This document shows positions 1-53,035 of a DNA stretch of 53,035 bases, in pieces. Position numbers and translations under genes: made by a program. How positions within the stretch are numbered: the stretch's first letter is position 1; each line of letters begins with the position of its first letter. The stretch comes from Sinomonas sp. ASV322. GTDB lineage: Bacteria > Actinomycetota > Actinomycetes > Actinomycetales > Micrococcaceae. The DNA is taken from NCBI RefSeq assembly GCF_030908245.1, contig NZ_JAVFJJ010000022.1, positions 1 to 53,035 of the forward strand, written 5' to 3'. The notes under the pieces were generated by a model that was not told where the DNA came from, ran no database searches, and saw only the letters and a list, made by a program, of their open reading frames with translations.

Positions 1-16
1 TTCGACTCACGCAAAG

Positions 17-1273
17 GTGCCTGCGATGTCTACCTCCGAAGCGGCCGTGGTGGCCGAGAAGAAGCCGAACGCGGTCTTCGCCACGCTCCAGCGGCTGGGC
101 CGCACCCTGATGCTGCCGATCGCGGTGCTGCCCGCGGCCGGGATCCTGCTCCGGCTCGGGCAGGCGGACCTGCTCGGGGCGATCCCGGGGTTCTCGGCCG
201 GGGCCGCGGTGATCTCCGCCGCCGGCAGCGCGGTCTTCTCCTGGCTGCCGCTGATCTTCGCCGTGGGCATCGCGATCGGCTGGGCGAAGAAGGCCGACGG
301 CTCCACCGCCCTGGCCGCCGTGGTCGGCTACATGGTCATCGACGGGGTCTTCAAGGCCATGTCCCCCGTGGTCCTGGCCGGCCAGGTCGACCCGGCCGGC
401 AAGCCCGCCGCGATCAACTACGGGGTCCTGGCCGGGATCATCGTGGGCCTGCTCTCGGCCGGGCTGTGGCAGCGGTTCTACCGCACCAAGCTCCCGGACT
501 TCCTCGGCTTCTTCTCCGGCCGCCGCCTCGTGCCCATCCTGACCTCCGTCACCTCCCTCGTGGTCGGGGTCGTCCTGTCCTTCCTGTACCCGCTGTTCAA
601 CGCCGCCCTGTCCTGGGTCGGGACCGCCGTGGCGTCCAACACCGTCGTCGGCGGCGGGGTCTACGGCTTCGCCAACCGCATGCTCATCCCCGCGGGCCTG
701 CACCACATCCTGAACTCCATGGTCTGGTTCCTCGTCGGGGACTACACCAACGCCGCCGGCACCCTCGTGCGCGGGGACCTGAACCGCTTCTTCGCCGGCG
801 ACCCGACCGCGGGGACCTTCATGACCGGCTTCTTCCCCATCATGATGTTCGGCCTGCCCGCCGCGGCCCTGGCCATCTGGCGCCACGCCAAGCCCTCCCA
901 GCGCAAGATCGTCGGCGGCATCATGCTCTCCACCGCCCTGACCGCGTTCCTGACCGGCATCACCGAGCCGATCGAGTACTCCTTCATGTTCGTCGCGTTC
1001 CCCCTCTACATCATCCACGCCGCCCTCACCGGGACCTCCCTGGCCCTGGTGAACCTCCTGGGCATCCACGACGGCTTCACCTTCTCCGCCGGCCTGATCG
1101 ACTTCATCCTGAACTTCGGCAAGGCCCACAACGCCTGGCTCCTGATCCCCATCGGCCTCGCCTACGCCGCCATCTACTACTTCCTCTTCTCCTTCGTCAT
1201 CAAACGCTGGAACCTGCGCACCCCCGGCCGCGAAGACGACGAAGTCACCATCGAAACCCAAGCAGCCAAATAA
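17..1273 (+). CDS. PTS transporter subunit EIIC (glucose/N-acetylglucosamine type)
   Basis: This is a 418-residue polytopic membrane protein of the glucose/GlcNAc EIIC family, which carries the sugar across the membrane while EIIB phosphorylates it. Visible family marks are the N-terminal stretch LMLPIAVLPAAGILLRLG, the GLHHILNS segment near residue 228 and the diagnostic GITEPIEYSF loop near residue 314. It has no EIIB or EIIA domain, so those must be encoded elsewhere, possibly just upstream of the window. The start is uncertain: GTG at 17 gives MPAMSTS, ATG at 26 is an alternative, and the frame is open to the window edge. GlcNAc is the likelier sugar from overall resemblance to NagE, but glucose cannot be excluded. 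Confidence 0.9.
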   Translation: MPAMSTSEAAVVAEKKPNAVFATLQRLGRTLMLPIAVLPAAGILLRLGQADLLGAIPGFSAGAAVISAAGSAVFSWLPLIFAVGIAIGWAKKADGSTALAAVVGYMVIDGVFKAMSPVVLAGQVDPAGKPAAINYGVLAGIIVGLLSAGLWQRFYRTKLPDFLGFFSGRRLVPILTSVTSLVVGVVLSFLYPLFNAALSWVGTAVASNTVVGGGVYGFANRMLIPAGLHHILNSMVWFLVGDYTNAAGTLVRGDLNRFFAGDPTAGTFMTGFFPIMMFGLPAAALAIWRHAKPSQRKIVGGIMLSTALTAFLTGITEPIEYSFMFVAFPLYIIHAALTGTSLALVNLLGIHDGFTFSAGLIDFILNFGKAHNAWLLIPIGLAYAAIYYFLFSFVIKRWNLRTPGREDDEVTIETQAAK

Positions 1274-1314
1274 CCCCAACCCACCACAGAGACCACACCC
1301 ACAGCGCAACCCCC

Positions 1315-1338
1315 CGGCGGGCCCCGACGGGCCCGCCG
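1315..1338. terminator. GC-rich hairpin after the PTS gene
   Basis: A perfect 10-bp inverted repeat (CGGCGGGCCC and GGGCCCGCCG) with a 4-nt loop lies between the EIIC stop and cutC. There is no T-tract. It is probably an intrinsic-like terminator or RNA-stabilising stem at the 3' end of the PTS transcript. Confidence 0.5.
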
Positions 1339-1367
1339 CCCGCCCGCACAGGAAGCCGCCACACCCC

Positions 1368-2129
1368 ATGACGATCGATCTCGAACTCGCCGTCCAAGAC
1401 CTCGACGGCGTCCTGACGGCGCGCGCCGTCGGCGCAACGCGGGTGGAGCTGTGCGCCGCGCTCGGCGCGACCGGCGGCATCACGCCGAGCCTCGGCACGA
1501 TCCGTGTGGCGGTCGAGACCGGGCTCCCGGTCCACGTCCTCGTCCGTCCGCGCCCCGGATCCTTCGTCTACACGGAGGATGAGGCCGCCGTGGCCGAGGC
1601 CGACATCGAGGCGGCCCTGCGCGCGGGCGCGGCCGGCGTCGTCGTCGGGGCGCTGACCCCACACGGAACGATCGACGCGCGGGCGCTTGCGCGGTTCGTT
1701 GCCGCGGCCCGCGACGCAGCCCCGCACGCCGAGGTGACGTTCCACCGCGCGATTGATACCGCGATCGCGGGCGGCAACGATCCCGAGGGGCTGCTCGAGA
1801 CACTGGGCCATGCAGGTGTCGACCGGATCCTCACGAGCGGCGGCGCGACGGACTGGCGTCATGGGCTGCCGGTCCTCCGCCGGCTGGTAGCCGCGGCGCA
1901 TAGCCACGTTGACCGGGTCGAGGTCATGGCCGGCGGAGGCGTGCGCCTCGGCGACCTGCCGACGCTCCTTGACGCAGGCGTCGACGCAGTCCACGTTTCG
2001 GCCAAGCAGTCGGTCAACCCCAGCGGAGTGCGAGCGGCACCGGGCCAGGGCCTGCCCGACTACGAGTCGACTGACCGCGTCCTCGCGGGAAGGATCGCCG
2101 CCGCGCTCCCGCTCCGAACGCGCGCGTAG
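1368..2129 (+). CDS. cutC: Copper homeostasis protein CutC
   Basis: This is a 253-residue TIM-barrel protein of the CutC family, the usual length for the family. It opens with a short beta strand followed by GATRVELCAALGATGGITPS, the typical CutC start, and carries the conserved VTFHRAIDT segment, then RILTSGG and VEVMAGGGV, which are the phosphate-like-loop strands of the barrel. CutC proteins were linked to copper tolerance in E. coli, but their biochemical role is not settled. In actinobacteria cutC often sits beside sugar PTS or GlcNAc genes, as here, so a role in carbohydrate metabolism is plausible. It starts 94 bp after the EIIC stop and lies beyond a hairpin, so it may have its own transcript. 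Confidence 0.88.
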   Translation: MTIDLELAVQDLDGVLTARAVGATRVELCAALGATGGITPSLGTIRVAVETGLPVHVLVRPRPGSFVYTEDEAAVAEADIEAALRAGAAGVVVGALTPHGTIDARALARFVAAARDAAPHAEVTFHRAIDTAIAGGNDPEGLLETLGHAGVDRILTSGGATDWRHGLPVLRRLVAAAHSHVDRVEVMAGGGVRLGDLPTLLDAGVDAVHVSAKQSVNPSGVRAAPGQGLPDYESTDRVLAGRIAAALPLRTRA

Positions 2130-2176
2130 CCTCGCGTGCCGAGTGCCCTCGACGGGGCTCGTGCGCGACGAGCGGT

Positions 2177-2899
2177 TCAGTCGCGTCCGGCTTCGATGAG
2201 CTTCTCCGCAGTGTATGCGGGCCTCGTGAGCAGCACTTCGTGGCTGCCCTCCATGCCGACTAGCCGGAAGACGCCGAGCCGATTCGACAGCCGCGGGTGA
2301 CGGCCCCATTCGCCTTGGGTGATGTCGTTGTCGTCGTACGGGTTCAGGTAGGTGAATGCCTGTGGAACATTCTCCCAGCCGGTCATGTCAGCCGGGTCGG
2401 TAAATGCTCCATACGGCTGAGGACGCAGAACGCGGTGGACGTCGCGGGCATGCTCCGCGCTGCCGTCGTTGAAGAAGCCGTCGCGCCAGACAGGGAAGGG
2501 AAGCACGACAGATCCGTCGCCCCGCTCGTCCGCACTGGCCTGGAGCGCAGCGCGCAGATGCGGAGGCACTTCGTCGACAAGCGCCTTGCCATGTTCGGGG
2601 ACGAACGCCGCGAAATAGACGAGTCGACGGATACGATGGGGCAGTTCGATCGCCACACGGGAAATCAGGTAGCCGCCCCAACTGTGCCCGACCAGGACGA
2701 TGTCATCGAGGTCGTGCGCCCGGATGTACTCGATGATGGGATTCGCCGCGCCGCGAAGGTCAACGTGCTTGTCATCGTCGGGGCCGAGGCCACCTGCCGT
2801 CGGCGTATGAACCTCGTGGCCGGCAGCCTCCAGATGAGCCCGTACGGGGTCCCAGAGCTCGCCGTAGTGCCACGCACCGTGCACAAGAACAAATTTCAT
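2177..2899 (-). CDS. Alpha/beta hydrolase (esterase-like)
   Basis: This is a 240-residue soluble alpha/beta hydrolase. The N-terminal LVHGAWHYG (about residues 5-13) is the oxyanion-hole HG motif, GHSWGG (71-76) is the nucleophile elbow with Ser73, and GSHEVLL near the C-terminus supplies the catalytic His220. The small size and HGAWH start resemble the EstC, plant methylesterase and hydroxynitrile-lyase-like subgroup. The substrate cannot be read from sequence. It is convergent with cutC and lies downstream of, and on the same strand as, an AraC regulator 112 bp away, which makes that regulator a likely controller. Confidence 0.85.
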   Translation of the reverse strand: MKFVLVHGAWHYGELWDPVRAHLEAAGHEVHTPTAGGLGPDDDKHVDLRGAANPIIEYIRAHDLDDIVLVGHSWGGYLISRVAIELPHRIRRLVYFAAFVPEHGKALVDEVPPHLRAALQASADERGDGSVVLPFPVWRDGFFNDGSAEHARDVHRVLRPQPYGAFTDPADMTGWENVPQAFTYLNPYDDNDITQGEWGRHPRLSNRLGVFRLVGMEGSHEVLLTRPAYTAEKLIEAGRD

Positions 2900-3011
2900 G
2901 GGGTGCTCCCTCTATCTCAGACCACTTGGTCCAGACAGCGTGCCCCGGCGCATGACCTGTCAGCTATCGGAGAAGCGCACCGTCGATATCGGATTCGCGA
3001 ACAAGGCCGCG

Positions 3012-4004
3012 CTAGCGCTTTCCCGCGAGCACCGCGGACGGCGCGACGCCGAAACGCGATTTGAACGCCGCCGAGAACTCCCCCAGATGAAAGAACCCGT
3101 ACCGTAGCGCGACCTCGGTCACGGTGGTGTCCGGTTGAGCCGCCGACAGCAGATCGCCATAGGCACGCTCAAGACGCTGGACTCGAAGCCACGTACCGGG
3201 CGTCGCATCGAGTTCGCGGCGAAAGGCCATCTGAAGCGCACGCAGGCTCACACCGCAATGCCTCGCCACCGAGGCGAGACTGATCGGCTCGCCGAGATGC
3301 GCGAGCATATAACCTTGCGCGCTTCGGACATGGCGAGACGGGCACGACCGCGCGCGACCGCCGTCGTCCGATGCGATGCGAGCCGAATGCGGCAGCAGGA
3401 GGGTCTCGATAATCAGCTCTTCGAGGCGAGTCCCGAGCCGCGAATCACCCACTGACCCAACGAGCTGAGGCACGTTCGTTGCAGTCTCCAGAAGCCCCAC
3501 GAGAAATGCGGTGGGCTCGCCAAGGGAGAGCGGAAGGTCAACGCGGACGGACGAGCCGGTTCCCCAGAGGTCGCGGGCAACCTCCTCGACCCTCTGGCGC
3601 CCGAGCCGGAGCACGAGCTGATCGAAGTCGCTGTCGATCTCAAAGCGGAACCGTTCGTAGGGCCCTACCACCACGCCCTGTCCCGGCCGGGCCTCTGCCG
3701 CAAGCGCTCCGTACGCAAAAATCGCGCGACCTGCGAGCGGGAGCGAGATGAGAAACGTGTCCTCTTCGGGTGCGGCCGGCTCAACCGCGACCTCCGCACC
3801 GTAGCGCAGCCGGTTGAGGGACATCGGACCTGCCTCGAGGTGCGCAAGACGCGTGGCAAGCCGCGCCCCGCGATCCCGGATGCGCAGGGCATGCGGCCTC
3901 AGGGTTCGAGTGCACGCTTCGACAACCTCATCGAGATCGCTGCACGAGGCGAGGATCTGCCGATCCGAGCCGTCGAGGCAATCGGCTATGCGTGTCAGGG
4001 TCAT
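3012..4004 (-). CDS. AraC-family transcriptional regulator
   Basis: This is a 330-residue regulator. The C-terminal 100 residues (about 227-330) hold the two-helix-turn-helix AraC domain, including SLASVARHCGVSLRALQMAF and VTEVALRYGFFHLGEFSAAF. The N-terminal 200 residues resemble the cupin-like ligand-binding domain of AraC/XylS regulators of aromatic catabolism (AraC-binding-like). I chose ATG at 4004 because it has a GGGAGG ribosome site directly upstream; a longer open frame reaching 4466 runs across the divergent promoter and is not credible. It is divergent from the transporter at 4218 and upstream of the hydrolase on its own strand, so it could control either. It shares a 213-bp intergenic region with the catabolic operon. 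Confidence 0.88.
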   Translation of the reverse strand: MTLTRIADCLDGSDRQILASCSDLDEVVEACTRTLRPHALRIRDRGARLATRLAHLEAGPMSLNRLRYGAEVAVEPAAPEEDTFLISLPLAGRAIFAYGALAAEARPGQGVVVGPYERFRFEIDSDFDQLVLRLGRQRVEEVARDLWGTGSSVRVDLPLSLGEPTAFLVGLLETATNVPQLVGSVGDSRLGTRLEELIIETLLLPHSARIASDDGGRARSCPSRHVRSAQGYMLAHLGEPISLASVARHCGVSLRALQMAFRRELDATPGTWLRVQRLERAYGDLLSAAQPDTTVTEVALRYGFFHLGEFSAAFKSRFGVAPSAVLAGKR

Positions 4005-4069
4005 TCGCACCTCCCCATCACACCAACTGCGGCCACCTGTTTCCACCGCGAAAATTCTCCCCACGATCA

Positions 4070-4099
4070 TAGACAATCTGTATACAGCTCGTCTACAGT
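4070..4099 (+). promoter_or_regulatory. Promoter with GntR-type palindromic operator
   Basis: A perfect 10-bp palindrome CTGTATACAG occupies 4078-4087. Its core TGTATACA is the classic operator of FCD-type GntR regulators (VanR/FadR group). It lies between a possible -35 (TAGACA, 4070-4075) and a possible -10 (TACAGT, 4094-4099), 18 bp apart. Repressor binding would block the promoter of the operon that begins at 4218 and contains its own FCD/GntR gene at 5650. The promoter boxes are weak matches; the palindrome is exact. Confidence 0.6.
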
Positions 4100-4217
4100 G
4101 TGAATGCAGTCGCGATCCGCCCTCACGGGACCGCCAGCACAGGGATCGCCACCGCCGTCGATCACTGCCCTTCCTTCCTTTCCTTCCCCCAGCCTTCCGT
4201 CCGAGTCGGAGGAACCC

Positions 4218-5576
4218 ATGACCAACCTGACCCAAGAGCACGTCGGCACCCGAAAGCACACGAGCATGCCCGCGGTCGCGGCGTCCAGCCTCGCCGGCAC
4301 CGCCGTCGAGTGGTACGACTTCTTCCTCTACGGCACCGCCGCAGCGCTCGTCTTCAACAAGCTCTACTTCCCCGTCTCCGACTCGTTCGTGAGCACGATG
4401 CTTGCCCTCGGCACGTTCGCGGCCGGCTTCCTCGTCCGCCCGCTGGGCGCGCTCGTGCTGGGCCACTTCGGGGATCGGCGCGGCCGCAAGTCGACGCTCG
4501 TCGCAAGCCTCCTCCTCATGGGCATCGCGACCGCGCTCATCGCCGTCATCCCGCCCTACGCGGCGATCGGCATGGCGGCGCCGCTCATCCTCCTGTTCCT
4601 CCGCCTCGTCCAGGGCTTCGCCCTCGGCGGCGAATGGGGCGGGGCCGTCCTGCTCGTGTCCGAATACAGCGACACGAGCACGAAGCGGGCATTCTGGGCC
4701 TCGTGGCCCAACGTCGGGCCGCCACTCGGCAACCTCCTGGCCGCCGGCGTCCTTGCAGTGCTCTCCGCGACGATGCCGCAGGCCGCGTTCCTCGGGTGGG
4801 GATGGAGGATCGCCTTCGGCCTCTCCGCCGTCCTCGTCATCATCGGGCTCGTGCTGCGGCTCTACGTCCAGGAGACGCCGCTCTTCGCGGCGTCACAGGC
4901 AAAAGCACACAGCCAGCGGGCCCAGCATGCGCAGCAGGGCAAACTCCCGCTCGCCATCCTCTTCCGACGGAATTGGCGGGAAATCCTCATCGCGGCAGGC
5001 TGCCGAATGGGCGAGAACGCGGGTTTCTACATTTATTCGCTGTTCATCATCACCTACCTCGGCGAGGCCCTGAAGGTCGACAAGCAGCTGGGGCTCAACG
5101 CCGTCATGATCGGCCAAGGCGTGGCCGTCGTCGCAATCCCCGCGCTCGCGGTCCTCGCCGACAGGATCGGCCGGAAGCCGATCTATCTCGGCGCCTCGAT
5201 CGCAACCGTCGTCTGGGCCTTCGCCTTCTTTGCGCTCCTCGACACGCGCCAGCCGGGCCTCATCGTGCTCGCGGCCGTCGGCGGGCTCCTCATCTTCGCC
5301 GCGTACAGCTCGGTGATCGGCGCCTTCTTCTCGGAGCTGTTCCCGACCGATGTCCGCTACAGCGGGACGTCGGTGGCCTACAACCTCGCCTCGCTCGTGG
5401 CCGGCTCGTTCGCCCCGCTCATCGCCCTTGCGCTCTATCACGCGTTCGGCACCGGAATGGCCATCGGCGTCTACCTCGCCGCCATGGGCGCCATCTCGAT
5501 CGTCTCCGTGCTCTTCGCGAAGGAGACACGGGACGTGAAGCTGAGCGACCTCGACACGGCTCGCGTACCGTCGTGA
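4218..5576 (+). CDS. MFS transporter, metabolite:H+ symporter (MHS) family
   Basis: This is a 452-residue, 12-helix transporter. The start SLAGTAVEWYDFFLYGTAAALVF and the loop-2 motif GDRRGRKSTL are typical of the MHS branch of the major facilitator superfamily (shikimate, alpha-ketoglutarate, proline/betaine, dicarboxylate transporters). The second GxxxDRxGRKP motif, as ADRIGRKPIYLG, sits mid-protein after the central loop. ATG at 4218 is chosen for its GGAGG site; an in-frame ATG at 4104 would add an implausible Ser/Pro-rich leader lying in the promoter. It is the first gene of the operon running to the flavin reductase, so it probably imports the organic-acid-like or heterocyclic substrate of that pathway. 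Confidence 0.9.
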   Translation: MTNLTQEHVGTRKHTSMPAVAASSLAGTAVEWYDFFLYGTAAALVFNKLYFPVSDSFVSTMLALGTFAAGFLVRPLGALVLGHFGDRRGRKSTLVASLLLMGIATALIAVIPPYAAIGMAAPLILLFLRLVQGFALGGEWGGAVLLVSEYSDTSTKRAFWASWPNVGPPLGNLLAAGVLAVLSATMPQAAFLGWGWRIAFGLSAVLVIIGLVLRLYVQETPLFAASQAKAHSQRAQHAQQGKLPLAILFRRNWREILIAAGCRMGENAGFYIYSLFIITYLGEALKVDKQLGLNAVMIGQGVAVVAIPALAVLADRIGRKPIYLGASIATVVWAFAFFALLDTRQPGLIVLAAVGGLLIFAAYSSVIGAFFSELFPTDVRYSGTSVAYNLASLVAGSFAPLIALALYHAFGTGMAIGVYLAAMGAISIVSVLFAKETRDVKLSDLDTARVPS

Positions 5577-5649
5577 GCCACAGGGTGCCCCGCCGCGGCG
5601 AGGCTGCGCCGGGCACCGCCAAGACCATCCAGGAGAACCGAGGACAACG

Positions 5650-6324
5650 ATGAGCATCTTCCAGAAGCCCGCCCAGACGGCGCCGGAGACCGCCTACCTC
5701 TGGCTGAGGCAGGAGATCTCATCCCTTCCGTGGGATCAAGAGGCGTTCCTGAGCGAGAACTCGATCGCCGAAGCATCGGGCATCTCGCGCACCCCGGTCC
5801 GCGAGGCGCTCCTCCGCCTCGAGGCCGCGGGCCTCGTCCGCCGGGTTCCGCACAAGGGGGCCTTCGTTCCCGCGCTCACGGGCCAGGACATCGACGCCAT
5901 GATGGAGGTCCGCCGCGTCATCGAGGACTGGGCGGCGCGCAAGGTCACCGCCGCAGGGCTGCCGGGACCGGAGCTTGAGGAGTTCCTCGAGCAGCAGGCC
6001 GCGGCGCTCGGCGATCCGGTCGCGTTCATCGAGCGCGACATCCGCTTCCACCAGTGCATCGTCGCGGCGGCGGGCAACCCGGTCTTCGAAGAGGTCTACG
6101 AGTCCCAGCGGTTCAAGCAGCTCCGTATGGGCGTGAAGGCCATCCTCGACAGCGACGGCCGGAGCGATCACGTGGTCGCAGAGCATCGCGCGATCGTCGA
6201 GGCGATCCGCAGCGGCGACCCCGAGCGCGCCTCGGCCGCGATCCGTGGCCACCTCGACACCACTCTCACGGTGCTCAAGGCCCCGCGCACCCCCAGTCCG
6301 ACCCCACCGATCGCGGCGCCCTGA
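5650..6324 (+). CDS. GntR/FCD-family transcriptional regulator
   Basis: This is a 224-residue regulator. Residues 10-75 form the winged helix: SENSIAEASGISRTPVREAL is the signature of GntR helix-turn-helix domains. The rest is the all-helical FCD ligand domain with the metal or carboxylate-binding pattern (about D-x3-H in ERDIRFHQ, then H in VVAEHRAIV and H in IRGHLDT). FCD members usually sense carboxylic acids. It is second in the catabolic operon with a GAGGA ribosome site. The perfect TGTATACA palindrome in the operon promoter is the expected target, suggesting autoregulated repression relieved by a pathway metabolite. Confidence 0.92.
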   Translation: MSIFQKPAQTAPETAYLWLRQEISSLPWDQEAFLSENSIAEASGISRTPVREALLRLEAAGLVRRVPHKGAFVPALTGQDIDAMMEVRRVIEDWAARKVTAAGLPGPELEEFLEQQAAALGDPVAFIERDIRFHQCIVAAAGNPVFEEVYESQRFKQLRMGVKAILDSDGRSDHVVAEHRAIVEAIRSGDPERASAAIRGHLDTTLTVLKAPRTPSPTPPIAAP

Positions 6325-6358
6325 CGGGCCGCGGAGACCAATCACCAAGGAGCAACGC

Positions 6359-7156
6359 ATGGACATCTCCCTCGTCCAGCTGTCCAGCCCGGACAGCGAG
6401 ACGCAGGCGGAGCGCATCGACCGCGCCGAAGCCATCCTGCGCGCCCAGGCCGGGGCGGACCTCATGGTCCTCCCCGAGTTGTGGAGCGCGGGCTACTTCC
6501 ACTTCGACCAATACCCCGACCTCTCGGAGACCCTCGAGGGAGGCGCCACGGTGGCGATGTGCGCCGCCGTCGCCCGTGATCTTCGGGCCCACGTCCACGT
6601 GGGAAGCATCGTCGAGCGCGCGGCGCACGGCGCCCTCCGCAACACGTCCGTGCTCCTCGGTCCGGACGGCAGCGTTGTCCACGAGTACTCGAAGATCCAC
6701 GTCTTCGGCTACCAGTCCCTCGAGGCCGGGCTCCTCACGCCCGGCGCGTCGCTCCCGGTCGCGGCTGCGCCGTTCGGCCGCGTTGCGGGAATCACGTGCT
6801 ACGACCTCCGGTTCCCCGGGCTGTGGTCTGAGCTGAGCGTGCGCGGCGCAGAGATCGTCATCGTCCCCGCGGCGTGGCCGGCCGCGCGCCGCGAACACTG
6901 GCGGCTCCTGACGTCAGCTCGCGCCGTCGAACATCAGGTCTTTGTGCTCGCGTGCAATGCCGCGGGAGTCCAGGAGGGCGTTGAGCTTGGCGGCGCGAGC
7001 CGCGTCGTCGATCCCACCGGCCGCGTCCTCGCCGAAGCGGGCGACGGCGACGAGGTGCTCCGCGCGTCCATCGACCCGAGCCTTGTCCAGACCACGCGAG
7101 ACGAGTTCCCGGTCATCGCGGACCGGCTCCCCGACTACGCGAGCCTCTCGCACTGA
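6359..7156 (+). CDS. Nitrilase-superfamily amidohydrolase
   Basis: This is a 265-residue carbon-nitrogen hydrolase. The Glu-Lys-Cys triad is visible: VLPELW (Glu near residue 39), EYSKIHVFG (Lys) and GITCYDLRFP (Cys). The length and motifs fit the omega-amidase/Nit2-like or C-N amidase branches rather than true nitrilases, so it likely hydrolyses an amide, formamide or carbamoyl group. ATG at 6359 follows AAGGAG. It sits between the regulator and the DUF2848 gene in the catabolic operon, implying that the substrate releases or contains an amide nitrogen during breakdown. Confidence 0.88.
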   Translation: MDISLVQLSSPDSETQAERIDRAEAILRAQAGADLMVLPELWSAGYFHFDQYPDLSETLEGGATVAMCAAVARDLRAHVHVGSIVERAAHGALRNTSVLLGPDGSVVHEYSKIHVFGYQSLEAGLLTPGASLPVAAAPFGRVAGITCYDLRFPGLWSELSVRGAEIVIVPAAWPAARREHWRLLTSARAVEHQVFVLACNAAGVQEGVELGGASRVVDPTGRVLAEAGDGDEVLRASIDPSLVQTTRDEFPVIADRLPDYASLSH

Positions 7157-7197
7157 TTCTCCTCACGACCACTTCAATGACGAACGGAGCCGCACGA

Positions 7198-7881
7198 GTG
7201 CAGACCGACATCCAGACCCTCGCGTTCACGATCGCGGGAACGGGCGAGACCATCGTTCTCGACGACTTCACCGCGATCGTCGCCGGGTACACAGGCAGGG
7301 ACGCGGCCGCCGTCCAGCACCATATCGACGAACTCGCCGCGATCGGCGTCGCGCCGCCGCCCGAGGTCCCCATGTTCTACCCGGTCGAAAGCTCCTCGGT
7401 GAGCACGGCGCCGTCGTTCGCCGTTGCCGGAGCGGAGACCTCGGGCGAGATCGAGCCTCTCTACATCCGCCATGGCGGCCGTTACTACCTCGGCATCGCC
7501 TCGGACCATACGGATCGCCGGCTCGAGACCGTCGACATCGGCGACTCGAAGCGGGCCTGCCCCAAGCCGGCCTCGCGCGCCGTCGTCCCCGTGCCCGATC
7601 TCGACGCGCTCTCGCTCGACGGCGCGCGGGCACGCTCGTGGGTCGACGGGCGCCTCTACCAGGACGGCACGCTCGACGGCCTGCGGACGCCGGCCGACGT
7701 CGTCGAACGCTTCCTCGCGCGCACCGGCCTCGGTGACCGCGACTTCGTGTGCCTCGGCGGGACGCTCCCGCTCATCGGGGGCGAGTTCGCCTACGGGGCC
7801 GAATGGCGCCTCGAGCTCGCCCTCGCCGACGGCACGACCCTCGACCACACGTACACCATCACGAAGGGAAACCAGCCATGA
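7198..7881 (+). CDS. DUF2848 family protein (fumarylacetoacetase-fold-like, function unproven)
   Basis: This is a 227-residue protein matching the DUF2848 family by pattern: IVAGYTGRD near the start, a HIDELAAIGVAPPPEVPMFY segment, the conserved GIASDHTDRRLE and a late GGTLPLI. Members are found with catabolic genes and are thought to resemble fumarylacetoacetate hydrolase-like enzymes, but no reaction is established to my knowledge. The GTG start at 7198 is favoured by GGAG 8 nt upstream; ATG at 7177 would add seven residues with a poor ribosome site. Its stop overlaps the next start by 4 bp (ATGA), so it is translationally coupled to the monooxygenase. Confidence 0.8.
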   Translation: MQTDIQTLAFTIAGTGETIVLDDFTAIVAGYTGRDAAAVQHHIDELAAIGVAPPPEVPMFYPVESSSVSTAPSFAVAGAETSGEIEPLYIRHGGRYYLGIASDHTDRRLETVDIGDSKRACPKPASRAVVPVPDLDALSLDGARARSWVDGRLYQDGTLDGLRTPADVVERFLARTGLGDRDFVCLGGTLPLIGGEFAYGAEWRLELALADGTTLDHTYTITKGNQP

Positions 7882-9383
7882 GGACTGGCGATCAATACAT
7901 CAAGACCCTCAACGACGGGCGCACCGTCCTGATCGACGGCGAGGCCGTTGAGAACGTCGCCGAGCACCCGGCCTTCCGCAACGTCGCGAACACCGTCGCC
8001 GAGCTCTTCGACATCGCTGCTGATCCCGCGAACGGAATGCAGTACGACAGCGAGGAGATCGGCGCGCCTGCCAACCTCGTCTTCAGCATCCCGCGCACCC
8101 CGGAGGAGCTGCGCCGGCGCCGCGCCGCCGTCGAGCGCTGGGCCAAGCACACGCACGGCTGGGTGGGGCGCAGCCCCGACCACGTCGGCACATTCTTCGC
8201 CGCGTTCGCCGCGCACCCGGAGGTGTTTGCGAACCCGAATGACCCCGAGGGCCTGACGCGTGATTTCGCGGGCAACCTCCGGCGCTACTACGAGCGCATC
8301 CTCCGCGAGGACCTCTACGTCTCCTATGCGATCATCCCGCCGCAGTATTCGCGGGCGACGACGGCGTCCGGCTGGGAGGGCGACTTCATCCAGGTCGGCG
8401 TCGTGGGCGAGACCGAGGAGGGCCTCATCGTGCGCGGCTCGCAGATGCTCGCTACGGGCGCGGCGATCGCCGACGAAGTCTTCGTGACGTGCATCAAGCC
8501 CCTCGGCCCGGACGACGTGGACTTCGCGATCAGCTTCGCGCTGCCGGCGGCGACGAAGGGCCTCAAGTTCCTGTGCCGCCGCCCGTACGGCCCCGAGACG
8601 TCGAGCGAGTTCGACTACCCGCTCACCACGCGCTACGACGAGCCGGACGCGCTCGTGATCTTCGACGACGTCCTCGTCCCGTGGGACCGCGTCTTCATCG
8701 ACCGCGACACCGATGCGCTGCGCCGCCAGTTCTTCGACACGGGCGCGCACGCGCTCGGCAACTGGCAGGCCCAGACCCGCTTCACCGTGAAGCTCCAGTT
8801 CATCGCCGCCGTCGCCCGCAAGGTCACGCAGGTCAACGGCACGGACCGAATCCCCGGCGTGCAGGAGAAGCTCGGCGAGCTCGCGGCGATCGTCTCCTCC
8901 GTCGAGTCCGCGCTGCTCGCGGCCGAATACACCGCCGTCCCCGACTCGTCAGGGATGCTCGTGCCGGGCAAGCGTTCGCTCTACGGCGCGATGGGCCTCC
9001 AGTCCGAGACCTACCCGCGCGTCATCAATATCCTGCGCGACCTCGTGGGCGGCGGGGTGCTCCAGCTCCCCTCGGGTGTTGCGGACATGAAGAGCCCGAC
9101 GACGGCGCCCGACGTCGAGCGCTACATCGCCTCGCCGGGCGTCCCGAGCGAGGAGCGCATCAAGCTCTTCCGGCTCGCGTGGGACATCATCGGCTCGGAA
9201 TTCGCGGGCCGGCACCAGCAGTACGAGCTCTTCTACGCGGGCGCCCCGTTCGTGGTGAAGGGGGTCTACACGTACCGCCACTACGGCTACGAGGCCCAGG
9301 TCGCGGAGCTCGATGAATGGCTCGCAGGCTATTCGATCGACGGCCGCGCGTCGTCGTCCGACCGAGTCGGAGAGGCGAACTGA
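7878..9383 (+). CDS. HpaB-family FADH2-dependent monooxygenase
   Basis: This 501-residue protein belongs to the 4-hydroxyphenylacetate 3-hydroxylase (HpaB/HpaH) family, which shares the acyl-CoA dehydrogenase fold and uses free reduced flavin to oxygenate its substrate. Marks are RTGDQYIKTLNDGR at the start, the helix with RYYERILREDLYVSYAIIPPQ, and the C-terminal IGSEFAGRHQQYELFYAGAP segment lining the active site in the family. Length is normal. The partner reductase is two genes downstream at 9743. Nearby genes lack the extradiol dioxygenase and other meta-pathway enzymes of the usual homoprotocatechuate route, so the substrate is probably not 4-hydroxyphenylacetate. Members of the wider two-component flavin monooxygenases also attack N-heterocycles. 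Confidence 0.9.
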   Translation: MRTGDQYIKTLNDGRTVLIDGEAVENVAEHPAFRNVANTVAELFDIAADPANGMQYDSEEIGAPANLVFSIPRTPEELRRRRAAVERWAKHTHGWVGRSPDHVGTFFAAFAAHPEVFANPNDPEGLTRDFAGNLRRYYERILREDLYVSYAIIPPQYSRATTASGWEGDFIQVGVVGETEEGLIVRGSQMLATGAAIADEVFVTCIKPLGPDDVDFAISFALPAATKGLKFLCRRPYGPETSSEFDYPLTTRYDEPDALVIFDDVLVPWDRVFIDRDTDALRRQFFDTGAHALGNWQAQTRFTVKLQFIAAVARKVTQVNGTDRIPGVQEKLGELAAIVSSVESALLAAEYTAVPDSSGMLVPGKRSLYGAMGLQSETYPRVINILRDLVGGGVLQLPSGVADMKSPTTAPDVERYIASPGVPSEERIKLFRLAWDIIGSEFAGRHQQYELFYAGAPFVVKGVYTYRHYGYEAQVAELDEWLAGYSIDGRASSSDRVGEAN

Positions 9384-9384
9384 C

Positions 9385-9741
9385 ATGGCGAAGCCGGAAT
9401 TCGAGTTCGGCCCGTCGACGGCGGTCGAGTTCACGCCGTGCAACCCGCCCATCGAGGGGCTTTCCGAGGCGATCCTCGCTCGGGACGATTCGAGCGATGC
9501 CGTGACGCGCATCCTCAGGTTCGAGCCCGGCACGGACACGTCCCCGAATGGGGCCTTACGCCACGACTTCTGGGAAGAGGTGTTCATCTTCGAAGGCTCG
9601 TTCGTGGACCTGCGGCTGAACAAGACGTTCCGTGCCGGGGACTGGGCCACGCGCCCGCCTGGCATGGAGCACGGCCCGTGGGTCTCCCGCGAGGGGGCCA
9701 AGATGTTCGAGGTCCGCTATTACCAGAACGGAGGCGAGTGA
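9385..9741 (+). CDS. Cupin domain protein
   Basis: This is a 118-residue single-domain cupin. The first motif contains RHDFWEEVFIFEGSF and the second GDWATRPPGMEHGPW, giving potential metal ligands His, Glu and His as in ChrR-like cupins. Possible roles are an isomerase, lyase or small dioxygenase in the pathway, or a protective or regulatory metal-binding protein; nothing in the sequence decides. It begins 1 bp after the monooxygenase stop and ends 1 bp before the flavin reductase start codon, so it is inserted tightly between the two components of the oxygenase system. Confidence 0.85.
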   Translation: MAKPEFEFGPSTAVEFTPCNPPIEGLSEAILARDDSSDAVTRILRFEPGTDTSPNGALRHDFWEEVFIFEGSFVDLRLNKTFRAGDWATRPPGMEHGPWVSREGAKMFEVRYYQNGGE

Positions 9742-9742
9742 G

Positions 9743-10267
9743 GTGGCCGTCCCAGCGGTCTTCGTCGAGCCGGACGGAGCGGCGATGCGCCGTACGATGG
9801 GGCGCTTCCTCACGGGAGTCGCCGTCGTGACGGCCGAGCATGAGGGCGAGCAGGTGGGGATGACGATCAACTCCCTCACGTCGATCAGCCTCGAGCCGCC
9901 GATCCTCATGATCTCCCTGAACTTCGCCACGCGTACCGGGGATGCCGTCCTCGGAAGCGGGAAGTTCGCGATCTCGATTCTCGGGGTCAAGCAGGAGGCT
10001 GTCGCTCGGCAGTTCGCCGTGCGCGGCGGCGCGCGCTTCGAGGCCGGCGACTTCGACACCACCGACGGCGGGCTGCCCGTCATTGCGGGCGCGCTCTCCC
10101 AGGCGGAGTGCAAGGTCGTCAACCACTACACGATCGGCGACCACGAGGTCGTGTTCGGCCAGGTAGTCGCGAGCCGCTTTCGCGACGGGGATCCGCTCGC
10201 CTTCTACTCTGGGAAGTTCGGGGCCTTCCGCGACTTCAACCACGACGCCGTACCCTGGATGTTCTAG
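9743..10267 (+). CDS. Flavin reductase (HpaC-like)
   Basis: This is a 174-residue flavin reductase-like FMN-binding split-barrel protein. The MGRFLTGVAVVTA start, the GMTINSLTSISLEPPILMISL strand pair and a late GDHEVVFGQV strand are all diagnostic. It would use NAD(P)H to supply FADH2 or FMNH2 by diffusion to the HpaB-like oxygenase upstream. GTG at 9743 has GAGGCGAG upstream; ATG at 9784 is an alternative that would still keep the whole fold. It is the last gene of the operon, followed by a strong hairpin. Confidence 0.9.
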   Translation: MAVPAVFVEPDGAAMRRTMGRFLTGVAVVTAEHEGEQVGMTINSLTSISLEPPILMISLNFATRTGDAVLGSGKFAISILGVKQEAVARQFAVRGGARFEAGDFDTTDGGLPVIAGALSQAECKVVNHYTIGDHEVVFGQVVASRFRDGDPLAFYSGKFGAFRDFNHDAVPWMF

Positions 10268-10278
10268 AACCGAGTGCC

Positions 10279-10328
10279 GCGTGCCCCCCAAATTGGCCCC
10301 GGGGCCCCCCCCCCAGGGGGGGGCACGC
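10279..10328. terminator. Large GC hairpin ending the catabolic operon
   Basis: An 11-bp inverted repeat (10279-10289 with 10318-10328, built on GCGTGCCCCCC) encloses a second 12-bp palindrome GGCCCCGGGGCC at 10295-10306 and long C and G runs. There is no T-tract. It lies 12 bp after the flavin reductase stop and 170 bp before bioB, so it probably insulates the two operons. The remaining 10329-10497 shows only a GGAGG site for bioB; I could not assign a confident promoter. Confidence 0.5.
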
Positions 10329-10497
10329 CGCACCGGTGGGGGAAGCGGCACCATTGCGAGTCGCGAGTCATCACACTTCCTCCGCGACCCTTTGTCGGAC
10401 CTCCACAAAATAGGCCCCGCCCAGCGCGGATACCGTCAGGCATGACCCCCGGGCCAGCACGGCTGGCCTCCGGAGCGACAGACCTGGAGGTACCGAG

Positions 10498-11571
10498 ATG
10501 ACCACTGCTTCCGACGCTATCCTCAGCACGACGGCGGCAACGCAGGCAGCGCCGACTGCCGCCGCCGCATCCACCGGCCACGCCATTCTGGACACTGCCC
10601 GCGAACAGGTGCTGCGCCGCGGCAAAGGGCTGAGCGAGGCCCAGATCCTCGAGGTTCTTCGCCTCCCGGACGAGGCGATTTCCGCCGCGCTCCAGCTCGC
10701 GCACGAGGTCCGGATCGAGCACTGCGGCGAGGACGTCGAGGTCGAGGGCATCGTCTCGATCAAGACCGGCGGTTGCCCCGAGGACTGCCACTTCTGCAGC
10801 CAGTCCGGCCTGTTTGATTCGCCCGTGCGCGGCGTATGGCTCGACATCCCGGAGCTCGTGAAGGCCGCGAAGGAAACGGCTGCGACGGGCGCGACCGAGT
10901 TCTGCATCGTCGCCGCCGTCCGCGGACCGGACGTGAAGCTCATGAACCAGATCAAGTTCGCGATCGATCGCATCAACGCCGAGGTCGAGATCAACATCGC
11001 GTGTTCGCTCGGCATGCTCACGCAGCGGCAGGTCGACCAGCTCACGGAATGGGGCGTCCATCGCTACAACCACAACCTCGAGACCGCTCGCAGCTACTTC
11101 CCCGAGGTCGTCACGACGCACACGTACGAGGAGCGCCTCGATACGTGCGCCATGGTCAAAGAAGCGGGCATGGAGCTGTGCTGCGGTGCGCTCATCGGTA
11201 TGGGCGAGAGCGTTGAGCAGCGCGCCGAGCTCGCCGCCCAGCTCGCGGCGCTCGAGCCGGATGAGGTCCCGCTCAACTTCCTCAACCCGCGCCCGGGAAC
11301 CCCGCTCGAGAACCAGCCGATCATGGACGGCAAGGACGCCCTGCGCGCCATCGCGGCGTTCCGGCTCGCGATGCCCCGCACCGTGCTCCGCTACGCGGGC
11401 GGCCGCGAGCTGACGCTCGGCGATCTCGGCACTCGGGACGGGCTGCTCGGCGGGATCAACGCCGTGATCGTGGGCAACTACCTCACGACGCTCGGCCGGC
11501 CCGCGACCGCAGACCTCAACCTCCTTGTGGAGCTCAACATGCCCATCAGGGAACTCCAGAAGACCCTGTGA
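10498..11571 (+). CDS. bioB: Biotin synthase BioB
   Basis: This is a 357-residue radical SAM enzyme that inserts sulfur into dethiobiotin. The CxxxCxxC motif is [13 protein letters not shown] with Cys93, Cys97 and Cys100. Other family marks are the [17 protein letters not shown] lead-in, [15 protein letters not shown] and the late [13 protein letters not shown]. It starts at ATG 10498 after CTGGAGG. Its immediate partner is bsaP, as in mycobacteria and related actinobacteria. It is the first gene of a six-gene operon for biotin synthesis. Confidence 0.97.
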
Positions 11572-11587
11572 TGTTGAGGTCACTCTG

Positions 11588-11806
11588 ATGAACGCATTCT
11601 TCTGCGCCCACTGCGGCCAGCCCGCCGCGCACGAGCCCGCCCAAGCGGGCGGAAGCACGCCGTGGTCCGTTCACGCGCGCTGTGGGGAGCGCCTCGCGAT
11701 GGAGCCGCCGCGCTACTGCGCCGAGTGCGGGCGCCGCATGAAGGTGCAGGTGACGCCGCTGGGCTGGAGCGCCGAATGCTCGCGGCACGGGAGCCTGACG
11801 CCATGA
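11588..11806 (+). CDS. bsaP: Biotin synthase auxiliary protein BsaP
   Basis: This is a 72-residue cysteine-rich protein directly after bioB. It has six cysteines (6, 9, 32, 44, 47, 64), including two CxxC pairs (FCAHCG and YCAECG), and the C-terminal [11 protein letters not shown] typical of the family. In Mycobacterium the equivalent gene is needed for biotin synthase to work, apparently by helping with its iron-sulfur cluster. The start ATG is 16 bp after bioB, and its TGA overlaps the bioA ATG by 4 bp, so its supply is tied to both neighbours. Small size means it is easily missed by annotation. Confidence 0.88.
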
Positions 11807-13125
11807 ATCTGATCAACCGGGACCGCGCGTCCCTGTGGCACCCGTACGCGCCAGCCTCGCCGACGCTTCCGCTGTGGGAGGTCGAGGAGGCGAGCGGCGT
11901 GACGCTCCGCCTCAAGGACGACGACGGCGCGCGCCACGAGGTGGTCGACGCGATGTCCTCCTGGTGGTCGGCGATCCATGGCTACCGCCACCCCACGCTC
12001 GACGACGCCGCCCGGCGCCAGCTCTCCCGATTCAGCCACGTCATGTTCGGCGGGCTCACCCACGAGCCCGCGGTGGAGCTCGCCGAGCGCCTCCTTGCGA
12101 TGGCCCCGGCGGATCCGTCGCACGCGCCGCTCGGCCGGGTCTTCCTGGCCGACTCCGGCTCGGTGTCTGTCGAGGTCGCGCTCAAGCTCGCCGTGCAGTA
12201 CCAGTCGGCCGTCGGCAGACCGCGGCGACAGCGGATCCTGAGTATCCGGGGCGGCTACCACGGCGACACGACCGGCGCGATGTCCGTGTGCGACCCCTTG
12301 GACGGCATGCACGCGACGTTCGCCGGCCTGCTCTCGCACAACGTGTTCGCCCCGCGTCCGCCCGGCGCGGCCACCGCCACCCCGGAGGGCATCGGCGCGT
12401 GGCGCGATGCGGTCGACGGGCTCGCCCGGATCCACTCGGACGAGCTCGCGGCGATCATCGTAGAGCCCGTGCTGCAGGGCGCGGGCGGCATGTTCGTCTA
12501 CCCGTCGGAGTGCGTCAGGGCCCTGCGGGAGATCGCGGACCGCCACGGGCTCCTGCTGATCCTCGACGAGATCGCGACAGGCTTCGGCCGCACGGGCGAG
12601 CTGTTCGCGGCGAACCACGCCGGGATCGTTCCGGACATCCTGTGCGTCGGCAAGGCCCTCACGGGCGGGTACCTCACGCTCGCCGCCATGCTGTGCAACG
12701 ACGAGATCGCGCGCACTGTCTCCGCGGGCGGGGCCGGTGCGCTCCTGCACGGCCCGACCTTCATGGCCAACCCCCTCGCGTGCGCCATCGCTAACGCGAG
12801 CCTCGGGCTCATCGGTGACGGCGGGTGGCGGCACGACGTGCGGCGCATCGGTGCGGGGCTCGCAAACGGCCTCGCACGCGCCGCGGCGTACGACGGCGTG
12901 GCGGACGTGCGCACGATCGGTGCCGTCGGCGTCGTCGAACTTGAGCGCGCCGTCGACGTGCCCGCGCTCACGCGCGCCGCCATCCGCCGGGGCGTCTGGA
13001 TCCGGCCGTTCCGCAACCTCGTCTACACAATGCCGCCGTACATCTGCACGGATGCGGACGTCGCGACGATCGCTGAAGGAATGCTCGGGGCCATTGCCGA
13101 AATGCACGCCGAGGTGCGCGCATGA
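11803..13125 (+). CDS. bioA: Adenosylmethionine-8-amino-7-oxononanoate aminotransferase BioA
   Basis: This is a 440-residue class III, PLP-dependent aminotransferase that converts KAPA to DAPA using S-adenosylmethionine as amino donor. The start with SLWHPYAP, then [16 protein letters not shown] and [12 protein letters not shown] are BioA-specific. PLP-site features are the [13 protein letters not shown] segment, [11 protein letters not shown], and the Schiff-base lysine at about 284 in [11 protein letters not shown]. Late residues [13 protein letters not shown] bind the substrate carboxylate in the family. It overlaps bsaP and bioF by 4 bp each, indicating translational coupling. Confidence 0.96.
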
Positions 13126-14279
13126 GCCGCTCGATGACCCGCTGGCTCGAGCAGCAGGCGAGCGTCAGGGTACGCCGCGGACTGGTCCGCCGGCCGGTCG
13201 CGCGGAGGGCTGGGGAGCCGGGGATCGACCTCGCGAGCAATGACTACCTCGGCCTCGCGCGCGACCCGCGCCTCGCGGTGGCCGCCGCCGAGGCCGCGTG
13301 GGAGTGGGGAACCGGCGCCACCGCATCCCGCCTCGTGGCCGGGACCACGGAGCTCCACCTCGCACTCGAGGCCGAGCTCGCTTCCTTCGTCGGCATGAAG
13401 GCGGGCCTCGTGTTCTCCTCGGGCTACCTCGCCAACGTCGGCGTGATCACGGCGCTCGGCGGGCCCGGCACGCTCATCGTCGCGGACGACCAGTGCCACG
13501 CCTCGATCGTGGACGGCTGCCGCCTGAGCCGGTCCCGCGTCGAGACCTTCGTGCACCACGATATTGACGACGCCGCGCGCCTCCTCGCGGGGCGCAGCGA
13601 ACCCCGGGCGATCATCGCCGTCGAGTCCATCTACAGCGTGGGCGGGGACGCGGCGCCTTTGGCAAGCCTGCTGGACCTCGCCGAGGAGCACGACGCCGTG
13701 CTGCTCGTCGACGAGGCGCACGGCCTCGGCGTCGCGGGCGTAGACGAGTTTGAGGGCCGCGGGGCAGTTGCCGGAACCGCGCTCGCGGGGAACCCGCACG
13801 TCGTCGTCACCGCGACGCTGTCCAAGGCACTCGGCAGCCAGGGCGGGGCGGTCCTCGGTTCGGCCGCCCTGCGTGAGCACCTCGTCAACCGCTCGCGCGG
13901 GTTCATCTTCGACACCGCGCTCGCCCCGACGTCCGCGGCCGCTGCTCTTGCGGCCCTCGGCATCGTGCGGGAGGAGCCGTGGCGGGCCGCACGCGTGCGC
14001 GCGAACGCCGCGGCCCTCCTCGCCGGCCTCGGGGCGGGGGCGGGAGCTGAGCCATCCGCCGCGGGCGCCGTGCAGTCCATCGCGATGCCCTCCGCGGACG
14101 CCGCCGTGGCCGCGGCCCGCGCTGCGGCACATGACGGGGTGAGGGTGGGCTGCTTCCGACCTCCTTCGGTCCCCGACGGCATCTCCCGGCTGCGGCTCAC
14201 CGCCCACGCCGGCCTCGCGCCGTCGGACATCGGCCGCGCCATCGCCGTTCTGCGTGGCGTCCTCGAGGAGGCATCGTGA
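13122..14279 (+). CDS. bioF: 8-amino-7-oxononanoate synthase BioF
   Basis: This is a 385-residue alpha-oxoamine synthase joining pimeloyl-CoA or pimeloyl-ACP with alanine. Motifs are SNDYLGLARDP, GATASRLVAGTTELHLALE, the DEAHGLGVAG loop and the PLP lysine at about 235 in TATLSKALGSQGG. Length is normal for BioF rather than for ALAS or KBL. It overlaps bioA by ATGA and bioD by GTGA. The pimeloyl donor is not made by any bioC/bioH-like gene in this operon; the P450 at its end is the only candidate here. Confidence 0.95.
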   Translation: MSRSMTRWLEQQASVRVRRGLVRRPVARRAGEPGIDLASNDYLGLARDPRLAVAAAEAAWEWGTGATASRLVAGTTELHLALEAELASFVGMKAGLVFSSGYLANVGVITALGGPGTLIVADDQCHASIVDGCRLSRSRVETFVHHDIDDAARLLAGRSEPRAIIAVESIYSVGGDAAPLASLLDLAEEHDAVLLVDEAHGLGVAGVDEFEGRGAVAGTALAGNPHVVVTATLSKALGSQGGAVLGSAALREHLVNRSRGFIFDTALAPTSAAAALAALGIVREEPWRAARVRANAAALLAGLGAGAGAEPSAAGAVQSIAMPSADAAVAAARAAAHDGVRVGCFRPPSVPDGISRLRLTAHAGLAPSDIGRAIAVLRGVLEEAS

Positions 14280-14983
14280 AACTGCCCGGAATCGTTGTGG
14301 TCACCGGGACGGACACCGGCGTCGGGAAGACCGTGACGACGGCGGCGCTCGCCGCGGCGCTGCGGCGGCGCGGCAGGACCGTCGCCGTGTACAAGCCCGT
14401 GCAGACCGGGAGCGTCCACGGCGATTCCGACATCTCCGAGGTCCGCCGACTGGCAGGCGCCGTGACGGCCGCCGCGGGGGCCGTGTTCAGCGAGCCGCTC
14501 GCGCCCCGCCCCGCCGCGGAGTTCGACGGCGCTGCCCTGCCGCACCTTTCCGAGCATGTGCGCCGGATTCGCGAACTCGCCGACGCGCACAATCACGTCG
14601 TGGTCGAGGGCGCGGGCGGCCTCCTCGTCGAGCTCGATGACGACGGCGCCACCGTTGCCGACCTCGCCCAAGCCGTGGACGACGCAGCGCACGACGGCGG
14701 TACCCGGCCCGGCGTCGTCGTCGTCACCCGGGCGGCGCTCGGCACGCTCAATCACACCGCACTCACCCTTGAGGCGCTCGAGCGGCGCGGACTGCGCGTT
14801 CTCGGGCTCGTCCTCGGCGTGCGCCCGCGGAAGCCGGGCCTTGCAGAACGGGACAACATGCTTCGGCTCGCGAGTGGCGACGTCCCGCTCGTTGGCGCCA
14901 TCCCGGAAGGGGCGTCGGATTTGACGTCCGAGGAATTCAGCGAGCGGGCGGCCGTGTGGCTTGCGGGGCTGGTGCCGGCATGA
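14276..14983 (+). CDS. bioD: Dethiobiotin synthetase BioD
   Basis: This is a 235-residue ATP-dependent carboxylase that closes the ureido ring of DAPA. The P-loop GTDTGVGKT spans residues 11-19, followed by YKPVQTG (substrate/ATP contact) and VEGAGGLLVELDDDG in the middle. The GTG start overlaps the bioF stop by 4 bp, and its own TGA overlaps the P450 ATG. Length and motifs are normal. Confidence 0.95.
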   Translation: MKLPGIVVVTGTDTGVGKTVTTAALAAALRRRGRTVAVYKPVQTGSVHGDSDISEVRRLAGAVTAAAGAVFSEPLAPRPAAEFDGAALPHLSEHVRRIRELADAHNHVVVEGAGGLLVELDDDGATVADLAQAVDDAAHDGGTRPGVVVVTRAALGTLNHTALTLEALERRGLRVLGLVLGVRPRKPGLAERDNMLRLASGDVPLVGAIPEGASDLTSEEFSERAAVWLAGLVPA

Positions 14984-16155
14984 GCGCCGTATCTCCCAGT
15001 GCCTCGTCCCCCCGCGCCGCATCCACCAGCGCTGCACGCCTCAGCCCTTTCCGCGTGGTGCGGGACCCCGGGCTCGTCCGGGACGTCCTGCACCGGCCGG
15101 GGGACTTCAGCCCGGCGAATGCGCTCGTCGCGGTCACGCCGCTCACGGGGTCATCGCTCCGTGTGCTGCAGCGCGCGCGCTTCGCGCTCCCGCCGATTCT
15201 GGCGAGCAACGACACCGACTCCCATGCGGGGGTCCGCAAGGTAGTCGCGGGCTTCTTCACCCCGGCGACCGTCGCGGCGATCGAGCCCCGGATCCGCGAG
15301 CTCGCCCGGGAGTCGGCGCGGACGGCGGCCGCGCGGCTGAGCCAGCCCGCCGGTGCCCTCGAAGGCCGCGTCGACCTCGTGGACACCGTCGCCGCGCTTC
15401 CGCCTGCCGTCCTCATGCTCGAACTGCTCGGGCTCGACGTCCCCGCCGACGAACTCGGGGCGCTCAAGGCGTGGAGTCGCGAATCCCTCGAGCTGTTCTG
15501 GGGTTGGCCGGACCCCGAGCGGCAGCTCGAGCTCGCCCGCAGCGCGGCAGCGTTCTATGACTGGCTCCGGGACCTCGTGCGTCGGTCGGTCGCGGCGCGC
15601 TCGCGGAACCTGTTCGCGGCCCTCGATGAGCACGGCCTCACGACACCGGAAATCTGCTCGCTCGGCTACTTCCTGCTCATCGCGGGGCAGGAAACCACCA
15701 CGCAGCTCATCAGCTCCGTGCTGTTCCGGGCGCTGGAGGGATCGTGCCCGGTCACATGGGCGGAGGCATGTGATCCTGCGCGGGCGCGCGAGGCGGTGCG
15801 GCACGTCCTCGCGACCGAGTCTTCGGTGCCGACGTGGCGCCGAGTGACGCCTCGCGAGACGACGCTCGGCGGGGAGACGATCCCCGCCGGTGCAGAGATC
15901 CTGCTGGAGCTGACCGGCAACCACGGGGTGGGCGGCCCCGGCCGCCCGACGGACTACGGCCTCGCGTTCGGCTCGGGGATCCACCGCTGCCTCGGCGCGA
16001 AACTCGCGGAACTCGAGGCCGCCGTCGTCGTCCAGGAGACCGCCGCCGCACTCCCTCGCATCCGGCTCGCCGATGCCTCCCCCGAGTGGCTGCGGCTGCT
16101 CTCGTTCCAGGCGCCGCGGGCAGTCACGGTCAAAGGCCCTACGGGGGACTCATGA
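14980..16155 (+). CDS. Cytochrome P450 in the biotin operon (BioI-like role possible)
   Basis: This is a 391-residue soluble P450. The heme loop is FGSGIHRCLG (330-339) with Cys337 as thiolate ligand; the I-helix carries AGQETT (235-240); the K-helix ExxR pair is Glu271 and Arg274. The stretch between the K-helix region and the heme loop (NHGVGGPGRPTDYGLAFG) is several residues shorter than in typical bacterial P450s, which affects the meander. It overlaps bioD by 4 bp, so it is translated as part of the biotin operon. By analogy with Bacillus BioI, it could cleave a fatty acyl-ACP to a pimeloyl unit for BioF; this is inference from position only. No ferredoxin or reductase gene is adjacent. 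Confidence 0.88.
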   Translation: MSAVSPSASSPRAASTSAARLSPFRVVRDPGLVRDVLHRPGDFSPANALVAVTPLTGSSLRVLQRARFALPPILASNDTDSHAGVRKVVAGFFTPATVAAIEPRIRELARESARTAAARLSQPAGALEGRVDLVDTVAALPPAVLMLELLGLDVPADELGALKAWSRESLELFWGWPDPERQLELARSAAAFYDWLRDLVRRSVAARSRNLFAALDEHGLTTPEICSLGYFLLIAGQETTTQLISSVLFRALEGSCPVTWAEACDPARAREAVRHVLATESSVPTWRRVTPRETTLGGETIPAGAEILLELTGNHGVGGPGRPTDYGLAFGSGIHRCLGAKLAELEAAVVVQETAAALPRIRLADASPEWLRLLSFQAPRAVTVKGPTGDS

Positions 16156-16266
16156 TTCCCGACGACCCGGCATGACGCTCCGCACGGGAATACATGCGCG
16201 CGCATGTTGTTGTCTTCCATGCACGGTCATGCACACGCGAAATGCAGAGGAAGAGGAGTGGTCACG

Positions 16267-17454
16267 ATGCAGTTCGGGGTTTTCTCGGTGGGCGACATCG
16301 CCCCCGATCCGATCACGGGATACACGTACAGCGAGGCCGAGAGAATCCAGAACATCATCAAGGTCGCGAAGCGCGCGGATGAGGTGGGGCTCGATGTCTT
16401 CGCCCTGGGCGAGCATCACAACCCGCCCTTCGTCCCGTCGTCGCCCACGACTCTCCTGGCCTTCATCGCGGCCGAGACACGGCGAATCGTGCTCAGCACA
16501 TCAGTCACGCTCATGACCACCAACGATCCCGTGCGCATCGCGGAGGACTACGCGATGCTGCAGCATGTGGCCAAGGGCCGGCTCGATCTCATGGTCGGCC
16601 GCGGGAACACCGTGCCGGTCTACCCGTGGTTTGGCAAGGACATCCGCCAAGGGGTCGCGCTCGCGCTCGAGAACTACAACCTGCTCCACCGCCTGTGGCG
16701 CGAGGACGTGGTCGACTGGGAGGGCCGATTCCGCACTCCGCTCCAAGGCTTCACGTCCACTCCGCGGCCGCTCGACGATGTGCCGCCGTTCGTGTGGCAC
16801 GGGTCCATCCGCACCCCCGAGATCGCCGAGCAGGCGGCCTATTACGGCAACGGCTTCTTCGCGAACCACATCCTCGCGCCGAACTTCGCGTTCAAGCCGC
16901 TCGTCGACCTCTACCGTCGCCGGTTCGAGCACTATGGGCACGGCACGGCAGATCAGGCGATCGTGGGCCTCGGCGGGATGTCGTTCATCGCGAGGCGCTC
17001 TCAGGACGCCGTCAACGCGTTCAGGCCCTATTACGAGAACTATCCGATCTTCCGGGGCTCGCGGCTCGAGGACCACATGGCGGCCACGCCGATCACGATC
17101 GGCAGTCCCCAGGAAGTCGTCGACAAGGTGCTGACGTTCCGGGAGGGCTTCGGCGACTACCAGCGCCAGCTCTTCGCCTTGGATGGGCTGGCCCTTCCCG
17201 TCGAGGTCGCGCTAGAGCAGGTCGAGCTGCTCGGTACAGAGGTTGTTCCGGTGCTCCGCAAAGAGATGGAGTCCCGCCGGGCGCCCGGGGTGCCCGACGC
17301 GCCCACCCATGCCTCCCTCGTGGCGGCCAAGTACGGCGACGCCGAACCGCGGCAGCCTCGCCCGAATCCGAACCGCGGCGACAACCTGTCGGGCACGTCT
17401 CCCTACCAGGACAGCGATCCGGCGATCGCCGCACACTTCCCGGAGGCCTTCTGA
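16267..17454 (+). CDS. LLM-class FMN-dependent monooxygenase (CE1758-like)
   Basis: This is a 395-residue luciferase-like TIM-barrel monooxygenase. Seen are the MQFGVFSVGDI start, the ALGEHHNPPFVPSSP segment typical of bacterial luciferase relatives, GRLDLMVGRGN and a C-terminal tail ending in SDPAIAAHFPEAF. Position and form match the CE1758 family of actinobacterial luciferase-like monooxygenases, whose gene partner is an FMN reductase (CE1759 family). That partner is present two genes downstream at 17930. The start has a GAGGAG ribosome site. The oxidised substrate is unknown. Confidence 0.88.
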   Translation: MQFGVFSVGDIAPDPITGYTYSEAERIQNIIKVAKRADEVGLDVFALGEHHNPPFVPSSPTTLLAFIAAETRRIVLSTSVTLMTTNDPVRIAEDYAMLQHVAKGRLDLMVGRGNTVPVYPWFGKDIRQGVALALENYNLLHRLWREDVVDWEGRFRTPLQGFTSTPRPLDDVPPFVWHGSIRTPEIAEQAAYYGNGFFANHILAPNFAFKPLVDLYRRRFEHYGHGTADQAIVGLGGMSFIARRSQDAVNAFRPYYENYPIFRGSRLEDHMAATPITIGSPQEVVDKVLTFREGFGDYQRQLFALDGLALPVEVALEQVELLGTEVVPVLRKEMESRRAPGVPDAPTHASLVAAKYGDAEPRQPRPNPNRGDNLSGTSPYQDSDPAIAAHFPEAF

Positions 17455-17933
17455 TGGACAGGATCGATCGGCTCGCGAACGTCGCGTGGGAGTCCCTCTT
17501 CCGCGCGCAGGCGACCCTCGCGCGTGAGTTCGAGCACGCAGGCGACTGGGGCCAGCTCATTCCGCGCGAGTATGGCGTGCTGTATGCCTTGTCGAAGGCG
17601 CGCGCGGGGCTGCGCATCACTGAACTGGGCGACGACGCGCTGCTCTCCCAACCCGGTATCTCGCGGCTGGTCGCGCGGCTCGTGGGCCGGGGCCTGCTCG
17701 AGCGAATTGACGACGCCGACGACGCCCGCGCGTGCCGCGTCCGGCTCACCGCCGAGGGGCGCCGGGTTCAACGCGAGCTCGGCGCACGCCATGCACGGCA
17801 GGTGGCCGAGGCGATGACCCGGTCGCTCGGAGCTGCCGAGCTCGAAGCACTCACGAGGCTCACGGATGCCCTGCGCGAAGGACGCCCGCCCGTGACCTCG
17901 CCGCCACTGCGTTCCTCAGGAGGAGAGCGATGA
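17454..17933 (+). CDS. MarR-family transcriptional regulator
   Basis: This is a 159-residue regulator with the MarR winged helix: REYGVLYALSKA, LRITELGDDALLSQPGISRL as recognition helices, and LLERIDDADDARACRVRLT as the wing. Its ATG shares one base with the stop of the monooxygenase (TGATG) and its stop overlaps the FMN reductase start, so it is coupled inside the flavin-monooxygenase operon. It most likely controls that operon in response to a phenolic or oxidative ligand, as usual in the family. Confidence 0.9.
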   Translation: MDRIDRLANVAWESLFRAQATLAREFEHAGDWGQLIPREYGVLYALSKARAGLRITELGDDALLSQPGISRLVARLVGRGLLERIDDADDARACRVRLTAEGRRVQRELGARHARQVAEAMTRSLGAAELEALTRLTDALREGRPPVTSPPLRSSGGER

Positions 17934-18697
17934 ACCAGCCTGATCCGATCGCCGGACACAGGGTCCCGGACATCGGACGCGCGCTCACGATTGTCGCCGT
18001 CAGCGCCGGCGTGAGCGACCCTTCCTCGACTCGTCTTCTTGCCGACCGGATCGCGCAGAAGTCGATCGATGCCCTCAACGCGGCAGGGCTCCGAGCGGTC
18101 GTGACGACCATCGAGCTCGGCCCGCTCGCCGTGGACATCGCGCGCTCGATCGTCACGGGGTATCCCAACGAAGCCGCCCAAGCGGCGATCGATCGACTTG
18201 CCGACGCCGACGCCATCATCGCGAGCACGCCCGTCTACAAGGCCGGCGTCAGCGGCCTGTTCAAGTCGTTCGCCGATCTCATCGACAACGACCTTCTGAT
18301 CGCCAAACCCGTGGTCCTCGCGGCGACAGGAGGCACGTCGCGCCATGCCATGGTCGTCGACGATCAGCTGCGGCCCCTCTTCGCCTTCCTGCGCGCGCTG
18401 CCAGTTCCGACGTCGCTCTATGCGGCCCCCGAGGACTGGGGATCGCCCGAGCTCGGACGGCGCATCGAGCGGACGGCAGCCGAGCTCGCGCTCATCCTGC
18501 GCAGCGGCGTCGCGACGCAGATCGCCGAAGACAACTGGGCCGGGTATCAGCACCAGTTTGGCGGCAGCGCCACACGCGCCGAGCGTGGCATCGACGACGT
18601 CGACTTCGACAGCGACCTCATGCGGCTTGCGGCCGGCGGCAAGCCGGGTTCGCGGGCCGCGCTGCGCGATGCCGTCCGACTCGACGACCCGGCTTGA
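17930..18697 (+). CDS. NADPH-dependent FMN reductase (CE1759-like)
   Basis: This is a 255-residue flavodoxin-fold FMN reductase. Visible are the AVSAGVSDPSSTRLLAD phosphate-binding loop near the start, ADAIIASTPVYKAGVSGLFK (flavin contact) and LAATGGTSRHAMVVDDQL. A C-terminal extension of about 60 residues (GYQHQFGG and onward) is typical of the CE1759 group. AGGAGG precedes the ATG. It would deliver reduced FMN to the luciferase-like monooxygenase at 16267. Confidence 0.88.
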   Translation: MNQPDPIAGHRVPDIGRALTIVAVSAGVSDPSSTRLLADRIAQKSIDALNAAGLRAVVTTIELGPLAVDIARSIVTGYPNEAAQAAIDRLADADAIIASTPVYKAGVSGLFKSFADLIDNDLLIAKPVVLAATGGTSRHAMVVDDQLRPLFAFLRALPVPTSLYAAPEDWGSPELGRRIERTAAELALILRSGVATQIAEDNWAGYQHQFGGSATRAERGIDDVDFDSDLMRLAAGGKPGSRAALRDAVRLDDPA

Positions 18698-18729
18698 CGC
18701 TCCGAGGTGATCCACCGCACACTAAGTGT

Positions 18730-20256
18730 ATGGCTTTCACTAAAGAGGCCCCGGCAACGTCGCCGGCGGCCGCGACCGCTCCCGGCGGCTCCCCCAGTTC
18801 GTCCGAGGCGGCCCGCCGGAATCAGCAGGGCGGCCACCAGCCCGGCCTGAAGCGGGACGCGATCGGCACGCGGGACATCGTCTTCATGCTCGTCTCCGCG
18901 GCCGCGCCGCTCACGATCGTCGTGGGCATCGCCCCGCTCGCGCTCGCCGTCGGCGGCGTCGGCGCCCCCGCGATCTACGTGGTCGCCGCTCTCGGACTCG
19001 GCCTCTTCGCGCTCGGCTTCATGGCGCTCACGCGCCATGTGCTCTCCTACAGCGGCTTCTACGGCTACATCGTCAAGACGCTCGGCCGCGTGGTGGGCCT
19101 TGGCTCAGGCCTTACCGCATGGCTGAGCTACAACGGCCTCCAGATCGGCCTCTACGGGCTGCTGGGCATCCAGGCAAACCTGTGCGTGAAGTCGTTCACG
19201 GGCGTCGAGCTCCCGTGGTGGCTCTACGCGGTCGCCGCCGTCGGCGCGGTCTGGTTCCTCGGCTGGCGAGGGATCGACGTCGGGGCTCGCGTCGTCGCCA
19301 TCCTGCTGACCCTCGAGACGGCCATCGTCGTCATCGTGGCCGTCGCCGTGCTCGCGCAGGGCGGAGCCCATGGGATCGGCTTCGAGTCGTTCAGCCCCCA
19401 CGTCGTCTTCTCCCCCGCGTTCGCGGCCGTCCTCGGGCTCGGCTTCTCCGCCTTCATGGGCTTCGAGTCGGGCGCGCTCTACCGCGAAGAGGCGCGAAAC
19501 CCCGATCGCACGGTGCCTCGCGCGACCTATATCTCGATCGCGTTCATCGGCGCGTTCTACGCGTTCGCCGTGTGGATCATCGTCCAGGCGTTCGGCCCCG
19601 CCGCGATCCAAGACTTCGCCGCCGGCCACCTCGACGCGGGCGACACCGCCTACGTCATGGCCGGCCAGTTTGCCGGGCCGTGGTGCGTCCAGGCCATGAG
19701 TGTCCTCATCGTGACGAGCATCTTCGCCGCGCAGCTCTCGTTCCACAACACGATCAACCGGTACACGCTCTCCCTCGGCCGCGAGGGGATCTTCCCCGCG
19801 TGGACCGCGAAAGTGAGCCCGCGCTTCTTCACGCCGTCGAACGCCGGGACGCTCCAGACGGTCCTCTCGCTCGCATTCGTCGGCGCCGCGGCCGCCCTCC
19901 AGCTCGATCCGTTCACGCAGTTCCTCATCTGGATGAACACGCCGGGCGTCTTCGGCGTACTCGCCCTGCAGGGGCTCACGAGCGTTGGCGTGGTCGTCTT
20001 CTTCGTCCGCCGGCGCGACCTTCGGCCCGCGTGGCACGTCGTGCCGTCGGCCATCGCGGCGGCACTCGTCATGGCCGCCGTCTCGGGCCTCACGATCGCC
20101 AACATCAACCTCCTCACGGGCGCCCCGGTCGGCGATCCGCTCAACACGGTGCTCATCGTCGTCGCACCAGCGGTCTTCGTGGGAGGCGCCGTCGTCGCGC
20201 TCCGGTTGCGGCGCCGTCGCCCGCTCGCCTACGCGCGCATCGGGAACCCCGCATGA
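18730..20256 (+). CDS. APC-family amino acid permease
   Basis: This is a 508-residue, 12-helix permease of the amino acid-polyamine-organocation superfamily. After an N-terminal cytoplasmic tail of about 50 residues comes LKRDAIGTRDIVFMLVSAAAPLT, then GVGAPAIYVVAALGL, and GFSAFMGFESGALYREEARNP, the helix-6 pattern of APC transporters. ATG at 18730 lacks a clear ribosome site; a TTG 36 bp earlier, overlapping the previous stop region, is an alternative. Its stop overlaps the TetR gene by 4 bp, and the amidohydrolase follows, so the three form an operon. The solute is probably an amino acid derivative processed by the hydrolase. Confidence 0.88.
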   Translation: MAFTKEAPATSPAAATAPGGSPSSSEAARRNQQGGHQPGLKRDAIGTRDIVFMLVSAAAPLTIVVGIAPLALAVGGVGAPAIYVVAALGLGLFALGFMALTRHVLSYSGFYGYIVKTLGRVVGLGSGLTAWLSYNGLQIGLYGLLGIQANLCVKSFTGVELPWWLYAVAAVGAVWFLGWRGIDVGARVVAILLTLETAIVVIVAVAVLAQGGAHGIGFESFSPHVVFSPAFAAVLGLGFSAFMGFESGALYREEARNPDRTVPRATYISIAFIGAFYAFAVWIIVQAFGPAAIQDFAAGHLDAGDTAYVMAGQFAGPWCVQAMSVLIVTSIFAAQLSFHNTINRYTLSLGREGIFPAWTAKVSPRFFTPSNAGTLQTVLSLAFVGAAAALQLDPFTQFLIWMNTPGVFGVLALQGLTSVGVVVFFVRRRDLRPAWHVVPSAIAAALVMAAVSGLTIANINLLTGAPVGDPLNTVLIVVAPAVFVGGAVVALRLRRRRPLAYARIGNPA

Positions 20257-20936
20257 CTGGCTCGGCTGCGGAGGGCGCAGTGGACGCCGACGTCCACCGC
20301 CTCGGCCGCCCGCGCGTTCCGCGGCTCTCGCTCGAGCGGATCGGCCATGAGGCCCTCGCGCTGCTCGAGGAGGAGGGGACGCTTTCGCTCCCGCGGCTCG
20401 CCGAGCGGCTCGGTGTCCGGCAGTCCGCGTTCTACAAGCACGTCTCGGGACGCGCCGAGATCGTCGAGCTCGCACGGGGGGCCCTCGCCGAACGCGCGCC
20501 GGCATTTGAGCCCGCCGCCGACTTCGCGCAGCTCGTGCGGGGGACGTTCAACGCGCTGCGGAGCGCGTACGAGACCGTCCCCGCGCTCCTGCCGCTCATC
20601 CTCGTCCAGCCGGTGAGCAACCCGACGGCGCTCGCCATCTACGACCGGCTCGCCGCCGCCTTCGGCGAGGCAGGGGTTCCGCGGCATCTCGTCCTGCCGG
20701 CCATCGAGGCCATCGACAGTGCCGCGATCGGCGCCGCGCTCGACAGCCTCACGATCGAAACCGCATGGCAGGTGCCCGAACGCGACGCTGCCTCGTTCCC
20801 CCATCTCGTCGCGGCCCAGGAGGCCCTCGCTGCGCGGAGGGTCGATCGCTTCGCCTTCCTCGCAGACACGCTAGCGGCGGGCCTCGCGAGCGCGGCCTCC
20901 GCACCCGATTCGACCAGGGAGCACCCCCGTGGCTGA
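20253..20936 (+). CDS. TetR-family regulator
   Basis: This is a 227-residue regulator. The N-terminal helix-turn-helix is seen in LSLPRLAERLGVRQSAFYKHV, and the C-terminal helical region (TetR_C-like) is of the group with bulky ligand pockets. It overlaps the permease stop (ATGA) and its end overlaps the amidohydrolase GTG start by 8 bp. The tight coupling indicates local control of the permease and hydrolase. No operator was identified with confidence. Confidence 0.88.
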   Translation: MTGSAAEGAVDADVHRLGRPRVPRLSLERIGHEALALLEEEGTLSLPRLAERLGVRQSAFYKHVSGRAEIVELARGALAERAPAFEPAADFAQLVRGTFNALRSAYETVPALLPLILVQPVSNPTALAIYDRLAAAFGEAGVPRHLVLPAIEAIDSAAIGAALDSLTIETAWQVPERDAASFPHLVAAQEALAARRVDRFAFLADTLAAGLASAASAPDSTREHPRG

Positions 20937-22569
20937 CGCCGTCGACCTCGCGATCGTCTCGACGAGCATCCTCGCTGGCGCGTCGCTCGAGGCCGTGGCG
21001 GGCGTCGTAGCGGTCGACGGCGGGCGGATCGTCGCGGTGGGCGGCCCGGACGAGGTCGATGGATGGATCGCGCGCGCCCGGCGGGTGATCGACGTCGGCG
21101 ACGCGACCATGTCCCCGGGCCTCGTGGACGCGCATATCCATCCGATCCTCGGTGGGGACATCGCCCGAGGCGTGGACCTCAGTGGGCTTGCGACACGCGC
21201 CGCCGTGCGCGGGGCGCTCGCGGCGCATGCGGCCACAACGCGCGACGACTGGATCTTCGGCTGGGGCCTGGACCCCTCGGCCTTCGAGGGCGAAGAGCCT
21301 AGCAACGCGCTCTTCGACGGCGTCCTCGACGGCGAGCGGGTCTTCGTCACGCTCTTCGATGGGCACGCGGCGCTTGTCTCCGCCGCAGGCCTCTCCGCCG
21401 CGGCCGTCACGGGGGCAGAACAGGTCCCCGGCTCGGGCTACGTCGGCGTGGATGCCACGGGCCGGCCCACGGGAATGCTCTTCGAGATGGCGGCGCAGGA
21501 GCTCGTCCGCCGAGTCCTTCCCGAGCGGAGCTTCGACGACCGCGTCGACGACCTCGATCGCCTTCTCCGAGACATGTCCGCGGCGGGCCTCGTCGCGGGC
21601 CAGATGCTTGACCTGGCCGTCCCCGAGTCGCTCGACGTGCTCGAAGCCCTCGAGGCGCGCGGCGACCTCGCGATCCGGCTCCGCATCTCGCCGTGGATCC
21701 TGCCGGGCGCGACGGCCACGGACCTGGACCGCGTCGTCGCCCTCCAAGGGCGGCGCGGCAGGCGGTGGGAGGTCTGCGGGGTCAAGCTCATGATGGACGG
21801 CACGATCGACAACGGCACGGCCTGGCTCGTCGAGCCCGACACGCACGGCGAATCCGTCGACCCCCTATGGAACGATCCCGGGGAGCTTGTCGCAGCGCTG
21901 CGCCACTTCCACGAGCGCGGGATTCCGACGGCGACGCACGCGATCGGGGACCGGGCCGTAGAGTACGTCGCTCGCGCGATCTCCGAGCTCGAGCCCAACG
22001 TGACCGTGCACCGGATCGAGCATATCGAGACGATCCCAGACGAAGTCCTCGCGCAGGTGGTCGCGTCTGGCGCGACGACGAGTCTCCAGCCGACCCATTG
22101 CGCCCATTACGTCAGGGCAGACCACGGCGACAACTGGTCGCAGCGCCTCGGCACGGAACGCGCGCAGCTCGCGTGGCGGACGGGCGATCTGCGGCGGGCC
22201 GGCGCCGTCGTCGCCCTCGGATCCGACTGGCCGATCGCGCCCTTCGATCCTCGCGGCATCATCGCCGCGGCCCAGACGCGGCGCCCCGCGTGGCGCCCCG
22301 ACGTCGAGCCCGTCCAGCCGCGACAGGCGCTCTCCGCGCGCGCGGCACTCGAAGGCTACACGAGCGAATACTGGCGGTCGGTCGGCGAGGCCGGCGGCGT
22401 CATCGAGGCGGGTGCGCGCGCCGACCTCACGGTCTTCCGGGACAATCCACTGACGACGGCGCCGGACGACTTCGCGAAGTCGCCCGTCCTGCTCACGGTG
22501 GTCGACGGCGACGTCGTCGTGGACGCGACGCGCGACCCGGACGCCGCGGGCGCACTCGCACACCCCTAG
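20929..22569 (+). CDS. Amidohydrolase family protein (YtcJ-like)
   Basis: This is a 546-residue metal-dependent hydrolase of the Amidohydro_3/YtcJ group. Metal ligands are visible as DAHIHP (His69, His71), THAIGD and HRIEHIE in the second half, and the late GSDWPI with the catalytic Asp. The central GVKLMMDGTIDNGTA matches the lysine-containing strand of the family. These enzymes hydrolyse N-acyl, formamide-like or cyclic amide substrates, and the true substrate here is unknown. GTG at 20929 overlaps the TetR end. A 26-29 bp direct repeat spans its stop codon, so the last residues (AGALAHP) lie in a duplication. Confidence 0.88.
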   Translation: MADAVDLAIVSTSILAGASLEAVAGVVAVDGGRIVAVGGPDEVDGWIARARRVIDVGDATMSPGLVDAHIHPILGGDIARGVDLSGLATRAAVRGALAAHAATTRDDWIFGWGLDPSAFEGEEPSNALFDGVLDGERVFVTLFDGHAALVSAAGLSAAAVTGAEQVPGSGYVGVDATGRPTGMLFEMAAQELVRRVLPERSFDDRVDDLDRLLRDMSAAGLVAGQMLDLAVPESLDVLEALEARGDLAIRLRISPWILPGATATDLDRVVALQGRRGRRWEVCGVKLMMDGTIDNGTAWLVEPDTHGESVDPLWNDPGELVAALRHFHERGIPTATHAIGDRAVEYVARAISELEPNVTVHRIEHIETIPDEVLAQVVASGATTSLQPTHCAHYVRADHGDNWSQRLGTERAQLAWRTGDLRRAGAVVALGSDWPIAPFDPRGIIAAAQTRRPAWRPDVEPVQPRQALSARAALEGYTSEYWRSVGEAGGVIEAGARADLTVFRDNPLTTAPDDFAKSPVLLTVVDGDVVVDATRDPDAAGALAHP

Positions 22570-22598
22570 CCGCGGGCGCACTCGCGGCACACCCCTAG
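22544..22598. repeat. Tandem duplication across a stop codon
   Basis: A unit of 26 bp (22544-22569) that includes the amidohydrolase TAG is followed at once by a 29-bp near copy (22570-22598) that differs only by a 3-bp insertion. It looks like a recent slippage duplication; the second copy is outside the gene. Confidence 0.75.
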
Positions 22599-22606
22599 CC
22601 CCGTCC

Positions 22607-22618
22607 TGTACGCGTACA
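22607..22618. promoter_or_regulatory. Perfect 12-bp palindrome TGTACGCGTACA
   Basis: An exact inverted repeat of 12 bp lies in the 152-bp gap before the RpiR gene. It has the form of a dimeric regulator site (TetR or RpiR); which protein binds cannot be told. Confidence 0.4.
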
Positions 22619-22650
22619 CGACGGAACCGAGGGGGTCCCGCTCGCAGGAA

Positions 22651-22702
22651 TTTCTGCAATAGCAAGTGCAGCAGATCACATTTGCAGCTACACTTGCAGA
22701 AA
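22651..22702. promoter_or_regulatory. Repeat-rich operator upstream of the RpiR gene
   Basis: The segment begins TTTCTGCAA and ends TTGCAGAAA, an exact 9-bp inverted repeat. Inside it, TGCAA- and CAAGTG-like units recur on both strands (GCAAGTGCAGC at 22662-22672; GCAGCTACACTTGC at 22684-22697). A possible -10 (TACACT, 22689-22694) is embedded in it. The layout suggests a multimeric binding site for the RpiR protein encoded 20 bp downstream, consistent with autoregulation. Confidence 0.55.
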
Positions 22703-22721
22703 CCTTTGTGAACGGAGACAC

Positions 22722-23594
22722 ATGACCCAGGCCCAGCCCGCGCCGGCCCCCGCGCCGGAAGGCTCGTGGCTCGGCGATGCCCTCCCGCCAGTCAGGCTCA
22801 CGAAGGCGCAGTCGCGCGTCGTCGACGCCCTCGTGCTCAACCCCAAGCTCGCGTCCTACGCGGACCTCTCCGAGATCGCGGCGAAGGCAGAGGTCAACGG
22901 ATCCAGCGTCGTGCGGACGGCACAGGCGCTCGGCTACCGCGGGTGGCCTGACCTGCAGCGCGAGCTGCGCGCGCGGTATCTTGTGCACATCTCGGCCACC
23001 GCTCCGCTGACCCACCTGGTCGAGGTCCGCAGCCCCGTCCACGACTCGCTCCTGCACGACGTCGAGAACCTCCGCGAGGCTGTCGAGAGCATCGACCCCG
23101 AGGCGGCGCAGGCCGCGGTCGATGCGCTGTGCTCGGCGAAGCGGATCCTCGTCGTCGCCCAAGGCTCCTACGCGGCCCCCGCCGTCGTCCTCGCCCACCT
23201 CGCGGCGACGATGGGCTACCCGGCGACGTTCGAGGGCCGCTCGGGCGTTCACCTCGCCTCGGCCGTCTCGTCCCTCGGGCCTGGCGACGTGCTCGTCGTC
23301 GTCCATCTGTGGCGGTCGCTGCGCCAGCTCGTCACGGCCGCCCGGCGCGCGAAGGAGGCCGGCGCGACCGTCATCGCGATCACCGACCTCCGCTTCGGGC
23401 CCGTCGCCCGCGCGTCGGATCACGCGCTCATCGTGCCGTCCGAGGGCGTCTACGCATTCCAGTCCGCGACGGCGGCGACGTCTGTTGCGTATGGGCTGCT
23501 CGCCGGCATGGAGGCGAAGGAGCCGGAACGGGTACGCGAGGGCCTCGAGCGCACATCCTCCCTCTGGCGCGACTTCGACCTGTACGAGGCCTGA
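22722..23594 (+). CDS. MurR/RpiR-family regulator (HTH + SIS domain)
   Basis: This is a 290-residue regulator. Residues 20-90 form the RpiR helix-turn-helix (LTKAQSRVVDALVLNPKLA, then SLSEIAAKAEVNGSSVVR-like turn), and residues about 115-260 form a SIS sugar-isomerase fold (AKRILVVAQGSYAAPAVVLA). In many members the SIS domain binds phosphosugars, but those beside M20 hydrolases probably sense other small molecules. It is first in a cluster with the M20 enzyme and the DUF3100 protein, and its upstream repeats form a probable operator. Confidence 0.88.
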   Translation: MTQAQPAPAPAPEGSWLGDALPPVRLTKAQSRVVDALVLNPKLASYADLSEIAAKAEVNGSSVVRTAQALGYRGWPDLQRELRARYLVHISATAPLTHLVEVRSPVHDSLLHDVENLREAVESIDPEAAQAAVDALCSAKRILVVAQGSYAAPAVVLAHLAATMGYPATFEGRSGVHLASAVSSLGPGDVLVVVHLWRSLRQLVTAARRAKEAGATVIAITDLRFGPVARASDHALIVPSEGVYAFQSATAATSVAYGLLAGMEAKEPERVREGLERTSSLWRDFDLYEA

Positions 23595-23677
23595 GCCTCC
23601 CCGCAGACCCGCAGACCCGCCGATCCGCCCCAAGCCCCCAGGAAACCCCGCCCGCCCAACCCCATGAAGGGAACCCC

Positions 23678-24889
23678 GTGACCACCTCCACACCCGCCGG
23701 AAGCCCAGAGCTCGCCCAGAAGATCGAAGAGCATCTCGGCAACTGGCGCCCGCGCGTGACCGACCTCGCCCGCACCATTCACGCCAACCCCGAACTCTCA
23801 TTCGAGGAGCACGCCGCGGCGGCATCGATCACCGCGCTCCTCGAGGAGGCGGGCTTCAGCGTCGAGCGTGGCACCGGCGGGCTCCCGACCGCGTTCACGG
23901 GGACCATCGGGAGCGGCGAGCTCACCGTGGCCGTGTGCATCGAGTACGACTCCCTCCCCGAGGTCGGCCATGCGTGCGGCCACAACCTCATCGCCGGATC
24001 GACCGTGGGCGCCGCGCTCGCGCTCGCCCCGCTCGCCGACGAGCTGGGCATCACCCTCAAGGCCATTGGCACCCCGGCCGAGGAGCACGGCGGCGGCAAG
24101 GTTCTCCTACTCGACGCGGGAGCGTTCGACGGCGTCGGGCTGGCTCTCATGGCCCACCCCGGCACCGAGGGCTACACGTCGAACCCCCTCGGGACGAGCT
24201 CGCAGGCCGTGGGCCGCTTCCGCGCGACGTTCGCGGGACAGGCCGCCCACGCCGCAGCGATGCCGCACCTCGGCGTCAACGCCGCGGATGCCGCCGTCCT
24301 GAGCCAGGTCGCCGTCGGCCTCCTCCGCCAGCAGACCCCCGACAACCAGCGCATCGCGCTCTTCGTCGCCGAGGCGGGCGTGGCGACGAACATCATCCCG
24401 GACCGCGCCGTCGTCGAATTCGAGTGCCGCGCGTTCACCCTCGGCGAGTACGAGGCGCTCCTCGGCCGCGTGAAGCGCTGCTTCGAAGGCGCCGCCCTCG
24501 CAACGGGCGCGGCCCTCACGATCGAGCCGACCGAGCCGCTCTACGAACCTCTCATCCAGGACGAAGAGCTCGCGGCCTATTGGAACACGGCCATGGGCTC
24601 CCGCGGGCGCGATGTCTCCGCGCCGCCGGCCGCCTACCGGGGCGGCGGCTCGACCGACATGGGCAACATCAGCCAGGTCATCCCGAGCATCCACCCCATG
24701 TTCGGTGTTCCGGGGGCAGACGCCCCCATCCACTCCGCCGGCTTCACCGCCGCCGCGGGAACCCTCGAAGCCTACGAGGTCATGTTCGACGCCGCCTTCT
24801 CGCTCGCCGCCACCGTGGCAGCGGCGGTGTCCGAGCCTGCCCGCAAGGCCAGGTTCACGGCCGCCGCCTACGAACCGGCGCGCGTCTGA
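23678..24889 (+). CDS. M20-family metallopeptidase/amidohydrolase (AbgB/PM20D2-like)
   Basis: This is a 403-residue di-zinc hydrolase. Metal-site motifs are IEYDSLPEVGHACGHN (Asp91, His98, His102), GTPAEEHGGG (Glu135, Glu136) and HPGTEGYT. The EVGHACGHN form and EEHGGGK place it with amidohydrolases such as AbgB or the PM20D2-type dipeptidases, rather than with aminopeptidases. It probably removes an acyl or amino-acid group from an amide conjugate. GTG at 23678 follows GAAGGGA. It is between the RpiR regulator and the DUF3100 membrane protein, which probably brings in its substrate. Confidence 0.9.
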   Translation: MTTSTPAGSPELAQKIEEHLGNWRPRVTDLARTIHANPELSFEEHAAAASITALLEEAGFSVERGTGGLPTAFTGTIGSGELTVAVCIEYDSLPEVGHACGHNLIAGSTVGAALALAPLADELGITLKAIGTPAEEHGGGKVLLLDAGAFDGVGLALMAHPGTEGYTSNPLGTSSQAVGRFRATFAGQAAHAAAMPHLGVNAADAAVLSQVAVGLLRQQTPDNQRIALFVAEAGVATNIIPDRAVVEFECRAFTLGEYEALLGRVKRCFEGAALATGAALTIEPTEPLYEPLIQDEELAAYWNTAMGSRGRDVSAPPAAYRGGGSTDMGNISQVIPSIHPMFGVPGADAPIHSAGFTAAAGTLEAYEVMFDAAFSLAATVAAAVSEPARKARFTAAAYEPARV

Positions 24890-24931
24890 GCCTCGGGGCC
24901 ATTTCGCCCGACCCCACGCACCGCCCCCTTC

Positions 24932-25009
24932 CGCCCGACCCTTCCTTCCCACCCAGTCCCTCCGTCCCGCCCGACCCATCCTTCCCACCCAGTCCCTCCG
25001 TCCCGCCCG
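24932..25009. repeat. Two 36-bp tandem repeats in the M20-DUF3100 gap
   Basis: Two 36-bp units (24932-24967 and 24968-25003) differ at one base, followed by the start of a third. The sequence is almost pure pyrimidine on the plus strand (CCTTCCCACCCAGTCCCTCC core). It lies in the 142-bp gap just before the DUF3100 start. It may be a slippage repeat, or a structured or unstructured leader that modulates translation. Confidence 0.75.
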
Positions 25010-25031
25010 CCCACCCTCAGAAAGCACCCCC

Positions 25032-26384
25032 ATGACCGCCACACCATCCCCCACCGCGGTCGGTCCCCGCACCGCCATCCCCCTGGGCGTCCTCGCCCTA
25101 GCGATCGCGATCGTCGCCCAGCTCATCGGCCAGTTCAAGATCAACGTCGGAATCGGCACCCTCGTCATCTTCCCGATGGTGTGGGGCCTCCTGATCGCGC
25201 TCGTGGCGACTGTCCAGAAGTTCAAGCCCGTCCCGGTCGCGGTCCAGCGCGCCGCGGCCGCCCTCTCGGGCATCGCCGTCCTCCTCCTCGTCGCACGGCT
25301 TTCGGTCGACATCGGACCGAGCATCCCCCAGCTGTTCAAGGCCGGGCCCGCGCTGCTCCTCCAGGAGGCGGGGCACATGCTCGGCACGATCGTGCTCGCA
25401 CTCCCCGTTGCCGTGCTGCTCAGGATGGGCCGCGCGACCGTCGGCGCAACGTTCTCGCTCGACCGCGAGCCGGCGTTCGCCATGGTCTCCGCCCGCTTCG
25501 GCTCGAACTCGGACGAGTACCGCGGCGTCCTCGCGATGTACGTGTTCGGAACGATCTTCGGCGCCGTATACATCAGCCTCCTGACCTCGCTCATCGCGAA
25601 CTGGAAGATCTTCGACCCGCTGGCCCTGGCGATGGGCGCCGGCGTCGGCTCGGGGTCGATGATGGCCGCGTCAGTCGCGAGCATCATCGGCGCGTACCCC
25701 GCGAGCGCTTCGTCGATCACGGGCATGGCCGCGGTGTCGAACCTCATCACGGGCCTCATCGGCACGTATGTGGGGATGTACGTCGCGCTCCCGCTTGCGG
25801 ACCGCGTCTACCGGCTCCTGACCCGCACCCCGAAGCCGGCACTGTCGCCGGTCGGCGTGGGCGCCGGCTCGAGCGCGTCCCCCGAGGGGACGGCGCACGA
25901 CGCCGAGAACGCCGCCTTCCGCGCCGAGGCCGCCGAGGCTCACCAGACCGCGAACGTCTCGCTCTGGATCTCGCTGCCGATCCTCACGGTTGTCGGGCTC
26001 GCGACGGCGTTCATCGCGAAGGGCTTCAGCTGGACTCCCGTGGGCGGCTACGCGATCATGCTCGCCATGATGCTCGTGGGCTTCGCCCTCGCACGGCTCA
26101 CGCGCAACAAGGTGCCCGCCGTCATCTGGATCATGACAATCGGCGCGCTGCTCTCGAGCCCGTGGTCGCCGCTCGCGAAGACGATGGCCACGGTCGTCGG
26201 CGGCGTCGACTTCCTGTCGATCGCGACGATCGTCCTCACCGTGGCGGGTCTCTCGCTCGGCAAGGACGTGCACCTCCTGCGGCGCATCGGTTGGCGGATC
26301 ATTCCCGTCGGGCTCGTCGCGGTCACCGCGACGTTCCTCCTCTCGTCCCTCGTCGCGGAGTTCGCCCTCGGCCTGTGGCACTGA
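25032..26384 (+). CDS. DUF3100 family integral membrane protein (putative transporter)
   Basis: This is a 450-residue protein with about 11 to 12 predicted membrane helices and a soluble central loop (about residues 265-310, with GAGSSASPEG). The diagnostic pattern is QEAGHMLGTIVLALPVAVLL and GRATVGATFSLDREPAF, then GAGVGSGSMMAASVASI. DUF3100 proteins are usually encoded next to M20 hydrolases, as here, and are presumed transporters for the hydrolase substrate or product. No biochemical role is known to me. It is the last gene of the RpiR-M20 operon and is followed by a strong hairpin. Confidence 0.85.
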   Translation: MTATPSPTAVGPRTAIPLGVLALAIAIVAQLIGQFKINVGIGTLVIFPMVWGLLIALVATVQKFKPVPVAVQRAAAALSGIAVLLLVARLSVDIGPSIPQLFKAGPALLLQEAGHMLGTIVLALPVAVLLRMGRATVGATFSLDREPAFAMVSARFGSNSDEYRGVLAMYVFGTIFGAVYISLLTSLIANWKIFDPLALAMGAGVGSGSMMAASVASIIGAYPASASSITGMAAVSNLITGLIGTYVGMYVALPLADRVYRLLTRTPKPALSPVGVGAGSSASPEGTAHDAENAAFRAEAAEAHQTANVSLWISLPILTVVGLATAFIAKGFSWTPVGGYAIMLAMMLVGFALARLTRNKVPAVIWIMTIGALLSSPWSPLAKTMATVVGGVDFLSIATIVLTVAGLSLGKDVHLLRRIGWRIIPVGLVAVTATFLLSSLVAEFALGLWH

Positions 26385-26413
26385 TCAAGGCCTCGCCTCT
26401 CACCTGTTGGTCA

Positions 26414-26448
26414 GCTCGGCCCCCGGCGGTTCGCCCCGGGGGCCGAGC
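26414..26448. terminator. Hairpin after the DUF3100 gene
   Basis: A perfect 13-bp inverted repeat (GCTCGGCCCCCGG with its complement, 26414-26426 and 26436-26448) and a 9-nt loop lie 30 bp after the stop. It lacks a T-tract but is the only strong stem in the 172-bp gap and probably ends the operon. Confidence 0.6.
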
Positions 26449-26556
26449 CGTTCCCGGGTGCGCCGCACCGCATCGCCGCGCCGCACGCTCCACCGGCCCC
26501 CGCGCTCTGCGTAGACTGGCGCCAACCGCCAGCCGCACCACGACGTGAGGACCACG

Positions 26557-27414
26557 ATGACCACGACCAGGCCACTCGCCGTGCTCGGAAGCATCAATCT
26601 CGATCTCATCGCGACGGCCCACCGGCTCCCCACGCCGGGCGAGACCATCGGCGGCGGCGTCCTCAGCCGTCAGCCGGGCGGCAAGGGCGCGAACCAGGCC
26701 GCGGCGGCGGCGAGGCTCGACGGCTCGGCGCGCATGATCGGCGCGGTGGGCGACGACGAGGCGGGCCGGGAGATGCTCGCCGCGCTTCGCGCGGCCGGGG
26801 TCGACACGCGCGACGTCACGGTCCGGGACACGCCTACCGGGACCGCCCTCATCGTCGTCGACGCCCACGGCGAGAACCAGATCGTCGTGTGCCCGGGCGC
26901 CAACGCGGAAGCCTCGGTCGACGGCGTCGACCTCCGCTCCGACGAAACCCTCCTGTGCCAGCTCGAGGTGGGGGTCGGCGTCGTCCTCGAGGCCGCTCGC
27001 CGGCACACGGGATTCTTCGCCCTCAATGCGGCGCCTGCCCAGAGCCTGCCGGGCAAGCTCGTCGAACGCTGTGATCTCGTGATCGTCAACGAGTTCGAAT
27101 ATGAGCAGCTTCCCGAGCTCGCCGACGCGCGGCTCGTCGCGGTCACGTACGGAAAGGACGGATCGGCGTTGCTCCGCGAGGGCAAGCTCGCCGCACGCGC
27201 GCCGGGGCGCCCGGCCGCCGTCGTCAACACCATCGGCGCGGGCGACGCGTTCTGCGCGGCCCTCGTCCTCGCGCTCCGCGACGGACTGCCGGACGCGCTG
27301 TCCCTCGCCGTCGCCAACGCTGTCGGTGCCGATGCGGTGGCCCAGGCGTCCTCTCAGCCGGAACTCGCACGCTTGAGCGACTACGTCGCGCGGGCCGAGG
27401 ACTTCGTCAGCTGA
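26557..27414 (+). CDS. rbsK: Ribokinase (PfkB family)
   Basis: This is a 285-residue sugar kinase. PfkB signature 1 is seen as GGKGANQAAAAARL (about residues 46-59) after LGSINLDLIATAHRLPTPGET, and signature 2 as NTIGAGDAFCAAL near residue 225 with the catalytic Asp. It phosphorylates ribose at O-5 if it is a true ribokinase; a related pentose or nucleoside cannot be excluded. The window holds a second PfkB kinase at 37928 (different in sequence), so this one may have a different substrate or serve independently. The start is ATG at 26557 with GAGGA upstream; an in-frame GTG at 26545 is possible. It is not in an operon with transport genes. Confidence 0.88.
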   Translation: MTTTRPLAVLGSINLDLIATAHRLPTPGETIGGGVLSRQPGGKGANQAAAAARLDGSARMIGAVGDDEAGREMLAALRAAGVDTRDVTVRDTPTGTALIVVDAHGENQIVVCPGANAEASVDGVDLRSDETLLCQLEVGVGVVLEAARRHTGFFALNAAPAQSLPGKLVERCDLVIVNEFEYEQLPELADARLVAVTYGKDGSALLREGKLAARAPGRPAAVVNTIGAGDAFCAALVLALRDGLPDALSLAVANAVGADAVAQASSQPELARLSDYVARAEDFVS

Positions 27415-27415
27415 C

Positions 27416-27751
27416 TCATTCGCCCTTCGCCGCGTCCGCGGCATCCTCATGCGGAACGAAGACCCGATCGAGGCTCGTCAGCTTGAGCACGGCCCCGACG
27501 CGCTCGCCGACCTGGGCGAGCCGCAGATCGCCCCCGGCCTCCCTCGCCGCCTTGAGGCAGCCGACGAGCGCCCCGAGCCCGGACGAGTCCATGAATTCGG
27601 TCTTGCGCAGATTCATGACGAGGAGCCGATGACCCCCGGCAATCGCCTCTGCCACCTTGGCCCGCAGCTCGCCCGCGCCCGTGACGTTGAGTCGGCCCTC
27701 GACGACCACCTCCGCGAAGCCGTCGCGCTCCTCGATCCACACCTCAATCAC
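27416..27751 (-). CDS. STAS-domain anti-sigma factor antagonist
   Basis: This is a 111-residue single STAS domain like RsbV/SpoIIAA. The phosphorylation site is in MDSSGLGALVGCL, with Ser57 the likely phosphoacceptor and Asp55 preceding it. The GTG start at 27751 is chosen for AGGAG closely upstream; longer versions add an unrelated leader. In partner switching, such a protein binds an anti-sigma kinase when unphosphorylated, freeing a sigma factor. No cognate kinase or sigma gene is in the window. It is convergent with the ribokinase: the two stops are about 1 bp apart. Confidence 0.9.
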   Translation of the reverse strand: MIEVWIEERDGFAEVVVEGRLNVTGAGELRAKVAEAIAGGHRLLVMNLRKTEFMDSSGLGALVGCLKAAREAGGDLRLAQVGERVGAVLKLTSLDRVFVPHEDAADAAKGE

Positions 27752-27889
27752 GGCACTCCTTCCGACAGGGCCCCGATCGCCGCAGGCACAGCCGCTGTGT
27801 AGCCCGGTTGGGCTACGAGCCACTCACAGCCCCCAGTCAATCACAGCGGCGGGGCATGCCGCGGCCATTGGATCGCGCCGCGGGATGCA

Positions 27890-27923
27890 CGAGGGGCACC
27901 GGCCGCGCGGCCGATGCCCCTCG
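27890..27923. terminator. Bidirectional hairpin 3' of the IPT/TIG gene
   Basis: An outer 9-bp stem (CGAGGGGCA with TGCCCCTCG) encloses the palindrome CGGCCGCGCGGCCG, giving a nearly continuous stem of about 15 bp. It lies between the STAS gene start and the end of the large surface protein and is followed by an AT-richer stretch on the plus side. It probably terminates the minus-strand surface operon. Confidence 0.55.
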
Positions 27924-27947
27924 CTATTCAATTGTTCTCCTGCACGA

Positions 27948-30900
27948 TCAGCGGCTCATGCGCCGCCGAGCGAACAGGAGGAGCCCGGCGCCCACGAGGA
28001 GCAGCCCAATGCCCGCGATCGTGACGACGATCGGCAGGCCACCGCCCGTCATGGCGAGGGAGGCGGCAGACGCCGTCCCGGTGTACGTGTAGGCAGCCGG
28101 AGCCGAAGAGCCTCCGGGTCCCGTCACCACGACGTCTACGCTGCCCGCGGCGTGCGCGGGCATCGTGATTGAGATCGTGCCGTCATTGTTGACTGTGAAC
28201 GGCACTTGCGTCCCATCCACGGTCACGCCGTTCGCGCCAGCAAGGTCCGAGCCGGAGATCACCGCGGTGTTTCCGCCGTCCGCCGGACCGGTATCAGGGT
28301 TGAGGCCCGTGATCGCCGGGGCCGCGACGTAGGCGTAGGCCGTCGCGGGCGACGTGCCGCCGGGCGTCGTGACCGTCACGTCAACCGATCCGACCGCGTG
28401 GGCCGGGCTGAACAACGTGATCGTCCCGTCCGGGTTCACCGTGAACTGCGTGGTGCCCGCCGCCGCGGCGCCCGGCGTGAACGTCGTGCCGCCGAAGTCG
28501 ACCGACGTCGCGCCTCCGAAGTTGGAGCCGGCGACGACGACGGAGGTTCCGCCCGCCGTCGGCCCCTGGTTCGGGGTGAGCGACGCGACCACAGGTGCTG
28601 CGACGAACGTGTACGTCGCGGGACCGGTTGTGCCGCCGGGCGTGGTCACGGTCACGTTCGCTGCGCCGGCCGCGTGGGCCGGGGTGAAGAGCGTGATCGT
28701 CCCGTCCGAGTTCACCGTGAACTGCGTGGTGCCCGCCCCGGCGGTGCCCGGCGTGAACGTCACGCCGCCAAAGACGACCGACATCGCGGCCGCGAGGTTG
28801 GAGCCCGAGAGCGTCACCTGTTGGCCGCCGGCCGCCGGGCCCGCGTTCGGCGAGACGGCGAGGTTCGCCGGCGCCGCGACGTACGTGTACGGTGCGGGCG
28901 ACGTGGTGCCGCCCGATGTCGTGACCGTTACGCTGATGCCGCCAGCCGCGTGGGCCGGGGTGAACAGCGTGATCGTCCCGTTCGGGTTGACCATGAACGA
29001 GGTGTTCCCCGCCGCGGCCGTGCCCGGCGTGAACGCCGTGCCGCCGAAGCTGACCGACGTCGCGCCCGCGAGGTTGTCACCCGAGAGCGTCACCTGCTGG
29101 CCGCCCGCGAGGGGGCCTGCATTCGGGTTGAGCGCGAGGTTCGCTGGGAGCGCCTCGTACGTGTAGGTCGCGGGTGCGCTCGTGCCACCAGGAGTCGTCA
29201 CCGTCACCGGCGCGCCCCCGGCCGCGTGGGCCGGCGTGAACAAGGTGAGCGTCCCATCCGGGTTCGCCGTGAACGAGGTGTTGCCGGCCGCCGCGGCGCC
29301 CGGCGTGAACGTCACGCCGCCGAAGTCGACCGACGTCGCGCCCGCGAGGGCGGTGCCGGAGACGGTGACCTGTTGGCCGCCCGCGACCGGGCCGGCGTTC
29401 GGGGTGAGCCCGACGTTGGCCGGAGCGGCGACGTACGTGTACGGCGCAGGCGCGGTCGTTCCGCCCGGAGTGGTCACGGTCACGGGCACACCGGCGGCCG
29501 CGTGGGCCGGGGTGAAGAGCGTGATCGTCCCGTTCGGGTTCGCCGTGAACGAGGTGTTGCCGGCCGCCGCGGTGCCCGGCGTGAACGCCGTGCCGCCGAA
29601 GTCAACGGCCGTCGCGCCCGTGAGGCCCGTGCCCGAAAGCGTGACCTGCTGGCCGCCCGCCGTCGGACCCTCATTCGGGCTCAGCGTGAGGTTCGCCGGA
29701 GCTGCGACGTAGGTGAACACTCCCGGCCCGCTCGTGCCGCCCGGGGTCGTCACGGTCACGTTGACCGGTCCCGCGGCGTGCGTCGGGGTGGACACGGTGA
29801 GCGTTCCGTTGCCGTTGTCGACGAAGTGGGTCGCGTCCGCCGTCGCGCCCGGAGCCAAGGTCGCCCCGCCCCAGGCGATCGACGTCGCCCCTGCCAGGGC
29901 CGTGCCGGAGAGCGTCACCGATGTGCCGCCTGCCGTTGGGCCTGCATTCGGGCTCAGGGCAAGGTTCGCCGGAGCGGCGACATACGTGTACGGAAGGGGT
30001 GCGCTCGCACCACCCGGGTTCGTGACCGTGACGTTCACGCCACCGGCCGCGTTAGCCGGGGTGAAGAGCGTGAGCGTCCCGTTCGGGTTGACCGTGAACG
30101 AGGTATTCCCCGCCGCCGCCGCGCCCGGCGTGAACGTCGTGCCACCGAAGGCGAGCGACGTTGCCGACGCGAGATCCGAACCGGACACGGTCACCTGCTG
30201 GCCGCCGGCCACCGGGCCCGCATTCGGGCTCAGGGCGAGGCTCGCCGGAGCGGCGACATACGTGTACGTCGCGGGCGCCGAGCTGCCGTTCGCGTTGGTC
30301 ACGACGACGCCGACGGGTCCCGCCGCGTGCGGGTCAGTGACGAGCGTGAGCGTGTTGTTGCCGTTGTCGACGAAATGCGTCGGGTCCGGGATCAGCCCCC
30401 GCGTGTAGGTCGCGCCGCCGAACGTCACCTGCGTTGCCCCGGTGACGTCTGTACCCGAGATGGTGACGGTCTGGCCGCCGCCGACCGGACCCGAGTTCGG
30501 CGCCAGCGAGAGATTCGCCGGGATCGGGAGGAAGGTGAAGGTCGCGGGAGCCGAGACGCCCTGCGGCGTCGTCACCGTGACGTTCACGGGCCCGCTCGCG
30601 TGGGCGGCCGTGACGAAGGTGATGGTCCCGTCGGGGTTGACGACGAACTGGCCCGCCGCGGGCGTTGGCCCGGCAGCCGGGGTGTACGAGGTTCCGGCCA
30701 CGGTCACGGCAGTCGCGCCCGTGAGGTTGAAGCCCGTCATCGTCACGCTGGTTCCGCCGGCCTCAGGCCCCTGGATCGGGGACAGTCCCGAAATCTGGGG
30801 GACGAGACTCCGGACGTTCGGGCCGACTTGGGCCATGCCGAGATCGACCGTGCCGAGGCTTCCGCCGGATCCGAGGGTAGCCCGGACGGCGACTTCCTTG

Positions 30901-32480
30901 TACGTGTAGCCGCCCGTTCCGGGCTCCTGGACGTTGAGCACGACGTTCGCGAGGCTTCCGATGAGCTGCACGGCCGGCTGGAGCGTCGTGCCGAGACCCG
31001 TGATGAGCGGGTCGAGCGCACCGTTCACCGTCGTGACTGCGCTCGCGATGGCCGCTGGGAGCGAGGCCATGAGCAGGGGCTCGAGAAGAATGCCGATCGC
31101 CGGCCCGAGGGTAGAGAGCACCCCGCCGATCAACAACTGGCCATTTGCGTTGAGACCCGCGGTGTTGACGACGACGGGCGGCGTCACGCCAGCGGCGAGC
31201 GACGCGAGTGTGGTGCCGGCGCCTCCGATCGTGACCACTGAGGTGCCCAGCGGACCGTCAATGGGATCTGAGAGCGTGAGCGTGTCCGTGATCGTCACCG
31301 TTGCGCTGTTGATAGCCGCCTGGACCGCGTTGTTCACGTTGGTCTGGAGCTGGTTGAGGATGCTCGTGAGGGTGTTGCCGATGATCGTGATCGTCGCGGC
31401 GTCGAGGACGGGCGAGTTCGGCGCGCGGCCGTTGAGCGGGCCCGTGACCTGAGCGAGGTCCACCGTGACGGTACCGCTCGAGAGGTCGAGCGTCACGCCG
31501 TTCTGCGTGATAGGCACCGCTAGAACCGGCGCAAGCGCGGTCTGCAGGTTGAGCCCCAGATTCACGCTTATGCTCTGCGACACATTGACGCCCAAGTTGT
31601 TCACGATCGTCTGGTTGACCGCCGAGTTGACCGCGGCCGTGATCGTTCCCGTGAGATTGGTCGTGATCGTGCCCTGCGCCGTGTTGGCGGCCGAGTTGAG
31701 CGAGCCGACCAGTCCGCTGATGGCCGGAGAGTGCAGGTTGAGCATTGCACTCGCGACGTTGTAGCCGCGGCAGTTCACGGGCGCCGACAAGTTGGCACAC
31801 GACGCGGCTGGCGGAGCGTTCGGTGCTGTCAGCGCAGCGACGCCGGTGATAGCGCCGAGATGGACGTTCGCGGTGTCGAAGACAGAGCTTCCGCCGAGCT
31901 GCGAGAGGAGCGGCGCGAGGTTGATCGAGGCGTCGGCCGGGAATCCTCCCGAGCCGTTGACGGACACGGCACCGGCGTTGGAGACCGCACCCGATGCGGA
32001 CCTCGACACCCCGAGGTCGTCGCTCTCCGAATACTGGTTGACGGCGCCAATAGTCAGCAGACCGGTGTTGCCGAGCAGCGGAGCGTTGACACCTGCGGCA
32101 AGATTCACGGCGCTCAACGCCGTGAGGTCAAGCGGAACGCTCTGGATGACGGGTGTCGCCGAGCCAGTGTTGACGGTGGCCGCCCCGTTGAGGCTGGCGA
32201 CGGAGTTGAGCGTGCCGGCGCTCGTGAGGAGCGTGCCGCTGAGGAATCTTCCGTTCGACGACGACGAGTCCAGCGGGCTGGCAATGGCCGCGACGCTCGA
32301 TCCCGTCAGGAAGACGGCGGCCGCGGCGATCACGGCTGGCCAGCGCATCCCTCTCTGGGCCCATGGTTGGCCGTGTTGTCCTCGGGTCAGCCTCTCCCCT
32401 CGGGCCGAACCCTTCGTGCTTGACTCGGAGCCGACGTCGAGCCGATGTCGACGCGCTCGCGGCGCAGGCGCAAACCGCAT
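27948..32480 (-). CDS. Giant IPT/TIG-repeat surface protein with LAMTG anchor
   Basis: This is a 1510-residue secreted protein. ATG at 32480 has GAGGGGG just upstream and gives a long basic leader, then a hydrophobic core (PAVIAAAAVFLTGSSVAA) ending AIAS. About residues 75-600 resemble the choice-of-anchor G type of actinobacterial surface domain, with repeated short hydrophobic-Asn segments. Ten IPT/TIG immunoglobulin-like repeats of about 80-90 residues follow, each starting with a pattern like LSPNAGPVAGG and closing near PYTYVAAPANL. The C-terminus has LAMTGGG, a transmembrane helix and RRRMSR, which is a class E sortase signal (LAxTG). It is the last gene of the operon with the signal peptidase and TasA-like protein, suggesting a wall-anchored fibre or adhesin. 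Confidence 0.85.
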   Translation of the reverse strand: MRFAPAPRARRHRLDVGSESSTKGSARGERLTRGQHGQPWAQRGMRWPAVIAAAAVFLTGSSVAAIASPLDSSSSNGRFLSGTLLTSAGTLNSVASLNGAATVNTGSATPVIQSVPLDLTALSAVNLAAGVNAPLLGNTGLLTIGAVNQYSESDDLGVSRSASGAVSNAGAVSVNGSGGFPADASINLAPLLSQLGGSSVFDTANVHLGAITGVAALTAPNAPPAASCANLSAPVNCRGYNVASAMLNLHSPAISGLVGSLNSAANTAQGTITTNLTGTITAAVNSAVNQTIVNNLGVNVSQSISVNLGLNLQTALAPVLAVPITQNGVTLDLSSGTVTVDLAQVTGPLNGRAPNSPVLDAATITIIGNTLTSILNQLQTNVNNAVQAAINSATVTITDTLTLSDPIDGPLGTSVVTIGGAGTTLASLAAGVTPPVVVNTAGLNANGQLLIGGVLSTLGPAIGILLEPLLMASLPAAIASAVTTVNGALDPLITGLGTTLQPAVQLIGSLANVVLNVQEPGTGGYTYKEVAVRATLGSGGSLGTVDLGMAQVGPNVRSLVPQISGLSPIQGPEAGGTSVTMTGFNLTGATAVTVAGTSYTPAAGPTPAAGQFVVNPDGTITFVTAAHASGPVNVTVTTPQGVSAPATFTFLPIPANLSLAPNSGPVGGGQTVTISGTDVTGATQVTFGGATYTRGLIPDPTHFVDNGNNTLTLVTDPHAAGPVGVVVTNANGSSAPATYTYVAAPASLALSPNAGPVAGGQQVTVSGSDLASATSLAFGGTTFTPGAAAAGNTSFTVNPNGTLTLFTPANAAGGVNVTVTNPGGASAPLPYTYVAAPANLALSPNAGPTAGGTSVTLSGTALAGATSIAWGGATLAPGATADATHFVDNGNGTLTVSTPTHAAGPVNVTVTTPGGTSGPGVFTYVAAPANLTLSPNEGPTAGGQQVTLSGTGLTGATAVDFGGTAFTPGTAAAGNTSFTANPNGTITLFTPAHAAAGVPVTVTTPGGTTAPAPYTYVAAPANVGLTPNAGPVAGGQQVTVSGTALAGATSVDFGGVTFTPGAAAAGNTSFTANPDGTLTLFTPAHAAGGAPVTVTTPGGTSAPATYTYEALPANLALNPNAGPLAGGQQVTLSGDNLAGATSVSFGGTAFTPGTAAAGNTSFMVNPNGTITLFTPAHAAGGISVTVTTSGGTTSPAPYTYVAAPANLAVSPNAGPAAGGQQVTLSGSNLAAAMSVVFGGVTFTPGTAGAGTTQFTVNSDGTITLFTPAHAAGAANVTVTTPGGTTGPATYTFVAAPVVASLTPNQGPTAGGTSVVVAGSNFGGATSVDFGGTTFTPGAAAAGTTQFTVNPDGTITLFSPAHAVGSVDVTVTTPGGTSPATAYAYVAAPAITGLNPDTGPADGGNTAVISGSDLAGANGVTVDGTQVPFTVNNDGTISITMPAHAAGSVDVVVTGPGGSSAPAAYTYTGTASAASLAMTGGGLPIVVTIAGIGLLLVGAGLLLFARRRMSR

Positions 32481-32602
32481 ACTTCCCCCTCTCAGGGCGG
32501 GGCTCCCCTTAAGCCCCGCACTGGCTTGGATAGTAGAGATATCTTCTGACATACACAACTCGGGCTCGGCCGCGTTTGTCGCATTGCGCCCTCAGGCGTC
32601 GG

Positions 32603-34369
32603 CTACGGCGCGCCCGCGAGGTAATGCTCGGAAACCTGCGCCGCGCTCAACGCCGAGCTGTACACAGCGGCGTACTGAAGCGAGCCAGTGAAGAAGTTCG
32701 GCAGCAGGAAGGACGTGAGCCCGTCCGCGGTGAGGAGATTCGACGTCGGCCCGCAGCCGATCTCCCAATAGCCCGTCGTGTTCTGCGCGGACGTGACGGC
32801 AGCGTTGGCACCGACGAGGGCGCCGTCCGCGTAGAGGTTCATCCCGACCACCGAGAGCGTTGCGACCACGTGGTGCCACTTGCCGTCGGCGTACGAGGTT
32901 CCCGCGGGACTCGAGGCGATCTGCTGGGTCCCGGGGTTGACGCCGAACACGAGGCGGCCCGAGGGGTCGATGTAGATGTGGCGGTCGGCTTGGGCTCCGC
33001 CGATGCCATGCGCGCTCGAGAAGCCGATGATCTTGCCGTTCGAGGCCGTCGTCGTCGTGAACCACGCCTCGATGCTGAAGACGGCGGGGTTGGTCTGCAC
33101 CGAGCCGGCTGGGGTGTCGAGGCACAGGGGCAGGAGGCCCCCGAACGGGACTGACGCAGCTGGTGTGTCGCGCTGGCAGCCGTGGCTCGCCGTCGGCGTC
33201 ACGCTCGTGGACACCGTGAGGAGCCCGGTGACCCATGTCGAGTAGGAGCCCGTGTAGGAGTGACCGGAAACATCACCCTCGATCGTCCCCGCGGTCCCCA
33301 TCGCGTAGGCAGCGAACGGACTCGCGGTTCCCTGCGCCGCCGCACGGCATGTGAAGAACGTCCGCGATCCCGCCGAATTGACGCTGTCGGCGAGCGTCGC
33401 GCTGAACGTCGCCCGGCTTCCCTGCGTCGCGGATGCGAGGCACACCACGGCGGGCGCGAGCGCGAGGACGACGGCGGCGCTCATCGCGGCGGAGACCGGC
33501 ACCGGCGCGACCGGGCCCCGAGCCGCCGTCGAACGGATAGCATCGCGGCCAGCCCACACGAGCATGAGGACCAGCGGAACGAGGACGACCGCCGCCTCAA
33601 CCACCCAGCCGATCCAGTCCGGGCGAGGCGACGCCGAAAACGCGAAGCTTCCATCGGCGTGCCGCGCCGCCGAATGCACGGTTCCGACCTGGCCCGCGGC
33701 GAGGTCCACAAAGGTCCCGGACTCCGAGGAGACTCGGACCGGCAGGATTCCTGTCGAGACGAAGGTCATGGCGAGCCCGTTGTCTTCGGGCAGGCGCAGC
33801 AGTTCCTGGATTCCGGCAAGGGGCCGCAGCACGAGCAGCGTGGCGGCCACCGCGAACGACTCCCCCACGACCCAGCACGCGCGACGCGCGAGCCGGCCCC
33901 TCACGCGCCACGCGAAGAGGGCGACGACGGCGCTGGCCGCGGCAAGGAGTGGGAGGCCTCGGGCCACCCAGCCGCCGCCATACACCACGGCAACCTCGCG
34001 CCCCAGGATCTGTCCGAGTCTGATGGGCTGCGGGTCAGCGGCACCGTTGATGTCACCCCGAGTTCGGACCGATTCGGGTCCGAACTCAACCATGCGATGC
34101 GTGATCGCCCGGCCTGTGCCGGCCTCACGGTAGGCAATGACGTCGCCAACCCTCAGCTCGTCCAGTGCCGCGACCGGGCGGGTGAGCACGAGCGATCCGA
34201 CGGGCGCGTGCTCACCCATCGAGGGAGTCGTGATGTCGAACCAGCGCCCGCCCCCGGCCCAGAAGCTGAGTGGCACGGCTGCGAGCACTGCGCACAGCAC
34301 TCCGAGGCCAAGCAGAGGGGCGATCACTCGCCGCGGCAGGCACCGACGTCGTCGGCCCGGGATCCCCAT
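32603..34369 (-). CDS. SipW-type signal peptidase I fused to a LamG-like domain
   Basis: This 588-residue protein joins two parts. Residues about 15-160 are an ER/archaeal-type signal peptidase I: a membrane helix, then TTPSMGEHAPVGSLV with Ser50, GDVIAYR, and THRMVEF with His91, forming the Ser-His dyad of SipW; RGDINGAADPQPI follows. After several further membrane helices, the C-terminal 150 residues are a concanavalin-like (LamG) domain with FSIEAWFTT, HIYIDPSGRLVFG and DGKWHHVVATLSVVGMNLYADG. It starts 4 bp after the stop of the TasA-like gene. SipW enzymes process TasA-type proteins in Bacillus, so the neighbour is its probable substrate; the lectin-like domain may hold a glycan or scaffold. 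Confidence 0.85.
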   Translation of the reverse strand: MGIPGRRRRCLPRRVIAPLLGLGVLCAVLAAVPLSFWAGGGRWFDITTPSMGEHAPVGSLVLTRPVAALDELRVGDVIAYREAGTGRAITHRMVEFGPESVRTRGDINGAADPQPIRLGQILGREVAVVYGGGWVARGLPLLAAASAVVALFAWRVRGRLARRACWVVGESFAVAATLLVLRPLAGIQELLRLPEDNGLAMTFVSTGILPVRVSSESGTFVDLAAGQVGTVHSAARHADGSFAFSASPRPDWIGWVVEAAVVLVPLVLMLVWAGRDAIRSTAARGPVAPVPVSAAMSAAVVLALAPAVVCLASATQGSRATFSATLADSVNSAGSRTFFTCRAAAQGTASPFAAYAMGTAGTIEGDVSGHSYTGSYSTWVTGLLTVSTSVTPTASHGCQRDTPAASVPFGGLLPLCLDTPAGSVQTNPAVFSIEAWFTTTTASNGKIIGFSSAHGIGGAQADRHIYIDPSGRLVFGVNPGTQQIASSPAGTSYADGKWHHVVATLSVVGMNLYADGALVGANAAVTSAQNTTGYWEIGCGPTSNLLTADGLTSFLLPNFFTGSLQYAAVYSSALSAAQVSEHYLAGAP

Positions 34370-34373
34370 CGGA

Positions 34374-34988
34374 TCAGTTCGACGCCGACCACGTCATGGG
34401 CTGCGAGGCTTTGAGGCCTTGATAGGTGTTCCCCGCGGCGGAATCGAGGGTCACGGTGAACGTGTAGCTCTGAGTTCCTCCCGCCGCGAGCGGCGCGGCC
34501 AGAGAGATCGCGGGCGAGGCCGCGAACGAGGTCGCTGTGCCGGAGAACACCGTCGTGGCCCCGGACGCGATCGTGAGCTGCAGTTTCGAGCAGAGGTCGA
34601 TGGCCGTGCCGTTCACGGTTCCGTTGGTGGATTGAGTGCAGGAACCAGGCGTGAGGGTGAAATTCTGAATCGGCGAGGTACCGGCATTGGTAAACGTCAC
34701 GGTCGTCGTGACAGCCTGGCCCGGGACCATTGCAAGATTTCCGCCGTATTTGTTGATCGTCGTGCACGTCGCACTGTTGGTTGAAATGCTCCCGCCGTCC
34801 GTTGAATTGCACACTGTCGCCCCGGAGGTCTCCTGAAGGGAGACCGTGCCGGACCCGGCAGAATTTGAATTGGCGATCGACGCCGTGAAGGCTGCGACGG
34901 ACGGATTGAACGATATGGCCAGTGCGAGCGATCCAAGAATGCCGGACAGAGCGGCGAAAATATGGCGACGGCCAAAAGAAATGACCAC
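34374..34988 (-). CDS. TasA/CalY-like SipW-dependent secreted protein
   Basis: This is a 204-residue secreted protein. The leader GRRHIFAALSGILGSLALA followed by FNPSVAAFTASIANS matches the SipW-dependent signal of TasA/CalY-type proteins (twin-Arg or Lys start, hydrophobic core, small residues, then an aromatic and TA). The mature part is Thr/Ser/Ala/Asn-rich with beta-strand character and four cysteines. The GTG start at 34988 has GGGGG 6 nt upstream; a longer ORF to 35165 is unlikely. In Bacillus such proteins form biofilm matrix fibres. Assignment to the family is by leader pattern and operon context; the mature sequence is not strongly diagnostic. Confidence 0.75.
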   Translation of the reverse strand: MVISFGRRHIFAALSGILGSLALAISFNPSVAAFTASIANSNSAGSGTVSLQETSGATVCNSTDGGSISTNSATCTTINKYGGNLAMVPGQAVTTTVTFTNAGTSPIQNFTLTPGSCTQSTNGTVNGTAIDLCSKLQLTIASGATTVFSGTATSFAASPAISLAAPLAAGGTQSYTFTVTLDSAAGNTYQGLKASQPMTWSASN

Positions 34989-35043
34989 GGCATTCCCCCA
35001 ATTAATCCCAGCGCAGTCCCCGAGCGACTGCCGTTGACGCGAA

Positions 35044-35072
35044 AGTCTGCTCAACTCCGTTGGACATGTCAA
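35044..35072 (-). promoter_or_regulatory. Probable sigma-70-type promoter of the surface operon
   Basis: On the minus strand a consensus -35 TTGACA (35072-35067) is followed 17 bp later by CAGACT (35049-35044), a reasonable -10. It is about 55 nt upstream of the GTG of the TasA-like gene. The rest of the 289-bp gap to the aldehyde dehydrogenase also holds a 15-bp imperfect palindrome ATGAACTGAATTCAT at 35185-35199, a possible operator for the opposite gene. Confidence 0.6.
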
Positions 35073-35277
35073 GAGGTGAGCGGACATCGACTTCAGGCCG
35101 GCTATCGTGACGTTGAACCTGCCGAGTTCGACGCCGATGATGGTGCTGGAAGGGCCCCACGGCAACAGTGCCCGCGTGTAGAAAATGAACTGAATTCATA
35201 TAGACTGGCCGAAGAGCGATGAACGTGTCATAAGTCACATCGCCCTCGACCGAAACCCCGATCCCAAGGAGTCAGCC

Positions 35278-36678
35278 GTGACCACCGCCAGCACCGCCGC
35301 TGAACCCGGCTACCGCGTCCTCAACCCCGCAACTGGAGAGATCCTCGAGACCTTCCCGACTGCGACCGACGGGGAGATCGAATCCGCCATCGCGGCCGCC
35401 ACGGAAGCCTACCCATCTTGGAAGGACACCCCGATCACGGAGCGGGCGAAGGTCGTCGCCCGGGTCGCGGAGCTGTTCACCGAACGCGCCGACGAGCTCG
35501 CCAAGATCATCACGACCGAGATGGGCAAGCCGCTCTCCCAGTCCAAGGGAGAGGCCGAGTTCTGCACCGACATCTTCAACTACTTCGCGACCGAGGGCCC
35601 CGCCCTCGCCGCGGACCAGGAGATCAAGACCTTCTCGGGCGGGCGCGCCGTCGTCCAGAGGCTCCCGATCGGCCCGCTGCTCGGGATCATGCCCTGGAAC
35701 TACCCGTACTACCAGGTGGCCCGCTTCGCCGCGCCGAACCTCATGCTCGGCAACACGATCATCCTGAAGCATGCGGAGAACTGCCCGCGTTCCGCGCTCG
35801 CGATCCAGCAGATCATGGACGACGCCGGCGTGCCGACGGGCGCGTACGTGAACGTGTTCGCGAGCCACGCCCAGATCGCCACCCTCATCGCCGACCCCCG
35901 CATCCAGGGAGTCTCGCTCACGGGCTCCGAGCGTGCCGGCGCGATCATCGGCGAACTCGCGGGCAAGAACCTCAAGAAGGCCGTCCTCGAGCTCGGCGGC
36001 TCCGACCCGTACGTCGTCCTCGACTCGGAGGACGTCCCCGGCGCCGCCCAGACGGCATGGGCCACGCGCATGGAGAACACGGGCCAGGCGTGCAACTCGA
36101 ACAAGCGCATGATCGTCCTCGAGGACGTCTTCGACGACTTCGTCGCCGAGCTCACCGCCCGCGCCGACGGCCTCACCCCCGGCGACCCGTCCGTCGAGGC
36201 CGAGGGCACGTTCGCACCGCTCTCCTCTCGCGCAGCGGCCGAGGCCCTCGCAGCCCAGGTCAAGGACGCCGTCGACAAGGGCGCGACGCTGCATGCCGGC
36301 GGCCAGCTGGCCGACGGCCCGGCCGCGTACTTCTCCCCCGCCGTGCTCACAGGCGTGACGCCGGAGATGCGCGCCTACCGCGAAGAGCTCTTCGGGCCTG
36401 TCGCCGTCGTCTACAAGGCATCGGACGACGACGACGCCCTCCGCCTCGCGAACGACACCCCCTACGGTCTCGGCGGAGCGGTCTTCTCGACAGACCCAGA
36501 GCGCGCAGCGCGGGTGGCCGCACGCCTCGAGGTCGGCATGTCCAACGTCAACATCCCGGCCGCCGAGGGCGCCGAGATGCCGTTCGGCGGGGTCAAGCGT
36601 TCGGGCTTCGGGCGCGAGCTCGGCCCGCTCGGCATGGAGGAGTTCGTCAACAAGCGGCTGTTCTTCATCGCCGAATAG
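35278..36678 (+). CDS. NAD(P)-dependent aldehyde dehydrogenase (succinate-semialdehyde type)
   Basis: This is a 466-residue aldehyde dehydrogenase. The catalytic Cys272 is in NTGQACNSNKR and the general base Glu238 in VLELGGSDP; PWNYPYYQ and GSERAG fit NAD(P) binding. The overall pattern (TEMGKPLSQSKGE, HAENCPRSAL) fits the succinate-semialdehyde dehydrogenase-like group of GabD, but related aldehydes are possible. GTG at 35278 follows AAGGAG. It is convergent with the LacI gene and separated from it by a very long inverted repeat, so it is a single-gene unit with no clear pathway neighbour. Confidence 0.88.
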   Translation: MTTASTAAEPGYRVLNPATGEILETFPTATDGEIESAIAAATEAYPSWKDTPITERAKVVARVAELFTERADELAKIITTEMGKPLSQSKGEAEFCTDIFNYFATEGPALAADQEIKTFSGGRAVVQRLPIGPLLGIMPWNYPYYQVARFAAPNLMLGNTIILKHAENCPRSALAIQQIMDDAGVPTGAYVNVFASHAQIATLIADPRIQGVSLTGSERAGAIIGELAGKNLKKAVLELGGSDPYVVLDSEDVPGAAQTAWATRMENTGQACNSNKRMIVLEDVFDDFVAELTARADGLTPGDPSVEAEGTFAPLSSRAAAEALAAQVKDAVDKGATLHAGGQLADGPAAYFSPAVLTGVTPEMRAYREELFGPVAVVYKASDDDDALRLANDTPYGLGGAVFSTDPERAARVAARLEVGMSNVNIPAAEGAEMPFGGVKRSGFGRELGPLGMEEFVNKRLFFIAE

Positions 36679-36685
36679 CTCGCTC

Positions 36686-36740
36686 GAAGCGTGAGATCTC
36701 GTCGCCAAGCCGGCGCCTTTCCGACGAGATCTCGCGCTTC
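36686..36740. terminator. Long symmetrical hairpin between convergent genes
   Basis: A 19-bp inverted repeat (36686-36704 with 36722-36740; inner core GAGATCTCGTCG) with one G-U type mismatch encloses a 17-nt loop. It sits exactly between the ends of the aldehyde dehydrogenase and the LacI gene, so it probably serves as a bidirectional terminator. Its arms are unusually long and themselves contain the palindrome GAGATCTC, suggesting a possible REP-like element. Confidence 0.7.
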
Positions 36741-36772
36741 ACTGCGAGTGGTGTCCCGTCCTGAACCAAGGG

Positions 36773-37774
36773 TCAGGTCCCGCCCGTCGACTCGCGCACG
36801 ATGAGCCGCGGCGTGAAGACGCATTTGCGGGGGGCATCCTGGCTCGGCCCGCCGTGGTCGAGGAGGCGAATGGCCTCGCGGGCCATGGCTTCGACGGGCT
36901 GCCGCACCGACGTGAGCGTAGGCGAGGTGATGCGGCCCATCATCGAGTCGTCATAGCTCACGACCTTGACGTCGTCGGGCACTCGCACGCCGGCGTCCTT
37001 GAGCACCGTGAGGACGCCGACGGCGATGAGGTCGGCGCTGCACACAATCGCGTCCGGGAGCGGGCCGCCGTCGAGGAGCCGCCGTCCGGCCTCGAGCCCC
37101 CAGTCCACGTTGTACTCGCCGAGGAGTTCCCAGTGCTCGGGCCGCGCCGACGTCCCCACGAGGGAGCGGAAGGCGTCGAGGCGTTCGACGGCGGTGCTCG
37201 TCGTCGCGCGGGACCCCACGTACGCGAGGGTCTCGCCGCCGCGCGAGCGCACATGCTCGACCATCTGGCGCAGGCCGTCGCGGTTGTCCGTCCCGATGAA
37301 GTCCGTGCCCGCCTGCTCGACGTAACGGTCGAACTGCAGGACGGGACGCTGGGCGGATGCAGAGCGCAGGGCCGTCGCTGATTCCGTCGCGGAGACGGGG
37401 ATGACGATGAGCCCGTCGACCATGCGGCCGAGGAGGAGGGCGATGCGGTCGGCCTCGACGGCGGCGCTGTCCCGCGCGTCGCACAGGATGAGCGACCGCT
37501 GCGTCTCCGCGAGGACGCCTTCGAGGGCCTCGACGACGCTGATGAAGTACGGGTTGCTGATCGAGGGCACGACGACGCCGATCGTCCCCGTGTGCTGGGT
37601 CCGAAGGGCGCGGGCCATCACGTTGGCCGTGTACCCGAGCTTGCGCGTGGCCTCGTGAACCTTCCGGGCGAGGGCCGGATCGACCGATTCGTTGCCCGCG
37701 AGCACGCGCGAGGCCGTGGCCTGCGAGACGCCCGCCTCGGCCGCCACATCCCGGACGGTGACTCGACGGTTCAC
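36773..37774 (-). CDS. LacI-family transcriptional regulator
   Basis: This is a 333-residue regulator. The N-terminal helix-turn-helix is VTVRDVAAEAGVSQATASRVLAGN with the hinge helix near AMARALRT-like residues 50-60. The remainder is a periplasmic binding protein-like sugar domain with GTIGVVVPSISNPYFISVVE. It is divergent from the second ribokinase (37928) with a 153-bp gap holding a near-perfect LacI-type operator. A ribose or nucleoside effector is likely from context. Confidence 0.93.
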   Translation of the reverse strand: MNRRVTVRDVAAEAGVSQATASRVLAGNESVDPALARKVHEATRKLGYTANVMARALRTQHTGTIGVVVPSISNPYFISVVEALEGVLAETQRSLILCDARDSAAVEADRIALLLGRMVDGLIVIPVSATESATALRSASAQRPVLQFDRYVEQAGTDFIGTDNRDGLRQMVEHVRSRGGETLAYVGSRATTSTAVERLDAFRSLVGTSARPEHWELLGEYNVDWGLEAGRRLLDGGPLPDAIVCSADLIAVGVLTVLKDAGVRVPDDVKVVSYDDSMMGRITSPTLTSVRQPVEAMAREAIRLLDHGGPSQDAPRKCVFTPRLIVRESTGGT

Positions 37775-37866
37775 CGCGGATCCTGCTCCTTCATCACGCT
37801 TGCCTTCCTCTCATGACCCGGTCACATGTCGCCCGCGCCACGCCGGGACTTGACGTAGATCACATT

Positions 37867-37905
37867 TTGGCCCCATCATCGCTGGAGTTCAAGAATACGT
37901 TTTCT
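37867..37905 (+). promoter_or_regulatory. LacI-type operator overlapping the ribokinase promoter
   Basis: The 14-bp element AGAATACGTTTTCT (37892-37905) is palindromic around a central ACGT except for one base pair, the usual form of LacI-family sites. It overlaps a possible -10 (AAGAAT, 37891-37896) spaced 18 bp from a possible -35 (TTGGCC, 37867-37872), which would let the divergently encoded LacI protein repress the nucleoside operon. Confidence 0.55.
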
Positions 37906-37927
37906 GAGTATCAACGGAGATTCACGT

Positions 37928-38854
37928 ATGTCCCCAGAGACTGGGCCAGAGATCGTCGTCATCGGCAGCGTCAATTTGGATCTCGTCGTCACGGTCCCGG
38001 CGTTGCCCCAGCCGGGCGAGACCGTCCTCGCGACGAGCTACGACGAGTTCGTCGGCGGGAAGGGTAGCAACCAGGCGATCGCCGCTGCGCGCCTCGGCCG
38101 GGACGTCGCGTTCGTCGGCCGGATCGGCGACGACGCGGCCGGGACCGCGGTCCGGGCCGCGCTCGCCGACGAGGGCGTGGACGTTGCGCGTCTGTCCCCC
38201 ACGCCGGGCGAGAAGACCGGGCGCGCGTTCGTCCAGGTCGACGAGCGCGCCGAGAATTCGATCATCGTCGCGAGCGGCGCGAACTCGCGGCTGTCCGCGG
38301 ACGACGTCGACGGCGCGGCCCCGTGCGTGCGGGACGCCGCCGTCGTCGTCGCCCAGCTCGAAGTACCCCTCGACGCGGTGCGCGCCGCGGCACGCCTCGC
38401 CCACGGCACGTTCGTGTTCAACCCGGCCCCAGCACGACGCCTCGACCCTGAGCTCTTGGGGCTCGTGGACGTGCTCGTCGTGAATCAGGGCGAGTTCGAG
38501 GTCGTCACGGGCGAGCCCGCGGCCGAGGACGCGGCCTCGATGCGCGTGGCCGTGGCCCGGACCGACCTGCCCGGCTCCGTCGTCGTCACCCTCGGAGCGC
38601 GCGGTGCCCTCGTCTGGCACGACGGCGAACTCCACTCCGTGCCGGCGCCGGTCGTCGAGGCCGTGGACACGACGGGAGCCGGCGACACGTTCGTCGGAGC
38701 CCTCGCCGACGCCCTCGCGCGCGGCGAGGCGCTGCTCGACGCCGCACGCTGGGCCGTGTGCGCGGCGTCGCTCTCGACCCTGTCCCTCGGCGCGACGACG
38801 GCGATGCCCCGCAGCGCCCAGGTGGCGGAGCTCCGCGCGCTTTCGGCGAGCTGA
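37928..38854 (+). CDS. rbsK: Ribokinase (PfkB family), nucleoside operon
   Basis: This is a 308-residue sugar kinase. PfkB signature 1 is GGKGSNQAIAAARLG after IGSVNLDLVVTVPALPQPGET, and signature 2 is AVDTTGAGDTFVGALAD with the catalytic Asp. It would phosphorylate ribose freed by the nucleoside hydrolases encoded downstream. It is the first gene after the LacI operator, with GGAGA 8 nt before its ATG. It is followed at 76 bp by the BMP lipoprotein gene and probably co-transcribed with it. Confidence 0.92.
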   Translation: MSPETGPEIVVIGSVNLDLVVTVPALPQPGETVLATSYDEFVGGKGSNQAIAAARLGRDVAFVGRIGDDAAGTAVRAALADEGVDVARLSPTPGEKTGRAFVQVDERAENSIIVASGANSRLSADDVDGAAPCVRDAAVVVAQLEVPLDAVRAAARLAHGTFVFNPAPARRLDPELLGLVDVLVVNQGEFEVVTGEPAAEDAASMRVAVARTDLPGSVVVTLGARGALVWHDGELHSVPAPVVEAVDTTGAGDTFVGALADALARGEALLDAARWAVCAASLSTLSLGATTAMPRSAQVAELRALSAS

Positions 38855-38930
38855 GCGCAGCGCCGCACCCGCCCCGGTCTTTCCCACACACAGTTTTCGT
38901 TCCATCCCCCATCACACAAGGAGCACATCC

Positions 38931-39974
38931 ATGAAGCTCAAGGCACAGGCAGGCTTCGCGGCTCTCGCAGCGGCGTCCCTTCTGCTCACCGCGTGCGGCG
39001 GCTCGTCCGGCGCCGCCCAGTCGGCCGCGTCCGACGGCTCGAAGCGGCTGTCCGTCGCGAACGTCATCCCCGGCGCGCTCGGCGACCAGGGATTCTTCGA
39101 CGACGCCGCCGGCGGCATCAAGAAGATCGAGTCGGCGGGCAGCAAGACCCAGAACATCCAGTCGGACGCGAGCAACCCAGCCCAGTGGAAGACCAACCTC
39201 GAATCGGTCTCGACGGGCAAGTGGGACGTCGTCGTGACCGGCACGTCCCAGATGCACGACATCCTCGACCAGACGGCCCAGAAGTACTCGAAGCAGCACT
39301 TCGTCACGTACGACGACGTTGTGAAGGAGCCGAACGTCGCGTCCATCGTCTACAAGCAGAACGAGGGCTCGTACCTCGCAGGCGTGCTCGCGGCGCTCGC
39401 CACGACGAACAAGGACAAGTTCCCGAAGGCGACCGGTTCCAAGGTCGTCGGGATCGTCGGCGGCATGGACATCCCCGTCATCAACGACTTCGTCGTCGGC
39501 TTCAAGAAGGGCGTCGAGACGGTCGACCCGTCGATCCAGGTCAAGGTCTCCTACGTGGGCGACTTCAAGGACTCGAACAAGGGCTTCGACCAGGCCAAGC
39601 TCATGTACAGCCAGGGCGCGGACGTCGTGTTCCAGGTCGCGGGCGGGGCGGGCATCGGTGTGCTCAAGGCCGCTGCCGCGGCAGGACGCTACGCGATCGG
39701 CGTCGACTCGAACCAGAACGCCATCCAGCCCGGCTTCGTCCTCGCCTCGATGCTCAAGCACGTCGGCGATTCGCTCAACTCCGCAGTGAGCGAGGCCGCC
39801 GCCGGCAAGCTCAAGTACGGCGAGACCACGAGCTACGGCCTCGCCAACAAGGGCGTGGGCCTCGAGTTCGCGAACAACGGCAGCTCGGTTCCGCAGGACA
39901 TCCAGGCGAAGATCGACTCCTTCGCGCAGCAGGTCATCGACGGCAAGGTCCAGGTCCCCTCGGCCACGTCCTGA
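38931..39974 (+). CDS. BMP-family nucleoside-binding lipoprotein
   Basis: This is a 347-residue lipoprotein. The signal peptide ends in LLTACGG with lipid-modified Cys22. The mature part is a periplasmic-binding fold of the BMP/PnrA family: VANVIPGALGDQGFFDDAAGG (ligand loop), YKQNEGSYLAGVLAAL and GVDSNQNAIQPGFVLASM. Characterised BMP proteins bind purine nucleosides, matching the three nucleoside hydrolases nearby. It is followed by a hairpin and the ATPase-permease gene, the usual layout for a binding protein made in excess. Confidence 0.92.
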   Translation: MKLKAQAGFAALAAASLLLTACGGSSGAAQSAASDGSKRLSVANVIPGALGDQGFFDDAAGGIKKIESAGSKTQNIQSDASNPAQWKTNLESVSTGKWDVVVTGTSQMHDILDQTAQKYSKQHFVTYDDVVKEPNVASIVYKQNEGSYLAGVLAALATTNKDKFPKATGSKVVGIVGGMDIPVINDFVVGFKKGVETVDPSIQVKVSYVGDFKDSNKGFDQAKLMYSQGADVVFQVAGGAGIGVLKAAAAAGRYAIGVDSNQNAIQPGFVLASMLKHVGDSLNSAVSEAAAGKLKYGETTSYGLANKGVGLEFANNGSSVPQDIQAKIDSFAQQVIDGKVQVPSATS

Positions 39975-39984
39975 CCCTGAGGCC

Positions 39985-40014
39985 GCGGTCCGGGGCGGCC
40001 TCGTCCCGGACCGC
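39985..40014. terminator. Intercistronic hairpin after the binding-protein gene
   Basis: A perfect 10-bp stem (GCGGTCCGGG with CCCGGACCGC) and 10-nt loop start 11 bp after the lipoprotein stop. Such stems between binding protein and ATPase genes often cause partial termination or mRNA protection, giving excess binding protein. The following region to 40119 contains imperfect repeats of CGAGCCCGCC. Confidence 0.55.
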
Positions 40015-40119
40015 TGGCTCAACGAGCCCGCCCGCACCCTGACGAGCCCGCCCCGCCCACCCCACCGGGCCCGCCCCCACCACCCCACGAGCCCATCCCT
40101 CCAAGAGACAGACTGGCAC

Positions 40120-42990
40120 ATGTCAACACCACTGCTTGAGCTGCGGGAGCTGACGAAGGCGTTCGGCGCGAAGGTCGCCAACGACCGGATCTCCCTCACG
40201 GTCCAACCCGGCCGCGTCCACGCGCTGGTCGGCGAGAACGGGGCCGGCAAGACGACCCTCATGACGATGATCGCGGGCACCGCCCGGCCCGACGAGGGCA
40301 CAATCCTCGTCGACGGCGTTCCCACCGAGATCGTCTCGCCCCAGAAGGCTTCCTCCCTCGGCATCGGGATGGTGCACCAGCATTTCAAGCTCGTGCCGTC
40401 TCTCACCGTCGCGGCCAACGTCTTCCTCGGCCACGAGCACCACACGCGATCCGGCCAGCTCGACACCGCGCGCATGGAAGCCGAAGTCGCCGCCCTCAGC
40501 GAGCGCTATGGGCTCGAGATCGACCCGAAGGCCCGGATCTCGACCCTCTCGGTCGGGCTGCGCCAGCGCGTCGAAGTCCTCAAGGCCCTGAGCCACGACA
40601 CGCGGCTGCTCATCCTCGACGAGCCCACCGCTGTCCTCACGCCGAGCGAGAGCGACGACCTGTTCGAAGTCGTGCGCTCCCTCGCGGACAAGGGATGCGC
40701 CGTCCTGTTCATCTCCCACAAGCTCGGCGAGGTGCTCTCCATCGCGGACGAGGTCACCGTCATCCGCGACGGCCGCACGATCGTCACGGTGCCCGCCGCG
40801 GGCCTCTCCGAGGCAGACATCGCGCGCATGATGGTGGGCCGCGAAGTCCTCCTCCGCGTCAAGCACTCCCCCGCCGATCCCCAACACGAAGTCCTCGCGG
40901 TCCGCGGCCTCTCGGTCATGGACAGCCGTGGCGTGACGGCGGTGAACGACATCGACCTCTCCGTCCGGGCGGGCGAGATCGTGGGCATCGCGGGTGTCGA
41001 GGGCAATGGGCAGTCCGAGCTCGCCGCCGCGATCGCCGGCATGAAGGAGGCCGACGGCGGGCGCGTCCTCCTCAATGGGGACAACGTGACGACGGCGAGC
41101 GTCGCACGCCGCCGCGCGCTCGGCCTCGGCTACGTGCCCGAGGACCGCCACGACGAGGGCACCGCGCCGCAGCTGAGCGTCGCCGAGAACATCGCCGCGA
41201 CGCACCTCGCCCCGCCCGTGGCGCGCGCGGGCTGGATCAGCGGCGCGGCCATGCGGGACCTCGCGGACCGGCTCATCGCGAAGTTCGACGTGCGCGGCGC
41301 CACCCCGGCGACCCCGGTCGGCTCGCTCTCGGGCGGCAACATGCAGAAGGTCGTCATCGCGCGCGAGCTCGAGTCCGAGCCGAAGCTGCTCATGGTGAGC
41401 CAGCCGACGCGCGGCGTCGACGTCGGCGCGATGGAGTTCGTGCACAACTCGCTCGTCGCGGCACGGGACAAGGGCGCCGCCGTGCTCGTGTTCTCGGCCG
41501 ACCTCAACGAGGTCATGTCCCTCTCGGACCGGCTCCTCGTCATGTACCGCGGACGCGTCGTCGCCGAGTTCACCCAGGAGACCATGAGCGAGACCGCCGT
41601 CGGCCTCGCCATGGCGGGCATCACCCCAAACTCCGACGCCGTCGAGCTCGCGGAGGCCGCGCACCAGGAAGTCGCTGCGCACGTCGGAGCGCACATCTCC
41701 GCAGGAGGCATGACAGCCGACGACGTCGATGCCGCCGCGGTCGCGGAAGCGGCGGCGAGCGCCGTGGTCGCCACGCAGACGGCGGCCGCCCCTGCGAAGC
41801 AAAACGTGGCAGAGCCCGCCGCGCCGGGCCGCGCGTCCCAGCGGCCCGCCCGCGGACCCGCCGAGTGGCTCGGCGACGTCGCGAAGAACGTCTTCACGAG
41901 CTCCCTCCAGCCCATCGTCGCGATCGCGCTCTCGCTGCTCGTCGGCGTCGTCATCATCCTCGCCCTCGGCGACGACCCGCTCGACGCCTACAACCAGCTC
42001 TTCTTCTCCAACTACACCTCGCCCGAGGGGATCGGCGGCGTCGTCGCCCAGTTCATCCCGCTCCTCGTGCTCTCCTCGGCCGTCATCGTGAGCTTCCGCG
42101 CGGGGCTCTTCAACATCGGGGGCGAGGGCCAGCTCTACATCGGCGCGTTCGCCGGCGCCTGGGCGGGCTTCAGCTTCCCCGGGCTTCCGGGCCCGCTGCA
42201 CGCGCTCCTCGTGCTCGCATGCTCGTTCGCGGGAGGCCTCGTGTGGGGCCTCATCCCGGGGGTGCTCCTCGCGCTGTGGCGGGTCGACATCATCGTCACG
42301 ACCCTCATGATGAGCTCGATCGCCGTGCTCCTCACGGGCTACTTCGTGACGGGGCCGTTCAAGGACCCCGCCGCAGGCCTCGCGGGCTCCCCCAAGATAG
42401 CCGCCGACTCGCTCCTGCCGATGTTCAGCCAGGACTACGGCCTAGGCCTCGACCTCGTGCTCGCGCTCATCGCGGCGGTCGTCCTCGGCCTCGTCCTCAC
42501 GCGCTCCGTCTGGGGCCTCAAGGTCCGCGAGCTGGGCCAGCTCAACCACTTCGCGGCCTACTCGGGCGTCAACACGAAGCGGCTCAGCATGGAGGTCATG
42601 GCGCTCTCCGGCGCGGTCTCCGGGCTCGCGGGCGGCATCCTCGTCCTCGGGCCGAACCTCGGCCGCTTCCTGCAGTCGTTCTCGCCGGGCTACGGCTTCC
42701 TCGGCATCACCGTCGCGCTGCTCGCACGGCTCAACCCGTGGGCGGCAATCATCTCGTCCCTGTTCTACGCGACGATGATGGCCGGCTCGAACTCGATGCA
42801 GATCAACACGAACGTGCCGTTCCCCCTCGTGAGCGTCCTCCAGGGCCTCATCATCCTGGCCATCACCGCGACGTTCGTGGTCAACCGCCGCAGGAAGCGC
42901 CGGCGCCCTGCCGACGCGACACCAGCGGGCGCCCCGGCCGCGGCCACGACCGAGGCTGCGTACGCCGCGGCCTCCGAAGGAGCGAAGTGA
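40120..42990 (+). CDS. Nucleoside ABC transporter, ATPase-permease fusion
   Basis: This 956-residue protein fuses what are normally two genes. Residues 1-about 500 carry two ABC domains: the first has GENGAGKTT (38-46), an LSVGLRQRVEVLKAL signature and LLILDEPTAVL; the second has a degenerate Walker A (EGNGQSEL, typical of this group), LSGGNMQKVVIAREL and QPTRGVD. An Ala-rich linker of about 80 residues follows (with AAAPAKQNVAEPA). Residues from about 580 form a branched-type permease with about 8-9 helices (FRAGLFNIGGEGQLYIGAFAG). It imports nucleosides with the BMP protein at 38931 and the second permease at 42992. The reading frame is uninterrupted through the linker, so the fusion looks real. 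Confidence 0.9.
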   Translation: MSTPLLELRELTKAFGAKVANDRISLTVQPGRVHALVGENGAGKTTLMTMIAGTARPDEGTILVDGVPTEIVSPQKASSLGIGMVHQHFKLVPSLTVAANVFLGHEHHTRSGQLDTARMEAEVAALSERYGLEIDPKARISTLSVGLRQRVEVLKALSHDTRLLILDEPTAVLTPSESDDLFEVVRSLADKGCAVLFISHKLGEVLSIADEVTVIRDGRTIVTVPAAGLSEADIARMMVGREVLLRVKHSPADPQHEVLAVRGLSVMDSRGVTAVNDIDLSVRAGEIVGIAGVEGNGQSELAAAIAGMKEADGGRVLLNGDNVTTASVARRRALGLGYVPEDRHDEGTAPQLSVAENIAATHLAPPVARAGWISGAAMRDLADRLIAKFDVRGATPATPVGSLSGGNMQKVVIARELESEPKLLMVSQPTRGVDVGAMEFVHNSLVAARDKGAAVLVFSADLNEVMSLSDRLLVMYRGRVVAEFTQETMSETAVGLAMAGITPNSDAVELAEAAHQEVAAHVGAHISAGGMTADDVDAAAVAEAAASAVVATQTAAAPAKQNVAEPAAPGRASQRPARGPAEWLGDVAKNVFTSSLQPIVAIALSLLVGVVIILALGDDPLDAYNQLFFSNYTSPEGIGGVVAQFIPLLVLSSAVIVSFRAGLFNIGGEGQLYIGAFAGAWAGFSFPGLPGPLHALLVLACSFAGGLVWGLIPGVLLALWRVDIIVTTLMMSSIAVLLTGYFVTGPFKDPAAGLAGSPKIAADSLLPMFSQDYGLGLDLVLALIAAVVLGLVLTRSVWGLKVRELGQLNHFAAYSGVNTKRLSMEVMALSGAVSGLAGGILVLGPNLGRFLQSFSPGYGFLGITVALLARLNPWAAIISSLFYATMMAGSNSMQINTNVPFPLVSVLQGLIILAITATFVVNRRRKRRRPADATPAGAPAAATTEAAYAAASEGAK

Positions 42991-42991
42991 T

Positions 42992-43948
42992 ATGAACGAC
43001 GTCCTGGGCCATCTCCTCACAGCGGGAACCCTCGCGGTGATCCTCATGAAGGTTGCCCCGATCCTCCTCGCGGCGATCGGGGGTGCCTTCACCCAGCAAG
43101 GGAACATCCTCAATATCGGGCTCGAAGGCATGATGCTCATCGGGGCCTTCGCGGCCATCTCGGTCGGCTCCCTCGCGGGCAACGCATTCGTCGGCGTCCT
43201 CGCCGCCGTCGTCGCGGCGGTGCTGCTTGCAGCCCTGTACGCGCTCGCGACGCTCTACTTCAAAGCCGACTTCATCGTCGTCGGCATCGGCATCAATCTG
43301 TTCGCGGCGGGCCTCACCGTGTTCCTCCTCCAGGTTGTCTACGGCAACGCAGGCGTCACGCCGCCCTCGGCGACGATCAACCTCCCCGGCATCCCGCTCG
43401 GGCCGATCGCGGACATCCCCGTCATCGGGCCGGCGATCACGAACCAGACCGCCCTCGTGTGGCTCGCGTTCCTGTGCGTCCCGCTCTACTCGTTCGTGCT
43501 CTACCGGACGAAGTTCGGCGTGCACCTTCGCGCAGTGGGCGAAGACGAGGGCGCCGCGGCCGCAGCCGGGATCGGCATCCGGAAGATGAAGTTCTCGAGC
43601 GTGCTCATCTCGGGCGCGCTGTGCGGCCTCGCGGGCGCTCAGCTCGCGATGGCGACGCTCGGCTCCTTCACGGCAGGCATGACGTCGGGGCGCGGCTTCA
43701 TCGCCGTGGCCGCCCTCACGTTCGGCCTCGCGAAGCCGGTGCGGACGATGATCGCGTCGCTCATCTTCGGCGCGGCGGACGCGATCGCAGATCAGCTCGG
43801 CCTCGCGGGCGTCAACTCGAACCTCGCGCTCATGACGCCCTACATCATCACGATCCTCGCGCTCGTCCTCGCCGGATTCCGGCTGCGGGGAGCCTGGGCG
43901 AAGCGAACCACCACAAGGCGGACGGCGGAGGAGGCCCAGCCAGCATGA
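42992..43948 (+). CDS. Nucleoside ABC transporter permease
   Basis: This is a 318-residue membrane protein, the second permease of the BMP-type transporter. The GAFTQQGNILNIGLEGMMLIGAF segment and AVGEDEGAAAAAGIGIRKMK (a conserved cytoplasmic coupling loop) match the family of NupQ/YufQ-like permeases. Its ATG is 1 bp after the fusion gene stop, with GAAGGAG upstream. Its end overlaps the first nucleoside hydrolase start by ATGA. It pairs with the permease half of the fusion protein to form the channel. Confidence 0.93.
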   Translation: MNDVLGHLLTAGTLAVILMKVAPILLAAIGGAFTQQGNILNIGLEGMMLIGAFAAISVGSLAGNAFVGVLAAVVAAVLLAALYALATLYFKADFIVVGIGINLFAAGLTVFLLQVVYGNAGVTPPSATINLPGIPLGPIADIPVIGPAITNQTALVWLAFLCVPLYSFVLYRTKFGVHLRAVGEDEGAAAAAGIGIRKMKFSSVLISGALCGLAGAQLAMATLGSFTAGMTSGRGFIAVAALTFGLAKPVRTMIASLIFGAADAIADQLGLAGVNSNLALMTPYIITILALVLAGFRLRGAWAKRTTTRRTAEEAQPA

Positions 43949-44928
43949 GCCGGCACAAGATCATCCTCGACTGCGATCCCGGCCACGACGACGCGATCGC
44001 GATCCTCCTCGCAGCGGGCGATCCGAGCATCGAGCTCCTCGCGATCACGACGTGCGCGGGGAACCAGACGCTCGAGAAGGTCACGCGCAACGCCCTCGCG
44101 GTATGCGCCGTCGCCGGCCTCGACGTCCCCGTCGCGGCCGGCGCAGCGGGCCCGCTCGTGCGCCAGCAGCTCGTCGCGCCGGACATCCACGGCGAATCGG
44201 GCCTCGACGGGCCCGTGCTCCCCGCGCCGACCCACGCCGCCGACCCGCGGCACGCCGTCGACCTCATCATCGACACGATCATGGCCCACGAGCCCGGAAC
44301 CGTGAGCCTCGTCCCCACGGGCCCGCTCACGAACATCGCTCTCGCGATGCGCAAGGAACCGAGCATCATCGGGCGTGTCAAGGAGGTCGTGCTCATGGGC
44401 GGCTCCTACACGAGGGGCAACCGGACGCCCGCGGCCGAATTCAACATCGCCGCGGACCCGGAGGCGGCCGCGGCCGTGTTCGACGCCGAGTGGCCCGTCA
44501 CCATGGTCGGCCTCGACCTGACCCATCAGGCGACGGCGGACGACGACGTCGTCGCACGCATCGCCGCCATCGGCTCGCCGCTCGCGGACTTCGTCGTCGA
44601 GGTGCTCACGTTCTTCGCCTCGACGTACCGCGAACGCCAGGGCTTCGACGCGCCGCCCGTGCACGACCCGTGCTGCGTCGCCGCGATCATCGACCCGTCC
44701 GTCATGGAGATCCGGAGCGCGTTTGTCGCCGTCGAACTCGCGGGAACATGGACGAGCGGCATGACCGTGACGGACTTCGGCGACGCCTACGGCCAACCCC
44801 ACAACGCCCGGGTCGCCACGAAGCTCGACCGCGCGCGGTTCTGGGACCTCACGATCGAGGCCATCCGCCGCCTTTCAGAAGCATCCGCCACAGAAGCATC
44901 CGCCACAACGGAAGGGACGCCGCAGTGA
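43945..44928 (+). CDS. Nucleoside hydrolase 1 (inosine/uridine-preferring type)
   Basis: This is a 327-residue nucleoside hydrolase. The calcium-binding motif is DCDPGHDDA near residues 9-17, LVPTGPLTNIALA is mid-protein, followed by VVLMGGSYTRGN and AEFNIAADPEAA. The late VHDPCCVAA has the active-site His and Asp. This set fits the canonical IunH/RihA form. It cleaves the N-glycosidic bond, giving base and ribose. The C-terminal SEASATEASATT contains a 15-bp direct repeat. It overlaps the permease stop (ATGA) and the next hydrolase start (GTGA). Confidence 0.93.
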   Translation: MSRHKIILDCDPGHDDAIAILLAAGDPSIELLAITTCAGNQTLEKVTRNALAVCAVAGLDVPVAAGAAGPLVRQQLVAPDIHGESGLDGPVLPAPTHAADPRHAVDLIIDTIMAHEPGTVSLVPTGPLTNIALAMRKEPSIIGRVKEVVLMGGSYTRGNRTPAAEFNIAADPEAAAAVFDAEWPVTMVGLDLTHQATADDDVVARIAAIGSPLADFVVEVLTFFASTYRERQGFDAPPVHDPCCVAAIIDPSVMEIRSAFVAVELAGTWTSGMTVTDFGDAYGQPHNARVATKLDRARFWDLTIEAIRRLSEASATEASATTEGTPQ

Positions 44929-45914
44929 AGCACCCGATCATCATGGACGTGGACACCGGCATCGACGATGCGATGGCGATCATGGTCGCCGCGCTGCACC
45001 CCGACGTCGAGCTCAAGGCCATCAGCTGCGTCTCGGGCAACGTGTCCGTGGACAAGGTCCTCGCGAACACGCTCAAAGTGCTCGACCTCGTGGGCGCGCC
45101 CGAGATCCCGGTGGCTGCGGGCGCCACGCGGCCACTCGTGGAGGAGCGGCGCGACGCGTCCCAGGTGCACGGCGCGTCCGGCCTCGGGGACCTCGAGCTC
45201 CCCGAGAGCGCGCGCCGGCCTGCCGAGGTCCACGCGGTCGAGCTCCTGCGCCGCGAGATCCTCGCTTCCGCCGAGCCGGTCACGCTCGTCGCCCTCGCGC
45301 CGATGACCAACCTCGCGCTCCTCCTCCGCACCCATCCCGAGGTGACGGAGAACCTCGGGCGCATCGTCTTCATGGGCGGCTCGGCGACCGTGGGCAACGC
45401 GACGGCCGTGGCCGAGTTCAACGTGTGGCACGACCCCGAGGCGGCCCACATCGTCCTCTCGAGCGGCGTTCCGCTCACGATGTACGGGCTAGACGTCTTC
45501 AACGAGGTCGCGGCCTCCGACCGGGCCGTCCGCGCCCTGCGCGCGTCCGAGAACAGCCTCGCGCGCGCCCTCGCGGACCTGCTCGGCTTCGAGATCCCGG
45601 GGCCGGACGGCAGCAGCCACGCCTACAACCTCATCGGCGATGCGGGCGCGGTCTGCGCGATTGTGGCCCCCGAGCTCTTCACGATCGAGCCGTGGCCCGT
45701 CCGCGTCGAGCTCGCGCCGAGCCTGAGCCGGGGCCAGACGCTCGTCGACCGCCGAGCGCGCCCGGGCGAGGACGCGATCCACGATCCGTCCCGCACCCCG
45801 TGGCCCGTCGCCGACGTCGTCCTCGCCGAACGCCGCCCCGGCTCGGTGATCGAGCTCTTCCTCCGTACGCTGGACGTCGAGGACGTGCTCACAAACGTGC
45901 CCTCCGCCTCTTAG
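44925..45914 (+). CDS. Nucleoside hydrolase 2 (divergent active site)
   Basis: This is a 329-residue nucleoside hydrolase. The motif DVDTGIDDA near the start and FMGGSATVGNATAVAEFNVWHDPEAA are canonical. At the late position where relatives have HDP, this protein shows LIGDAGAVCAI, so the Asp is kept but the nearby His is replaced. This suggests altered nucleobase preference or activity. Its GTG overlaps the end of hydrolase 1. It is one of three hydrolases in tandem, so it may act on a different nucleoside. Confidence 0.88.
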   Translation: MKHPIIMDVDTGIDDAMAIMVAALHPDVELKAISCVSGNVSVDKVLANTLKVLDLVGAPEIPVAAGATRPLVEERRDASQVHGASGLGDLELPESARRPAEVHAVELLRREILASAEPVTLVALAPMTNLALLLRTHPEVTENLGRIVFMGGSATVGNATAVAEFNVWHDPEAAHIVLSSGVPLTMYGLDVFNEVAASDRAVRALRASENSLARALADLLGFEIPGPDGSSHAYNLIGDAGAVCAIVAPELFTIEPWPVRVELAPSLSRGQTLVDRRARPGEDAIHDPSRTPWPVADVVLAERRPGSVIELFLRTLDVEDVLTNVPSAS

Positions 45915-45965
45915 CCTTTGTCCCCAACCGCCACCTCGGCGAACGCCAGAAAGCAGGACCCCGCC

Positions 45966-46940
45966 ATGACCGACCGCCGCCCGCTCTATCTCGACTGCGA
46001 TACGGGCATCGACGACTCCCTCGCCCTCGCGTACCTCCTCGCGGCTCCTGGAGCGGATCTCGTGGGCATCGGGACCGTGAGCGGGAACGTCGCGGCGGCG
46101 CTCGGGGCGGCCAACACGCTCGATCTCCTCGCCCTCGCGGGCCGCGAGGACATCCCGGTCGCCGTGGGAGAACACGACTTCCAAACGCGCGAGTTCGACG
46201 GCGGCGCTCCCCACGTGCACGGCGCGAACGGCGTGGGCGGGATCGACCTTCCGAGGACGACGACGGCGCCCGTCCCCGAGAGCGCGCCCGAGCTGCTCGT
46301 GCGCCTCGCGCGCGAGCACGCCGGGGAGCTTCGCGTCGTGGCGATCGGCCCACTCACGAACCTCGCGGCGGCCCTCCGCCTCGAGCCGCGTCTGCCCGAG
46401 CTCGTCGCCGAGGTCACCATCATGGGCGGCGCCGCGCTCGTCCCGGGCAACATCAGCCCCGTCGCGGAGGCGAACATCGGCAACGACCCCGAGGCGGCCC
46501 GCGAGGTGCTCGCGGCGCCGTGGGCCATCACGCTCGTTCCGCTCGACGTCACGATGGAGAATCTGCTCGAGGAGAGCCACCGGCAGGAACTCCTCGCGTC
46601 GGGGAATCCGCTCTCGCGCGCTCTAGGCGAGATGCTCGGCTACTACTACCGCTTCTATGAGGGCATCTTCGGCCGCCCGTGCTCGGCCATGCACGATCCG
46701 CTCGCCGCCGCGATTGCCGTCGGCGCCGTCGAGCTCCGCACGGCGCCCGTCGTGCACGTCGAAGTCGATGCGACACAGGGCCCTGGCCGAGGGCAGACGA
46801 TCTGTGACCTGCGCGGCCGCTACCTCGGCTACCCCGAGCAGCCGGGCGCGCATTGCCGCGTGGTCCTCGAGCTGGCAGAGGACTTCGCGCCGCACCTCAT
46901 GGACGCCCTCGAGGGCCGGCTCGCGGCGGAGCGCGTCTGA
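45966..46940 (+). CDS. Nucleoside hydrolase 3
   Basis: This is a 324-residue nucleoside hydrolase. DCDTGIDDS opens the fold; IGPLTNLAAALRL, IMGGAALVPGNISPVAEANIGNDPEAA and MHDPLAAAIAVG, with its HDP, complete the conserved sites. It begins 51 bp after the previous gene, so it is less tightly coupled than hydrolases 1 and 2. It probably complements them in substrate range (purine or pyrimidine). Its stop TGA shares a base with the start of the amidohydrolase. Confidence 0.92.
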   Translation: MTDRRPLYLDCDTGIDDSLALAYLLAAPGADLVGIGTVSGNVAAALGAANTLDLLALAGREDIPVAVGEHDFQTREFDGGAPHVHGANGVGGIDLPRTTTAPVPESAPELLVRLAREHAGELRVVAIGPLTNLAAALRLEPRLPELVAEVTIMGGAALVPGNISPVAEANIGNDPEAAREVLAAPWAITLVPLDVTMENLLEESHRQELLASGNPLSRALGEMLGYYYRFYEGIFGRPCSAMHDPLAAAIAVGAVELRTAPVVHVEVDATQGPGRGQTICDLRGRYLGYPEQPGAHCRVVLELAEDFAPHLMDALEGRLAAERV

Positions 46941-48151
46941 TGGCGGCCTCGACGACGGCGGGCACGCTCCGTGGAATCCCGCTCTGGGACGGCCACACTG
47001 ACCAGGGCGCGCGCGATCTCGCGTGGGACGGCGACCGGATCCTCGCGGTCGAGCCGTCCGCGCAGAAGCTCGACGGCTACTGCGTCATCCCGGGCCTCAT
47101 CGACACGCACGTCCACCTCGGAGCGTATTCGGGCGCCGGGCGCGTCGATTGGACGTCGTGGCCCCTCATCACGCCGTGGGAGGAGCAGGTCTTCCACATC
47201 GCGGCCAACGCCCAGAAGGCGGCTCGCGCCGGGGTCACGACGCTGCGCGACCTCTCGGGCGACGAGCGCCAGCTCGCCGTCAAGCGCGTCTTCGACGCGG
47301 GCGTCCAGCCGGGCCCGCGCGTCCTCGTGCACGGCGCGGTGGGCATGACCGCGGGCCACGGCGACCTCTTCATCCCGCCCCACTACCCCTACCGGGGCCG
47401 CGTCGCCGACAGCCCCGACGAGTGCCGCAAGCTCGTCCGCGAATTCGCGCGCATGGGAGCCGACGGCATCAAGATCTTCACGAGCGGCGGCGTGCTCTCG
47501 ATGGGCGACCGCGTCGGCTGGCGAAACCAGACGATGGACGAGCTTCGCGCGACACTCGACGAGGCGCACGCCCTCGGCATGAAGGTCGCGTCCCACACCC
47601 ACACGACGGAGGGCATCGAAATCGCGCTCGAGGTCGGCGTCGACTCGCTCGAGCACGGTACGGGGCTCGCCCCCGAGCAGTGGGAGCGCGTCGTCGCCGG
47701 TCGGATCCCGGTCGCGCCGACCCTCATGATCAACGACGTGATCGCGGAGGGCCGTGCGGCGGTGAGCGAGGAGGCGCGCGAGAAGGCGGGCGACGTCGTC
47801 GCCCGCCGCAACGCGCTTTTCGGCGACGCGGGCCGCGCGGGCGTGCGCTTCGTCCTCGGCACCGACGCGAACGGCGTGTTCGTCCAGTTCGGCGATCAGA
47901 TGGAGGAGGTCCGCCTCATGGCCTCGATGTTCGGCTGGTCCGCCGAGCGCGCGCTGGTCTCGGCGACGTCGGACGCTGCCGACGCGATCGGCCTCGCCGA
48001 GCGCGTCGGAACGCTCGCTCCCGGCTTCGGTGCGGACTTCGTCGTGCTCCGCGGCGCGCCGTGGGAGCGCATCGAGGACCTGCGGGTCGAGAACATCGCG
48101 GCTGTCGTCTCGCGCGGCCGGCTCGTCGAGGGTGAGCTGCCGACGGAATAG
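46940..48151 (+). CDS. Metal-dependent amidohydrolase (imidazolonepropionase-like group)
   Basis: This is a 403-residue amidohydrolase superfamily member. Metal ligands are in DTHVHLG (His57, His59), DGIKIFTSGG (Lys, likely carbamylated), SHTHTTEG and LEHGTG (His), and GTDANGV (Asp). The catalytic set is complete. It starts on the last base of the hydrolase 3 stop. Its place at the end of a nucleoside operon suggests action on a freed nucleobase or ring-opened product, but prolidase-like and other substrates are equally compatible. It is the last gene before the rearranged accessory region. Confidence 0.88.
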   Translation: MAASTTAGTLRGIPLWDGHTDQGARDLAWDGDRILAVEPSAQKLDGYCVIPGLIDTHVHLGAYSGAGRVDWTSWPLITPWEEQVFHIAANAQKAARAGVTTLRDLSGDERQLAVKRVFDAGVQPGPRVLVHGAVGMTAGHGDLFIPPHYPYRGRVADSPDECRKLVREFARMGADGIKIFTSGGVLSMGDRVGWRNQTMDELRATLDEAHALGMKVASHTHTTEGIEIALEVGVDSLEHGTGLAPEQWERVVAGRIPVAPTLMINDVIAEGRAAVSEEAREKAGDVVARRNALFGDAGRAGVRFVLGTDANGVFVQFGDQMEEVRLMASMFGWSAERALVSATSDAADAIGLAERVGTLAPGFGADFVVLRGAPWERIEDLRVENIAAVVSRGRLVEGELPTE

Positions 48152-48159
48152 GAACTGTC

Positions 48160-48375
48160 AAATTGACGGTGCAACTGGTTTGTAGTCGTTAGGGCAGCGG
48201 AGAGCCAGCCATCGACCGCAACCTCGAAGGCGGTGAGGCGCCCTTTCATTGCTGAGTCCATCTGGCCCGGCTGTTGCCTGTCAGGCCAAAGACCATAATC
48301 GCGATAGACGTACTTGAGGGCCGCTTGCCGTTCATGCCTCTGACGTGGGCCTACGCGTTGTGAATGCGTCTTCGA
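48160..48375 (-). pseudogene. Remnant of a mutator/IS256-type transposase C-terminus
   Basis: Read on the minus strand, the segment gives about 65 residues containing QRVGPRQRHERQAALKYVY and, later, AMKGRLTAFEVAVDGWLSA. This resembles the C-terminal end of IS256-family transposases, where R-rich residues lead into EQAALK, then a W/K-xxLNxFxIxF pattern. There is no start, no catalytic core and no complete IS end. Its AT-richer codons differ from the surrounding operon. The match is by pattern only and is moderate. Confidence 0.4.
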
Positions 48376-48882
48376 CGCAGCTGGCTGACGTGACCTGAGC
48401 TCGTCCGCCTGTGTCTCTGCCGCGAGGAAGCAAAGCTGCCCAGTCGCGCCCCCTGGGGTGCCACCCCCAAATTGAAGCCCACGGCACTCGTGCCCTTGAG
48501 AGCACCCCTTGGCTGGATAGATTACGGCTGCGCCCCCGAAGCCGGCAGTTCTCACGCTGGCGAAGAGGCAGCGGTAATTTGCGGACAGCATACATAATTT
48601 CGACTGCGTATTGCCGGGGGATCGTCGGCTCCCGGCGGATCCGGAATTGGCGCCCTGTGTGGCCCGGGTCGAAAGTGTTCTCTATTCGACTCTTGCGCCA
48701 ACGGCGACAGCGGGTTTAGGGTGCACCCACCATTCGCTTTCGCGGTGCGCTGGGGTTCCGCCTGTAGGGGGAAGGCCGTTGTCATGGTCGCTCTGCAGCG
48801 GCGCGGTCCTGTCCATGGCCCGACAGGTCGGACTTAGTGAGCTAACAGTCGTCTGGCCTGGTGGAAGTACGGTGCTCGTCCC
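48376..48882. other. Non-coding or degraded interval
   Basis: About 500 bp between the transposase-like remnant and the Imm1 gene. Open frames here (such as 48611-48886 on the plus strand) have no family marks, no good ribosome site and lower third-position GC than the flanking genes. The base composition is closer to mobile DNA than to the neighbouring nucleoside operon. I see no RNA gene or clear repeat in it. Confidence 0.5.
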
Positions 48883-49266
48883 ATGACAACGAACATCCTT
48901 ACTTGGGACGAGGGCTACGACGAGCGCGAGCTGCATTCCCCGACCCCCGATGACGTCACAGGTCGGATCGCCGCGCTCGACGGTGTCGACCACACTCTCG
49001 TCACCGTCTACCGCAACGACGCTCACCTCGCGGTCGGCGGCTCAGCCAACGAGGGTCTTGTCGTGTACTGCACCTTCGATAGTGAGGTGTTCTGGCAGGT
49101 CGTTGTTGACGGCGATCCGGGAGCGTCGGTGACCTTGGTCGCTGGCGGCCAGGCTGGGGCCTACCCGGCCACGCACGTCACGACGCTCGGCGATGCCATT
49201 ACAGCCGCAGTTGACTTCCTGGAGCGTGGTGAGCGCGCGCCCGGTCTCCATTGGGATGCCCAGTGA
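48883..49266 (+). CDS. Imm1-family immunity protein
   Basis: This is a 127-residue soluble protein whose pattern fits the Imm1 immunity family: a start with LTWDEGYDER, HLAVGGSANEG, VTLVAGGQAGAYPATHV and the closing AAVDFLERGERAPGLHWD. Imm1 proteins neutralise the C-terminal toxin of polymorphic toxin systems, often deaminases or nucleases. It overlaps the GTG start of the leader of the broken RHS gene by 4 bp. Usually an immunity gene follows its toxin, so this one probably belonged to a lost toxin tip upstream. Confidence 0.75.
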   Translation: MTTNILTWDEGYDERELHSPTPDDVTGRIAALDGVDHTLVTVYRNDAHLAVGGSANEGLVVYCTFDSEVFWQVVVDGDPGASVTLVAGGQAGAYPATHVTTLGDAITAAVDFLERGERAPGLHWDAQ

Positions 49267-51668
49267 CTCGACGCTTCGCGCGAGCGCCCGCCTCCGTCCT
49301 TGCGGTCCTGATGGTCTGGCTGGGCGTGACCCTTCCTGCCCATGCGACTACCGCGCCAGCGGCGACTCCTACACACACGTACACCGCCACCGACTTCGGC
49401 GACGATTCAACGCGGCCCGGTGCCGAGCGCGGGCCGCCCGGCTACGACTACGACGATGACAGACCGAGCGCCGTCGACCGAGATCTTCCCATTCGCAATC
49501 GAGGGCTGCTCGTCCTTTGTCGACCGCCACCGCCGCCTATGGGTCCATCGGCCTTCCCACCCAGACCGGCTACCCCGCCGCCGGGCCGCTGCCAGCCGAG
49601 GCCGTCACCTACTCCTGGGACGGACTCGACCACCCCGCCGGACTCCTGTCCCAGTACGACCAGACCCAATACGCGACCAACGTCACCTACAACAACATCA
49701 ACGTCCTCGTCGGCTACCAGCAGGAGGACAACCACCTCTTCGCCTCCGGCGTGGACACCATGGGCATCAACGAGATCGCCTACACACTCGACCCGAGCAC
49801 CTACCGGGTCACAGAGGTCAACGCGATCAACGACGACACCCCCGGGAACACCACCGGGCTCGGGATCACCGACTACACCTACGACCCCGCCGGAAAGCTC
49901 ACCTCCCGCACGCTGACCGCCAACGGCCAGCCCAGCCCCGCCCCCGACCGGCAGTGCTACACCTACGACTGGGCCTACCGCCTCTCCCAGGCCTGGGCCA
50001 CCAGCGCCGCAGACTGCACCGGCGGGTTCAACCCCGCCGCCCTCGGCGGGCCCGCCCCCTACGCCCAGACCACCACCTACACCCCCGGCGGAGACCGCGC
50101 CAGCCTCACCCGCTACAACCCCGATGGAACGGTGGCGGCCACCGAGACCAGCGCCTACGGCAACGGCGGCCCCCACCGCCTGACCAGCATCACCCGCACC
50201 GCCGGGACCACCACCACGGACACCCTCACCTACGACGCCGCCGGGAGGATGACCAGCCGCGGCGGGCAGACCCTGGCCTACACCCCCGACGGGAAGCTCG
50301 CCACCAGCACCGGAACCTCCACCATCCCACTGAACCCGAACCCCAACGCCGCCACAGGCGCCCCCAACGCCCCCGGCACCGCGCAGCCCGCCAACCGGTA
50401 CTACACCGCCGACGGGACCCTCGTCGCCCATCGCAGACGGCACCGGCACCACCCTGCTCATCGGCGGCACCACAGTGTTCACGCCAGCCACCGGCCCCAC
50501 CACCGGCGGCACCACAACCCCCATCAGCATCACCCGCCGCCACACCGACCCCAGCGGGCTCGCCCGCGGCCCGACCCTCACCACCACCGGCAACAACGCC
50601 TACACCACCGCACCCGCCACCGCCACCGGAATCGGGACCAACGGCGCGAACCCCACCGGGTTCTCCGCCGCCACCGGCTACATCGGCGGGACCGCCGACA
50701 CCGCCAGCATCCTCACCCACCTCGGCGCCCGCGACTACGACCCCGCCCTCGGCGCCTTCACCACCCCCCGACCCCGTCCTCGACCCCGCCAGCCCCAACG
50801 ACTACAGCCCCTACGCCTACGCCCAGAACGACCCCATCAACACCAGCGACCCATCAGGGCTCTGGCGCGTCGCCATCACCGACAGCGACGGCTCAAGCTG
50901 GCACTCATCACCCACCGCCGACATCACCCCGGCCGATGGGGCATCGCCCCCGAATACCTCAACCCCCTCAGGTCAGTCGACTCCCAGCTCGTCGCCCCCG
51001 GCACCTACGTCAACGGCGCCTACGCCGGCACCTACTACGAACCCGCCCCGGCGACGCCCGCACCAGCCCCGGGGGCCGCGTTTGCCCAACGGCCCCTTAT
51101 CAGCGACACGATCCGGGACCACATCGGAGTGGGCGGAACGACCTGGGCCGACGACCTCCGGCAAGTCGGCATAAACGCATCCAGAATCGCCGGCGCCATC
51201 GCAGCCTTCGTCCCCGGGGTCGGCGGAATCGGCTACGTCGGCTTCAACCGGCTCGCCGGCGACATCGAAGGCCAAGACCCCATGCGCCCCCTCACCGCCG
51301 ACGACGGCGCCATGATGGCCATCGGCTTCCTCCCAGGCGGCGACGACATCGAAGGCCTCGTCAAAGCCGCCGGTATAGGTGATGAAGTGGCTGGCGCCGC
51401 TAGCGTCGTCTCCAAGGGCGGTCGGCGGCCTACGACCGCGGTTCGACAGGCAGCGGATAAAACTGCGACGGACGCGAACGGTGTCCTAAGATGCCAGGCA
51501 TGTGGCACCGAGTTGATCACTCGCTCGGGCGCAGCCAACTCGCGGGAGTTCGACCACATCTTCCCGTACTCAGGCGGCGGAGGTCGAGGCATCGACAATA
51601 TCTGGGACCTCTGCCGAACGTGCAATCGTCAGAAAGGTGCCCAAACCCTCTACGAATGGGAAAGATAG
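49263..51668 (+). pseudogene. RHS-repeat polymorphic toxin with HNH nuclease tip, frameshifted
   Basis: The GTG at 49263 starts a secretion signal (VLAVLMVWLGVTLPAHA). RHS/YD-repeat coding then appears in another frame from about 49500 (DYTYDPAGKLTSRTL, LTYDAAGRMTSRGG). The frame shifts again at a C-run (50427-50429), where TADGTLVA should continue as ADGTGTTLLIGG; at a C6 run (50764-50769) just after LGARDYDPALGAFTTP; and back near 50938, between SGLWRVAITDSDG and WGIAPEYLNPL-like text. The end (about 51420-51668) is an HNH nuclease: RCQACGTEL, REFDHIFPYSGGG, CRTCNRQKG. The N-terminal half of a usual RHS protein is missing. As read, no full-length toxin is made, unless the runs vary. Confidence 0.8.
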
Positions 51669-51670
51669 CC

Positions 51671-51958
51671 GTGACCTCTAAGCCTTTGCCCCCCGAGATC
51701 CCATACGAGACGAAGTCGTATGTCTGCATCCACGTCTTCGACCGGAGCAGGCCAGTGCTCTACGTGACTCGCCCGGATGGTGATTGGTGTGCCCTGTGCG
51801 GGGATGAGCACCCGGACGACGCCAGCGCATACCGAGTCGTCGGCATCGGTCACGTGCTCGACTACGACCCCTCGGTCGCCGAGGTGCTTGACCTCCGACC
51901 AAATCAAGAGGCCGAACGTGAGGCCGTTGGAGAGCCTTGGATTCGAACCGACTTCTAG
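51671..51958 (+). CDS. Probable immunity protein for the HNH toxin
   Basis: This is a 95-residue acidic protein directly after the HNH toxin end. It contains YVCIHVFDRSRPVLYVTRP, DWCALCGDEHPDD and GIGHVLDYDPSVAEVLDL, a pattern seen in small proteins that follow toxin tips. GTG at 51671 has GGGAAAG upstream; an ATG at 51656 overlapping the toxin stop is an alternative. Its position is the normal one for a cognate immunity gene. Function is inferred from place and pattern only. Confidence 0.65.
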   Translation: MTSKPLPPEIPYETKSYVCIHVFDRSRPVLYVTRPDGDWCALCGDEHPDDASAYRVVGIGHVLDYDPSVAEVLDLRPNQEAEREAVGEPWIRTDF

Positions 51959-52039
51959 CGAAGCTGTCTCAGGGGAGGGTGATTGAGTTCTAACATGCGG
52001 CAGGGCGGCGGGCCGACCAACTTGAGCAATCCAGACGGT

Positions 52040-52267
52040 GGGCTTGCGGAAACCGCCAGCTCCAACGCAGCAGTTCACCGCATCGCGATCACCCAGACCA
52101 GGCTCGACGGACTCGGGAAGGCCTACTACGAGAAACGCCTCAACGCAGGCGACAGCAAGCCCGAAGCCCTCCGCTGCCTCAAACGCCGGCTCTCCCGCAT
52201 CGTCTACCGGTGCCTCCAGACCGACCACACGGCCCGCGCCGGAACTTGCATCCAGGCCGCGGCTTGA
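52040..52267 (+). pseudogene. Remnant of an IS110-family transposase C-terminus
   Basis: About 65 residues reading HRIAITQTRLDG, then KAYYEKRLNAGDSKPEALR and CLKRRLSRIVYRCLQ, match the C-terminal end of IS110-type transposases. The N-terminal DEDD domain and most of the gene are absent. It lies between the immunity gene and the second RHS tip, so it may mark how the duplication arose. The interval 52268-52410 that follows shows nothing I can assign. Confidence 0.7.
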
Positions 52268-52410
52268 CATCCGCGGTATCACGGGAAAGCAGGCATGACC
52301 GAGGGGAAGTCCGGGCAATCTCGGCCCCTAGGCAATTCCGCTATCCTGCGGCGGCCTTCAGGTCCTTCAGGGTGAAGGGTGCGGTGGTGATAGAGCGAGG
52401 GACCGCCGAA

Positions 52411-53035
52411 CCCACCTCGGCGCCCGCGACTACGACCCCGTACTCGCCGCCTTCACCACCCCCCGACCCCCTCCTCGACCCGAGCAGCCCCAACAGCTAC
52501 AGCCCCTACGCCTACTCCCAGAACGACCCCATCAACACCAGCGACCCATCAGGGCTCTGGCGCGTCGCCATCACCGACAGCGACGGCTCAAGCTGGCACT
52601 CATCACCCACGGCCGACATCACCCCGGCCGATGGGGCATCGCCCCCGAATACCTCAACCCCCTCAGGTCAGTCGACTCCCAGCTCGTCGCCCCCGGCACC
52701 TACGTCAACGGCGCCTACGCCGGCACCTACTACGAACCCGCCCCGGCGACGCCCGCACCAGCCCCGGGGGCCGCGTTTGCCCAACGGCCCCTTATCAGCG
52801 ACACGATCCGGGACCACATCGGAGTGGGCGGAACGACCTGGGCCGACGACCTCCGGCAAGTCGGCATAAACGCATCCAGAATCGCCGGCGCCATCGCAGC
52901 CTTCGTCCCCGGGGTCGGCGGAATCGGCTACGTCGGCTTCAACCGGCTCGCCGGCGACATCGAAGGCCAAGACCCCATGCGCCCCCTCACCGCCGACGAC
53001 GGCGCCATGATGGCCATCGGCTTCCTCCCAGGCGG
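52411..53035 (+). pseudogene. Second, partial RHS tip copy (orphan module, runs off window)
   Basis: This segment repeats 50716-51340 at a constant offset of 1695 bp up to the window end, with only scattered base changes in its first 150 bp and almost none later. It starts in the RHS core at LGARDYD, keeps the NDPINTSDPSGLWRV linker and the pre-toxin region (FVPGVGGIGYVGFNRLAGD). It has no secretion signal or start of its own. The same two frameshifts (C6 at 52459-52464 and G4 near 52633) are present. The toxin domain would lie just beyond the window; whether it is again HNH is unknown. Confidence 0.8.

Follow-up and report, generated by a model that had tools for sequence, protein, structure and literature searches.

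The flavin monooxygenase HpaB, known from 4-hydroxyphenylacetate 3-monooxygenase (HpaB/HpaC), is listed together with the pyrrole-2-carboxylate monooxygenase of Rhodococcus sp. among the group D two-component enzymes in Table 1 of a review (PMC6165268). The pyridine-ring pathway of nicotine degradation on pAO1 (DHPH, PKC and NIT) is described, in the available sections of its source, as a monooxygenase followed by a proposed hydrolytic ring opening and then a nitrilase-fold omega-amidase, NIT, which acts on 2-oxoglutaramate (PMC6214936). The kpi cluster of Arthrobacter IN13, for 4-hydroxypyridine, is described in the available part of its source as combining a flavin monooxygenase, ring cleavage, a deformylase, an FAH-family enzyme and a FadR-type regulator (PMC7356986). 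Both pathways resemble, in these steps, the locus described below.

Analysis of a 53,035-nucleotide stretch of DNA from Sinomonas sp. ASV322 (the window) revealed seven genes which probably take up a small nitrogen-containing ring compound, oxidise and open the ring and make nutrients of the fragments. The genes and the site preceding them were:

4070..4095, no strand: operator-like nested palindrome TAGACNNNYTGTATACARNNNGTCTA, 26 bases, 122 bases 5' of the importer gene
4218..5576, + strand: MHS-type MFS importer (metabolite/H+ symporter family); TIGR00883 410.7 bits, just missing the cut-off of 443.45; Pfam Sugar_tr and MFS_1 above cut-off
5650..6324, + strand: GntR/FCD transcriptional regulator; Pfam GntR 54.6 bits, FCD 89.7 bits
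6359..7156, + strand: nitrilase-fold amidase, omega-amidase-like (2-oxoglutaramate amidase); Pfam CN_hydrolase 161.9 bits
7177..7881, + strand: DUF2848 protein, predicted FAH fold, candidate metal site E91/E93/D110; Pfam DUF2848 191.4 bits
7878..9383, + strand: HpaB-clade oxygenase component of a two-component flavin system, altered active site R98/H102/Y150; HpaB_N 300.9 bits, HpaB 199.8 bits
9385..9741, + strand: small metal-type cupin, invariant H60, E64, E65 and H96; Pfam Cupin_7 above cut-off
9743..10267, + strand: flavin reductase, partner of the two-component monooxygenase; Flavin_Reduct 129.6 bits

The gaps between the genes were, in order, 73, 34, 20, -4, 1 and 1 bases, which confirmed the sequence-only reading of seven genes in one direction with tiny gaps; its description of an uncharacterised catabolic operon also stood, judged from the gene sequences. 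CN_hydrolase, DUF2848, HpaB_N and HpaB, Cupin_7 and Flavin_Reduct were all above their Pfam cut-offs, and the FerA, StyB and HsaB models also matched the reductase, each under its own cut-off. The gene set is real, regulated and common to many bacteria. An alpha/beta hydrolase gene was present at 2177-2899 on the opposite strand to the operon.

The palindrome is the probable binding site of the GntR/FCD regulator, as its pattern and distribution suggest. The pattern matched once in the window and not at all in 100 shuffles, and one or two copies of the site were found per genome in 8/8 genomes with the operon, where the reversed-pattern control gave 0. Two genomes carried an importer copy (79% identical) unlinked to the operon and preceded by the same operator-like site; another of the eight operon genomes (G071) was likewise without an importer beside the operon, yet had no second operator site. 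The first base of the site, 4070, is also where the sequence-only reading had begun the locus.

A search of 194 genomes of the family for the HpaB clade (E up to 1e-120) gave nine places in eight genomes, and a search of 194 family genomes for the cupin (E up to 1e-10) gave nine places in the same eight; as both profiles were built partly from these very loci, the informative results are that no further genome matched and that the genes are adjacent. All nine places adjoined a DUF2848 match; these matches came from a sample of 197 genomes that differed a little from the 194, and 28 of the 197 had some DUF2848 match. Conserved clustering, which had been put forward as a check, was found, and the arrangement exceeds chance.

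DUF2848 loci were then compared more widely. They were chosen for their resemblance to DUF2848 (the 80 best matches among 566); the co-occurrence counts are not independent, and their P values are not to be read literally. In the phylum-wide search at most three candidates were scored per genome. The count of 111 loci includes near-identical loci (L041/L045) and one place twice (L043/L066); L058, which has HpaB and no DUF2848, is left out of it, as are L154/L157 and L187, which came later. Among these similarity-picked loci, the cupin was present in 52/52 with HpaB and in 3/59 without it, which suits a ring-opening or isomerising step of the cupin's own. An amidase was encoded within the fetched stretch of 46/52 HpaB-positive loci, either of the nitrilase or of the amidase-signature (AS) type; since these two types are not homologous, the amidase step is seemingly kept while the enzyme changes. 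The remaining six (five Burkholderiales and L079) had no amidase in the fetched stretch, and an amidase also lay beside DUF2848 in 41/59 HpaB-negative loci. Some HpaB-free DUF2848 loci carried annotated 5-oxoprolinase-type genes (PxpABC-like ones were identified by eye).

In two loci HpaB was replaced by a PnpA/HspB-like flavin monooxygenase. A less sure stand-in was found in a haloarchaeon, where a molybdenum hydroxylase lay approximately 5 kb from a DUF2848-cupin-nitrilase set and matched quinoline 2-oxidoreductase (2.4e-110) and the CO dehydrogenase large chain (2e-109) in a near tie. In a genome of the same class as the window (G323), the importer and regulator were found with the nitrilase, DUF2848 and the cupin, and neither HpaB nor an L080-type monooxygenase lay in the 19 kb read. 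The idea that the cupin occurs only alongside an oxygenase was dropped, as L187 ran counter to it and so did L078, although the contig of L078 stops 1.6 kb upstream. Seven loci, of which two are the same place, encoded a large amidohydrolase of the KpiC superfamily close to HpaB; the window operon has none. UbiD decarboxylases lay within 5 kb of the gene set in three loci, a hint of heteroaromatic acids which was given no weight as their subtypes differ. A viral link was also dropped, as 74 pattern matches to the cupin on viral contigs yielded 0 confirmed.

The oxygenase belongs to the HpaB family and is encoded with a separate flavin reductase in one predicted operon, both above Pfam cut-off, which places the pair in group D. 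It did not reach the curated HpaB models, scoring 355.9 against a cut-off of 480.2 for TIGR02309 and 287.9 against 885.2 for TIGR02310. Of the Thermus HpaB residues R100, Y104 and H142, which we take to bind the phenol, R100 was kept as R98 whereas Y104 was replaced by H102 and H142 by Y150, and this R/H/Y combination was found in 54/54 sequences. By sequence, the active site of this clade is not that of a phenol hydroxylase and points to another substrate, at odds with the 4-hydroxyphenylacetate hydroxylase domain label by which alone existing annotation tags the clade. None of the known ring-cleavage dioxygenases of the 4-hydroxyphenylacetate route was found by Pfam among the seven genes; with route genes missing and the active site altered, that route was ruled out, as the sequence-only reading had held.

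That reading had treated DUF2848 as a protein of unassigned reaction, which it need not be, as its structure model has an FAH fold. Known FAH family models were sought at E up to 0.001, and Pfam returned DUF2848 alone and NCBIfam none. The FAH superfamily has an ExE...D metal site and a lysine, and a putative equivalent was found in DUF2848: across 59 sequences E91, E93 and K125 were invariant and D110 was conserved in at least 90%. In a profile match to YcgM that was not significant (E 0.16), E91, E93 and D110 aligned with the E-x-E and D of YcgM, and K125 with the lysine two residues ahead of the KAFD lysine. Fumarylpyruvate hydrolases were among the closest models for DUF2848, tied with others. 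The searched open-licence literature, which leaves out most subscription papers, contained no mention of DUF2848, and the model offers a predicted fold and a testable role for this Pfam family.

The amidase has the Glu-Lys-Cys triad (E40, K112 and C147) at the usual nitrilase motifs. Its best PDB sequences were yeast YLR351C and Nit2, whose substrates are 2-oxo-acid amides. It was 38.7% identical to the pAO1 protein taken as NIT, and among 829 plasmid records it gave three hits and then ten rows of one protein on Arthrobacter-type plasmids including pAO1. Because these nearest named relatives (YLR351C, Nit2 and pAO1 NIT) use such amides, a 2-oxo-acid amide is suggested as the substrate; of the amide or formamide product proposed earlier, the amide is retained and formamide is possible but less favoured. 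In the amidase tree pAO1 NIT and YafV formed long, weakly placed branches, and the score for NCBIfam PRK10438, the YafV model, was 97.4 against a cut-off of 249. The cupin keeps H60, E64/E65 and H96, but at position 58, where an HxH motif normally has its first histidine, it carries L; its Foldseek matches, which include the dioxygenases DAD and Dke1, did not separate an isomerase from a dioxygenase.

Our main reading, to which we give a probability of roughly 0.45, is that the operon serves the uptake and breakdown of a small N-heteroaromatic acid by hydroxylation, ring opening, an FAH-type step and deamidation. The HpaB-like oxygenase would receive reduced flavin from the reductase and hydroxylate the ring, probably adjacent to the nitrogen. 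By tautomerising, hydrating or cleaving the hydroxylated ring, the cupin may produce an open-chain 2-oxo-acid amide, and DUF2848 may process a 2-oxo acid or enol as an FAH-like tautomerase, hydratase or C-C hydrolase. The amidase would release ammonia and leave a TCA-cycle acid, in the simplest case converting 2-oxoglutaramate to 2-oxoglutarate. The likeliest single substrate that can be named, pyrrole-2-carboxylate, is itself a doubtful choice. In favour of this route are the amidase of most HpaB-positive loci, the pAO1 relative with its 2-oxoglutaramate activity, the replaced phenol-site residues, the stand-in hydroxylases, the group D listing of pyrrole-2-carboxylate monooxygenase and the 5-oxoprolinase-type genes of some HpaB-free loci. 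Several observations weigh against it: no neighbouring gene points to the substrate, the AS-type amidase carries no 2-oxo-acid amide hint, the branch of pAO1 NIT is long and weakly placed, the PRK10438 score is below its cut-off, the haloarchaeal molybdenum hydroxylase is nearly as close to one named enzyme as to the other, 2-oxoglutarate as the direct product leaves the FAH enzyme and cupin not obviously both needed, and both the G323 set and the six loci with no amidase in the fetched stretch depart from it. It is possible, if rather tentative, that bacteria and haloarchaea share a ring-opening pathway for N-heteroaromatic acids that is so far undescribed, in which DUF2848, cupin and amidase are the constant core and the hydroxylases are swappable. 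Those docked onto this core would be the HpaB pair, the single-component flavin monooxygenase and the molybdenum hydroxylase; the near-equal closeness of the last to CO dehydrogenase and quinoline oxidoreductase weakens the proposal.

The sequence-only reading had HpaB itself opening an N-heterocycle in one oxidative step, with the amidase, DUF2848 and cupin acting on the product. Flavin monooxygenases of another class (MHPCO and the pyridoxate oxygenases) do open hydroxypyridine rings directly and the gene set includes an amidase, but we know of no HpaB-class enzyme that opens a ring, and the cupin-HpaB linkage suggests a separate step right after oxygenation. Direct opening by HpaB is therefore unsupported and that model highly improbable, while the ring nitrogen it assumed is also our best guess. 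If the nitrogen were instead outside the ring, the amidase would unmask an aromatic amide or anilide, HpaB hydroxylate the freed phenol, the cupin cleave the ring and DUF2848 finish. The solved-structure relatives of the oxygenase, mostly named phenol-type hydroxylases, and the use of two unrelated amidase families agree with this; however, two of the three phenol-site residues are swapped in 54/54 sequences, and the frequency of the amidase in HpaB-free loci indicates that it belongs with DUF2848 and not before the oxygenase. We consider this unlikely.

Equally unlikely is a route of the 4-hydroxypyridine type, in which HpaB would hydroxylate beside the ring OH, the cupin act as ring-cleaving dioxygenase, the amidase as deformylase, and DUF2848 convert formylpyruvate to pyruvate and formate. 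Its order of monooxygenase, dioxygenase, deformylase and FAH-family enzyme is that of kpi as given in the available text (PMC7356986). The fumarylpyruvate hydrolases near the DUF2848 model, the cupin dioxygenases DAD and Dke1, and the likeness of the stand-in monooxygenase to HspB, a hydroxypyridine monooxygenase, are consistent with it, as are the KpiC-superfamily genes near HpaB (outside this operon) and the alpha/beta hydrolase gene nearby. Against it, the cupin lacks the first HxH histidine, the nitrilase resembles an omega-amidase rather than a deformylase, and the KpiA, KpiB and KpiC families (pfam01494, pfam00561 and pfam01979) were not found among the seven genes.

The closest known systems differ from the operon in several respects. 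DHPH of pAO1 is a single-component monooxygenase, and the 16.8 kb of pAO1 read contained no DUF2848, HpaB or cupin of the window's family. The proposed ring opener there is, in the sections available, a cyclase-family protein (PMC6214936). In kpi, KpiA is of pfam01494, KpiC of the amidohydrolase type, KpiB an alpha/beta hydrolase and KpiD an ordinary FAH enzyme; 'cupin' is absent from the text available and HpaB from the table rows examined (PMC7356986). No published account of an HpaB, amidase and cupin set was found in the open-licence literature, and for pyrrole-2-carboxylate monooxygenase or degradation the review PMC6165268 alone was found there, most subscription papers lying outside both searches. 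The window oxygenase shares its fold and family with HpaB/HpaC but falls below the curated cut-offs and has Y104 and H142 substituted, which singles out its clade. With the Rhodococcus enzyme it shares, by description alone, a two-component group D system, there with an N-heteroaromatic acid as substrate, as tabulated in PMC6165268; should the substrate be pyrrole-2-carboxylate or a hydroxypyridine, the operon would provide candidate genes for ring degradation whose genetics are thinly known.

Seven genes spanned 4218–10267 of the window, all on the + strand, with intergenic gaps of 73, 34, 20, −4, 1 and 1 bases in order. The sequence-only reading had described a catabolic operon of these same seven gene types on one strand with tiny gaps, and this was borne out. 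The operon and its surroundings were as follows.

2177–2899, −, alpha/beta hydrolase, left of the operon and divergent to it
3012 to about 4000 (exact gene start unsure), −, AraC-type regulator, left of the operon and divergent to it
4070–4095, nested palindrome of 26 bases
4218–10267, +, operon: MHS-type importer, GntR/FCD regulator, nitrilase-fold amidase, DUF2848, HpaB-type oxygenase, cupin, flavin reductase
within 10498–16155, right of the operon, BioB-like radical SAM gene with BioA, BioF and BioD look-alikes (by eye), a biotin set in appearance; after them a frame that resembles a P450, its Pfam match being weak
27948–32558, −, probable surface protein, a frame of 1536 residues that carries ten IPT/TIG repeats

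The sequence-only reading had also called for a search for co-occurrence of DUF2848, HpaB, nitrilase and cupin genes across genomes, and this showed that the clustering was kept. Loci were fetched by DUF2848 similarity, and among the best 80 of 566 matches 36 carried the HpaB clade, the oxygenases resembling that of the window; these 36 had the cupin in 36, the reductase in 35 and an amidase in 32, and by record titles comprised 25 Actinomycetota, eight Pseudomonadota, two Bacillota and one Verrucomicrobiota MAG. Across the 111 DUF2848 loci scored, the cupin was found in 52/52 loci with HpaB versus 3/59 without, the reductase in 51/52 versus 0/59 and the amidase in 46/52 versus 41/59. The operon is real and conserved. 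Its distribution is patchy: the clade occurred in 8/194 genomes of the family draw, and in the phylum draw of 396 genomes (E 1e-120, at most three candidates scored per genome) in the window's own genome only. The L084 nitrilase looked split into two pieces (8627–8878) and the match to the L065 cupin, from 11168, stopped early; both are possibly broken or misassembled copies.

The window HpaB scored below the HpaB model cut-offs. Residues R100, Y104 and H142 of the Thermus enzyme reportedly hold the phenol group; alignment showed R100 to be kept, with Y104 replaced by H102 and H142 by Y150. The R/H/Y combination was present in 54/54 clade members checked, one of which (L058) lay outside any DUF2848 locus.

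The window nitrilase retained E40, K112 and C147, and its best PDB sequence matches were yeast YLR351C and Nit2. Against 829 plasmid records the top three matches were in an operon of the window's type, in Embleya and in Natrinema, and the next ten rows were one protein of Arthrobacter-type plasmids, pAO1 included, with 38.0–38.7% identity. The pAO1 member is one gene away from 2,6-dihydroxypyridine 3-monooxygenase and, on the basis of the genes named in a PMC10494377 legend, is taken to be the omega-amidase NIT; according to PMC6214936, NIT has been shown to convert 2-oxoglutaramate to 2-oxoglutarate. As NIT sat on a long, weakly placed branch of the 35-row nitrilase tree, the window amidase is said to resemble NIT and membership is not claimed. 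Nitrilases of HpaB-free loci mostly formed one group of their own, with those of the HpaB-positive loci L040 and L112 inside or beside it; L132 grouped with L142, outside it. Against the deaminated glutathione amidase model (cut-off 355) a member of that group, L046, scored 175.8 bits and the window nitrilase, farther still, 116.7 bits. In the Pseudomonadota sets the amidase, where present, was of the non-homologous amidase-signature type (L034: PRK07056, 603.6 bits, cut-off 447), and some of these sets had a branched-chain-type ABC importer.

Other hydroxylases accompanied the set at some loci. The HpaB-free loci L124 (Herminiimonas MAG) and L080 (Streptomyces) combined DUF2848, cupin and amidase with single-component flavin monooxygenases sharing 45% identity, the L124 enzyme being closest in the PDB to PnpA and HspB. 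A Natrinema megaplasmid carried DUF2848, cupin and nitrilase as a group and, about 5 kb away, a molybdenum hydroxylase; in the PDB this enzyme matched quinoline 2-oxidoreductase best (2.4e-110), nearly tied with a CO dehydrogenase large chain (2e-109). An FAD-type subunit and an aldehyde dehydrogenase accompanied it, the latter near 2,5-dioxovalerate dehydrogenase (640.8 bits, below the 750 cut-off). At L078 and L187 the cupin and DUF2848 were present with no oxygenase seen nearby, which counts against a strict cupin–oxygenase link.

Further genes recurred near DUF2848. An IscS-type cysteine desulfurase lay beside or inside the set at ten loci, nine with HpaB (L136: 3586–4812, L124: 7740–8981 and other Burkholderiales); the two scanned were above the IscS cut-offs. 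UbiD-family decarboxylases of differing subtypes lay near three HpaB-type loci (L112: 3963–5357, matching PDB 6h6v at 2.7e-147; L084: 2854–4392; L079: 5022–6626). A large amidohydrolase (YtcJ-like by eye) was near HpaB sets of three phyla (L039, L043, which is the same place as L066, L084, L123, L136 and L142); some of these loci also had an APC permease and a TetR regulator. HpaB-free loci (L036 and many of L091–L141, mostly Alphaproteobacteria) often had a TRAP transporter, putative hydro-lyase, LysR regulator and amidase, and some had oxoprolinase-type genes; they probably represent a different pathway around DUF2848.

Judged by its anatomy, the operon appears to be regulated. The 26-base palindrome matched once in the window versus never in 100 shuffles and, given the divergent AraC and hydrolase genes, lies near the AraC gene start, ahead of the importer. 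Allowing up to three mismatches, five of the eight operon-bearing family genomes had one site and three had two, while a reversed control pattern gave zero sites in the same eight. Each genome had one site upstream of the operon, and G038 had two, matching its two operon copies (L042 and L043, on different contigs). G047 and G091 had no importer adjoining the operon; their extra palindrome was 95 bases ahead of an unlinked importer 79% identical to that of the window. G071 likewise lacked an adjoining importer, yet had no extra site. At L173 a DUF3100 membrane protein adjoined the unlinked importer sharing the operator-like site. The shared palindrome suggests that importer, regulator and enzymes form one regulon, and we infer that the GntR protein binds it.

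In the proposed pathway the substrate would be imported and its ring hydroxylated, the cupin would convert the hydroxylated ring to an open amide, DUF2848 would handle the 2-oxo acid and the amide would be hydrolysed. The end product would most simply be 2-oxoglutarate, which would suit pyrrole-2-carboxylate as substrate. Hydroxylation of pyrrole-2-carboxylate at position 5 would yield a lactam whose oxidation level equals that of cyclic 2-oxoglutaramate. PMC6165268 places pyrrole-2-carboxylate monooxygenase in group D together with HpaB. The firmest new result is the assignment of DUF2848 to the FAH fold, as predicted by structural modelling.

No published description of this operon was found in the open-licence literature searched, subscription papers being mostly outside its scope. 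The operon would be a variant within known aerobic N-heteroaromatic catabolism, and the variant itself new; for a formylpyruvate ending, with which the data are also compatible, the best-documented analogue is the 4-hydroxypyridine (kpi) route of Arthrobacter IN13, as outlined in PMC7356986.
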